Assembly: GCA_037974665.1 (NCBI GenBank)
Contig: CM075766.1
Coordinates: 51,778,569 to 51,842,568 of the forward strand
Direction of reading: 5' to 3'
Source of the DNA: Ehretia macrophylla
Lineage: Eukaryota > Streptophyta > Magnoliopsida > Boraginales > Ehretiaceae
DNA: 64,000 nt
Shown here piece by piece: positions 1-64,000 of the stretch. The position numbers and the translations under genes were made by a program. The stretch's first letter is position 1, and the number at the start of each line of letters is the position of its first letter. The notes under the pieces are model-generated. The model did no database searches. It was not told the origin of the DNA and saw only the letters and a list, made by a program, of their open reading frames with translations.

Positions 1-2070
1 TGTTAGCTAAAATTTATTTAGTGATAGTTATTTTAGCTTAAAATGCATAAAAATAAGACATTTGACCAATTTTAAGTTAGTTGACTAAGGCTTGACCAAC
101 TTTGACCAAGCTAATCACCTTATAAGCTTAAAACAATACAAAAAAAGCTGAAATCAGAACAACAAGCAGGCCAAAACCAAGAGGGAAAAGAAAAAAAAAA
201 TTCAACCTTTCAAACTTTCAATCTTCGCGTGAACTCGTGCGGGGTGGTTTTTGAGGTGTCCAGCGTTGTTTTCCTAGCAACTAGGAGTGCCTAAGGTGAG
301 GGAAGCACGTTATTTGCGCATTTGAATGTCAAGTATGTTAACTTTGTGATTTTTAGATTTTATCTGTAGATTGTTTTTTTAATCATTTTAGTGCTTAAAG
401 AATGTTCCTTGCCAATTGTAGAACATGTATTTATAGCTTTTTAACATTTTCTGCGATTGAATGTTGAGATTGTAATTTAAAATGTCAATTGAATAGTAAA
501 ACGTGAATAGTAAACCCTTGAAACGATGAAGTTGCGTTGTTATGCTTTCCGTTGATGTGAAAATGTGCTAGGTATGCTAGAATGCCTAAATGCATGGTTT
601 GTTTAGGTTGCATAATGAAAAAAATGAGAAATATGCCTTGGTGAAAGTCAGGGTCGTTTAGGTCGAGTTTAGTATTTTCTCGTTTTGCGTGATGGCATTG
701 TTTCGGGAGGCCATGGAAGCACTTTTGGTGCAGTTGTGGCGTTGGTTGGGTGTTTGGTTAGTATAGTTGTAGTTCAAACGAGCAAAGGGAGAAATCGGGG
801 CTTTGCGTGAATTCTAGGGTTAAGTAGGGTTTCGGGGTCTTTTGACATGCCTTATGGTGACCTAGGAGGATTGGCAAAGTTGGTTTCCAGAACTCGTGGC
901 TCGTTTGGAAATGGTAGCGTTTTGATAGTTGGGGCCGATTTGTGGTTTTGCTTGTTTTCTTGATATTATGCCTATAGAATGCTTAAGGTTGCTTGATATA
1001 CTTGTTTGAATTGATTCTGATTGAAATGCTTATCAATTGTTGCTATTGCGTGCGAGAGTAACCTACTTTGTTATTCTTCCACGTGTGGCTTTATTGCTTG
1101 ATTGTTGCATCGTATTTTGTCTTGCATTCATAGAGTCAGGGGCGGAGTGATGGGCCTCTCTGGGTAGCCTCGGGTTGCCAGTGTTGGTTGCTCTAGCTCT
1201 GTGTCCTATTCCCTTTCTCGCTTGGGTTACCTCCCAGGGAGATTTGGGTCGTAGATTGATGGATACTTCCGGGGTATTCCAAACTGGTGTTATAAGGTGG
1301 TTTGGGCCGGCGCGTCGTCATCAAATTCGTGATTGAAAGTTGTTCGTGGAAAGTGAATCGTATCCTTTGAATGAGTGTTTATAGTTTTAATGTTTGCCTT
1401 GCTTTATTGTTGGCTTTGTTTGTATCTCTATATGATATTTGTATGTATTGCTTGACTAATTGCATTGCATACTCCTCTCATCTTCGTCCTTGAGACCAAT
1501 TGCCCTCGCTGAGCAATAGTTTTTGCTCATTCCTTTCTATACCATATTTTTACAGGAGTAGTTGAAGCTGATCCTCTTGAGGTAATTGAGGAGGAGGAAC
1601 AGGTGAAGGTGTTTCCGTGATAGCACTTCTTTGCTTAGCTGGTGGTTGGTTGCCAGACTTTTGTGCGAGCCTTGCTTGATATGTATATTGCTTGGATTAC
1701 GCTTTATTTTGAGGCTTGTAGCCTTGTATGTAGTTCTATTTTGAGGCCTTTATGGTCTTTTATTGTAAAGGTTTAAAGATTGTAAAGTTGTAAAGTTATA
1801 CTCTTATGACTAGTAAAGAATTGCATACTAATGGTTAAATGTTTAGTGGCATAAATACTTGTGTAGTATGCATGGCATTTTGGTTTAGGAAGTTGGTTAA
1901 TAAGAGGATGTATGTTTTGAAAGAAATTCGGCTTATTTTAATTGTTTTTATGGCTTTCGTAAGTACTATGCTGATTTTAGGGTTTTCGGATCGTCCGCAG
2001 TACAGAGGAGACTCCGTCCGTGTGTCGGGTCCGGGCTTGGCCTTTTGCGGGGTCGGGTCGGGGCGTGACA
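1..2070 (+). repeat. Family-1 gypsy LTR, 3' portion (cut by window start)
   Basis: This stretch matches the family-1 LTRs seen further right and ends in GGGGCGTGACA, the usual LTR end. Roughly the first 200 bp lie outside the window. It is not followed by the primer-binding site seen after the other 5' LTRs, but by organelle-type DNA. It is therefore either the 3' LTR of an element lying to the left or a solo LTR. It carries a TTGAC cluster at about 61-110 and the TGAGCAA/TTGCTCA hairpin at 1510-1529. Its subfamily is closest to the LTRs of the 27369-39388 element. Confidence 0.85.
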
Positions 2071-3672
2071 TAGCCACACTGCCCATGGTGCGAGCCACCC
2101 GAGAAGCAAGCTATTACAGTGAGTGGCTGGAGCAGTATAGAGTCGAGGAACAAGGAAGTAGATTAGATAGAAGAAGGGGCTAGGCTCCCGATAGAGCAGA
2201 TGAAACGCTTAGGATAACGAACTTGAAACGCGGAGCCCGAGTAACCAGCGAGCAAGTGGTTAGTGGCCAATAGTGCCCTAGTTGATGGCATTCATCTCTG
2301 CAGCTGGCACTCAAGGAACCACGGGGCACTCCATACAGATCAAGCAAGTCTTAAGGAAGAGATGCACGCGCAAGGACCTCAATTCTCATTAGGAGGTCGA
2401 ACCAAGGACCTATGGAAGTCGGGGCTACCCCGTCCCTATGGGCAATGCAAGAGTGTCATGAGGGAGGAGTTTAGAGGCCTTATAGTAGTATAGACTTCTT
2501 TTACTTTCTAGATCATGCTAAGGGGGCCAGTCCAAGATCGTACTGTTCCTCTACAAAGACAAGAGTCGCTCTCGCTAGGCGCCACTGTCTTTCTGATTTA
2601 TTCCAGCTTCTTTATGATTTTGTACCACGGTGAACAAACAAAAACGAAAAAGAGGGCTGTCTCAGCAGAAGGAGAAGGACCTGCAATGGCAGAGACTACT
2701 GACCCTCTTCCCGGTCAAGATAGATAGGAATGAGCTCTATCAAGTAAAGGCCATAACCAGTCTGATTTTTTTTTATGTTTGTACACTTTTGTTTCAGGGT
2801 GGCGCCGCCCTTCCTCCTGTTAATTCGGCCATTTCTGAACCTGTCTTTTTTACCCTATTCAATTCAATGGAGGACTTCTCAATTCTTACGATTCCCAACC
2901 CTCTTAGCTTATTCTTATATTTATAAAATACTCAAATTGAAGAATAATAAGAAAAAGCTCTCCCTTTAATAAGGAAAAAGGTAAGGCTATGAGGCCCTTC
3001 CTTCAGCTAGTTTTGTCTTTCCCCTTGGATAGGTTGGAGCTATGAAGCTTACCTTATTATTATTAAAAAGGGACTTGGCTTTTTTAGCTTGCTGCTCGCT
3101 TTCTCGCTGCCGAGAGGCGAAGGGGGCCTCACTAACGGTTTCCAAGCCTTACGAGAAGCGAATGGGCTAGATTTCACCTATGATTAGATTAGTGGGCAAC
3201 CATAGTTGACTTTTTTCGTGGTGTTGTTGACATTTGTTGAAAGCAAATTTTGAAGTAGACCTTGCTTTTCGGAGCAGCTCTCAGCTTATACTATGGTGGA
3301 AGAGGCACCGTGAAGATCTAGGAGTGTGAGCAGTACGAGCTGAAAGGCTCCCATACTATTTGGAGGGCAGGGGGCATAGATGCCAAACAAACCTGACCCC
3401 TATCTATCGTCGTAGAAGCTATTCCTAGGAAAGATTATGGTTCTCGGGTATCTAATCAATTAATCCCCCAACCCGGGGAAGCTTAAGTGGAAATGAAAGA
3501 CTAGGGTGAGAGAAAATGGGGAAAGCCACTAAATTGAAGGCTTCGCTCGCTCTAATGCTCGTTGAGTAGACAGCGAGTGGAGTGCATAAGCCCCTTTAGA
3601 GATATGGGAGAGTACTACATGAGCTCGTAAGAAAAGTATGGAACGAGCCTTGTCTACGAAGCAGAGCGACCT
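2071..3672. other. Mitochondrial-type DNA, left part of a NUMT
   Basis: This stretch has none of the LTR or gag-pol sequence that fills the neighbours. Its composition resembles plant mitochondrial spacer DNA: mixed GC and many short purine-rich runs such as CGAAGGGGGCC. It ends exactly where the minus-strand gypsy element begins, and similar DNA resumes at 13523 beyond that element. I recognise no gene in it. The short open frames between 2263 and 2970 have no family I can name. The mitochondrial origin is inferred from the ccmC gene in the right part and from similar composition. Confidence 0.5.
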
Positions 3673-6122
3673 TGTCACACCCCAACTCGACCCCACCTAC
3701 GATCAGTCAGGACGCAACGGAATTTTGGCAATATAACGATAGTAATTAGGACACCGAGGCTCTAAACCAACCTCTCAGAACATCATACAATCAAACCCCT
3801 CAACCAAACAACAATCAATTCCTTAATACCATTACAACATACAACATAACCATATTATACAATAATCATTCTTGGTTATACGCCTTTGTTCCAACATAAT
3901 ACCTTAACTTTAACATACATCTCAAAATAGATTATAAACCAACTTAGCAACCTAATCATAACAAAAGAAAGACTACTAAGTTAGCATCATTTAGTTCATT
4001 ATCTTTACTACAACTTATACATCATAAACTACAAAGTAAATAAAAGACAACTAGTTTAATATACAAGATAATAGAGTATACAACATCTCAAGCATCAAGG
4101 ACAAGACTCTGGCACATAGGACTCGTCCACATACGGTACATTATCCCCTTCTGGAGGCACGTACCCGTAATCTTGCTCAATAACAACTGTATGCATGCAA
4201 TAATAGAGAGTGAGCTTATATAAAAAAGCTCAGTGAGGATCCGATAGATCTCTAACAGTATTTACTATACTCCTTGTAAATGATCCTTTGAGTAGTAAAC
4301 ACACTAATAAACATCAATAACAATATAAACACATAACTATAATGACCAATCAATAAAGGATACTCTAGTTGGTGTAGCTCCAAACGCCATCACGATCTCA
4401 ACCATTCTTCTTGTAACTCTCGATTACTCACGCACCCGTGGTACCTCACTAGTCTCGTCCTCCATGACACCTCCGTCATGCGAGCTGGAGGTAGTCTCTG
4501 GTAGTCATGCCGTTATCAACCCGACAACCCGTTGCTGCCCGAGAGGTGGCACACACATACCAAGACTCAGCAATAATAATAAACATCATTCACAGGAAGA
4601 CAATCTAGAAGAATTGCCTAGCTCCCAGTTCATCAATCATCAATCAATAATCATCAATAATCATCAATTATCATCAATATAACATCAAGAAATCAATTAA
4701 ACAACAAACAACTATGTTAGATGACAAAGTAGGCCATCCAACTTAACATGCATTAACACGTAATCTAACCCTAGTCTAACCATCAGCAACTCACAATTCA
4801 ATCACTCAAATACCGCCCAATCAACTAAAGGCTCAATTCAACAATTTAAAGAAAGACAACGTAAACTTCAAATAATCATATCTTACATTCTACTAATCCA
4901 AACAACTCCAAATCAGTTTCTAACACTCACCCATTCAATCAACTACATTAGCCCTCTTAGAAACCAACCAAGACACATCAAAATCAAGCCCAACAACTCT
5001 AAAACCTCAATGCACCTAGGCTGAAATTTCTGAATTTTCACCCAAACATCGCAATCGAAAATTCGGCATTATAACGGCGTTACCACGTAATTAACAAGCT
5101 TTTAGAAATCGACGGCAATCGATTCCAACCACAACAACTCAAGATATTCATCAAATGGCCAATTTATCAACTTTAAATACCCGAAAATAAATAATTTCGC
5201 TACAATGGTTCAAATCTCGTAGTAATACATATAAACGATCCCTAGTATGCACTGAGCAATAATATAACTTCAAATTAACATTCTAATATTTCAATAATCA
5301 ATTATATGCAAAAACATAAAAAATGACTTTTGGGATCTAGAATTTTTCTCTCACCTTTGATGTGAAACAAGCCTAGATAAGCATGCAATGTATGCCCAAC
5401 AAGCGGAATCCGACTCGCCATGAAAATATACGGACAAAAACTAGGTTTTTCTATGAAAAATTGCTTTGAAAACTTGAAGAAAAAGCTTGGTTTTTTTCTC
5501 TCTATGGCTCTCGGCCATGTAGTGAAATTTGAGTGTGTTTTGTGTTGTTTTAGTAGGTATTGATGATATATTATGCATATAAGGCTTGGTCAAATAAAAT
5601 AAAAGAAAGTCAAAGTTGTTTTTTTTTTTTTGTCTTTTAATTCTATTTTAGTCTTTTAATTCATTTCTTGAGTATTTCTTGCTCAACTATTAAATTAACA
5701 CTTAAACTAATTCTAGACAATATATTTTAAGTGACAAAGAGTGTTACATTAAAACAGTTCCACCTGAGTCGGCTTAAAACTCGTTTTCTTGCAAAAGAAA
5801 GTGTAAAAATCTTTAAAATTCCAAAACTGATTCCAAATCCGTTTTAATCAAACACGGGTCTATTAATACCCGATGACTAGGTTTTAAAACACCCCTGTAA
5901 AAATTTTAGCGGACAAGTGTTCAAAAATACTATTCACCAAAATCGACGATAAAATTTCTGATTTCGTTTATGATGAAAATTTCATGAATGCACACTTAGC
6001 ATGTATTAGGAGTATTAATCACATATTTAGTACATTCTAAGTCATTTAGCACATAAACAGGTTAATTCATGCAAAACGAGGTAAAACATGCAAATCGAGA
6101 TAAAGCAAAATATGGGGTCTCA
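3673..6122 (-). repeat. 3' LTR of family-2 element
   Basis: On the plus strand it runs from TGTCACACCCC to GGGGTCTCA and matches 11073-13522 along its whole length. Read on the minus strand it begins TGAGACCCC and ends GGGGTGTGACA, so it has TG...CA ends. It contains a TGAGCTT...AAGCTCA hairpin at 4211-4232, and paired GGTCAA/AGTCAA (TTGAC on the minus strand) motifs at about 5587-5615. Confidence 0.92.
4211..4232 (-). promoter_or_regulatory. LTR hairpin (family-2, 3' LTR)
   Basis: TGAGCTT is followed after eight bases by its exact reverse complement AAGCTCA. The same hairpin is at 11611-11632 in the other LTR. It lies next to CTCACTGAG, as the different hairpins of families 1 and 3 also do. 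Its function is unknown; a role in 3'-end formation or RNA folding is inference. Confidence 0.6.
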
Positions 6123-6137
6123 CATTCTCCCCCCCCT
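6123..6137 (-). other. Polypurine tract of family-2 element
   Basis: On the minus strand a purine run AAGGGGGGGAGAATG lies directly before the 3' LTR. This is the standard place for the plus-strand primer of reverse transcription. Confidence 0.8.
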
Positions 6138-6139
6138 TA

Positions 6140-9100
6140 AAGAAATTTTATCCCCAAAATTCTTACTTGCTGAACGGAAAAGATCTGGATACTACTGCTA
6201 CATCTGCTCTCGCCTCTCCCAAGTAGCTTCCTCGGTACCGTGATACTTCCACAACACCTTGGCCATCGAAATCTTCTTCGACCTCAACTCTCGTTCTATC
6301 TGATCAAGAATACAAATCGGCCGCTCGTCATAAGTCAGATTCTCACGAAGCTATAACGGCTCTGGCTCAATAATATGAGAAGGATCCGGATTATATTTCT
6401 GCAAATTAGACATGTGAAATACATCATGGCCATTAGAGAAATTCTCAAGTAAAGCCAACCGATATGCTAACTTACCAACTCTGCCAGTAATCTCAAACGG
6501 CCCTACAAGCCTCAGACTCAGCTTACCACATTTACCATAACGAGCAAGCCCCTTACGAAGAGACAATCTCAAGAAAACCCGATCTCCGACTGCAAACTCC
6601 AAATCCTGACGAAGCTTATCAGTATAACTCTTGAATCTACTCTGCGCCGTAAGGATTCTCTGCCTGATCAACTGAACATTCTCAATCTTCTCTAGAAGCT
6701 CTGGTATAATAGAGCTGCAAAATGTGCCATCCCAATAGTAGCTTGATAACTATTGTTATAGGCAAACTCGGCAAGTGGTAGATGTTTCTCCCAGTTCTTC
6801 CCGAAGTCCAGAACACAAGCCCTGAGCATATATTCCAGAATCTGAATAATCCTCTCAGACTGACTGTCGGTCTGTGGATGATACGCTGTATTGAAATTAA
6901 GCTGAGTACCCAAGGTCTCCTGAAGTTTCTCCTATAAACGAGAAGTAAATCGAGGATCTCGATCTGAGACAATACTAGATGGAATTCTGTGAAGTCTAAC
7001 AATCTGATCCAAAAAAAGATCCGTCAACTTTGCAACTTTATCTCCCATCCGCATCGAAATAAAGAGAGCTGTCTTCATCAAATAATCCACGACAACCCAA
7101 ACTGCATCATTACTTCTCGGTGTTCTAGGCAAACCAGTGACGAAGTCCATCGTAATATGCTCTCATTTCCACTGTGGTATAGCCAACGGTTGAAGCAAAC
7201 CTGCAGGTCGTTGATGCTCGGCTTTCACTCGCTGACAAGTCAAATATCTAGACACGAACTGAGCAACTTCTCTCTTCATATTATTCCACCAGTAATGTTG
7301 CTTCAAGTCCCGATACATCTTGTTTCCACTAGGATGAATGGTGTACTTAGAATTATGAGCCTCATCCAGAATACCTCACCTCAAACCTGGTTCATCGAGA
7401 ACACAAACCTTGTTCCGAAACTGAAGAATACCATCCTCGTGCACTTTGAAGTCAGTCTGATCATCCATGATTTGATCCTTGATCTTCTGAAGTTTAACAT
7501 CAAGTTGTTGAGCTTCTCTGATCTGAGACAGCAATAAAGGCTGAATACGGAGATGTGAACACATCACCCCAACCTGAGTCAACTCCGGTCTCTAATAAGT
7601 GAATTCCTCAAGAACCTCCCACTTCTTGACAGCCAAACAAGAAACACTCGTCTTACGGCTAAGAGCGTCTGCCACAACATTTGCCTTCCCAAGCAGATAA
7701 CTGATAGAACAATTATAATCTCCAAGAAGTTCCATCCATCTCCGTTGACACATATTCAACTCCTTCTGTGAGAATAAATACTTAAGACTCTTATGATCAG
7801 TGAAAATCTCGAACTTACTACCCCATAGATAATGACGCCACTTTTTCAGTGTGAAAACAACAGCTGCCAACTTAAGATCATGAGTCGGATAATTCACCTC
7901 ATAAGGCTTCAACTTTCTAGAAACATAGGCAATAACCCGACCATTCTGCATAAGTACACATCCCAAGCCCTCCTTGGATGCATCACTGTAAATGACCATA
8001 TTATCGGTCCCTTTTAGTAGAGCAAGTACTGGAGTAGTAGTCAATATCTTTTTCAATTCCTGAAACCCACTTTCACATTTCTCATCCCAAACAAAGCTAG
8101 TCTGTTTCTGAGTTGACTTAGAAAGTGGCCTGGCAATCTTAAAAAAGTCCTGGACAAACCTACGGTAATAACCTGCCAAGCCAAGAAAGCTACGAACCTC
8201 TGAAACATTCTCCGGACGTTTCCAAGACATCACTGATTCAATCTTCGTGGGATCTATAGAAATACCGCTCTATGTGATAACATGGCCAAGAAAAGATATG
8301 CGTTGCAGCCAAAATTCACATTTGCTGAACTTGGCAAACAACTGATGCTTTTGTAGCTTTTGTAAGACAAGCCGTAGATGTTGCTCGTGCTCCGATTCAG
8401 ACTTAGAATAAACCAAGATATCATCAATAAAGATCACCACGAACTAGTCTAAGTACGGCTGAAAAACCTGATGCATAAGATCCATAAATGCTGCCGGTGC
8501 ATTAGTTAATCCAAAGGGCATAACTACAAACTCATAATGCCCATACCGAGTCCTGAAGGCAGACTTCGGAACATCCTCTGTGCGAATCCGAAGCTGATAA
8601 TACCCTTGCCTCAAGTCAAACTTAGAGTAGACTTTGGCTCCCTGAAGTTGATCAAACAACTCGTCAATCAGTGGCAAAGGATACTTGTTCTTGATAGTCA
8701 CCTGATTCAAACCACGATAATCAATACACAATCTCAAGGTACCATCCTTCTTCTTCACAAATAAAATAGGAGCTCCCCAAGGTGAAGAACTCTGCTGAAT
8801 GAAACCATTCTCTATTAACTCTTGCAACTGAGTTTTCAACTCCTTCAACTCAGCTGGTGCCATCCGATATGCTGATTTAGAAATAGGTTGAGTACCGGGA
8901 ACAAGATTGATCACAAACTCCACATTTCTCTCTGGCGGTAACCCTGGCAACTCCTCGGGAAATACATTAGGATATTCCCGAATAATAAGAACTTCCTCCA
9001 ACTGTAGCTTATCAGATGGCTTGTTGATCAAATAAGCTAGATAACCCGAATACCCTTTACTCGCCAACTTAACGGCTTTAGTTGCTGAGATAACAAAACT

Positions 9101-9500
9101 CGTCTTACCACCCCGGTTCCCTACTACCTCAACTATTGGCTGATTTGACAAACAAAACTGTACTACCTTTGTTCTACAGTTCAACTGGGCATCATACTTA
9201 GATAGCCAATCCATTCCCAAGATAACATTGTACCCTCGGATAGGAAATAAGATAAGGTCCGAAGGAAAATTATATCCCTTAACATGAATTATACAATCCT
9301 TACATACTAAGCCAGTAATATACTTAATAGTCAAAGAGATACTAATCTCAACCACATAAGGCAGTCTTTCAGGTTGCACATTAACATGTTGCACACAAGC
9401 AGGAGTAATAAAAGAATGCGTAGTACCAGAATCAATCAATACTTTACCAAGTTGATCAAGTATAAGGAAGTTACCTTCCACAACTGCAGTCTCCTAAGGC
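6140..9500 (-). pseudogene. Decayed pol region, family 2 (PR-RT-RH-INT-chromodomain-like)
   Basis: Reading on the minus strand from about 9480 down, the parts are as follows. A retropepsin-like protease carries [13 protein letters not shown] near 9440-9400. The reverse transcriptase spans about 8980-8230, with [17 protein letters not shown] and [16 protein letters not shown]. RNase H spans about 8130-7650, with [15 protein letters not shown] and [10 protein letters not shown]. Integrase spans about 7500-6690, with SDRDPRF and YHPQTDSQSERI. A GPY/F-type module (LVGPFEITGRVG) lies near 6500, followed by a chromodomain-like end before the polypurine tract. The family order is that of Ty3/gypsy. 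The region is broken in several places and cannot make a whole polyprotein. Confidence 0.88.
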
Positions 9501-10780
9501 ATCTCTTCCAAGTCAACTGCGTAGGCCCGAGCCTGAACCCGCTGCTGTTGAGGTGCACTGCCCACAAGTCTACCCTGATAACCCTAAGTTGCTGCCCGAC
9601 CCTCAGTCCTCTGATATCTAGGGCAATCCCTCACCCTACGCTAATTGCTACCGCAACCCAAACAAGCCCCTGACTTCACTCTGCAGTCGGCCTCCATATG
9701 GCCTTGGCGCTTGCAGTAAGTACACTGCGGTAATGATGCACTGACACTTCCCCTGGAAGAACCAGAAGCTGAAGAAGCAGCTGTACCAGCCTGCTGCTGA
9801 GGTCTAACAAACCTAGGCCTGTATTAGCCCTGAGACTGGGCTGGCCTGTACTGGGACTGAACCTGATAGGACCCCTTCTGAAACTGAGGTCGATAATAAC
9901 TTTGCTGACCCTGCGATCTGTAAGAGCTCTGCTGTACTGGCGGCCTATACACAACCTGCTATACTGAAGGCCTATACGCTCCCTGCTGACCCTGCGGCTG
10001 GAAGGGCCTCTTGCTAGGCTGGCTAGATACAATCTGTTCCCCCTTTCTCTTTTCCAGTCTAGAAGCTGCATCAAAGGCCTCCGTAAGTATATCATACCGA
10101 TTTAGGGCCATCGCATCCTGAATCTCGGGCCTCAACCCCAACATGAATCTACGAGTCTTACGTTCCTCGTCAGCCACATACTCTGGTGCATACCGGGACA
10201 ACCTAGTGAAAGTGGCCTCATACTGAGCCACTAAAGCATCTCCTTGCACTAAGGCTAGAAACTCTACCTCTCTCCGTTCCCTCGCGATCCTCGGGATATA
10301 CTTTGCCCGGAAAGCTAACAGAAAAGTAGCCCAAACATACAGAATACCCTAAGTTTCCCAGCTAGTTTTCACCGTGCGCCACCATTCTTCTACTTCATCA
10401 TCCAGCAAGTACACGGCAAAAGTGACCTTCCACTCATCGGTATAATCAAGAGGGTCAAAAATCTTCTCCACCTTACTAATCCACGCCTCAGCTTTCTGAT
10501 CGTCTGGCTCTCCCTGAAACCGCGGTGGATAATACCCTAAAAACTCTTTCAGTGTACCACGACCATGGTACCCACCTTGTGCATTCAATAACTGATTTTG
10601 CAATGCCTAAGTTTGGGCAGCCTACACCGCCAGTAACTGTGCCTGACCAGCCATGATCTCGTTCATCCTATCAAAAGCTGCACCTATACGATCATCATCC
10701 TTAACTTGGCCTGGTGCCACATTTCTTGGAACCTCATCAGTTACCTCAGGCCTACCTCTGGTCCTCGGTCTTCCAGTCAT
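9500..10780 (-). pseudogene. Decayed gag region, family 2
   Basis: The likely start on the minus strand is the ATG at 10780 (MTGRPRTRGRPEV...), about 290 bp inside the 5' LTR. The capsid-type core at about 10600-10350 has FQGEPDDQKAEAWISKVEKIF and EVEEWWRTV, characteristic of the plant retrotransposon gag family. Further on lie QYEATFTRLSRYAPE and a Q/R/P-rich stretch. A CCHC zinc knuckle (C-x2-C-x4-H-x4-C, beginning CTYCKRQGH) is encoded near 9715-9680. Gag packages element RNA in virus-like particles. This copy is broken in several places. Confidence 0.82.
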
Positions 10781-11054
10781 TCTACTAATCAAAGAGTTAG
10801 CACAGGTTATAGCACGTAAACAGGCTATAGACAATTATTAGCAAATAAGCAACAATTCACATAAACACATAAATCACTTAAGTATCAATCACATAAACAA
10901 ATTAATCATATAATCACATAAGCACTAAATCACATAATCACTTAATCACTTAACCATATTAACACATAGTTCACTTTTCTTTCACTTCATACATACTTTC
11001 ATGCTAAGACCATTACCCACATTCCGAGAATACCCCGGTTGACAGCTAACATGC

Positions 11055-11066
11055 GCTCTGATACCA
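11055..11066 (-). other. Primer-binding site (initiator Met tRNA)
   Basis: Minus-strand TGGTATCAGAGC matches the complement of the 3' end of plant initiator methionine tRNA. It lies six bases inside the 5' LTR, as expected for minus-strand DNA priming. Confidence 0.9.
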
Positions 11067-11072
11067 CTTAAA

Positions 11073-13522
11073 TGTCACGCCCTAACTCGACCCCACCTAT
11101 GATCAGTCAGGATGCAACAGAATTTTGACAATATAACGACAGTAATTAGGACACCGAGGCTCTAAACCAACCTCTGAGAACATCATACAATCAAACTCCT
11201 CACCCAAACAACAATCAATTCCTCAATACCATTACAACATACAACATAACCATATTATACAATAATCATTCTTGGTTACACGCCTCCGTTCCAACATAAT
11301 ACCTTAACTTTAACATACATCTCAAAATAGATTATAAACCAACTTAGCAACCTAATCATAACAAAAGAAAGACTACTAAGTTAGCATCATTTAGTTCATT
11401 ATCTTTACTACAACTTATACATCATAAACTACAAAGTAAATAAAAGAAAACTAGTTTAATATACAAGATAATAGAGTATACAACATCTCAAGCATCAAGG
11501 ACAAGACTTTGGCACATAGGACTCGTCCACATACGGCACATTATCCCCTTCTGGAGGCACGTACCCGTAATTTTGCTCAATAACACCTGTATGCATACAA
11601 TAATAGAGGGTGAGCTTATATAACCAAGCTCAGTGAGGATCCGATAGATCTCTAACAGTATTTACTATACTTCTTGGAAATGATCCTTTGAGCAATAAAC
11701 ACACTAATAAACATCAATAATAATATAAACACATAACTATAATGACTAATCAATAAAGGATACTCTAGTTGGTGTAGCTCCAAATGCCATCACGATCCCA
11801 ACCATTCTTCTTGTAACTCCCCATTACTCACGCACCCAAGGTACCTCACTAGCCTCGCCCTCCATGACACCTCCGTCATGCGAGCTGGAGGTAGTCTCTG
11901 GTAGTCATGTCGTTATCAACCCGACAGCCCGATTCTGCCCGCGAGGGGCCATACGCATACCAAGACTCAGCAATAATAATAAACATCATTCATAGGAGAA
12001 CAATCTAGAAGAATTTCCTAGCTCCCGATTCATCAATCATCAATCAATAATCATCAATTATCATCAATATAACATCAAGAAATCAATTAAACAACAAACA
12101 ACAAAGTTAGATGACAAAGTAGGCCATCCAACTTAACATGCATTAAACACGTAATCTAACCCTAGTCTAACCATCAACAACTCACAATTCAATCACTCAA
12201 ATATCACCCAATCAACTAAAGGCTCAATTCAACAATTTAAAGAAAGACAACCTAAACTTCAAATAATCATATCTTACATTCTACTAATCCAAACAATTCC
12301 AAATCAGTTTCTAACACTCACTCATTCAATCAACTACATTAGCCCTCTCGGAAACCAACCAAGACACATCAAAATCAAGCCCAACAACTCTAAAACCTCA
12401 ATGTACCTAGGCTGAAATTTTCGGATTTTTACCCAAACAACGCAATCGAAAATTCGGCATTATAACGGCGTTACAGTGTAATTAAAAAAACTTTTAGAAA
12501 TCGACGACAATCGATTCCAACCACAACAACTCAAGATATTCATCAAATGGCCAATTTATCAACTTTAAATACCCGAAAATAAATAATTTCGCTACAATGG
12601 TTCAAATCTCGTAGTAATACAGATAAACGATCCCTAGCATGCATTGAGTAATAATATAACTTCAAATTAACATTCTAACGGTTCAATAATCAATTATATG
12701 CAAAAATATAAAAAATGACTTTTGAGATCTATAATTTTTCTCTCACATTTGATGTGAAACAAGCCTAAATATGTGTCCAATGCATGCCAACAAGCGGAAT
12801 CCAACTCGGCACGAAAATCTACGGACAAAAACTAGGTTTTTCTATGAAAAATTGCTTTGAAAACTTGAAGAAAAAGCTTGGTTTTTTCTCTCTGTGGCTC
12901 TCGGCCATGTAGGTGAAATTTGAGTGTGTTTTGTGTTGTTTTAGTAGGTGTTGATGATATATTATGCATATAAAGGCTTAATCAAATAAAATAAAAGAAA
13001 GTCAAAGTTAAATTTTTTTTTTGTCTTTTAATTATGTTTTAGTCTTTTAATTCATTTCTTGAGTATTTCTTGCTCAACTATTAAATTAACACTTAAACTA
13101 ATTCTAGACAATATATTTTAAATGACAAAAAGTGTTACATTAAAACAGTTCCACCCGAGTCGGCTTAAAACTCGTTTTCTTGCAAAAGAAAGTGTAAAAT
13201 TCTTTAAAATTCCAAAATCGATTCCAAATCCGTTTTAATCAAACACGGGTCTATTAATACCCGAGGACTATGTTTCAAAACGTTTAAAACACCCTTGTAA
13301 AAATTTTAGCGGACAGCTGTTCAAAAAGACTATTCACCAAAACCGACAATAAAATTTATGTTTCCGTTTTTTATGAAAATTTCATGAATGCACACTTAGC
13401 ATGTATTAGGAGTATTAATCATATATTTAGCACATTCTAAGTCATACAGCACATAAATAGGTTAATTCACGCAAAACGAGGTAAAACATGCAAATCGAAA
13501 TAAAGCAAAATATGGGGTATCA
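11073..13522 (-). repeat. 5' LTR of family-2 element
   Basis: This is the 2450-bp partner of 3673-6122. On the plus strand it runs from TGTCACGCCC to GGGGTATCA. It carries the hairpin at 11611-11632. Of the paired TTGAC motifs near 12980-13007, one appears changed compared with the other LTR. Near the putative promoter (minus-strand sense) a TATATGC-like stretch follows the TTGAC motifs. Confidence 0.92.
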
Positions 13523-16500
13523 CGAACCTCATCTTGCTTGCTTTTGGTACTAGATAATAGGCATTCTGGTATGGCAAGAATACTACTTTTTAGGTCGACC
13601 ACTACATAGGAGCGACAACGAAGCCAAGCCATAGAAAGGCGAGCAACCCTTATAGCAATAACAAACGGCCTACTTATAGCCCTATTTTCCCTTTATTCGG
13701 GCCTTACAAACTCATAAAATGGCAATTCTTCACGTTTTCCTCAAACAGTGGGAATGAATTCTATTACTTGATTGACATTGACAAATATGCGTACCAGACC
13801 GAATAAAGAATATGCCGATATGCTTGATGTACCAGCCAAGCCAACTCGACCATATACAATATGAGGGATTTGCCTTTGCCTTAGACAGAAGAACTCAAAA
13901 GCGCACTCGGATTCAGTAGCAAGAAGCGGCAAAGTTGAAGACACCGGAGCAAAGGCAGATGGAAGAAGGAGGAATGGACAACCCGACTAATGAGAGGAGC
14001 ACATGCTATAATATAAATAAGAAGGTGACCAGAGGAATCTTTTTGCGCAGTACGCATCAAAACTAGTGGAATAGGGGATGAATTGCCCTTTGTTGTTGGG
14101 AAGAGGAAGAAGCTAAGAGTCACCAATTCGAATAATCGCCCGCTGCACCTTTCTTCGGGCGGGTAAGTTTTTTCTGCCTCGAAGTTCAAGCAAACCGTCA
14201 TTGATGTTGACAATGTATGGGAATGATCCGTTGAGCTTAGTAGCTCAGGATCTGCATCTTCTCCAACAAGGTGCTCATGTAGTAAGTGACTATGTTCTGT
14301 ATTCCGGTTTGAGGCATGGTCAAAAATTCTAATTCTGATTCCAATTTTGCTTCTCCTCCAACAGGAGATAGGGCTTTCGCAATCCCTTTTCATGAAGTTT
14401 AGCAGAGTACAAATCATTAACAAATCTTGTGGAATTTTACAGTAGGTCTGGACGACTCAATTTGACTGATTCACCAGAGCCTGTATTGACTTCTTCTCAC
14501 AATCAAGACCCATATTCATTTTCGTCACTGCCAAAGGTAGAGTCAGCGGCTGGAGGAACTTCTCGCAATAGATAAAAACTTCTTTAGAAAGGGAAGCCTG
14601 ACATAGATATTGATTTGAACAAAGGAACTTAAACTGGGACCAGAAAGTAAACAAGAGATGGAATTCCAGATTGAACAAATGACCGATCTACAATAAGACG
14701 AAAATCGAATTTTGTCTTCCATTCTCTAAGACGAACTAAAGGGATGTCTCTAAGCAGCCAAGGCCAAGAGCAAGCAGGAGTAGTCCTATCTGCCTAGAAG
14801 GATTCGATAAAGAGAATGTGAGTGGGCAGGAGATCAATAGACACAAAAAGAGAAGACCAAAAGGAGCAGAAGGCACTCAATTGTTTATGTGAAATCAAGG
14901 AGCAACAGGTTACACTTTGACACTTTTTGGGAAAGAGCTTGAAGCAATAAGATGAAAGATGGGATGAGATACTAGCCTTAGTGCAGAAGATCAATCATTG
15001 CATTGAGCCTTAGGCCACTACTGAGGGGCAATGGAGGATCATAACACTTGAGAGATGATCCCTACTTGAAAAGGCAGAGACAATACCTCTTGTTGCGACA
15101 AATCGAGTTTCAAAAGCCCATTTATCAATCACATTCTCAGGCACACCAGTCAAAGAGCAATCGAACCTATGAAAGTCACATCTTTGACTAATATACACGA
15201 GAGGATTCTTTAATCAACCAAAACCTGCAACATAGTCTAACAGTTTGAATTTCTACCACTTACAAGTTGAGAGATGTTCCATTCCCAATGGCAAAAGAAG
15301 GATACAAGCTGAAAGGACGTGGACAAGATATTCTTTACTTGGACAGGAGATGCAGCGCTCTTAGCATCGCTCTACATAGGTGTGCTATAAAACTAGGAGA
15401 AGAAAAGAACTAAACGGATCAATTCCTTTGACCGGTCATTTCGAGCTTCCAGTTCTTTTGGATTGGTAACGTGGTTCGATGATGCCAATGGAAGGAACCA
15501 CTGGAAATTCATCCAACTTTGATCCCCTAAAGGCAAGTGCGTAGGCTATAGAATCACAAATAGAGCTCCTTCGGCTCTAAACTGCTACTATGCTTATTTG
15601 GTCTCTCAGTTACTCGGCCAGCTACTGACCTAATTAGGTGCTTTTCAGTCAAGGTCATTGGATTTAAAGGTCATTTCTTTCGCAAGAGTCCAGATCATTC
15701 TATTGGGTAGAAAGCATGAGTGTTCTATATATAGATGAATAATACCAGTGGAGTCGGACGGTGCTAGTGCTTTTATTTACGGAAAAAAGGGCTCCCGCAT
15801 TAGAAAGAAGAGCGGCACCTCAACCAGCCACAGTCGTATTAGCAGTTCGTGTAAAATCAGACTAAACCAAAGTCAGAGAGGCCTTAGGCAATGAAATTGT
15901 TAAGAAATCATTAATTTTGACAATGAGGCTAGGAAATGGCGTACTTATTGCACCTAGTACTAAGAACTCGAGTGTCGCTGCTACAACGAGGAAGATTTTG
16001 AAAAAGATAGGAAGTGCTATTGGACTTGGGCCTTGCCAGTTAAGAGTGGAGCCTTACCCAATTCCAAAAGGGATTGATTCCCGGGAATGAAAATGCTACC
16101 TTGACAGAAGATTTAACTAAACTTCCATAACCTTGAATGAAAAAATAGATATTTCGATATATCATTAAGAGAAGAACTATTCCTTTACTGATTGGAATGA
16201 TATTCCTTTTATTGCTTGCACCTTCTATAAAGTTAGATATGTTCTTTACTCACTTCGCTATCCAAGCGGGATGAAACTTTGCGAGAGTTTCCATATGAGC
16301 ATGAAGGGCTGGAGGACGTACTACCGGAGAAGAGGACATATTGAATGAAAAGAACGAAGGCGACGTACATACTATATTGACTAGCGTGTGCCAACTATTC
16401 TACTTTCTTATTTCTTGCTTTTTTACCTCCCCTTATTGGTGCACTCTTTCCCCTAATTAACCGATCGAGAAGAAAGAGATAAGCAATGACCAGACTAGAC

Positions 16501-17787
16501 CAATGAAAGCGGACCAAGGTTTTTATTTGTTAGCCAAGCGCGCCTATTACATAAGCGAAAGCAATGTGACCTATTGCCCAGTCGAAGAGCATCCTTATAA
16601 AAGAATGAATGGGAAGCAAGCCCAATCTATATTGCGTTAGTTATGTTTACTTCACCCCCCACATACTCCTCTATTCTTATATTTGAATTCCGTCTATAAG
16701 CTTCCCCCTTAGTGCCTACTGAGACTTATTTCCTCTCGAAGTTGAATGGAAGTTTCATTTCCTAAGTCTCAGATAATGTCTTTTATTGAGTCCCCATAGT
16801 TCATTCATTCCCCTTCATAGTATTTAGAGTCATTTTTCACTAAGCAGGATTGCTATATAAAAAAGAGAATTCCAGATTGAAGATCTCTTGACCTATATAT
16901 GATTTAGTTCTACATCTTAGCGCTGAATTAATGAATAGAGATTGAGCTTCACTTCGCGAGTCGGGAATGGCATCATTTATTAAATATTCCAAAGTTCTAG
17001 CGTTGATAAGAGATGAGCTAAAGAGGTAGCCGAGCAGTTGACCAGTCCCTACCATATACAGACAGCAAACAAGAGTTGCGTTGGCTTATCAAGAAAATGA
17101 AATTCTTGCCACCCTAAATGTTACTACCTCTTTGCTAAGCACATGAATGCTTGATCGAGAAAAACAAGCAAATAAGCAGCGTGATACAAAATATGAAGGG
17201 GCTGGAGGTAGAGCCGAAGAGTTAGAGACTACAGTATAAAGCCCTCAATCATGCTCTTGCTAGTGGAATAGATTGTATATACTCTCACCGATTAAGGAAA
17301 ATTCTGCGCTCCACGAAAAAACATAAGGGTTGTCCCTGGACTTAATAAGGAAGGAAAAAAATGCCTCTATGACTGACATTCTAGTGAAAGCAATGAAAGT
17401 ATAGTTGTGCTCCAGTTGAACGGGTAAAAGTTCTACGGTGAAGAGCCTGGTAAAGGCAACCCTATTAAAGTGGTGGGACATCAAAGCCGATACTCAGGTA
17501 ATCTCATCCTTAGTTGCCAAATCTAATGGAGCTTTCAACCCGATGAATCAACCATAATTAGCAGGTAAAACGAGGCCTCGACGGATATGATAGATAGGAA
17601 CTCCTACTCTTACTAGAATGACGATCTCTAAGCAGGATTTTCAATCATCTATCCTTTTTTTCCATAGTGAGTAAAGAACGAGTAGATGTTTTGAACGAGT
17701 ATTAAGCGAGTGAAGTGCCTCAGAAGCTATAAGGAAGAGCCATATGTATAAATTCCGTGAGCAGCGATTGAACTGAACATTCCAAGT
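13523..17787. other. Mitochondrial-type spacer DNA, right part of NUMT
   Basis: This continues the NUMT beyond the inserted gypsy element. It has no LTR or gag-pol sequence. Several open frames of 60-180 codons occur on the minus strand, for example 13881-14423 and 15010-15198, but none shows a family motif I recognise. I treat them as chance frames in mitochondrial spacer. Mitochondrial origin is supported by continuity with the ccmC copy immediately to the right. Confidence 0.6.
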
Positions 17788-17862
17788 GCATCCAGTAGGA
17801 ATCGAACCTACAAATTTGCCCTTTTACTAGGTTAAGCGCTTTAACCATTCAGCCATGGATGC
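17788..17862 (-). ncRNA. tRNA-like t-element at the 3' end of ccmC
   Basis: On the minus strand GCATCCA (17862-17856) pairs perfectly with TGGATGC (17794-17788), forming a 7-bp acceptor stem. GTAGG-TTCGATT-CCTAC forms a perfect T arm. The ends resemble the CAU-anticodon isoleucine tRNA of plant organelles, but the middle does not form a proper anticodon stem, so it is not a working tRNA. It overlaps the last codons and the stop codon of ccmC. Plant mitochondria are known to use such t-elements, cut by the tRNA-processing enzymes RNase P and RNase Z, to make mRNA ends, and to my recollection ccmC is one of the genes reported. In the nucleus it is presumably inert. Confidence 0.75.
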
Positions 17863-18601
17863 AAAGAGACTCAGCGAGTGAACTAGGTTTTGGTATTCCT
17901 TCTCGAGCTTTTATTTCTTCCATTAAGGGAGATTCGAGAAAGGATGGAATAGGAAGACGTTTTTCCAAAATGAACAAGACACGAGTTGAGAAGGGGAAGT
18001 TAGCAAAGTTAGACAAGATTGGAATGGGCATAGGACCATGTATTGATGTATTTGATTGGCTAATGCTCCCAGGTTGATGCGATGTATTCCACCAGTTGAC
18101 TAAAGACTTGATTATTGGTATATCGATCGGTCCAGCATGGATTGAAATAGGAGCCGGTTCCACAGAAAGCTTTTGAAAATGTAATGCACCCATGTAAATA
18201 AGGAATGAGATGAATATAGAGGTTAAACGAGCATCCTACACCCAAAAAGTGCCCCACATAGGTCTTCCCCGAAACCCCCCAGTAACTAAGGTAAACAACG
18301 TAGAAAAAGCACCAATTTCTATACCAATTCTGGAAGAGCGAAGAAAAAAGGGATGTTTTGTTAATAAGAAGAAGAAAGTGTTTATATCCGTAGCGATATA
18401 AACAAGAATACTCATCCAAGCCGCAAGAACATGTACATACAAAATACGAGAACTTTTACCTTGTTGAAGATCTAGTGGTGCTACCCAAAGACTTAAATGA
18501 ATAGCCATCGTTGTTAAGAACAACCGAGATCCAATGAGAATTTGTGTGTAGCTTCTGGTCTTTGACATCAAAAAAGAAGGTTGTAATAACGAAAGGGACA
18601 T
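17849..18601 (-). pseudogene. ccmC: Nuclear copy of mitochondrial ccmC (cytochrome c biogenesis, haem handling)
   Basis: CcmC is a multi-span inner-membrane protein of mitochondrial cytochrome c maturation (system I); it helps load haem onto CcmE. The copy runs from MSLSLLQPSFLMSKTRSYTQ at 18601 to ...SLAESLCIHG and a TGA at 17849, about 250 codons, close to the usual plant length of about 256. The conserved haem-handling WWD motif should read WGTFWVWD. Here the third Trp codon is TAG (TGG to TAG) at about 18236-18238, so the frame is closed in the middle, after which it continues without a shift. Other differences (for example SSRIGIE where plants usually have SSGTGTE) are largely C-to-T or G-to-A type, as expected for methylated nuclear DNA. 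A start two codons earlier (MQ) is possible. The position next to unspliced mitochondrial spacer argues for DNA transfer rather than an mRNA copy. Confidence 0.93.
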
Positions 18602-18908
18602 CTGCAAATTTGGTCCTAGCTAGTGGAACAAGAAAGACATGGCTCTATATTCAATACGCAATCAAAGATTTCTCCTGCAAAAATTGAAGAATACTTTTTG
18701 CTTTCTTTTCGCTCCGCTTGTGCGTGGCATTCCTTGCTTGCAGAGCGGCATACCGAAAAAAGAAAGGAGTCAATGAAACTAGCAGACTGATCACTAAATA
18801 GATAAGATACATTGCTGGAAAGGCTCGGCTTCAAAACTGTATGTGGGCCTTTCACCTCATACGGCTCCGTCCCGGAATCAGGACTCAGACGAAGATACTT
18901 TTTTTATT
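18602..18908. other. Spacer between ccmC copy and upstream mitochondrial ORF
   Basis: This is mitochondrial-type spacer upstream of ccmC. A minus-strand open frame (18616-18855) contains no motif I recognise and is probably chance or leader sequence. Confidence 0.45.
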
Positions 18909-19397
18909 TTATTGGCGCCTCTGCCAAGATTCACACCATTCGTGGAGAACCCTCCTCATTTCCCGACTAGCGCATTCCTTGCGAAGTTCTATCTGCATAA
19001 GGTCCTCCCAATAATTGAGAAGCCCCTGAGCAACACATAGATGTTTTACGTTCTTGCGCAATTCAGCGCTGATAGCCTCCTTTGATAACCCGGGAAAAGG
19101 GTCAGGTTGCTGCTCCAACTCTTAAGCCGGAGGTTCATTGAGATCTAGCTTCGGTTCAGGGGGAAGGTTAAGATCGAGAACCGGGCGTCTCGAAGGGCCG
19201 GCATTGCTTCCACCACATCCAACGGAAAGAGGTAGGTTTTCCATTTGAGAGAGCAGAAAATTGAGAAAGTCAAGATAGAAAGGGCCACACCAAGACAAGC
19301 CCCAGTCCCAAAGTGCACTAGTTAAGAAGATGAAGGAGATACTGACAAAGAATTTAATCAAAGAAATCCATAGTATGCCCGAAAAGAGCTTTTTCAT
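18909..19397 (-). pseudogene. Broken copy of an uncharacterised mitochondrial ORF
   Basis: The frame starts at 19397 with MKKLFSGILWISLIKFFVS, a hydrophobic segment that could be a membrane anchor. It then has a short loop and a low-complexity acidic-proline repeat (VLDLNLPPEPKLDLNEPPA). After a TAA at about 19119-19121 it continues in the same frame through ELEQQPDPFPGLSKEAISAE to a charged, helix-rich end, RRVLHEWCESWQRRQ, and a stop at 18909. The in-frame continuation and the CAA-to-TAA-like change suggest a former single ORF of about 162 codons. It resembles, from memory, ORFs annotated without function in angiosperm mitochondrial genomes. It lies upstream of ccmC on the same strand. No function is assigned. 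Confidence 0.6.
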
Positions 19398-21197
19398 GAT
19401 AGAGATTCCAATTGTCGCAGCTGGTTCTGAACGTTGGATGTTATAACAATACGTCGTTAGTTAACATTCGAGCTTTCCATGCCAGATCATGCTATTTTGC
19501 CACAAGGGGGCTATGGGAGCTAAACCCAATTCTTTGCGATGAACCCCCACTCAAGAACGAGACAACTTAGCTGCTATAAGAAATGAATGAGATTGAAATT
19601 GCATAAATCAAATTTCTCCCTTTACTCGAGAGAAAGCTCATTTTGGTCTAAGTTCTTCGACTTGATTTTGTTAAGAAAATATCTTATTCTCTCTCTCTGT
19701 ATACGCCATTTTCTCTCTATATGAAATTTTTTCTCTTATCTTAGATGATTGAACTTCTTTTCTCGACCAGCGGGATAGGAAGGGAAGAGATTGCTTGCTT
19801 GCGATAAGTAAGTGAAAGCTGAACTTGCTCTACTATCTTACGAGGATGTTAAAACTGAACAAGCTCTCCCACATGGGCTAGTAAGATCAAACTTTTCTAG
19901 CCCTCTTTCAGAAAGCACACCCGGATGCCTAACATCATCCTTCTAGTTGACAACCCCAGGAGAAAACTTCTTCTTTAGCCCATCAGCCGGATCTAGCTAC
20001 CCCCTTCTGTAACCAAGAAGCCTTCTCTCGTTGACAACCTTGATGCTACACTAGTGTCATATATACGTGTGTAAGATGCTCATATGTTCATTCACATGTT
20101 CACATCAGTGGTAGCTTGAACAATTTATCCCTTCTCTACTCTAATAGCACGTCTCATTCATGTTCAAAGTAGACTGTCTTGATGCTCAATCAATCAGTAG
20201 CAAGTTGACTTCATCCCCAGGGACCGGTCTAGTAGAGGACCCTTTGGGCATAAACTACTATGTTATCTTGCATTCCTCATTCGCATTAGAGACAAACAAG
20301 CTTTCTTATTCGAAAAAGAGCTGACAAAGTTCAGTCGTTGTTCTCTCATTTCTTAATTAAGATATTTCAAAATCGAGAATCGTGAGACTGGCCCAACCTA
20401 GTAAAGGGGCTTGAATTGGTATTTTGTTTAGGGATAACCCCAACTAAGGAAAGGATGAGATATAATGTTAACTCTACTTGTTGGTATTCATTGGTACGCA
20501 TGCTTGTATCAGAGTTCTAACTTCTCTAGTTGAGACTGCTGCTAGCTTTCCATCTACTGGATCAATAAAAGCTAATAATAGGGATCAAAATCTCACTGTC
20601 CTTATGAGTTGTATTTCTACGATTTGCATGTGTTAAGCATATAACTATCCTTAGTTCTTAGCTTTGATCCAACTTCTCCTTCTCTTTTTTGATATGGCAA
20701 GAAGACCTAACAGAACAAAGCCTTTATAGGAGACTAGGATAGTAGTTAGCCTTCTTGCTCTTATATTCCTCCTTCGTGTAGTAAGGATTCAAATCAAATG
20801 AATTACAACTAAGAGCTACAAGTAGATAAGCATAGGATAAGTAGTAACTACCTATAGCATACTGCTTTCACTGGCCTTATAAAACTACCAGCACAGGATG
20901 GAATAGTTTTCGTTCCTGCTAACTGAGTAGAAAAAGGTTAGATTTCCTTACCACGAATAGTTGAAAGACATCATTTTAGGTCCATAGTTGTATTCAGTAA
21001 GTTGGGTAGCTCAATTCCAATCTTTCAGCCTAGCATTTATTCTTACTGGAAAAGCGATTCCAGGAGTCGTGCTAGCTGGAGACTGAGACTTAACTTGAGA
21101 CTAAACTTGAGCTAGAAGCCGAACCGCTTACCAATAGTTTTTTTTTACCGCTTTCTACCCGCAAGAGGAAATGAAGAGGTATAGGGGAGAGGGAAGG
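19398..21197. other. Mitochondrial-type spacer, right end of NUMT
   Basis: No convincing coding region, RNA gene or element sequence is visible. The stretch ends directly at the TGTAATACCC start of the next LTR. The last bases, GGGGAGAGGGAAGG, are purine-rich. Confidence 0.5.
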
Positions 21198-23477
21198 TGT
21201 AATACCCGAGCCCGGAATGTGAATTTTCTTTGTTTATTATTTTGAAAATTATATTTCCTTAAATTCTTTGTGAATTAATTGTTACTTTCTCGCCGACGCA
21301 ACGTGCATTGCATTTAAGGAGCGATAGCTAGAGAACGATTTCCAGTCCTCAGCAAATAGTGAAACTAGTATTTAGATGACTTAAATTTTATATTTTAAAT
21401 GTTGCTAGCTTTAATCGATCTTACCTTAGCTAAAACGGCTTTAAAACGCGCAAAATAGGGCCCTTTGACCAAGTTTTAAGTTGTTTGACCTAGCCCTTTG
21501 ACCCTTTGACCATTTGACTCTTAAATAAGCAATTAACTAAGCAAAATAAAAAAAATAACAGCAGCAAAACAGCAGCTCTGGCCGTGAGTCTCCAAGAGAA
21601 AAAAAAAAAACCTTTCAACTTCCAAACGATCAATCTTCGCGTGAGCTCATGCAGGGTGATTTACAAGGCAACCAACGTTGTTTTCCTAGCGACTAGGAGT
21701 ACCTAAGGTGAGGGAAGCATGTTATTTGCGCATTTATACATTGTATAAGTTAACTTTGTCAATTTTTAGATTTATCCGTAGATCGTTATTTAAACCGATT
21801 TGATACTTCTAGAATATTCCATAGCATTTGTAGAACATGTATTTATAGCTTTGTAACATTTTCTGCGGTTAAATGTTGTGATTGCAAATTAAATTGTGAT
21901 ATGAATAGTGTTTTATGAATAGTAAAACCTTGAAACGTTGAAGTTGCGCTGTTATGCTTTCCGTTGATGTAGAAACGTGCTAGGTATGCTAGAATGCTAA
22001 AATGTGTGGTTTGTTTGGGTTGCGTAGTGGAAAAAATGAGAATTAAGCCTTTGGGAAAGTCGGGGTCGTTTTGGTCGACTTTTGCGTTTTCTCGTTTTGC
22101 GTGTTGGCATTGCTTCGGGAGGCCATGGAATCACTTTTGGTGCGATTATGGCATTGGTTGGGTGTTTGGTTGTTATAGTTGTAGTTCAAACGAGAAAGGG
22201 GAAAATCGGGGCTTTGCGCGAGTTCTAGGGTAAAGTAAGGTTTAGGGGTCTTTAGACGTGCCTTATGGTGACCTAGGAGGGTTGGCGAAGTCGGTTTCCA
22301 GAACTCTTGGCTCGTTTGGAAATGGTAGCATTTTGATAGTTGGGGCCGATTTGTGTTTTTGTGTGTTTTCTTGTCTTTATGCTTATAGAATGCTTAGAAT
22401 TACTTGGAATACTTGTTTGAGTTGTTTTGGATTGAATTACTTATCAAATTGCTGCTATTGCGTGCGAGAGTAACCTACTTTGTTATTCTCCCACGTGTGG
22501 CTTTATCGCTTGTTTATCGCCTTGTATCGAGTCTTGCATTGCATAGTGTCTCGCGCGTGAGTGATGGGCCTCTCTGGGTAGCCTCGGGTTGCCAGTGTTG
22601 GTTGCTCTAGCTCCGCTGCTATTCCCTTTCTCGCTTGGGTTGCCTCCCAGGGAGATTTGGGTCGTAGGTTGATGGATACTTCCGGGGTATTCCAAACTGG
22701 TGTTATAAGTTGGTTTTGGGCCGGCGCGTCGTCATCGAATTCGTGTTTGAAAGTTGCTCGTGAAAAGAGTATCGTATCCTTTAATTGAGTGTTTGCAGCT
22801 TTAAATACTTGCCTTGCTTTATTGTTGGCTTTGGAGGTAACTTATATGATTTGTATGTATTGTTTGGCTAATTGCATTGCATACTCCTCTCATCTCCATC
22901 CTTGAGACCAATTGCCCTCGCTGAGCAATAGTTTTTGCTCATTCCTCTCTATACTATGTTTTTACAGGAGTAGTTGAAGCAGACCCTCTCGAGGTAATTG
23001 AGGAGGAGGAGCAGGTGGAGGTGTTTCCGTGATAGCACTTCTCTGCTTTGCTGGTGGTTGGTTACCAGTTTTTGTGCGAACCTTGCTTGTTATGTATATT
23101 GCGTGGAGGTCGCTTAATTTTGAGGCTTGTAGCCTTGTATATATTTTCTAGTTTGAGGCCTCTATGGTCTTATGTTGTATAAGTTGGAAGAATGTAATGT
23201 TGTAACTTATACTCTTGTGACTAGTAAGAAAATGCATGCTAATGGATTTGATTAGTGGCATAAGTACTTGTGTAGTATGCATATCATTTTTGGTTTGGAA
23301 AGTTGGTTAATAAGAAATGTATGTTGTAAAGAAAGTTGGCTTGTTTTGATTATTATATAGCTTTCGCAAGTATTAAATTGATTTTAGGGTTTTCGGATCG
23401 TCCGCGGTACAGAGGAGACTCCGTCCGTGTGTCGGGTCCGGGCTTGGCCTTTCGCGGGGTCGGGTCGGGGCGTGACA
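21198..23477 (+). repeat. Family-1 LTR, first of array 21198-27368
   Basis: It begins TGTAATACCCGAGCCCGG and ends GGGGCGTGACA. TTGAC motifs cluster at 21473-21519 and the hairpin is at 22922-22941. It is nearly identical to 24721-27002. Confidence 0.95.
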
Positions 23478-23485
23478 TCTTTAGG

Positions 23486-23497
23486 TGGTATCAGAGC
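23486..23497 (+). other. Primer-binding site (initiator Met tRNA)
   Basis: TGGTATCAGAGC lies nine bases after the LTR end. Identical sites follow the LTRs at 27011, 32173, 50218 and 59218. Confidence 0.9.
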
Positions 23498-23768
23498 ATG
23501 ATAGTCTTGCATGAGCCGGGATATGATTCTCGGTCTGTGGGGTAAAGGTCTAAAATGCTAAAGTGTTTATGTATGATTGCTAAGTGAAAAGAAAATGTTA
23601 TAACATGACTTTGTGAACTTGGAATGTTTGTGTGTTTAAGTGGAATAGTTTGGCAAGTTAAACTTGTTTTATGTGAATTGTGTGATAGAATATTGGATTG
23701 TTATTGACTTGAGTGTTATCTAATCTTATGTGTTATATTTCTGTCTATAAACTGCTTTTAAATGTTGC

Positions 23769-24679
23769 CAGATATTGTGAGATTGCATGGAGTACCACAG
23801 AGTATAGTGTCAGATAGGGATCCCAGATTCAGATCTCGTTTTTGGCAGAAGTTGCAAGAGGCCATGGGAACTAAGTTGAGCTTCAGTACTGCATATCATC
23901 CGCAAACTGATGGCCAGTCTGAGAGAACCATCAGGATCTTGGAAGACATGCTTCGGGCATGTGTGCTTGACTTTGGGAAGAATTGGGAGAAGTTTTTGCC
24001 TTTAGCGTAGTTCGCCTACAATAATAGTTATCAATCTACTATAGGTATGGCTCCCTACGAGGCATTTTATGGTCGTAAATGCAGATCCCCGTTATATTGG
24101 GAAGAGGTTGGAGAGATGAGAACAGTTGATCCGACTGTGTTACCTGAGATGATTAAGATGGTAGATAATGTTCACATTATTCGCCAGCGTATGCTTACAG
24201 CTCAAAGTCGTCAGAAGAGTTATGCAGATAAGCACCGTCGGGATCTTGAGTTTGATTTGGGAGATTGGGTGTTTCTTAAGATTTCTCCACTGAAGGGATT
24301 GATTCGGCACGGTAAGAGCGGGAAGCTTAGTCCCAGGTATGTGGGTCCGTATGAGATCACTGAAAAGGTAGGTCCTTTGGCTTATCGATTAGCTTTGCCT
24401 CCGAGCTTGTCGAGACTGCACGATGTGTTCCACGTGTGTATGTTGAAGAAGTATCATCCAGACCCTTCACATGTACTTGAACCAGAGCCTTTGCAGATTG
24501 AAGAGAAGTTGTCTTATGAAGAGAAACCGATTAGAATTGTGGATCAAAAGATTCAGGAGCTTCGCAGAAAGAGTATTCCGTTAGTAAAGGTTCTATGGAA
24601 TCATCATGGGTTTGAGGAAGCGACTTGGGAAAGAGAGGACCAAGTTCGGGATCAGTATCCGGAGTTGTTTGTTGACTAG
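23769..24679 (+). pseudogene. Integrase C-terminal remnant with GPY/F and chromodomain-like end
   Basis: The remnant opens with [20 protein letters not shown], part of the integrase catalytic core, followed by [20 protein letters not shown]. The GPY/F-type module ([21 protein letters not shown]) follows. The end is a chromodomain-like segment (IPLVKVLWNHHGFEEATWE) as in chromovirus integrases. The upstream parts of pol and gag are not present in this copy. It is a fossil with further damage. Confidence 0.88.
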
Positions 24680-24708
24680 GTAAGAATTGCGTAGGCGCAA
24701 TTGTTTTA

Positions 24709-24720
24709 AGGGGGAGAGGG
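24709..24720 (+). other. Polypurine tract
   Basis: AAGGGGGAGAGGG-type purine run directly before the LTR at 24721. Similar tracts precede the LTRs at 37099, 47932, 55148 and 63389. Confidence 0.8.
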
Positions 24721-27002
24721 TGTAATACCCGAGCCCGGAATGTGAATTTTCTTTGTTTATTATTTTGAAAATTATATTTCCTTAAATTCTTTGTGAATTA
24801 ATTGTTACTTTCTCGCCGACGCAACGTGCATTGCATTTAAGGAGCGATAGCTAGAGAACGATTTCCAGTCCTCAGCAAATAGTGAAACTAGTATTTAGAT
24901 GACTTAAATTTTATATTTTAAATGTTGCTAGCTTTAATTGATCTTACCTTAGCTAAAACGGCTTTAAAACGCGCAAAATAGGGCCCTTTGACCAAGTTTT
25001 AAGTTGTTTGACCTAGCCCTTTGACCCTTTGACCATTTGACTCTTAAATAAGCAATTAACTAAGCAAAAAATAATAATAATAACAGCAGCAAAACAGCAG
25101 CTCTGGCCGTGAGTCTCCAAGAGAGAAAAAAAAAACCTTTCAACTTCCAAACGATCAATCTTCGCGTGAGCTCGTGCGGGGTGATTTCCGAGGCAACCAA
25201 CGTTGTTTTCCTAGCGACTAGGAGTACCTAAGGTGAGGGAAGCATGTTATTTGCGCATTTATACGTTGTATAAGTTAACTTTGTCAATTTTTAGATTTAT
25301 CCGTAGATCGTTATTTAAACCGATTTGATGCTTCTAGAATGTTCCTTAGCATTTGTAGAACATGTATTTATAGCTTTGTAACATTTTCTGCGGTTAAATG
25401 TTGTGATTGCAAATTAAATTGTGATATGAATAGTGTTTTATGAATAGTAAAACCTTGAAACGTTGAAGTTGCGCTGTTATGCTTTCCGTTGATGTAGAAA
25501 CGTGCTAGGTATGCTAGAATGCTAAAATGTGTGGTTTGTTTGGGTTGCGTAGTGGAAAAAATGAGAATTAAGCCTTTGGGAAAGTCGGGGTCGTTTTGGT
25601 CGACTTTTGCGTTTTCTCGTTTTGCGTGTTGGCATTGCTTCGGGAGGCCATGGAAGTACTTTTGGTGCGATTATGGCATTGGTTGGGTGTTTGGTTGTTA
25701 TAGTTGTAGTTCAAACGAGAAAAGGGAAAATCGGGGCTTTGCGCGAGTTCTAGGGTAAATTAAGGTTTAGGGGTCTTTAGACGTGCCTTATGGTGACCTA
25801 GGAGGGTTGGCGAAGTCGGTTTCCAGAACTCTTGGCTCGTTTGGAAATGGTAGCATTTTGATAGTTGGGGCCGATTTGTGTTTTTGTGTGTTTTCTTGTC
25901 TTTATGCTTATAGAATGCTTAGAATTACTTGGAATACTTGTTTGAGTTGTTTTGGATTGAATTACTTATCAAATTGCTGCTATTGCGTGCGAGAGTAACC
26001 TACTTTGTTATTCTCCCACGTGTGGCTTTATCGCTTGTTTATCGCCTTGTATCGAGTCTTGCATTGCATAGTGTCTCGCGCGTGAGTGATGGGCCTCTCT
26101 GGGTGGCCTCGGGTTGCCAGTGTTGGTTGCTCTAGCTCCGCTGCTATTCCCTTTCTCGCTTAGGTTGCCTCCCAGGGAGATTTGGGTCGTAGGTTGATGG
26201 ATACTTCCGGGGTATTCCAAACTAGTGTTATAAGGTGGTTTTGGGCCGGCGCGTCGTCATCGAATTCGTGTTTGAAAGTTGCTCGTGAAAAGAGTATCGT
26301 ATCCTTTAATTGAGTGTTTGTAGCTTTAAATACTTGCCTTGCTTTATTGTTGGCTTTGGAGGTAACTTATATGATTTGTATGTATTGTTTGGCTAATTGC
26401 ATTGCATACTCCTCTCATCTCCGTCCTTGAGACCAATTGCCCTCGCTGAGCAATAGTTTTTGCTCATTCCTCTCTATACTATGTTTTTACAGGAGTAGTT
26501 GAAGCAGACCCTCTCGAGGTAATTGAGGAGGAGGAGCAGGTGGAGGTGTTTCCGTGATAGCATTTCTCTGCTTTGCTGGTGGTTGGTTACCAGTTTTTGT
26601 GCGAACCTTGCTTGTTATGTATATTGCGTGGAGGTCGCTTAATTTTGAGGCTTGTAGCCTTGTATATATTTTCTAGTTTGAGGCCTCTATGGTCTTATGT
26701 TGTATAAGTTGGAAGAATGTAATGTTGTAACTTATACTCTTGTGACTAGTAAGAAAATGCATGCTAATGGATTTGATTAGTGGCATAAGTACTTGTGTAG
26801 TATGCATATCATTTTTGGTTTGGAAAGTTGGTTAATAAGAAATGTATGTTGTAAAGAAAGTTGGCTTGTTTTGATTATTATATAGCTTTCGCAAGTATTA
26901 AATTGATTTTAGGGTTTTCCGATCGTCCGCGGTACAGAGGAGACTCCATACGTGTGTCGGGTCCGGGCTTGGCCTTTCGCGGGGTCGGGTCGGGGCGTGA
27001 CA
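24721..27002 (+). repeat. Family-1 LTR, shared middle LTR of the array
   Basis: It is about 2282 bp with the same ends as 21198-23477. TTGAC motifs lie at 24986-25042 and the hairpin at 26447-26466. It is preceded by a polypurine tract and followed by a primer-binding site, so it serves as 3' LTR of one unit and 5' LTR of the next. Confidence 0.95.
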
Positions 27003-27368
27003 TCTTTAGGTGGTATCAGAGCATGATAGTCTTGCATGAGCCGGGATATGATTCTCGGTCTGTGGGGTAAAGGTCTAAAATGCTAAAGTGTTTATGTATG
27101 ATTGCTAAGTGAAAAGAAAATGTTATAACATGACTTTGTGAACTTGGAATGTTTGTGTGTTTAAGTGGAATAGTTTGGCAAGTTAAACTTGTTTTATGTG
27201 AATTGTGTGATAGAATATTGGATTGTTATTGACTTGAGTGTTATCTAATCTTATGTGCTATATTTCTGTCTATAAACTGCTTTTAAATGTTGCCAGCTAT
27301 TGTGAGATTGCATGGAGTACCACAGAGTATAGTGTCAGATAGGGATCCTAGATTCAGATCTCGTTTTT
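27003..27368 (+). pseudogene. Leader plus short integrase remnant of second array unit
   Basis: It has the same primer site (27011-27022), leader and opening integrase segment as 23478-23850, then abuts a different LTR. The shared structure shows both units descend from one shortened ancestor. Confidence 0.8.
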
Positions 27369-29453
27369 TATATTGCCTTAAATTTTATAATTTAATTGTT
27401 GTTAGCTAGAATTAACATTTCCTTAGTTGTTTTAGCTTAAAAATGCATGAAAATAGGCTATTTGACCAATTTTAAGTTAGTTGACCAAGGGGGTTTGACC
27501 TTTGACCAAGTTGTCATCTTTTAAATAAGCAAATAACAAAGAAAAATAAAAGACAAAGCCAAAAATTCAGTCCTTGAGCTGGCCGAAATATTGAAGAGAA
27601 AAAAAACCATTTTCAACTTTCAAAACTTCCAATCTTCGCGTGAGCTTGTGCGGGATTGTTACCGAGCCATCCAGCGTTGTTTTCCTAGCGATTAGGAGTG
27701 CCTAAGGTGAGGGAAGCATGTTATTTGCGCATTCAAATGTCAAGTATGTTAACTTTATGATTTTTAGATTTTATCCGTAGATTGTTGTTTTAATCTTTTT
27801 GAAGCTTCTAGAATGTTCCTTGCCAATTGTAGAACATGTATTTATAGTTTTTTTTAACATTTTCTGCGGTTAAATGTTGAGATTGCAATTTAAATTGGTT
27901 GTTGAATAGTAATTTATGAATAGTAAACCCTTGAAATGATGAAGTTGCGCTGTTATGCTTTCTATTGATGTAAAAATGTGCTAGGTATGCTAGAATGCCT
28001 AAATGCATGGTTTGTTTAAGTTGCGTAATGGAAAAATCGAGAAAAATGCATTGGTGAAAGTCGGGGTCTTTTAGGTCGACTTTAGCGTTTTCTCATTTTG
28101 CGTGTTGGCATTGTTTCGGGAGGCCATGGAAGCACTTTTGGTGCGATTATGGCGTTGGTTGGGTGTTTGGTTGGTATAATTGTAGTTCAAACGAGCAAAT
28201 GGGGAAATCGGGGCTTTGCGTGAATTCTAGGGTTAAGTAGGGTTTCAGGGTCTTTAGACGTGCCCTATGGTGACCTAGGAGGATTGGTGAAGTCGGTTTC
28301 CAGAACTCGTGGCTCGTTTGGAAATGGTAGCGTTTTGATAGTTGGGGCCGATTTGTGATTTTGCTTGTTATCTTGATATTATGCATACAGAATGTTTAAA
28401 ATAGCTTGATATGCTTATTATAGTTGATTTTGATTGGAATGGTTATCAATTGTTGCTATTGCGTGCGAGAGTAACCTACTTTGTTATTCTCCCACGTGTG
28501 GCTTTATCGCTCAATTGTTGCATTGTATATTGTGTTGCATTCATAGAGTCAGGGCGGTGTGATGGGCCTCTTTGGGTAGCCTCGGGTTGCCAGTGTTGGT
28601 TGCTCTAACTCCGTGTCCTATTCCCTCTTCTCGCTTGGGTTATCTCCCAGGGAGATTTGGGTCGTAGATTGATGGATACTTCAGGGGTATTCCAAACTGG
28701 TGTTATAAGGTGGTTTAGGCCGGCGCATCGTCATCGAATTCGTGATTGAAAGTGGCTCGTGAAAAGAGTATCGTATCCTTTGAATGAGTGTTTATAGCTT
28801 TAATTCTTGCCTTGCTTTATTGATGGCTTTGTTTGTATCTCTATATGATATTTGTATGAATTGCTTGACTAATTGCATTGCATACTCCTCTCATCTCCGT
28901 CCTTGAGACCAATTGCCTCGCTGAGCAATAGTTTTTGCTCATTCCTTTCTATACTATATTTTTTACAGGAGTAGTTGAAGCAGACCCTATTGAGGTAATA
29001 GAGGAGGAGGAGCAGGTGGAGGTGTTTCCGTGATAGCACTTCTTTGCTTTGCTGGTGGTTGGTTGCCAGACTTTTTGTGCGAGCCATGCTTGATGTGTTT
29101 AATGCCTGGTTGTCGTTTTGTTTTGAGGCTTATAGTCTTGTATGTAGTATCTATTTTGAGGCCTAGATGGTCTTATATTGTAAAGGATTAAAGGTTGTAA
29201 TGTTGTAAATATATACTCATGTGACTAGTAAAGAAATGCATGCTAATAGTTAATTGTTTAGTAGCATAAATAATTGTGTAGTATGCATATCATTTTTGGG
29301 TTGCAAAGTTGTTAATGAAAAGATGTATGTTTTCTAAAATAAAGTTGGCTTGTTTTAATTGTTTTTATGGCTTTCGCAAGTATTATGTTGATTTTAGGGT
29401 TTTCGGATCGTCTGCGGTACAGAGGAGACTCCGTCCGTGTGTCGGGTCCAGGC
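27369..29453 (+). repeat. 5' LTR of 27369-39388 element, first part
   Basis: It matches 37099-39388 from about 170 bp into that LTR. TTGAC motifs are at 27461-27507 and the hairpin at 28922-28941. The remaining end of this LTR is found at 32131-32164, beyond the solo LTR. Confidence 0.88.
29449..29453. repeat. Target-site duplication, left copy (CAGGC)
   Basis: CAGGC directly precedes the solo LTR and recurs directly after it at 32126-32130. Outside the copies the host LTR continues uninterrupted (GGGTCC before, TTGGCC after). Confidence 0.92.
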
Positions 29454-30066
29454 TGTAACACCCCGATCCCTCTCAAGACCAGGAGTTCTATCAATTAATC
29501 TAATCACAACCCAAAACCAAACCCGGGCATAATTTTCAGGGAAAACGAACGGAGTCTCCCCTATTTCTAGGCAAAATGTAAAACCCTGTAACAACATATA
29601 AGTGGACCAATACCTTGTCCAAACATTCAACCACCTCAAGGCCATCCGAGCCTTGGTTCTCAACAACTAAACACAGCATATAAATATACATTTCCAGTTT
29701 AAAGCTAACCTATCTCTTTACATCTTTTACAAGAACATTCAAGCTTGACATTAAATCCATACTAATCTACTGCACAAAATATACTATCATACCATTCTCA
29801 CTCTTTTCTTTTAGACAATTACAAACATGCATCGGGTTAACTATACTACTGAATACATAACTAACTTATCAATCTACCTCAACTACTTAGCTAGATTAAA
29901 TTACATTTCTTTTAACAATAAATACATACAACATATGAACATACATCTTTACATCTTTGACAGCTCAAGCCACAAAGCACGCAAGACAACTCTTCAGGCA
30001 CGAACTAACACATATCCACGAACTTTTCAGCTAACAAGGCATTTCCTAAAATGTGGTGGTGAGGAG

Positions 30067-30091
30067 TGAGTATACACAACACGTATACTCA
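30067..30091 (-). promoter_or_regulatory. LTR hairpin (family 3)
   Basis: TGAGTATAC and GTATACTCA form a perfect 9-bp stem with a 7-base loop, next to the CTCACTGAG context also seen in family 2. The stem sequence differs from those of families 1 and 2 while pairing is kept. Confidence 0.65.
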
Positions 30092-31556
30092 GTGAGGGCG
30101 AGACAGATATCGAGTTGGAGAGAAAGAAGATCGTGCAATGCAAATAATCACAGTTAAGCAATAAAGACAATAAGGAAACATTCAATACAAACAAGAATAC
30201 TATAAGCAATCAAGAAAGCATTAACACAGCCCTTTAAAGCTATACCACACTCTGAAGGCTGTGGTTCACTCACACGAGCAATATACCATTTCACGAGCGA
30301 TACATCAATCTTGAGCTTGATGTTTGACAACGATGACAATAAGCGCGCATCCACCTTATAACACCAGTTTGGAATACCCCGGAAGTATCCATCAATTCTA
30401 CGACCCAAATCTCCCTGGGAGGCAACCCAAGCGAGAATGGGAATAGCAGCGGAGCTAGAGCAACCAACACTGGCAACCCGAGGCTACCCAGAGAGGCTCA
30501 TCATTCACGCGCGAGACACTATGCAATGCAAGACTCGATACAAGGCAATAAACGAGCGATAAACAAGATATCAAGCATTCTCAACAATGGATAAACATTT
30601 CAATCAAAAACTAACTCTAACAAGTGGAATAAGCATTAGCAAGCATAGCAAGCAATAAAAAGCATTAACAAGCATTCTATAGGCATAACATCAAGAAAAC
30701 ACACAAAGTCACAAATCGGCCCCAACTATCAAAACACTACCATCTCCAAACGAGCCACGAGTTCCGGAAACCGACTTCGCCAATCTTCCTAGGTCACTAT
30801 AAAGCACGTCTAGAGACTCCGAAACCCTACTTAACCCTAGAATTCACGCAAAGCCCGATTTTCCCCCTTTTCTCGTTTGAACTACAACTATACCAACCAA
30901 ACACCCAACCAACACCACGACCGCACCAAAAGTGCTTCCATGGGCTCCCGAAACAATGTTATCACGCGAAACGAGAAAATGCTAAAGTCGACCTAAACGA
31001 CCCCGACTTTCACTAAGCCATTTTTCTCCGTTTTTCTATTACACATTCCAATTAAACCACACATTTAGGCATTCTAGCATATCTAGCACATTTCTACATC
31101 AACGGACAGCATAACGGAACAACTTCATCGTTTCAAGGGTTTACTATTCATAAAGCACTATTCATTAATCAATTTAAATTGCAATCTCAACATTTAACCG
31201 TAGAAAATGTTAAAAAGCTATAAATACATGTTCTACGATTGCTAGGGAACATACTTTAAGCCTCAAAACGATTTAAATAACACTATACGGATAAATCTCA
31301 AAAATCAAAGTTAACACACAAAACTTTCAAATGCGCAAATAAACATGAAACCCTCACCTTAGACGCTCCTAGACGCTAGGAAACCCACGCTGGAAGCCTT
31401 GGAAACCACCTCGCACAAGCTCCCGCGAAGAAATTGAAGTTTGAAGTTGAAATGTTTTTTGTTTTCTTTCTCTCTATGTTTCGGCCCTCCCATTCTGTTT
31501 TCCAGCTTTTTTCCTTTATTTTCCTTGTTAATTTAAGCTTATAAAAGATGCTAAAA

Positions 31557-31603
31557 AGTCAACAAGTTAAGCCCTTAGTCAAAGCTAACTTAAGTTGGTC
31601 AAA
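31557..31603 (-). promoter_or_regulatory. TTGAC (W-box-like) cluster in family-3 LTR
   Basis: Three TTGAC cores lie within about 47 bp on the minus strand, upstream of the conserved CTTCGCG(G/T)GAGCT segment. TTGAC(C/T) is the core bound by plant WRKY factors; use here is inference. Confidence 0.5.
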
Positions 31604-32125
31604 TAAGCTTAATTTTTGGCATTTTAAGGCTAAAACATCTAACATAAATCCAATTCCAGTTAATAACAACTAAAATACTAAAATTAAAATACTAAACACT
31701 AGTTTTCACTATTTGCTGAGGACTAGGAACCGTTCTCTAACTATCGCTCTTGATATGCTATGCACTTTGCGTCAACAAAGAAGTAACAATTAAATCTCAA
31801 TGAATCTAAGAAATATATCATTTTTTGAAAGCATCATAGTTTAAAATTTACTCCGGCTCGGAGCTACTTTTCATTTAATTGAAATCCGAGCATTTAAGTG
31901 CAAGAAAAATAAAACCGATTGACATCAATATGAAAAGTAGTTGATATTCCGTTAAAATAATTAGCTCAAATATTATTCTAGTTACTTCTAAAAGAAATAT
32001 GAAAATAAAGCTTCAAATAAATGTTTAACTAAAAATAAACGCAAATCCAATGCTAACATTTAAGATGTCACTTAATTAAATGCAATTAAATGCCTTTAAA
32101 TGCATGCTGGGTTCGGGTTACCACA

Positions 32126-32130
32126 CAGGC
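32126..32130. repeat. Target-site duplication, right copy (CAGGC)
   Basis: Exact copy of 29449-29453 flanking the solo LTR, marking a 5-bp staggered integration typical of gypsy elements. Confidence 0.92.
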
Positions 32131-32164
32131 TTGGCCTTTTGCGGGGTCGGGTCAGGGCGTGAAA
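32131..32164 (+). repeat. 5' LTR of 27369-39388 element, last 34 bp
   Basis: TTGGCCTTTTGCGGGGTCGG and the following bases match the end of the other family-1 LTRs; the terminal GACA is here GAAA. It is followed by the primer-binding site. Confidence 0.88.
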
Positions 32165-32172
32165 TCTTTAGG

Positions 32173-32184
32173 TGGTATCAGAGC
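32173..32184 (+). other. Primer-binding site (initiator Met tRNA)
   Basis: TGGTATCAGAGC lies nine bases after the LTR end, matching the other family-1 copies. Confidence 0.9.
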
Positions 32185-32477
32185 ATGATAGTCTTGCATG
32201 AGCCGGGATATGTTTCTCGGTCTGTGGGGTAAAGGTCCAAAATGCGAGAGTGTTATTGTATGATTGTTAAGTGGAAAGAAAGTGTTATAGCATGACTTTG
32301 TGAACTTAGAGTGCTTATGTGTTTAAAGTGAATTAGTTTGGCATGTCAATCTTGTGTTATGTGAACTGCGTGTTAGAATGTTTGATTGTTATTGACTTGA
32401 GTGTTATCTAATCTTATGTGCTATATTTCTGTCTATAAACTGCTTTTATATGCTGCCAGCTATTGTGAATTGCTACT

Positions 32478-33660
32478 ATGCCGCCACGTCGTGGTACTCA
32501 AGGTCTAGGGTCAGATGAAGAGGTAGCAGAACTGGGTCAACAACCGTTGCCTAAACAATTTATGGCTACTATGACTACTGCAGTTGACCGGATTACCCAG
32601 GTACTGCATGAGCAGAGGTAGGACAGGAATAATAATCCCCAGGGAAATCAAGCTAATCCTGGTGGATAGGGGTATAGGGTTGAGAATAACCAGTTGGAGA
32701 AATTCTTGAGGCACGAGCCGGGAAAGTTCTTCGGAGAGCCGGATGATGAGGCAGCCGAGAGATGGATTAACCGCGTTGAGAAGATTTTCTCCGCTTTGAG
32801 GTACACTGATGAGGCAAGAATAGATTATGCGTCATTCTTATTTGAGGGCGACGCAGAGTAGTGGTGGAATACTGTTCGGAGGAGGTGGGATTGTGAGGAT
32901 GTACCACATTTGTGGGATGATTTTCTGAGTGAGTTTCAGGACAAGTATATTCCCGAGATGGCTATGGAAAGGCGGGAGGTTGAGTTTGTGGCCCTGAAGC
33001 AGGGAAACATGGCTGTTGCACAGTACGAGGCTAGGTTTGTCAGCCTGTCGAGGTATATGCCCGAGCTGGTACGGCCAGCTAGGAGAATTTTGTTCGTGGG
33101 CTGAGAATGGACATACAGTTGCATTTGACTAGGCAGACCTACACTACTTTTCCCGAGGCATTTCAAGCAGCCTCGAAGTTTGAGAAACGGAAGGCTAAGA
33201 TGATAGCGGAGAGCAGTCAGCCGAGTAAGAAACAGTACTTGGGCCAGAGCAGCCAGAGTCAGCCGAGGCAGTATCAGACTTCTACACAGGTTCCTCAGCA
33301 ACGTCCATATCAGCCACAACATCAGATTCAGGCTAGGCCAGCTGTGACTAGGCCTCAGCAGGGAGGTACAGTTCCTACTACTACCAGATTCCCCGCACCT
33401 ACAGGAAACACTGTTGTAAGGCAAAATCAACAGTGTAACTATTGTAATCGATCGGGGCATATTGAGGCTAATTGTTGGAGAAAGAGTGATAAATGCACTG
33501 GTTGTGGGAGTGATGACCACAAGGTGAGAGATTGCCCTAAATATAGGAATGTTCAAGGTTGTACTGGAGGCTAGGGTGTTCATAATAGGGCTGCAGGTGT
33601 AAGTCCAGCACAGAGGGTTCAGGCTAGGGTCTTTGCACTGGAAGCAGAGGAGCTACCCGA
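32478..33660 (+). pseudogene. Decayed gag region (27369-39388 element)
   Basis: The likely gag start is ATG at 32478 (MPPRRGTQGLGSDEE). A capsid-type core follows, with EPDDEAAERWINRVEKIFSA and the FQDKYIPEMAMERREVEFVALKQG region. After a Q-rich linker come two CCHC knuckles: CNYCNRSGHIEANC and a second C-x2-C-x4-H-x4-C beginning CTGCGSDDH. Two knuckles are visible, at about 33435-33540. The gene is broken in several places. Confidence 0.85.
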
Positions 33661-36600
33661 TACTACAGCTATTGTGGAAAGTACCTTTCTTCTCAATACT
33701 CAGCCAGTTAAAGTTTTGATTGATCCCGGAGCTACACATTCGTTTATAACTCCTGCATGTGCACGATCTGTGAATGTTTGCATTGATAAACTGCCGCATG
33801 AAGTTGAAGTTAGTACGCCTTTGGGTGCAAAATTTGTTACTGAGTCTATTTGCAAATCTTGTGATATATGCATTGAGAACCGTAAATTTCCTGCTGATTT
33901 AATTATACTGCCATTCCGTTACTTTGAAATCATTTTGGGAATGGACTGGTTGGGAAGGTATTATGCTCAATTGGATTGTAGAACAAAGATTGTTTATCTT
34001 CAACTTCCTGACCTACCGGTACTAGAGATTGTTGGGAACTGCAAGGCTGCCCGAATTCCTCTTTTATCATCGATCAGGACTTCTAAGTTGTTGAATAAAG
34101 GTTGTGAAGCTTACTTAGCTTATTTGATCAATCAACCTACTGATAAGTTGAATTTGAATGAGGTTCCGATTGTTAAAGACTTCCCTGGTGTATTTCATGA
34201 GGAATTACTGGGTTTACCACCGGATAGGGATATTGAGTTCGTGATTGACCTTATGCTGGGCACTCTGCCAATTTCTAGAAGTCCTTATAGAATGGCATCG
34301 GCTGAACTTCAGGAGTTAAAAATTCAGCTTCAGAATTTGCTTGAGAAAGGGTTTATACAACCTAGTTCTTCGCCGTAGGGTGCGCCTGTGTTGTTTGTGA
34401 GAAAGAAAGACGGCACGCTACGGTTATGTATTGATTACAGGGGACATAATCAAGTCATGATTAAGAACAAATACCCATTGCCATTGATTGAAGAATTGTT
34501 TGACCAGTTGCAGGGTGCGAGTGTTTACTCCAAATTTGATTTGAGGCAGGGTTACTATCTACTTAGGATTCGGAGTGACGATATACCAAAGACGACATTC
34601 AGCACTAGATATGGCCACTATGAATTTGTTGTGTTACCGTTTGGATTGACAAATGCACCAGCCACATTCATGGACTTGATGCAGAGGGTTTTCCGACCTT
34701 ATCTTGATCAGTTTGTCGTAATCGTTATTGACGACATTTTAGTGTACTCGAAGAACAAGGCTGAACATGAACAACACTTGAGGATTGTGCTACAGACTTT
34801 ACAAGAAAACAAGCTTTTTGCTAAATTCAGCAAGTGCAAGTTCTGGTTGAATCAGATATCTTTTCTAGGCCATATCATTTCAGATCAAGGGATTTCAGTA
34901 GACCCAGCTAAGATTGAAGTTGTTTCATCTTGGAAGAGACCTGAGACGGTGTCAGAGATTTAGAGTTTTCTTGGATTGGCAGATTACTATCGGAGGTTTG
35001 TTAAAGATTTTTCCAAAATCTCTGGACCTTTAAGCCAGTTGACTCGAAAGAAGGTTACTTACAACTGGGATGCCAAATGTGAATCCAGTTTCCAAGAATT
35101 GAAGAAGAGACTAACTACAGTTCCTATACTAGCTTTATCTGAGGGAACAGAAAACTTTGTTGTCTATAGTGATGCATCTAAAGAAGGTTTGGGCTGTATT
35201 TTAATGCAGATTGGTAAAGTGATTGCTTATGCTTCTAGGAAGTTGAAACCATATGAAGTCAATTACCCTACACATGATCTTGAGTTAGCTACAGTTGTGT
35301 TTGCTTTGAAGAAGTGGCGTCATTACTTGTCGGGTAGCAGATTTGAAATTTTTACTGACCACAAGAGTCTCAAGTATTAGTTTTCACAGAAGGATCTGAA
35401 TATGAGGCAGCGGAGATGGCTAGAGCTATTAAGTGGCTATAATTGCTCTATAAACTACGTGCCAGGTAAAGCAAATGTTGTTGCTGATGCTTTGAGCCGA
35501 AAGGCTACTGTTGCAAGCTTAATTATCAAGGATTGGGAGACTTTGGAAGAAATTTGTTCATGGAAACCAGAAGCTACTGAGGTAGGGATTCAATTTGCTA
35601 GCTTACAGATTCAGTCAGGGTTGCTAGCACAGATTAGAGAGGCTCAGAAGACTGATCCTCACATCTTGAAAATCCAAGAAAAAGCAAAAGGGGAAGAGTC
35701 AGAGTTTAAATTACATGCATATGGCATCTTCAGATTCAGGGACAGGGTGTGTGTTCCTGGTGATCCAACTTTGAAAAATGAGATTCTGTCTGAGGCACAT
35801 AATTCGAGGTATACGATTCACCCGAGCAGTACTAAAATGTATAGAGACTTGAAACAACACTTCTGGTGGAACAATATGAAGAGGGAGATTGTTGGGTATG
35901 TATCCAGATGTTTGACTTGTTAAAGGGTTAAAGTTGAGCATCAGAGGCCAGCCGGGCTTCTGTAGCCGTTGTCGATTCCGCAATGGAAGTGGGTACATAT
36001 AACAATGGACCTTGTGACCGATCTTCCTAGATCTCCGAGATGGTGTGATTCTGTTTGGGTTGTTGTGGACCGCTTGACTAAAGTTACACATTTTATTCCC
36101 GTGAACAAACAGGATAGCCTTGATAAACTAGCTGAGCTTTATGTTGCTAATATTGTGAGACTTCATGGTGTGCCACAGAGTATAGTGTCAGATAGGGATC
36201 CTAGATTCAGATCTCATTTTTGGCAGAAGTTGCAAGAGGCCATGGGAATTAAGTTGAGCTTCAGCACTGCATACCATCCACAAACTGATGGCCAGTCTGA
36301 GAGAACCATTAGGATCTTGGAAGACATGCTTTGGGCATGTGTGCTAGACTTTGGGAAGAATTGGGAGAAGTTTTTGCCTTTAGCGGAGTTCGCCTACAAT
36401 AATAGTTATCAATCTATCATAGGTATGGCTCCCTACGAGGCATTGTATGGTCGTAAATGCAGATCCCCATTGTATTGGGAAGAGGTTGGAGAAATGAGAA
36501 CAGTTGATCCGACTGTGTTATCTGAGATGATTAAGATGGTGGATAATGTTCACCTTATTCGCCAGCATATGCTTACAGCTCAGAGTCGTCAGAAGAGTTA

Positions 36601-37087
36601 TGCAGATAAACACCGTCGGGATCTTGAATTTGATTTGGGAGATTGGGTATTTCTTAAGATTTCTCCTCGAAAGGGATTGATTCAACACCGTAAGAGCGGG
36701 AAACTTTGTCCCAGGTATGTGGGTCCGTATGAGATCACCGAAAATGTAGGTCCTTTAGCTTATCGGTTAGCTTTACCTCCGAGCTTGTCGAGACTGCACG
36801 ATGTGTTCCACGTGTCAATGTTAAGAAAATACCATCCAGACCCTTCACATGTACTTGAACCAGAGCCTTTGCAGATTGAAGAAAAGTTGTCTTATGAAGA
36901 GAAATCGATTCGAATTGTGGATCAAAAAATTCAGGAGCTTCGTAGAAAGAGTATTCCGTTAGTAAAGGTTATGTGGAATCATCATGGGTTTGAGGAAGCA
37001 ACTTGGGAAAGAGAGGACCAGGTTCGGAATCAGTATCCGGAGTTGTTTGTTGACCAGGTAAGAATTGTGTGGGCACAATTGTTTTAA
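33661..37087 (+). pseudogene. Decayed pol region (27369-39388 element)
   Basis: The protease motif [14 protein letters not shown] lies at about 33713-33755. The RT, at about 34290-35020, contains [14 protein letters not shown] and the active-site region DDILVYSK. RNase H, at about 35130-35500, contains [11 protein letters not shown] and FTDHKSLKY. Integrase runs from about 35790, with a zinc-binding H-H-C-C region ([18 protein letters not shown]) and the catalytic D..D..E core ([28 protein letters not shown]). It ends in the GPY/F and chromodomain-like segments just before the polypurine tract. The region is broken, with several interruptions. Confidence 0.88.
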
Positions 37088-37098
37088 GGGGGAGAGGC
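37086..37098 (+). other. Polypurine tract
   Basis: AAGGGGGAGAGGC lies directly before the 3' LTR; this is the expected plus-strand primer position. Confidence 0.75.
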
Positions 37099-39388
37099 TA
37101 TAATACCTGTGCCCGGAATGTGGAATTTTCTTGATTAACTTTCTGGAAATTATATTTCTTAAATTCTTTGAGATTTAATTGTTACTTCATTGCTGTCGCA
37201 ATGTGCATTGCATATCGGGAGCGATAGCTAGAGAGTGGTTCCTAGTCCTCAGCAAATAGTGAAACTAGTATTTTAGTGCCTTAAATTTTATAATTTAATT
37301 GTTGTTAGGTAGAATTAACATTTCCTTAGTTGTTTTAGCTTAAAAATGCATGTAAATAGGCTATTTGACCAATTTTAAGTTAGTTGACCAAGGGGGTTAG
37401 ACCTTTGACCAAGTTGTCATCTTTTAAATAAGCAAATAACAAAGAAAAATAAAAGACAAAGTTGAAAACTAAGTCCTTGAGCTGGCCGAAATATTGAAGA
37501 AAAAAAAAACCATTTTCAACTTTCAAAACTTCCAATCTTCGCGTGAGCTCGTGCGGGGTTGTTACCGAGCCATCCAGCGTTGTTTTCCTAGCGACTAGGA
37601 GTGCCTAAGGTGAGGGAAGCATGTTATTTGCGCATTTAAATGTGAAGTATGTTAACTTTGTGATTTTTAGATTTTATCCGTAGATTGTTGTTTTAATCGT
37701 TTTGAAGCTTCTAGAATGTTCCTTGCCAATTGTAGAACATGTATTTATAGTTTTTTAACATTTTTTGCGGTTAAATGTTGAGATTGCAATTTAAATTGGT
37801 TGTTGAATAGTAATTTATGAATAGTAAACCCTTGAAATAATGAAGTTGCACTGTTATGCTTTCTGTTGATGTAAAAATGTGCTAGGTATGCTAGAATGCC
37901 TAAAGGCATGGTTTGTTTAGGTTGCGTAATGGAAAAATTGAGAAAAATGCCTTGGTGAAAGTTGGGGTCGTTTAGGTCGACTTTAGCGTTTTCTCATTTT
38001 GCATGTTGGCATTGTTTCGGGAGGGCATGGAAGCACTTTTGGTGCGATTATGGCATTGGTTGGGTGTTTGGTTGGTATAGTTGTAGTTCAAACGAGCAAA
38101 GGGGAAAATCGAGGCTTTGCATGAATTCTAGGGTTAAGTAGGGTTTCGGGGTCTTTAGACGTGCCTTATGGTGACCTAGGAGGATTGGTGAAGTCAGTTT
38201 CCAGAACTCGTGGCTCGTTTGGAAATGGTAGCGTTTTGATAGTTGGGGCCGATTTGTGATTTTGCTTGTTATCTTGATATTATGCATATAGAATGTTTAA
38301 AATAGCTTGATATGCTTATTAGAGTTGATTTTGATTGGAATGGTTATCAATTGTTGCTATTGCGTATAAGAGTAACCTACTTTGTTATTCTCCCATGTGT
38401 GGCTTTATCACTCGATTGTTGTATTGTATATTGTATTACATTCATAGAGTCAGGGCAGTGTGATGGGCCTCTCTGGGTAGCCTTGGGTTGCCAGTGTTGG
38501 TTGCTCTAGCTCCGTGTCCTATTCCCTCTTCTCGCTTGGGTTGCATCCCATGGAGATTTGGGTCGTAGATTGATGAATACTTTCGGGGTATTCCAAACTG
38601 GTGTTATAAGGTGGTTTGGGCCGGTGCGTCGTCATCGAATTCGTGATTGAAAGTGGCTCGTGAAAAGAGTATTGTATCCTTTGAATGAGTGTTTATAGCT
38701 TTAATGCTTGCCTTGCTTTATTGATGGCTTTGTTTGTATCTCTATATGATATTTGTATGAATTGTTTGACTAATTGCATTGCATACTCCTCTCATCTCCG
38801 TCCTTGAGACCAATTGCCTCGCTGAGCAATAGTTTTTGCTCATTCCTTTCTATACTATATTTTTTACAGGAGTAGTTAAAGCAGACCCTATTGAGGTAAT
38901 AGAGGAGGAGGAACAGGTGGAGGTATTTCCGTGATAGCACTTCTTTGCTTTGCTGGTGGTTTGTTGCCAGACTTTTTGTGCGAGCCATGCTTGATGTGTT
39001 TAATGCTTAGTTGTCGTTTTATTTTGAGGCTTATAGTCTTGTATGTAGTATCTATTTTGAGGCCTAGATGGTCTTATGTTGTAAAGGATTAAAGGTTGTA
39101 ATGTTGTAAATATATACTCATGTGACTAGTAAAGAAATGCATGCTAATGGTTAATTGTTTAGTGGCATAAATAATTGTGTAGTATGCATATCATTTTTGG
39201 GTTGCAAAGTTGTTAATGAAAAGATGTATGTTTCCTAAAAGAAAGTTGGCTTGTTTTAATTGTTTTTATGGCTTTCGCAAGTATTATGTTGATTTTAGGG
39301 TTTTCGGATCGTCCGCGGTACAAAGGAGACTCCTTCCGTGTGTCAGGCCCGGGCTTGGCCTTTTGCGGGGTCGGGTCGGGGCGTGACA
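37099..39388 (+). repeat. 3' LTR of 27369-39388 element
   Basis: It is about 2290 bp, begins TATAATACCTGTGCCCGG (changed from TGTAATACC) and ends GGGGCGTGACA. TTGAC motifs are at 37363-37410 and the hairpin at 38823-38842. The next bases, AGCAC, belong to the unrelated island. Confidence 0.92.
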
Positions 39389-39424
39389 AGCACTAAAGAA
39401 GAGGGTTCCCCTTAAGTTTCATTC

Positions 39425-39540
39425 CATTCTGTCAGGTGGAGAATACATGTTGCAAGAGTTTGATGATTATTTGAAGTAGCATGGGATCCGTCATCAGTTT
39501 ATCTGCTCCCACACTCCATGGCAATTCCCTCAGCAAGGCT
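39425..39540 (+). pseudogene. Ty1/copia integrase fragment
   Basis: GGEYMLQEFDDYLK and HGIRHQFICSHTPWQ resemble the conserved GGEF/Y...HTPQQNG region of copia integrase cores. It is only a short fossil scrap and has decayed. Confidence 0.6.
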
Positions 39541-40499
39541 ATGCAACACCTCCAGCACAAGGTTATACGTTCCCTATGGCCCATACGGTACCACGCTCAT
39601 CAAAGCAGTGGCATCCCCCTTACCGGCCTACAGTATATCAACCTTTCTTCTTCCTAACCTAATTACATAAATAAGACTATTCTCCGAATCGATGAATAGA
39701 CTGATATTGGTGTTTATAATATCCTCATCCCCTAAAGATAGAACTTAATCTCTGGTTTTTCCTTCTAACTCCCGCTTCCATGGAGTGGGCTCGTTTCCAA
39801 CTCTAGTTCACCATCAGGGGGTTCTTAGGGGAGGGCTAGAGATAGCTTTAACGACCTTTCGGCCTTTTAGGGTTCATTTAGCCGATTGTAAGACTGAGTT
39901 CAAGCAAGCAAGTAGTATTTGTATAGAAAGAGAGAAAGTCAGGGGATGGGTTTATTAGAGTTATTAGAATTCCTCTTCGTACTTCTTACAATTGATTGAA
40001 GAAGTTGTTCTCTCTCATTGCTCTATTCCTTCCCTTAGTAAGATAGTAAGGTACGTTCCTTTTCTCTTCTCTTCTTTCGTTGTTTTTTGCTTCTTGCTTG
40101 TTGTTTTCAGTCTGACTACGAAAAGTCGGGAAAGTGCATTTTTACAATCATCTCTAAGATGCCGCTCACACCTTAGGAACCCCACCGTTCTTGGTTACAA
40201 ATTCGTTATCGCCCCAACTTATAACGCTATGATGGAATAGTGAGCACACCAGATAAAGAATCATCGTCACTTGAGAAAGCTATTTCCATGGCCTGTAATA
40301 CACTTTGATCCAAAAGAGCTACTAGTAACCGTCGAGATCTAAAGTAACGAAGGGAAAAAAATTGGACATCTCATATGTTTGGCAATCAAAGAATGATATA
40401 ACAAATAAATAAGCTTTTCATTTCTCCGGAACACTAAGCCCATCTCAAATACGATGCAATAGGGTCCTCGTGACCCTGCTGGTAACTGTCATTGCCTCG

Positions 40500-40620
40500 C
40501 ACTTAAATGCCACCAGCTCCGTCTTTTTACTTAAGGCATCCGCGACCTGGTTGGTCCGTCCATGCTTATACTCTAGCACCATATCAATCAAACTTGGCAA
40601 GTTTGTCTTGCTGCCATAGT
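40500..40620 (-). pseudogene. Gypsy RNase H fragment of another lineage
   Basis: DMVLEYKHGRTNQVADALSKK matches the end of a gypsy RNase H domain (the usual form is H/[16 protein letters not shown]). It is not of the family-1 type ([16 protein letters not shown]). It is a short fossil. Confidence 0.65.
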
Positions 40621-40988
40621 CCTTATTTTGGCATGAATTTCTTTTGGGTAAGGAAGTCACTCGTCGCCACATTATCTGTCACGAATCGTGACATGCCTCC
40701 ACGTTTTCTAGTAGTGCACTATTTGTAATACCTGAGCCCGGAATGTGAATTTTCTTGTTTATTATTTTGAAAATTAAATTTCCTTAAATTCTTTGTGAAT
40801 TAATTGTTACTTTCTCGCTGTCGCAACGTGCATTGCATTTAAGGAACGATAGCTAGAGAACGGTTTCTAGTCCTCAGCAAATAGTGAAACTAGTATTTAG
40901 ATGACTTAAATTTTATATTTTAATTGTTGCTAGCTGAAAATTTATTTGGTGTTAGTTATTGAGCTTGAAAATGCACAAAAATAGAGCC

Positions 40989-41037
40989 TTTGACCAAGTT
41001 TTAAGTTGGTTGACTTGGACCTTTGACCCTTTGACCA
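40989..41037 (+). promoter_or_regulatory. TTGAC (W-box-like) cluster in family-1 LTR
   Basis: Several TTGACC/TTGACT cores lie within about 50 bp (CTTTGACC, GTTGACTT, CTTTGACC, CTTTGACC), upstream of the GGCCGAGAGCTTTGAGAGA segment and the poly-A run. Equivalent clusters occur in every family-1 LTR in the window. These are known WRKY-factor cores; actual use is inferred. Confidence 0.55.
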
Positions 41038-42440
41038 TTTAACACTTAAAAAAGCATTTAACTAAGCAAAATAAAAAAAACAGCAGCTGGACAGAGGGAG
41101 AAGGCCGAGAGCTTTGAGAGAAAAAAAAACCTTTCAACCTTTCAATCGTTCAATCTTCGCGTTAGCTCGTGCGGGGGGATTTCCGAGGCAGCTAGCGTTG
41201 TTTACCTAGCGACTAGGAGTACCTGAGGTGAGGGAATCATGCTATTTGCGCATTTAAATGTTTAGTGTATCAACTTTGCAATTTTGAGATTTTATCCGTA
41301 GATTGTTGTTTAAAGCGTTTTGATGCTTCTAGAATGTTCCTTAGCTATTGTAGAACGTATATTTATAGCTTTTTCACATTTTCTACGGTTAAATGTTGTG
41401 ATTGCAAATTAAATTGTCAATTGAATAGTGTTTTGTGAATAGTAAAACCTTGAAACGATAAAGTTGCTCCGTTATGCTATCCGTTGATGTAGGATTGTGC
41501 TAGGTGTGCTAGAATGCCTAAATGTGTGGTTTGTTTGGGTTGCGTAGTGAGAAAAACGGGAATTAAGCCTTGTTGAAAGTCGGGGTCGTTTAGGTCGACT
41601 TTAGCATTTTCTCGTTTTGCGTGTTGGCTTTACTTCGGGAAGCCATGGAAGCACTTTTGGTGCGATTATGGCGTTGGTTGGGTGTTTGGTTGTTATAGTT
41701 GCAGTTCAAACGAGAAAGGGGGAAATCGGGGCTTTGCGCGAGTTCTAGGGTAAAGTAAGGTTTCGGGGTCTTTAGACGTGCCTTATGGTGACCTAGGAGG
41801 GTTGGCGAAGTCGGTTTCCAGAACTCGTGGCTCGTTTGGAAATGGTAGCGTTTTGATAGTTGGGGCCGAGTTGTGTTTTTGTGTGTTTTCTTGACTTTGT
41901 GCCTATAGAATGCTTAGGGTTACTTGAAATACTTGTTTGAGTTGTTTAGGGTTGAAATGCTTATCAATTGCTGCTATTGCGTGCGAGAATAACCTACTTT
42001 GTTATTCTTTCACGTGTGGCTTTATCGCTTGTTTATTGCCTTGTATCGACTCTTGTATTGCATAGTGTCTCGCACGTGAGTGATGGGCCTCTCTGGGTAG
42101 CCTCGGGTTGCCAGTGTTGGTTGCTCTAGCTCTGCTGCTATTCCCTTTCTCACTTGGGTTGCCTCCCAGGGAGATTTGGGTCGTAGGTTGATGGATACTT
42201 CCGGGGTATTCCAAACTGGTGTTATAAGGTGGTTTGGGTCAGCGCGTCGTCATCGAATTTGTGTTTGAAAGTTGCTCGTGAAAAGAGTATCGTATCCTTT
42301 GAATGAGTGTTTGCAGCTTTAAATACTTGCCTTGCTTTATTGTTGGCTTTGGTTGTATCTCTATATGATTTGTATGTATTGCTTGACTAATTGCATTGCA
42401 TACTCCTCTCATCTCCGTCCTTGAGACCAATTGCCCTCGC

Positions 42441-42460
42441 TGAGCAATAGTTTTTGCTCA
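42441..42460 (+). promoter_or_regulatory. LTR hairpin (family 1)
   Basis: TGAGCAA-TAGTTT-TTGCTCA is a perfect 7-bp stem with a 6-base loop, just after CCTCGC. It is conserved at 1510, 22922, 26447, 28922, 38823, 56867 and 58654. In the shared LTR at 49654 one stem base is changed. It lies about 25 bp upstream of a TTTTTACAG acceptor-like site. Confidence 0.6.
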
Positions 42461-43307
42461 TTCTTCTCTATACTATATTTTTACAGGAGTAGTTGAAGCA
42501 GACCCTCTTGAGGTAATTGAGGAGGAGGAACAGGTGGAGGTGTTCCCGTGATTGCACTTCTCTGCTTCGCTAGTGGTTGGTTACTAGATTTTGTGCGAGC
42601 CTTGCATGATATGTATATTGCTTGGATGTTGTTTAATTTTGAGGCTTGTAGCCTTGTATGTATTTTCTAGTTGAGGCCTCTACGGTCTTATGTTGTATAA
42701 GTTGAAAGAATGTAAAGTTGTAAACTTATACTCTTGTGACTAGTAAGGAAATGCATGCTAATGGAATTGATTAGAGGCATAAATACTTGTGTAGTATGCA
42801 TATCATTTTTGGTTTGGAAAGTTGGTTAATAAGAAATGCATATTTTAAAGAAAGTTGGCTTGTTTTGATTGTTTTATGGCTTTCGCAAGTATTATATTGA
42901 TTTTAGGGTTTTCGGATCGTCCGCGGTACAGAGGAGACTCCGTCCGTGTGTCGGGTCCGGGCTTGGCCTTTTGCGGGGTCGGGTCGGGGCGTGACATCTT
43001 TAGGTAGTATCAGAGCATGATAGTCTTGCATGAGCCGGGATATGATTCTCGGTCTGTGGGGTAAAGGTCTAAAATGCTAAAGTGTTTATGTATGATTGCT
43101 AAGTAAAAAGAAATGTTCTGGCATGACTATGTGAACTTGGAATGTTTATGTGTCTAAGTGAAATAGTTTGGCAAGTTAAACTTGTCTTATGTGAATTGTG
43201 TGATAGAATATTGGATTGTTATTGATTTGAGTGTTATATAATCTTATGTGCTATATTTCTGTCTATAAACTGCTTTTAAATGTTGCCAGCTATTGTGAAT
43301 TGCTACT

Positions 43308-44520
43308 ATGCCGCCATGTCGTGGTACTCAAGGTATTGGATCAGATGAAGAGGCAGCAGAACAGGGTCAGCAGCCGTTGCCTGAGCAGTTTATGGCTACC
43401 ATGACTACTGTAGTAGACCGGATCACACAGGTACTACATGAGCAGAGGCAAGATAGGAATAATCCCTAGGGAAATCAAGCTAATCCTGGTGGACAGGGGT
43501 ACAGAGTTGAGAATAATCAGCTAGAGAAATTTCTGAGGCATGAGCCAGGAAAGTTTTTCGGGGAGCCGGATGATGAGGCGGCCGAGAGATGGATTAATTG
43601 TGTTGAGAAAATTTTCACCGCTTTGAGGTTCACTGATGAGGCAAGAATAGATTATGCATCATTTTTATTTGAGGGTAATGCAGAGTAGTGGTGGAATACT
43701 GTCAGATTGAGGTGGGATTGTGAGGATGTTCCACATTTATGGGATGATTTTGTGAGTGAGTTTCGGGACAAATATATTCCCGAGATGGCTATGGAAAGGC
43801 GGGAGGATGAGTTTGTGGCCCTGAAGTAGGGAAACATGACTGTTGCACAGTACGAGGCTAGGTTTGTTAGCCTGTCGAGGTATATGCCCGAGTTGGTACG
43901 GCCGGCTAGGAGGATGATACATAGGTTTGTCCGTGGGCTGAGAATGGACATTCAGTAGCATTTGACTGGGCAGACCTACACTACTTTTCCCGAGGCATTT
44001 CAGGCAGCCTCGAAGTTTGAGAAATGGAAGGCTGAGATGATAGCTGAGAGCAGTCAGCCGAGTAAGAAGCAGTATTTGGGCCAGAGCAGCCAGAGTCAGC
44101 CGAGGCAGTATCAGACTTCTGCACAGGTTCCTCAGCAGCGTCCATATCAGCCACAGCAGCAGATTCAGGCTAGGCCAGCTGTGACTAGACCCCAGCAGGG
44201 AGGTACAGTTCCTACCCCTGCCATAGCCCCAACACCTACGGGAAACACTACGGTTAGGCAAAATCAGCAGTGTAATTATTGTAATCGATCAGGCCATATT
44301 GAGGCTAACTGCTGGAGGAAGAGTGGTAAATGTACGGGTTGTGGCAGTGATGATCACAGGGTGAGAGATTGCCCTAAGTATAATAATGTTCAGGGCCGTG
44401 GTGGAGGCCAAGGTGTTCAGAATAGGGCTGCAGGTGCACGTCCAGCACAGAGAGTTCAGGCTAGGGTCTTTGCACTAGATGCGGAGGAGCTGCCCGGTAG
44501 TACAGCTAGTGTGGAAGGTA
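43308..44520 (+). pseudogene. Decayed gag region, array unit 1
   Basis: The likely start is ATG at 43308 (MPPCRGTQGIGSDEEAAEQ). It includes the capsid-type core, the segment MTGQTYTTFPEAFQAASKFE, a Q-rich linker and two CCHC knuckles ([28 protein letters not shown]) at about 44270-44375. It is broken. Confidence 0.85.
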
Positions 44521-47500
44521 CCTTTCTTCCCAACACTCAGCCAGTTAAAGGATTGATCCAGGAGCTACACATTCGTTTATAACTCCTGCATGTGCACGAT
44601 CTGTGAATGTTTGCATTGATAAATTGCCTCATGAAGTTGAAGTTAGTACTCCTTTGGGTGCAAAATTTGTTACTGAGTCTATTTGCAAATCTTGTGATAT
44701 ATGCATTGAGAACCGTAAATTTCCTGCTGATTTAATTATATTGCCATTCCGTGACTTTGAAATCATTTTGGGAATGGACTGGTTGGGAAAGTATTATGCT
44801 CAGTTGGATTGTAGAACAAAGGTCATTTATCTTAAGGTTCCTGACCTACCGGTACTAGAGATTGTTGGGAACTGGAGGGCTGCCCGAATTCCACTTTTAT
44901 CAGCGATCAAGACTTCTAAGTTATTGAATAGGGGTTGTGAAGCTTACTTAGCCTATTTGATCAATCAGCCTACTGATAAGTTGAGTTTGAATGAGGTTCC
45001 GATTGTTAGAGACTTCCCTGGTGTATTTCCCGAGGAATTACCGGGTTTACCACCGGATAGGGAGATTGAGTTCGTGATTGATCTTGTGCCAGGCACTGCG
45101 CCAATTTCTAGGAGTCCTTATAGAATGGCATCGGCTGAACTTCAGGAGTTAAAAATTCAGCTTCAGAACTTGCTTGAGAAAGGGTTTATACAACCTAGTT
45201 CTTCACCGTTGGGCGCACCTGTATTGTTTGTGAGAAAGAAAGACGGCACGCTACGGTTATGCATTGATTACAGGGGACTTAATCAAGTCACGATTAAGAA
45301 TAAATACCCCTTGCCGTTGATTGAAGAATTGTTTGACTAGTTGCAGGGTGCGAGTGTTTACTCCAAATTTGACTTGAGGCAAGGTTACTCTCAACTTAGG
45401 ATTCGGAGTGATGATGTACCAAAGACGGCATTCAGGACTAGATATGGCCACTATGAGTTTGTTGTTTTGCCGTTTGGTTTGACTAATGCACCAGCCGCAT
45501 TCATGGACTTGATGCAGAGGGTTTTTCGACCTTACCTTGATCAGTTTGTCGTGATCTTTATTGACGACATTTTAGTGTATTCGAAGAATGAGGCTGAACA
45601 TGAGCAACACATGAAGATTGTGCTACAGACCTTGCAGGAAAACAAGCTTTTTGCTAAATTCAGCAAGTGCGAGTTTTGGTTGAATCAGATATCTTTTCTA
45701 GGCCATATCAATTCAGATCGAGGAATTTCAGTGGACCCAGCTAAAATTGAAGTTGTTTCTTCATGGAAGAGACCTGAGACAGTGGCAGAGATTCGGAGTT
45801 TTCTTGGATTGGCAGGTTACTATCGGAGATTTGTTAAAGACTTTTCCAAAATTTCTGGACCTTTGAGCTAGTTGACTCGGAAGAAAGTTGCTTACAACTG
45901 GGATGCTAAGTGTGAATCCAGTTTCCAAGAATTGAAGAAGAGACTAACTACAGCTCCTATACTAGCTTTACCTGAGGGAATAGAGAACTTCGTTGTCTAC
46001 AGTGATGCATCTAAAGAAGGTTTGGGCTGTGTTTTAATGCAGAATGGTAAGGTGATTGCTTATGCTTCCAGGAAGTTGAAACCTTATGAAGTCAATTACC
46101 CTACACATGATCCAGAGTTAGCTGCAGTTGTGTTTGCTTTGAAGAAGTGGCGTCATTACTTGTAGGGTTGGAGATTTGAAATATTTACTGACCACAAGAG
46201 TCTCAAGTATTTGTTTTCACAGAAGGATCTGAATATGAGGCAGCGAAGATGGCTAGAGCTATTGGGTGGTTATAAATATGCTATTAACTACGTGCCAGGT
46301 AAGGCAAATATTCTTGCTGATGCTTTGAGCCGGAAGGCAACTGTTGCAAGCTTGATTATCAAGGATTGGGAGACTTTGGAAGAAATTTGTTCATGGAAGC
46401 CAGAAGCTACTGAGGTAGGGATTTGATTTGCTAGTTTACAGATTCAGTCAGGGTTGCTAGCACAAATCAGAGAGGCTCAGAAGACTGATCCTCACCTCTT
46501 GAAGATCCAAGAAAAAGCTAAAGGGGGAGAGTCGGAGTTTAAATTACATGCAGATGTCATCTTCAGATTCAGGGACAGTGTGTGTGTTCCTGGTGATCCG
46601 ACTTTGAAGAATGAGATCCTGTCCAAGGCACATAATTCGAGGTATACGATTCACCCGGGCAGTACTAAAATGTATAGGGATTTGAAGCAACACTTCTGGT
46701 GGAACAATATGAAGAGGGAGATTGTTGGGTATGTATCCAGATGTTTGACTTGTCAAAGGGTTAAAGTTGAGCATCAGAGGCCAGCCGGACTTCTACAACC
46801 GTTGTCGATTCCGCAATGGAAGTGGGTACATATAACAATGGACCTTGTTACCGATCTTCCTAGATCTCCGAGAGGATGTGATTCTGTTTGGGTTGTTGTG
46901 GACCGCTTGACTAAAGTTACACATTTTATTTCTGTGAACAAACAGGATAGCCTTGATAAGCTAGCTGAACTTTATGTTGCTAATATTGTGAGATTGCATG
47001 GTGTGCCAGAGAGTATAGTGTCAGATAGGGATCCCAGATTCAGATCTCGTTTTTGGCAGAAGTTGCAAGAGGCCATGGGAATTAAGTTGAGCTTTAGTAC
47101 TGCATATCATCCGCAAACTGATGGCCAGTCTGAGAGAACCATCAGGATCTTGGAAAACATGCTTCGGGCATGTGTGCTAGACTTTAGGAAGAATTGGGAA
47201 AAGTTTTTGCCTTTAGCGGAGTTCGCCTACAACAATAGTTATCAATCTACTATAGGTATGGCTCCCTACGAGGCGTTGTATGGTCGGAAGTGCAGATCCC
47301 CGTTATATTGGGAAGAGGTTGGATAGATGAGAACAGTTGATCCGACTGTGTTACCTGAGATGATTAAGATGGTAGATAATGTTCACCTTATTCGCCAACG
47401 TATGCTTACAGCTCAGAGTCGTCAGAAGAGTTATGCAGATAAGCACCGTCGGGATCTTGAGTTTGATTTGGGAGATTGGGTGTTTCTTAAGATTTCTCCA

Positions 47501-47890
47501 TGGAAGGGATTGATTCGGTACGATAAGAACGGGAAGCTTAGTCCCAGGTATGTGGGTCCGTATGAGATCACCGAAAAGGTAGGTCCTTTGGCTTATCGGT
47601 TAGCTTTGCCTCCGAGCTTGTCGAGACTGCACGATGTGTTCCACGTGTCTATGTTGAAGAAATATCATCTAGACCCTTCACATGTACTTGAACCAGAGCC
47701 TTTGCAGATTGAAGAGAAGTTGTCTTATGAAGAGAAATCGATTCGAATTATCGATCGGAAAATTCAGGAGCTTCGCAGGAAGAGTATTCCGTTAGTAAAG
47801 GTTCTGTGGAATTATCATGGGTTTGAGGAAGCAACTTGGGAAAGAGAGGACCAGGTTCGGGATCAGTATCCGGAGTTGTTTGTTGACTAG
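44520..47890 (+). pseudogene. Decayed pol region, array unit 1
   Basis: The order is protease (about 44530-44790), RT (about 45120-45860; [10 protein letters not shown] active-site region near 45560), RNase H (about 45990-46340; [20 protein letters not shown]) and integrase. Integrase runs about 46640-47330 with [35 protein letters not shown] and [16 protein letters not shown] module and a chromodomain-like end close it, before the LTR at 47932. It is broken in several places. Confidence 0.88.
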
Positions 47891-47931
47891 GTAGGAATTG
47901 CGTGGGCGCAATTGTTTTAAGGGGGAGAGGG

Positions 47932-50209
47932 CGTAATACCAGAGCCCGGAATGTGAATTTTCTTGTTTATTATTTTGAAAATTATATTTCCTTAAATTCT
48001 TTGTGAATTAATTGTTACTTTCTCGCTGTCGCAACGTGCATTGCATTTAAGGAACGATAGTTATAGAACGGTTTCTAGTCCTTAGCAAATAGTGAAACTA
48101 TTATTTAGATTACTTAAATTTTATATTTTAATTGTTGCTAGCTGAAAATTTATTTGGTATTAGTTATTGAGCTTGAAAATGCACAAAAATAGAGCCTTTG
48201 ACCAAGTTTTAAGTTGTTTGACTTGGACCTTTGACCCTTTGACCATTTAACACTAAAATAAGCATTAACTAAGCAAAAAAAAAAAAAAAAACAGCAGCTG
48301 GACAGAGGGAGAAGGCCGAGAGCTTTGAGAGAGAAAAAAAAACCTTTCAACCTTTCAATCGTTCAATCTTAGCGTGAGCTCATGCGGGGTGATGTCCGAG
48401 GCAACTAGCGTTGTTTTCCTAGCGACTAGGAGTACCTGAGGTGAGAGAATCTTGCTATTTGCGCATTTAAATGTTTAGTGTATCAACTTTGCAATTTTTA
48501 GATTTTATCCGTAGATTGTTGTTTAAAGCATTTTGATGCTTCTAGAATGTTCCTTATCTATTGTAGAACGTATATTTATGGCTTTTTCACATTTTCTACG
48601 GTTAAATGTTGTGATTGCAAATTAAATTGTCAATTGAATAGTGTTTTGTGAATAGTAAAACCTTGAAATAATAAAGTTGCCCAGTTATGCTGTCCGTTGA
48701 TGTTGGATTGTGCTAGGTGTGCTAGAATGCCTAAATGTGTGTTTTGTTTGGGTTGCGTAGTGAGAAAAACGGGAATTAAGCTTTGTTGAAAGTCGGGGTC
48801 GTTTAGGTTGACTTTAGCATTTTCTCGTTTTGCGTGTTGGCATTGCTTCAGGAAGCCATGGAAGCACTTTTGGTGCGATTATGGTGTTGGTTAGGTGTTT
48901 GGTTGTTATAGTTGTAGTTCACACGAGAAAGGGGGAAATCGGGGCTTTGCGCGAGTTCTAGGGTAAAGTAAGGTTTCGGGGTCTTTAGACGTGGCATATG
49001 GTGACCTAGGAGGGTTCGCGAAGTCGGTTTCCAGGACTCGTGGCTCGTTTGGAAATGGTAGCGTTTTGATAGTTGGGGCCGAGTTGTGTTTTTGTGTGTT
49101 TTCTTGACTTTGTGCCTATAGAATGCTTAGGGTTACTTGAAATACTTGTTTGAGTTGTTTAGGGTTGAAATGCTTATCAATTGCTGCTATTGCGTGCGAG
49201 AATAACCTACTTTGTTATTCTTTCACGTGTGGCTTTATCGCTTGTTTATCGCCTTGTATCGACTCTTGCATTGCATAGTGTCTCGCGTGTGAGTGATGGG
49301 CCTCTCTAGGTAGCCTCAGGTTTCCAGTGTTGGTTGCTCTAGCTCCGTTGCTAATCCCTTTCTCGCTTGGGTTGCCTCCCAGGGAGATTTGGGTCGTAGG
49401 TTGATGGATACTTCTGGGGTATTCCAAACTGGTGTTATAAGGTGGTTTGGGCCGGCGCGTCGTCATCGAATTTGTGTTTGAAAGTTGCTCGTGAAAAGAG
49501 TATCGTATCCTTTGAATGAGTGTTTGCAGCTTTAAATACTTGCCTTGCTTTATTGTTGGCTTTGGTTGTATCTCTATATGATTTGTATGTATTGCTTGAC
49601 TAATTGCATTGCATACTCCTCTCATCTCCGTCCTTGAGACCAATTGCCCTCGCTAAGCAATAGTTTTTGCTCATTCTTCTCTATACTATATTTTTACAGG
49701 AGTAGTTGAAGCAGACCCTCTTGAGGTAATTGAGGAGGAGGAACAGGTGGAGGTGTTCCCGTGATTGCAATTCTCTGCTTTGCTAGTGGTTGGTTACCAG
49801 ATTTTGTGCGAGCCTTGCATGATATGTATATTTCTTGGATGTTGTTTAATTTTGAGGCTTGTAGCCTTGTATGTATTTTCTAGTTGAGGCCTCTACGGTC
49901 TTATGTTGTATAAGTTGAAAGAATGTAAAGTTTTAAACTTATACTCTTGTGACTAGTAAGGAAATGCATGCTAATGGAATTGATTAGAGGCATAAATACT
50001 TGTGTAGTATGCATATCATTTTTGGTTTGGAAAGTTGGTTAATAAGAAATGCATATTTTAAAGAAAGTTGGCTTGTTTTGATTATTTTATGGCTTTCGCA
50101 AGTATTATATTGATTTTAGGGTTTTCGGATCGTCCGCGGTACAAAGAAGACTCCGTCCGTGTGTCGGGTCCGGGCTTGGCCTTATGCGGGGTCAGGTCGG
50201 GGCGTGACA
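47932..50209 (+). repeat. Shared middle LTR of tandem array
   Basis: It is about 2278 bp, preceded by a polypurine tract (47919-47931) and followed by a primer-binding site (50218-50229). It is therefore 3' LTR of unit 1 and 5' LTR of unit 2 at once. Its first base is changed (CGTAATACC). TTGAC motifs are at 48197-48244. Confidence 0.95.
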
Positions 50210-50217
50210 TCTTTAGG

Positions 50218-50229
50218 TGGTATCAGAGC
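50218..50229 (+). other. Primer-binding site (initiator Met tRNA)
   Basis: TGGTATCAGAGC lies nine bases after the shared LTR. Confidence 0.9.
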
Positions 50230-50520
50230 ATGATAGTCTTGCATGAGCCGGGATATGATTCTCGGTCTGTGGGGTAAAGGTCGAAAATGCTAAAGTGTTT
50301 ATGTATGATTGCTAAGTAAAAAGAAATGTTCTGGCATGACTATGTGAACTTGGAATGTTTATGTGTCTAAGTGAAATAGTTTGGCAAGTTAAACTTGTCT
50401 TATGTGAATTGTGTGATAGAATATTGGATTGTTATTGACTTGAGTGTTATATAATCTTATGTGCTATATTTCTGTCTATAAACTGCTTTTAAATGTTGCC
50501 AGCTATTGTGAATTGCTACT

Positions 50521-51730
50521 ATGCCGCCACGTCGTGGTACTCAAGGTATAGGATCAGATGAAGAGGCAGCAGAACAGGGTCAGCAGTCGTTGCATGAGCA
50601 GTTTATGGCTACCATGACTACTGCAGTAGACCGGATCACACAGGTACTACATGAGCATAGGCAAGACAGGAATAATCCCCAGGGAAATCAAGCTAATCCT
50701 GGTGGACAGGGGGACAGAGTTTAGAATAATCAGCTAGAGAAATTTCTGAGGCATGAGCCGGGAAAGTTGTTCGGGGAGCCGGATGATGAGGCGGCCGAGA
50801 GATGGATTAATCGTGTTGAGAAAATTTTCACCGCTTTGAGGTACACTGATGAGGCAAGAATAGATTATGCATCATTTTTATTTGAGGGTGATGCAGAGTA
50901 GTGGTGGAATACTGTCAGATTGAGGTGGGATTGTGAGGATGTTCCACATTTATGGGATGATTTTGTGAGTGAGTTTCGGGACAAATATATTCCCGAGATG
51001 GCTATGGAAAGGCGGGAGGATTAGTTTGTGGCCCTGAAGAAGGGAAACATGACTGTTGCATAGTACGAGGCTAGGTTTGTTAGCCTGTCGAGGTATATGC
51101 CCGAGTTGGTACGGCCGGCTAGGAGGATGATACATAGGTTTGTCCGTGGGCTGAGAATGGACATTCAGTTGCATTTGACTGGGCAGACCTACACTACTTT
51201 TCTTGAGGCATTTCAGGCAGCCTCGAAGTTTGAGAAACGGAAGGCTGAGATGATAGCTGAGAGCAGTCAGCCGAGTAAGAAGCAGTATTTGGGCCAGAGC
51301 AGCCAGAGTCAGCTGAGGTAGTATCAGACTTCTGCACAGGTTCCTCAGCAGCGTCCGTATCAGCCACAGCAGCAGATTCAGGCTAGGCCAGCTGTGACTA
51401 GACCCCAGCAGGGAGGTACAGTTCCTACCCCTGCCAGAGCCCCAGCACCTACGGGAAACACTGCGGTTAGGCAAAATCAGCAGTGTAATTATTTTAATCG
51501 ATCGGGCCATATTGAGGCTAACTGTTGGAGGAAGAGTAGTAAATGTACGGTTGTGGCAGTGATGATCACAGGGTGAGAGATTGCCCTAAGTATAATAATG
51601 TTCAGGGCTGTGGTGGAGGCCAAGGTGTTCAAAATAGGGCTGCAGGTGCACGTCCAGCACAGAGAGTTCAGGCTAGGGTCTTTGCACTAGATGCGGAGGA
51701 GCTTCCCGATACTACAGCTATTGTGGAAGG
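50521..51730 (+). pseudogene. Decayed gag region, array unit 2
   Basis: The likely start is ATG at 50521 (MPPRRGTQGIGSDEEAAEQG). Capsid core, Q-rich linker (PQQQIQARPAVTRPQQGG) and CCHC knuckle region are in the same order as in unit 1. It is broken in a few places. Confidence 0.85.
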
Positions 51731-54700
51731 TACCTTTCTTCTCAACACTCAGCCAGTTAAAGTTTTGATTGATCCCGGAGCTACACATTCGTTTATAACT
51801 CCTGCATGTGCACGATCTGTGAATGTTTGCATTGATAAATTGCCTCATAAAGTTGAAGTTAGTACTCCTTTGGGTGCAAAATTTGTTACTGAGTCTATTT
51901 GCAAATCTTATGATATATGCATTGAGAACCGTACATTTCCTGCTGATTTAATTATATTGCCATTCCGTGACTTTAAAATCATTTTGGGAATGGACTGGTT
52001 GGGAAAGTATTATGCTCAGTTGGATTGTGGAACAAAGGTCGTTTATCTTAAGGTTCCTGACCTACCGGTACTAGAGATTGTTGGGAACTGCAGGGCTGCC
52101 CGAATTCCACTTTTATCAGCGATCAAGACTTCTAAGTTGTTGAATAGGGGTTGTGAAGCTTACTTAGCCTATTTGATCAATCAGCCTACTGATAAGTTGA
52201 GTTTGAATGTGGTTCCGATTGTTAGAGACTTCCCTGGTGTATTTCTTGAGGAATTACTGGGTTTACCACCGGATAGGGAGATTGAGTTCGTGATTGATCT
52301 TGTGCCAGGCACTGCGCCAATTTCTAGGAGTCCTTATAGAATGGCATCGGCTGAACTTCAGGAGTTAAAAATTCAGCTTCAGAACTTGCTTGAGAAAGGG
52401 TTTATACAACCTAGTTCTTCGCCGTGGGGCGCACCTGTGTTGTTTGTGAGAAAGAAAGACGGCACGCTACCATTATGCATTGATTACAGGGGACTTAATC
52501 AAGTCATGATTAAGAATAAATACCCCTTGCCGTTGATTGAAGAATTGTTTGACCAGTTGCAGGGTGCGAGTGTTTACTCCAAATTTGACTTGAGGCAAGG
52601 TTACTATCAACTTAGGATTCGGAGTGATGATGTACCAAAGACGGCATTCAGGACTAGATATGGCCACTATGAGTTTATTGTTTTGCCGTTTGGTTTGACT
52701 AATGCACCAGCCGCATTCATGGACTTGATGCAGAGGGTTTTTCAACCTTACCTTGATCAGTTTGTCGTGATCTTTATTGACGACATTTTAGTGTATTCGA
52801 AGAATGAGGCTGAACATGAGCAACACATGAAGATTGTGATACAGACCTTGCAGGAAAACAAGCTTTTTGCTAAATTCAGCAAGTGCGAGTTCTGGTTGAA
52901 TCAGATATCTTTTCTAGGCCATATCAATTCAGATCGAGGAATTTCAGTGGACCCAGCTAAGATTGAAGTTGTTTCTTCATGGAAGAGACCTGAGACGGTG
53001 GAAGAGATTCGGAGTTTTCTTGGATTGGCAGGTTACTACCGGCGATTTGTCAAAGACTTTTCCAAAATTTCTGGACCTTTGAGCTAGTTGACTCGGAAGA
53101 AAGTTGCTTACAACTGGGATGCTAAGTGTGAATCCAGTTTCCAAGAATTGAAGAAGAGACTAACTACAGCTCCTATACTAGCTTTACCTGAGGGAATAGA
53201 GAACTTCGTTGTCTACAGTGATGCATCTAAAGAAAGTTTGGGCTGTGTTTTAATGCAGAATGGTAAGGTGATTGCTTATGCTTCCAGGAAGTTGAAACTT
53301 TATGAAGTCAATTACCCTACACATGATCTAAAGTTAGCTGCAGTTGTGTTTGCTTTGAAGAAGTGGCGTCATTACTTGTGGGGTTGCAGATTTGAAATAT
53401 TTACTGACCACAAGAGTCTCAAGTATTTGTTTTCACAGAAGGATCTGAATATGAGGCAGCGAAGATGGCTAGAGCTATTGGGTGGTTATAACTATGCTAT
53501 TAACTACGTGCCAGGTAAGGCAAATGTTCTTGCTGATGCTTTGAGCCGGAAGACAACTGTTGCAAACTTGATTATCAAGGATTGGGAGACTTTGGAAGAA
53601 ATTTGTTCATGAAAACCAGAAGCTACTGAGGTAGGGATTCGATTTGCTAGTTTACAGATTCAGTCAGGGTTGCTAGCACAAATTAGAGAGGCTCAGAAGA
53701 CTGATCCTCACATCTTGAAGATCCAAGAAAAAGCTAAAGGGGGAGAGTCGGAGTTTAAATTACATGCAGATGGCATCTTCAGATTCAGGGACAGGATGTG
53801 TGTTCCTGGTGATCCGACTTTGAAGAATGAGATCCTATTCGAGGCACATAATTCGAGGTATACGATTCACCCGGGCAGTACTAAAATGTATAGGGATTTG
53901 AAGCAACACTTCTGGTGGAACAATATGAAGAGGGAGATTGCTGGGTATGTATCCAGATGTTTGACTTGTCAGAGGGTTAAGGTTGAGCATCAGAGGCCAG
54001 CCGGACTTCTACAGCCGTTGTCGATTCCGCAATGGAAGTGGGTACATATAACAATGGACCTTGTGACCGATCTTCCTAGATCTCCGAGAGGATGTGATTC
54101 TGTTTGGGTTGTTGTGGACCGCTTGACTAAAGTTACACATTTTATTTCTATGAACAAACAGGATAGCCTTGATAAGCTAGCTAAAATTTATGTTGCTAAT
54201 ATTGTGAGATTGCATGGTGTGCCACAGAGTATAGTGTCAGATAGGGATCCCAGATTCAGATCTCGTTTTTGGCAGAAGTTGCAAGAGGCCATGGGAACTA
54301 AGTTGAGCTTCAGTACTGCATATCATCCGCAAACTGATGGCCAGTCTGAGAGAACCATCAGGATCTTGGAAGACATGCTTCGGGCATGTGTGCTAGACTT
54401 TGGGAAGAATTGGGAGAAGTTTTTGCCTTTAGTGGAGTTCGCCTACAACAATAGTTATCAATTTACTATCGGTATGGCTCCCTACGAGGCGTTGTATGGT
54501 CGGAAATGCAGATCCCCGTTATATTGGGAGGAGGTTGGAGAGATGAGAACAGTTGATCCGACTGTGTTACCTGAGATGATTAAGATAGTAGATAATGTTC
54601 ACCTTATTCGCCAGTGTATGCTTACAGCTCAGAGTTGTCAGAAGAGTTATGCAAATAAACACCGTCGGGATCTTGAGTTTGATTTGGGAGATTGGGTGTT

Positions 54701-55136
54701 TCTTAAGATTTCTCCATGGAAGGGATTGATTCGGCACGGTAAGAGCGGGAAGCTTAGTCCCAGGTATGTGGGTCCGTATGAGATCACCGAAAAGGTAGGT
54801 CCTTTGGCTTATCGGTTAGCTTTGCCTCCGAGCTTGTCGAGACTGCACGATTTGTTCCACGTGTCTATGTTGAAGAAATATCATCTAGACCCTTCACATG
54901 TACTTGAACCAGAGCCTTTGCAGATTGAAGAGAAGTTGTCTTATGAAGAGAAACCGATTCGAATTGTGGATCGAAAAATTCAGGAGCTTCGCAGGAAGAG
55001 TATTCTATTAGTAAAGGTTCTGTGGAATTATCATGGGTTTGAGGAAGCAACTTGGGAAAGAGAGGACCAGGTTCGGGATCAGTATCCAGAGTTGTTTGTT
55101 GACCAGGTAGGAATTGCGTGGGCGCAATTGTTTTAA
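51730..55136 (+). pseudogene. Decayed pol region, array unit 2
   Basis: Protease ([14 protein letters not shown]) lies at about 51765-52000. RT is at about 52350-53080, with [20 protein letters not shown] and [10 protein letters not shown]. RNase H is at about 53210-53560. Integrase is at about 53860-54560, and the GPY/F and chromodomain-like segments run to about 55090. It is better kept than unit 1, with only a few interruptions visible, but still broken. Confidence 0.88.
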
Positions 55137-55147
55137 GGGGGAAAGGA
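55134..55147 (+). other. Polypurine tract
   Basis: AAGGGGGAAAGGA-type purine run immediately before the third LTR of the array. Confidence 0.75.
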
Positions 55148-56921
55148 TGTAATACCCGAGCCCGGAATGTGAATTTTCTTGTTTATTATTTTGAAAATTA
55201 TATTTCCTTAAATTCTTTGTGAATTAATTGTTACTTTCTCGCTGTCGCAACGTGCATTGCATTTAAGGAACGATAGCTAGAGAACGGTTTCTAGTCCTCA
55301 GCAAATAGTGAAACTAGTATTTAGATGACTTAAATTTTATATTTTAATTGTTGCTAGTTGAAAATTTATGTGGTATTAGTTATTGAGCTTGAAAATGCAC
55401 AAAAATAGAGCCTTTGACCAAGTTTTAAGTTGTTTGACTTGGACCTTTGACCCTTTGACCATTTAACACTTAAATAAGCATTTAACTAAGCAAAATAAAA
55501 AAAAAACAGCAGCTGGACAGAGGGAGAAGGCCGAGAGCTTTGAGAGAAAAAAAAACCTTTCAACCTTTCAATCGTTCAATCTTCGCGTGAGCTCGTGCGG
55601 GGTGATTTCCGAGGCAACTAGCGTTGTTTACCTAGCGACTAGGAGTACCTGAGGTGAGGGAATCATGCTATTTGCGCATTTAAATGTTTAGTGTATCAAC
55701 TTTGCAATTTTTATATTTTATCCGTAAATTGTTGTTTAAAGCGTTTTGATGCTTCTAGAATGTTCCGTAGCTATTGTAGAACGTATATTTATAGCTTTTT
55801 CACATTTTCTACGGTTAAATGTTGTGATTGCAAATTAAATTGTCAATTGAATAGTGTTTTATGAATAGTAAAACCTTGAAACGATAAAGTTGCTCCATTA
55901 TACTGTCCGTTGATGTAGGATTGTGCTAGGTGTGCTAGAATGCCTAAATGTGTGGTTTGTTTGGGTTGCGTAGTGAGAAAAACGGGAATTAAGCCTTGTT
56001 GAAAGTCGGGGTCGTTTAGGTCGACTTTAGCGTTTTCTCGTTTTACGTGTTGGCATTGCTTTGGGATGCCATGGAAGCACTTTTGGTGCGATTATGGTGT
56101 TGGTTGGGTGTTTGGTTATTATAGTTGTAGTTCAAACGAGAAAGGGGGAAATCGGGGCTTTGCGCGAGTTCTAGGGTAAAGTAAGGTTTCGGGGTCTTTA
56201 GACGTGCCTTATGGTGACCTAGGAGGGTTAGCGAAGTCGGTTTCCAGAACTCGTGGCTCGTTTGGAAATGGTAGCGTTTTGATAGTTGGGGCCGAGTTGT
56301 GTTTTTGTGTGTTTTCTTGACTTTGTGCCTATAGAATGCTTAGGGTTACTTGAAATACTTGTTTGAGTTGTTTAGGGTTGAAATGCTTATCAATTGCTGC
56401 TATTGCGTGCGAGAATAACCTACTTTGTTATTATTTCACGTGTTGCTTTATCGCTTGTTTATCGCCTTGTATCGAGTCTTGCATTGCATAGTGTCTCGCG
56501 AGTCAGTGATGGGCCTCTTTTGGTAGCCTCGGGTTGCCAGTGTTGGTTGCTCTAGCTCCGCTGCTATTCCCTTTCTCGCTTAGGTTGCCTCCCAGGGAGA
56601 TTTGGGTCGTAGGTTGATGGATACTTCCGGGGTATTCCAAACTGGTGTTATAAGGTGGTTTGGGTCAGCGCGTCGTCATCGAATTTGTGTTTGAAAGTTG
56701 CTCGTGAAAAGAGTATCGTATCCTTTGAATGAGTGTTTGCAGCTTTAAATACTTGCCTTGCTTTATTGTTGGCTTTGGTTGTATCTCTATATGATTTGTA
56801 TGTATTGCTTGACTAATTGCATTGCATACTCCTCTCATCTCCGTCCTTGAGACCAATTGCCCTCGCTGAGCAATAGTTTTTGCTCATTCCTCTCTATACT
56901 ATATTTTTACAGGAGTAGTTG
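55148..56921 (+). repeat. Third LTR of tandem array (left part; interrupted by nested element)
   Basis: It begins TGTAATACCCGAGCCCGG and matches the other family-1 LTRs up to GGAGTAGTTG, about 1774 of about 2275 bp. There the next element starts abruptly. TTGAC motifs are at 55412-55460 and the hairpin at 56867-56886. The rest of the LTR should lie beyond the right edge of the window. Confidence 0.92.
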
Positions 56922-59209
56922 TGTAATACCCGAGCCCGGAATATGAATTTTCTTTGTTTATTATTTTGAAAATTATATTTCCTTAAAATCTTTGTGAATT
57001 AATTGTTACATTCTCGCCGACGCAACGTGCATTGCATTTAAGGAGCGATAGCTAGATAACGATTTCCAGTCCTCAGCAAATAGTGAAACTAGTATTTAGA
57101 CGACTTAAATTTTATATTTTAAATATTGCTAGCTTTATTTGAACTTACCATAGCTGAAACGGCTTTAAAACGCGCGAAATAGGGGCTTTGACCAAGTTTT
57201 AAGTGGTTTGACCTTTGACCTTTGACCTTTGACCATTTGACACCTTATAAGCTAAAATAATAGGTAAAATAAAAAAAAAACAGCAGCAAATAGAGAGTGC
57301 AGGCCGTGAGCTTTGAGGGAGAAAAAAAAAAAGATTTCAACTTCCAATCTTTCATTCTTCGCGAGAGCTCGTGCGGGGTGATTACCGAGGCAACCAACGT
57401 TGTTTTCCTAGCGACTAGGAGTACCTAAGGTGAGGGAAGCATGTTATTTGCGCATTTATACGTTGTGTTAGTTAACTTTATCAGTTTTTAGATTTATCCG
57501 TAGATCGTTATTTAAAGCGAATTGATGCTTCTAAAATGTTCCTTAGCATTGGTAGAACATGTATTTATGGCTTTGTAACATTTTCTGCGGTTAAATGTTG
57601 TGATTGCAACTTGAATTGTGATATAAATAGTACTTTATGAATAGTAAAACCTTGAAACGTTGAAATTGCGCTGTTATGCTTTCTGTTGATGTAGAAACGT
57701 GCTAGGTATGCTAGAATGCTAAAATGTGTGGTTTGTTTGGGTTGCGTAGTGAAAAAAATGAGAATTAAGCCTTTGGGAAAGTCGGGGTCGTTTAGGTCGA
57801 CTTTGGCGTTTTCTCGTTGTGCGGGGTGGCATTGCTTCGGGAAGGCATGGGGGCACTTGTGGTGCGAATATGGCGTTGGTTGGGTGTTTGGTTGTTGTAG
57901 TTATAGTTCAAACGAGAAAGGGGGAAATTGGGGCTTTGCGCGAGTTCTAGGGTGAAGTAAGGTTTCGGGGTCTTTAGACGTGCCTTACGGTGACCTAGGA
58001 GGGTTGGCGAAGTCGGTTTCCAGAACCCGTGGCTCGTTTGGAAATGATAGCATTTTGACAGTTGGGGCCGATTTGTGTTTTTGTGTGTTTACTTGTCTTT
58101 ATGCTTATAGAATGCTTAGAATTACTTGAATTACTTGTTTGAGTTGTTTTGGATTGAATTGCTTATCAAATTGCTGCTATCGCGTGCGAGAGTAACCTAC
58201 TTTGTTATTCTCCCACGTGTGGTTTCTCGCTTGTTTATTGCTTGTTTATTGTCTTGTATCGAGTCTTGCATGGCATAGTGTCTCGCACGTGAGTGCTGGG
58301 CCTCTCTGGGTAGCCTTGGGCTGCCAGTGTTGGCTGCTCTAGCTCCGTTGCTATTCCCTTTCTCGCTTGGGTTGCCTCCCAGGGAGATTTGGGTCGTAGG
58401 ATTGATGGATACTTCCGGGGTATTCCAAACTGGTGTTATAAGGTTGTTTTGGGCCGGCGCGTCGTCATCGAATTCGTGTTTGAAAGTGGTTCGTGAAAAG
58501 AGTATCGTATCCTTTGATTGAGTGTTTGCAGCTTTAAATACTTGCCTTGCTTAATTGATGGCTTTGGTTGTATCTTTATATGATTTGTATGTATTGCGTG
58601 GTATTGCATTGCATATTTCTCTCATCTCCGTCCTTGAGACCAATTGCCCTCGCTGAGCAATAGTTTTTGCTCATTCCTCTCTATACTATGTTTTTACAAG
58701 AGTAGTTGAGGTAGACCCTCTCGAGGTAATTGAGGAAGAGGAGCAGGTGGAGGTGTTTCCGTGATAGCACTTACGTGCTTTGCTGGTGGTTGGTTATCAG
58801 TTTTGTGCACACCTTGATGTTATGTATATTGCGTGAAGGAAGCTTAATTTTGAGGCTTGTAGCCTTGTATGTATTTTCCTATTTTGAGACCTTTAATGGT
58901 CTTATGTTGTAATGAATTAAAGTTGTAATGTTGTAACTTGTAACTGATGATTAGTGAAGAAATGCATGCTAATGGCTAATGGTTTAGTGGCATAAGTACT
59001 TGTGTAGTATGCATGGCATTTTTGGTTTGGAAAGTTGGTTAGTAAGAGAATGCAAATTTTAAAGAAAGTTAGCTTGTTTTGATCATTTTATAGCTTTCGC
59101 AAGTATTATATTGTTTTTAGGGTTTTGGATCGTCCGCGGTACAGAGGAGACTCCGTCCGTGTGTCGGGTCCGGGCTTGGCCTTTTGCGGGGTCGGGTCGG
59201 GGCGTGACA
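56922..59209 (+). repeat. 5' LTR of youngest element
   Basis: It runs from TGTAATACCCGAGCCCGG to GGGGCGTGACA. The TTGAC cluster at 57186-57241 is expanded into four consecutive CTTTGAC-type units; the hairpin is at 58654-58673. Confidence 0.95.
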
Positions 59210-59217
59210 TCTTTAGG

Positions 59218-59229
59218 TGGTATCAGAGC
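59218..59229 (+). other. Primer-binding site (initiator Met tRNA)
   Basis: TGGTATCAGAGC lies nine bases after the LTR end. Confidence 0.9.
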
Positions 59230-59521
59230 ATGATAGTCTTGCATGAGCCGGGATATGATTCTCGGTCTGTGGGGTAAAGGTCTGAAATGTTAAAGTGTTT
59301 ATGAATGATTGCTAAGTGAAAAGAAAATGTTCTAGCATGATTTTGTGAACTTGGAATGTTTATGTGTTTAAGTGAAATAGTTTGGCAAGTTAAACTTGTC
59401 TTATGTGAATTGTGTGATAGAATATTGGATTGTTTTTGACTTGGGTGTGATTTAATTTTATGTGTTATATTTCTGTCTATAAACTGGTTTTAAATGCTGC
59501 CAGCTATTGTGAGTTGCTACT

Positions 59522-59960
59522 ATGCGGCCACGTCGTGGTACTCAAGGTATAGGATCAGATGAAGAGGCAGCAGAACAGGGTCCTCAGCAGCGTCCGTATC
59601 AGCCACAGCAGCAGATTCAGGCTAGACCAGCTGTGACCAGACCTCAGCAGGGAGGTACAGTTCCTACCCCTGCCAGAGCCCCAGCACCTACAGGAAACAC
59701 TGCGGTTAGGCAAAATCAGCAGTTTTGATTATTGTAATCGACCAGGGCATATTGAGGCTAACTGCTGGAGGAAGAGTGGGAAGTGTACGGGATGTGGCAG
59801 TGATGAGCATAGGGTGAAGGATTGCCCTAAATTTAATAATGTTCAGGGCCGTGGTGGAGGCCGAGGTGTTCAGAATAGGGCTGCAGGTGCACGACCAGCA
59901 TAGAGAGTTCAGGCTAGGGTCTTTGCACTGGATGCAGAGGAGCTGCCCGATAATACAGCT
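59522..59960 (+). pseudogene. Gag remnant of youngest element
   Basis: It starts at ATG 59522 with the usual MRPRRGTQGIGSDEEAAEQG. It passes directly into the Q/P-rich linker and CCHC region that in sister copies lies near the gag end. The capsid-type core is not present, so this copy is a shortened fossil. Confidence 0.82.
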
Positions 59961-62900
59961 ATAGTGGAAGGTACCTTTCTTCTCAATACTCAGCCAGTTA
60001 AAGTTTTGATTGATCCTGGAGCTACGCATTCGTTTATAACTCCTGCATGTGCACGATCTGTGAATGTTTGCATTGATAATTTGCCTCATGAAGTTGAAGT
60101 TAGTACTCATTTGGGTGCAAAATTTGTTGCTGAATCTATTTGCAAATCTTGTGATATATGTATAGAGAACCGTAAATTTCCTGCTGATTTAATTATATTA
60201 CCATTCCGTGACTTTGAAATCATTTTGGGAATGGACTGGTTGGGAAAGTATTATGCACAGTTGGATTGTAGAACAAAGATCGTTTATCTTAAGGTTCCTG
60301 ACCTACCGGTACTAGAGATTATTGGGAACTGCAGGGCTGCCCGCATTCCACTTTTATCAGCGATCAAGACTTCTAAGTTGTTGAATAGGGGTTGTGAAGC
60401 CTACTTAGCCTATTTGATCAATCAGCCTGCTGATAAGTTGAGTTTGAATGAAGTTCCGATTGTTAGAGACTTCCCTGGTGTATTTCCCGAGGAATTACCG
60501 GGTTTACCACCGGATAGGGAGATTGAGTTCGTGATTGATCTTGTGCCAGGCACTGCGCCAATTTCTAGGAGTCCTTACAGGATGGCATCGGCTGAACTTC
60601 AGGAGTTAAAAATTCAGCTTCAGAACTTGCTTGAGAAAGGGTTTATACAACCTAGTTCTTCACCGTGGGGCGCACCTATGCTGTTTGTGAGAAAGAAAGA
60701 TGGCACGCTACGGTTATGCATTGATTACAGGGGACTTAATCAAGTCACGATTAAGAATAAATACCCCTTGCCGTTGATTGAAGAATTGTTTGACCAGTTG
60801 CAGCATTAGAGTGTTTACTCCAAATTTGACTTGAGGCAGGGTTACTATCAACTTAGAATTCGGAGTGACGATATACCAAAGACGGCATTCAGGACTAGAT
60901 ATGGCCACTATGAATTTGTTGTTTTGCCGTTTGGATTGACGAATGCACCAGCCGCATTCATGGACTTGATGCAGAGGGTTTTTCGGCCTTACCTTGATCA
61001 GTTTGTCGTGATCTTCATTGACGACATTTTAGTGTATTCGAAGAACGAGGCTGAACATGAGCAACACTTGAGGATTGTGCTTCAGACTTTGCAGGAAAAC
61101 AAGCTTTTTGCTAAATTCAACAAGTGTGAGTTCTGGTTGAACCAGATATCTTTTCTAGGCCATATCATTTCAGACCGAGGAATTTCAGTGGACCCAGCTA
61201 AGATTGAAGTTGTTTCAGCTTGGAAGAGACCTGAGACGGTGCCAGAGATTCGGAGTTTTCTTGGATTGGCAGGTTACTACCGGATATTTGTTAAAGACTT
61301 TTCTAAAATTACTGGACCTTTGAGCCAGTTAAATCGGAAGAAAGTTGCTTACAAATGGGATGCCAAGTGTGAATCCAGTTTCCAAGAATTGAAGAAGAGC
61401 CTAACTACAGCTCCTATACTAGCTTTACCTGAGGGAACAGAGAACTTCGTTGTCTACAGTGATGCATCTAAAGAAGGATTGGGCTGTGTTTTAATGCAGA
61501 ATTGTAAGGTGATTGCCTATGCTTCTAGGAAATTGAAACCTTATGAAGTCAATTACCCTACACATGATCTTGAGTTAGCTGCAGTTGTGTTTGCATTGAA
61601 GAAGTGGCGTCATTACTTGTGGGGTTGCAGATTTGAAATATTTACTGACCACAAGAGTCTCAAGTATTTGTTTTCACAGAAGGATCTGAATATGAGGCAG
61701 CGGAGATGGCTAGAGTTATTGGGTGGTTATAACTGTTCCATTAACTATGTGCCAGGTAAGGCAAATGTTGTTGCTGATGCTTTGAGCCGAAAGGCTACTG
61801 TTGCGAGCTTGATTATCAAGGACTGGGAGACTTTGGAAGAAATTTGTTCATGGAAACCAGAAGCTACTGAGGTAGGGATTCGGTTTGCTAGTTTACAGAT
61901 TCAGTCAGGATTGCTAGCACAGATCAGAGAGGCTCAGAAGACTGATCCTCACATTTTGAAGATCCAAGAGAAACCTAAAGGGGGAGAGTCGGAGTTTAAA
62001 TTACATGCAGATGGCATTTTCAGATTCAGGGATAGAGTATGTGTTCCTGATGATCCGACTTTGAAGAATGAGATCCTGTCCGAGGCACATAATTCGAGGT
62101 ACACGATTCACCCGGGCAGTACTAAGATGTATAGAGATTTGAAGCAACACTTCTGGTGGAACAATATGAAGAGGGAGATTGCTGGGTATGTATCCAGATG
62201 TTTGACTTGTCAGAGGGTTAAAGTTGAGCATCAGAGGCCAGCCGGACTTCTACAGCCGTTATCGATTCCGCAATGGAAGTGGGTACATATTACAATGGAC
62301 CTTGTGACCGATCTTCCTAGATCTCCGACTGGATATGATTCTGTTTGGGTTGTTGTGGACCGCTTGACTAAAGTTACACATTTTATTCCCGTGAACAAAC
62401 AGGATAGCCTTGATAAGCTAGCTGAATTGTATGTTGCTAATATTGTGAGATTGCATGGAGTACCACAGAGTGTAGTGTCAGATAGGGATCCCAGATTCAG
62501 ATCTCGTTTTTGGCAGAAGTTGCAAGAGGCCATGGGAACTAAGTTGAGCTTCAGTACTGCATATCATCCGCAAACTGATGGCCAGTCTGAGAGAACCATC
62601 AGGATTTTGGAAGACATGCTTCGAGCATGTGTGCTAGACTTTGGGAAGAATTGGGAGAAGTTTTTGCCTTTAGCGGAGTTCGCCTACAACAATAGTTATC
62701 AATCTACTATAGGTATGGCTCCCTACGAGGCATTGTATGGTCGGAAATGCAGATCCCCATTATATTGGGAAGAGGTTGGAGAGATGAGAACAGTTGATCC
62801 GACTGTGTTACCAGAGATGATTAAGATGGTAGATAATGTTCACCTTATTCGCCAGCGTATGCTTACAGCTCAGAGTCGTCAGAAGAGTTATGCGGATAAG

Positions 62901-63377
62901 CACCGTCGGGATCTTAAGTTTGATTTGGGAGATTGGGTGTTTCTTAAGATTTCTCCACGGAAGGGATTGATTCGGCACGGTAAGAGCGGGAAGCTTAGTC
63001 CCAGGTATGTGGGTCCGTATGAGATCACCGAAAAGGTAGGTCCTTTGGCTTATCGATTAGCTTTGCCTCCGAGCTTGTCGTGACTGCATGATGTGTTTCA
63101 CGTGTCTATGTTGAAGAAGTATCATCCAGACCCTTCGCATGTACTTGAACCAGAGCCTTTGCAGATTGAAGAGAAGTTGTCCTACGAAGAGAAACCGATT
63201 AGAATTGTGGATCGGAAGATTCAAGAGCTTCGCAGAAAGAGTATTCCGTTAGTGAAGGTTCTGTGGAATCATCATGGGTTTGAGGAAGCGACATGGGAAA
63301 GAGAGGACCAAGTTCGGGATCAGTATCCGGAGTTGTTTGTTGACCAGGTAAGAATTGCGTGGGCGCAATTGTTTTAA
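59960..63377 (+). pseudogene. Pol region of youngest element (best kept in the window)
   Basis: Protease motif [14 protein letters not shown] lies near 60003-60045. RT runs about 60570-61300, with [17 protein letters not shown] and the [10 protein letters not shown] catalytic region. RNase H runs about 61440-61800, with [22 protein letters not shown] and [16 protein letters not shown]. The integrase zinc region is at about 62090-62215 and the catalytic core at about 62290-62770. The GPY/F module ([13 protein letters not shown]) is near 63003, and the chromodomain-like end (KVLWNHHGFEEATWERED) runs to about 63340. Most of pol is in one frame, but a few interruptions remain and it is treated as a fossil. 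Confidence 0.9.
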
Positions 63378-63388
63378 GGGGGAGATGG
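63376..63388 (+). other. Polypurine tract
   Basis: AAGGGGGAGATGG lies directly before the 3' LTR. Confidence 0.75.
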
Positions 63389-64000
63389 TGTAATACCCGA
63401 GCCCGGAATATGAATTTTCTTTGTTTATTATTTTGAAAATTATATTTCCTTAAAATCTTTGTGAATTAATTGTTACATTCTCGCCGACGCAACGTGCATT
63501 GCATTTAAGGAGCGATAGCTAGATAACGATTTCCAGTCCTCAGCAAATAGTGAAACTAGTATTTAGACGACTTAAATTTTATATTTTAAATATTGCCAGC
63601 TTTATTTGAACTTACCATAGCTGAAACGGCTTTAAAACGCGCGAAATAGGGCCCTTTGACCAAGTTTTAAGTGGTTTGACCTTGGACCTTTGAGCTTTGA
63701 CCATTTGACACCTTATAAGCTAAAATAATAGGCAAAATAAAAAAAAAACAGCAGCAAATAGAGAGAGCAGGCCGTGAGCTTTGAGGGAGAAAAAAAAAAG
63801 ATTTCAACTTCCAATCTTTCATTCTTCGCGAGAGCTCGTGCGGGGTGATTACCGAGGCAACCAACGTTGTTTTCCTAGAGACTAGGAGTACCTAAGGTGA
63901 GGGAAGCATGTTACTTGCGCATTTATACGTTGTGTTAGTTAACTTTATCAGTTTTTAGATTTATCCGTAGATCGTTATTTAAAGCGAATTGATGCTTCTA
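63389..64000 (+). repeat. 3' LTR of youngest element (first 612 bp)
   Basis: It begins TGTAATACCCGAGCCCGGAA and is nearly identical to 56922-57530. The TTGAC cluster at 63655-63709 differs in unit sequence from that of the 5' LTR. Confidence 0.93.

Follow-up and report, generated by a model that had tools for sequence, protein, structure and literature searches.

The hairpin at positions 42441-42460 of the window (the whole 64-kb stretch of DNA analysed here) probably forms the branch-point hairpin of a U2-type intron that lies wholly within the long terminal repeat (LTR) of plant Ty3/gypsy chromovirus-like elements, with masking of the branch point by the stem leading to inefficient splicing. 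We give this reading a probability of roughly 60%. Its anatomy, in which the 3' arm of the hairpin is a CTCAY branch-point consensus in an intron wholly inside the LTR, is well supported. At the level of sequence, the reading is based on the hairpin itself, on paired changes at the inner positions of its stem, on a donor and an acceptor flanking the predicted intron, and on exact loss of this intron in two families.

The LTR hairpin and its splice-site context

The family 1 hairpin reads TGAGCAA-TAGTTT-TTGCTCA on the plus strand, a perfect 7-bp stem closed by a 6-nt loop, and CTCGCTGAG adjoins the stem in the sequence read at 42441-42460. Other LTR copies carry the same hairpin on the plus strand at 1510-1529, 22922-22941, 26447-26466, 28922-28941, 38823-38842 and 56867-56886, and at 58654-58673 it is accompanied by an altered 3' splice site. 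The stem is intact in eight of the nine family 1 copies, the ninth LTR (49649) having a single stem base changed, with TAAG replacing TGAG and breaking one pair of the hairpin at 49654-49673 (plus strand). On the minus strand, the family 2 hairpin (TGAGCTT/AAGCTCA) was found at 4211-4232 and again at 11611-11632 in a second LTR, for which the patterns used revealed no donor, and the family 3 hairpin (TGAGTATAC/GTATACTCA) was found at 30067-30091. The preliminary description of this DNA had placed the hairpins of three families at these positions, and had noted that their stem letters differ with pairing kept, that they occupy the same place in the LTR in several families and that their loops vary; all of these observations were borne out.

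CTCRCTGAG occurs 12 times in the 64-kb window against 0.67 expected, with three or fewer occurrences in each of 100 shuffles, and 11 of the 12 sites are LTR hairpins (eight of family 1, two of family 2 and one of family 3). The twelfth site (17870-17878, minus strand; CTCGCTGAG) was set aside as a chance match that has no hairpin and lies beside a plastid-type tRNA-Leu. A plastid-like stretch at 17786-17878 contains matches to tRNA-Leu and to the ycf2 5'UTR family. A comparison of the window with Rfam at gathering score returned only tRNA and the plastid ycf2 5'UTR family, and the hairpin matched no model. Immediately 5' of the stem, an unpaired CTC(A/G)C is common to the three window families, being CTCGC at 42436-42440 (plus strand) in family 1 and CTCAC at 4233-4237 and 30092-30096 (minus strand) in families 2 and 3, respectively. 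Neither pairing nor the branch-point model explains why it is shared.

The window is packed with LTRs and Ty3/gypsy-type open reading frames (ORFs), in which the Pfam domains RVP_2, RVT_1, RNase H, integrase and Tf2-like SH3 were recognized; the one family 2 ORF scanned contained RVP_2 and RVT_1. A Chromo match is located at the right place with an E-value of 0.0054, below the Pfam cut-off, and the domain content suggests a chromovirus-like element type with a sub-threshold chromodomain. Three family 1 LTRs within 40724-56921 are spaced by 7,213 nt, as in a tandem LTR-internal-LTR-internal-LTR array.

The family 1 LTR that holds the hairpin extends approximately from 40724 to 42997 on the plus strand, and its transcript can be read as two exons separated by one intron. 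Exon 1 would occupy 41100-41227, its start being a guess, followed by a predicted intron of 1259 nt at 41228-42486 (GTGAGG...TTTTTACAG). Toward the 3' end of this intron, CTCAT at 42457-42461 represents the candidate branch point, with A at 42460 as the putative branch adenosine, and is paired with the TGAG of the stem base. A pyrimidine-rich tract and a CAG 3' splice site follow at 42462-42486, and exon 2 (42487-42997) then runs to the LTR end, beyond which lies the primer-binding-site-like TATCAGAGC. Introns of the same kind are predicted on the minus strand in one family 2 LTR (4187-5354, GTGAGAG...CATACAG) and in family 3 (30046-31357, GTGAGGG...ATTTTAG), the latter having an exactly spliced relative (L091) described below.

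Among 23 representative loci, in which CTCAY is present by construction because the searches imposed it outside the window, the first AG is positioned 17-25 nt after the candidate branch A of CTCAY in 21. This first AG is a YAG in 20 of the 23, and L110, L111 and L112 are without a recognisable YAG there. As a background, the window contains 921 CTNAY sites, and in 17% of them the first AG follows at 18-30 nt, compared with 87% of the representatives. The pyrimidine fraction between branch candidate and acceptor has a mean of 0.79 over the 23 representatives, and the downstream sequence in most of them reads CTCAYTC-pyrimidines-TTTCAG/G (a slash following AG or CAG here and below marks the splice junction). 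In L035, L042 and L053, which are relatives of family 2, CTCACCCTCATTC or a near form leads to a second CTCAY a few nucleotides downstream, outside the hairpin.

At the other end of the predicted intron, the donors read GAG/GTGAGGG in family 1 (the 42436 copy), AAAG/GTGAGAG in family 2 and AAG/GTGAGGG in family 3, with close variants in most other loci looked at and no convincing donor in L034. A pattern search detected AG/GTGAG or AG/GTAAGG upstream of the hairpin in 67 of 94 loci and no donor in the other 27. The donor distance is 1.09-1.48 kb for 60 of these 67 loci and 0.56-0.83 kb for the remaining seven. Within the window, a donor is present in all nine family 1 LTRs and lacking in one of the two family 2 LTRs. 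Two features of a U2-type intron are thus present, the GT...AG ends with an AG/GTRAG-like donor and, ahead of the acceptor, a pyrimidine tract preceded by a branch-point consensus. Because a pyrimidine tract and a YAG follow about 20 nt after CTCAY, because donors are found and because spliced copies exist, we regard the hairpin as part of an intron acceptor.

Paired change in the stem across the host genome

All searches were performed in a single genome, that of the host (1.58 Gb, 20 contigs), in which the counts of repeats are lower bounds. CTCRCTGAGN{10,26}CTCAYTC gave 22,131 matches (10,956 plus 11,175), and the same flanking pattern read backwards gave five (2 plus 3). Other stems among the matches listed are TGAGTTC/GGACTCA, TGAGTAAC/GTTACTCA, TGAGCTA/TAGCTCA, TGAGCA/TGCTCA and TGAGTT/AACTCA. 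At G000:C4:45882199-45885771, five hairpin matches are spaced by exactly 885 nt, a regularity that resembles a satellite-like tandem array of LTR origin.

The outer four pairs (TGAG/CTCA) and the adjoining CTCRC were fixed by the searches, and the inner letters of the 3' arm were free in every search. The search-imposed positions therefore give no evidence either way outside the window, and only the inner positions can be judged. Stem spellings were taken from the first 100 listed of the 22,131 matches and from the first 100 listed of 462 matches, with a few variants omitted and one string truncated at a CTCACCC that it contains. All three inner positions are paired in 24 of 27 distinct spellings of the first set, for which the inner bases were free; these spellings are not independent because 12 are of the TAT/ATA type. 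Reshuffling of the 3' arms gave 9.1 on average and never more than 16. In the second set, for which a T at the second inner position was forced, 19 of 30 spellings are fully inner-paired (reshuffled mean 10.3, maximum 18). Viral contigs served as a control for a similar pattern: of the 123 matches listed, which come from at least 120 stretches and were treated as chance, seven have all three inner positions paired. The pairing that had been noticed in the window thus still holds in the larger set provided by the host genome.

The stem was further analysed in an alignment (A1) of 22 representatives from 13 flank groups, which were picked for variety. Single-linkage clustering of the flanks had placed 33 sequences into 14 groups, or 13 without L106. 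In this last locus the hairpin flanks are present, but a pyrimidine tract and a clear acceptor are missing and the stem breaks at the fifth pair; it was excluded from A1 and from the acceptor and folding counts. A1 omits L034, L035, L038, L039, L042, L054, L065, L067 and L114, whose unusual first or second inner base was search-forced, and L070, L115 and L116 were kept although they had been drawn by a search forcing an unusual base. L107-L110, L112, L113 and L117 came from a search in which the second inner position had to be A and the third G or C, and L098, L099, L101-L105 and L111 were picked from a search forcing T at the second. By these origins, 18 of the 22 representatives were drawn with some constraint on their 5' inner letters.

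Over the seven pairs of the 22 representatives, 95.5% of stem cells are paired, compared with 82.4% upon shuffling of the 3' letters and 26-38% upon sliding them. Cells changed on both sides number 20, against a shuffled mean of 7.2, and none of 500 shuffles reached this value. The covariation score, calculated without tree correction, is 0.376 for the true partners, 0.147 for shuffled and 0.019-0.087 for slid ones. The number of pairs with change on both sides in these 22 representatives (three) is not above the shuffles (412 of 500 as high), and the number of further pair types (nine) is not clearly above them (69 of 500 as high). At the innermost position, six of the 22 are not paired. Paired change is also seen inside one flank cluster, where the first inner pair is U-A in L100 and C-G in L107. 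The local folds are not unusually stable, with z-scores between -2.06 and 0.66 for 10 folded regions. Selection on the RNA fold, as had been proposed from the window, is the best reading of a pairing that is kept despite letter change at a shared place in the LTR.

Genomic copies lacking the intron and conservation within it

A 25-nt probe for the family 3 exon-exon junction found a single match in the host genome, with two mismatches, and its reversed control found none. The alignment of the matching locus, L091, with the family 3 LTR is split into 713-844 and 2154-2364, with predicted exon ends at 843 and 2156; the two parts overlap past the exon ends because a few letters are shared at the junction. 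L094 and L095, which flank L091, continue U3 and the LTR end, and ATGGG is found directly on both sides of the LTR. Taken together with these neighbours, L091 looks like a solo LTR that derives from spliced RNA.

For family 2, the junction probe matched four sites lying within about 33 kb of one another (G000:C2:7314626-7347882), and its reversed control matched one. Two of the four cluster copies were read (L096 and L097), and both are relatives of family 2 with an exact intron-less junction. Three of the four junctions are about 3.02 kb apart. The cluster perhaps represents a lineage of short elements whose spliced LTRs are arranged in tandem, and its four spliced copies may go back to a single event followed by local amplification. 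The probe for family 1 was built from the copy at 42436, which differs by one base from most window copies at the end of exon 1, and it revealed no spliced LTR in the host genome; its two matches (L092 and L093) are unrelated sequence without alignment to the LTRs and were discarded as chance.

Unspliced junctions were counted with probes of equal length and mismatch limit. The comparison gave at least 10,534 unspliced junctions versus one spliced for family 3, and at least 17,981 versus four for family 2, with zero and one match, respectively, in the reversed controls of the unspliced junctions. Each copying of spliced RNA yields an LTR from which the intron is gone, so that an element can keep its intron only by copying mainly unspliced RNA. 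As judged from these genomic copies, the junction counts fit copying of mainly unspliced RNA, for which the stem would be the cause.

The intron body is also conserved between families 1 and 3. When 41254-42249 (plus strand) was aligned with approximately 30353-31330 (minus strand), identity was 79-94% in eight of ten 100-column blocks and 60% and 75% in the remaining two. Outside the intron body the two families are hardly alignable, with an identity of 50-55% in U3 and of 37-58% from about 42250 on, hairpin and exon 2 included. The intron would either hold something needed by the element or have been exchanged between families. A structured, packaging-like RNA was considered for the conserved block and gained no support from folding, with z-scores of 0.01 and 0.04 in families 1 and 3 and -0.61 in a family 2 stretch.

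Exon 2 of the family 2 type (window 4095-4184, minus strand; 14 copies) has one indel-free frame with its stop at the same codon, and two of the 14 copies contain an extra internal stop. In seven of eight pairs of these exons the third codon position differs most (e.g. 1, 7 and 12 differences at positions 1, 2 and 3), and it ties with the second position in one. This type of exon 2 may encode the last part of a short protein. An in-frame ATG in exon 1 was found in only one of 10 family 2-type copies, and no single exon 2 frame is consistently open in the other families (22 of 30 rows); for these two reasons we make no claim for a spliced LTR protein.

A proposed masking model of LTR splicing, its alternatives and its relatives

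According to our model, the LTR transcript would be composed of a short exon 1, an intron mostly 1.1-1.4 kb in length and exon 2. The CTCAY before the acceptor would serve as the 3' arm that pairs with TGAG, and the inner pairs would lengthen the stem, which would partly hide the branch point from U2 snRNP and lead to inefficient splicing. Unspliced RNA would then remain available for reverse transcription and regenerate an intron-bearing LTR, and spliced RNA would serve expression. From this arrangement we infer the branch adenosine, the masking, the direction in which it acts and the part played by each RNA. In partition-function folding, CTCA is predicted to be paired with a mean probability of 0.83, versus 0.48 with the upstream sequence shuffled, and the value is higher than its shuffled counterpart in 22 of 23 representatives. 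Predicted CTCA pairing is weak or absent in L099 (0.01), L107 (0.52), L117 (0.59) and L110 (0.66). Since the TGAG/CTCA pairs were imposed by the searches, the branch-point pairing itself lies outside what covariation tests.

A wider proposal can be offered tentatively, with odds that we place clearly short of even. It supposes that retrovirus-style balanced splicing has been moved into the LTR of a major plant Ty3/gypsy group, in which a branch-point-masking hairpin kept by compensatory change would determine how much unspliced genome RNA there is relative to spliced RNA. The intron, which outdoes the remainder of the LTR in conservation when families 1 and 3 are compared, would hold what makes unspliced RNA the copied form, and the spliced LTR of one lineage may also express a short peptide.

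The same anatomy could operate with the opposite sign, the hairpin helping splicing either by presenting the branch A at the stem base or by bringing the upstream CTCAC nearer to the acceptor. The branch A indeed belongs to the last and usually weakest stem pair (predicted at about 0.8 in many representatives, with neighbours at about 1.0). In 18 of 22 representatives an unpaired CTCAC precedes the stem directly; it could be an alternative branch point, and with the stem looped out it would come to lie at a shorter distance from the AG. However, the upstream site is CTCGC in four of the 22, family 1 included, with G in place of adenosine at the would-be branch base, which makes the downstream CTCAY the better candidate, and an AG sits within the 5' arm. 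The rarity of spliced LTR copies also better fits weak splicing or exclusion of spliced RNA, although exclusion alone would suffice, and we consider a helping role unlikely. The brake on splicing could, alternatively, be regulated rather than constant, with the hairpin acting as a binding site at which a host or element protein (e.g. Gag) turns splicing off. Some proteins read structure, and their sites vary in stem letters and loops, as these hairpins do. The unpaired CTC(A/G)C beside the stem in all three window families (it is search-imposed in the wider set), unexplained by pairing, would also suit such a site. Loops that differ in both length and sequence argue against a protein site, which in our judgement is decidedly unlikely.

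The preliminary description had proposed 3'-end formation or dimerisation as its role, to which packaging can be added, with the splice-site context being incidental, and conserved stem-loops have been described in long retroviral R regions (PMC3601003). This proposal did not hold up as the main role, given that the hairpin precedes a pyrimidine tract and a YAG in 20 of 23 representatives at a narrow spacing, that there are matching 5' splice sites as well as genomic copies from which the intron is exactly removed, and that the hairpin would be wholly absent from a spliced RNA; we judge it very improbable. The palindrome could instead act in DNA as a transcription-factor site or be a by-product of recombination, as CTCACTGAG is itself nearly palindromic and the pattern is present at about 22,000 places. 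The inner stem letters, however, change in pairs with varying loops and at a narrow distance to the acceptor, so that a role in DNA appears remote.

The masking model shares features with several known systems. BARE1, a Ty1/copia element of barley, likewise has spliced and unspliced RNA pools, with spliced RNA used for translation, but its 104-nt intron is located in the coding region and its removal leaves a Gag-only RNA (PMC3735527). The present elements are by contrast Ty3/gypsy, and possess an intron in the LTR and a covarying hairpin at the putative branch point. Ogre and EVADE also have functional introns and have been called notable exceptions among plant LTR retrotransposons. Their introns differ in generating subgenomic RNAs by alternative splicing, that of EVADE removing the protease domain, and the available portion of this account describes no intron wholly inside an LTR (PMC12786077). 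In sunflower, Tyran and Varan were found by direct RNA reads to produce spliced and unspliced RNAs, but the isoforms concern internal ORFs, and Tekay members are absent from the expressed set in the portion of the report available (PMC7730604).

Outside plants, balanced splicing in retroviruses follows the same logic as that proposed here, in that inefficient signals retain unspliced genomic RNA. The signals described are weak splice sites, nonconsensus branch points, which are among the means used by simple retroviruses, and interrupted pyrimidine tracts (PMC12789967), whereas in the LTRs a stem would mask a good consensus branch point. A branch point engineered into a ligand-bound RNA structure (an aptamer) was spliced less in experiments (PMC2275289), as our model would have it for the LTR hairpin; that system is synthetic and ligand-dependent, whereas the one described here is natural and, as far as seen, without a ligand. 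The stem-loops of retroviral R regions resemble the present hairpin in being conserved by pairing within LTRs. In that study, the variable lengths of plant Metaviridae LTRs prevented models from being built for them, and 'splice' is absent from the main text (PMC3601003). In the portions available, none of the accounts of plant elements cited above has an intron inside an LTR or a hairpin at a branch point. Among the papers listed in searches of the literature, a body that includes few subscription papers, none describes, as far as titles and abstract openings show, an intron in an LTR, a hairpin in a Tekay LTR, or such a donor and acceptor together with solo LTRs in plants.

Few worked examples address the question of how plant LTR retrotransposons divide their transcripts between translation and copying, and an LTR intron with a covarying branch-point hairpin represents a compact element that can be tested with reporters. 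Exact intron loss marks the LTRs that were made from spliced RNA. If our reading is true, the LTRs of this group could donate a promoter, a first exon, an intron and an acceptor to neighbouring genes, which bears on annotation, and their hairpins would constitute a natural branch-point-masking stem present in many families and thousands of copies.
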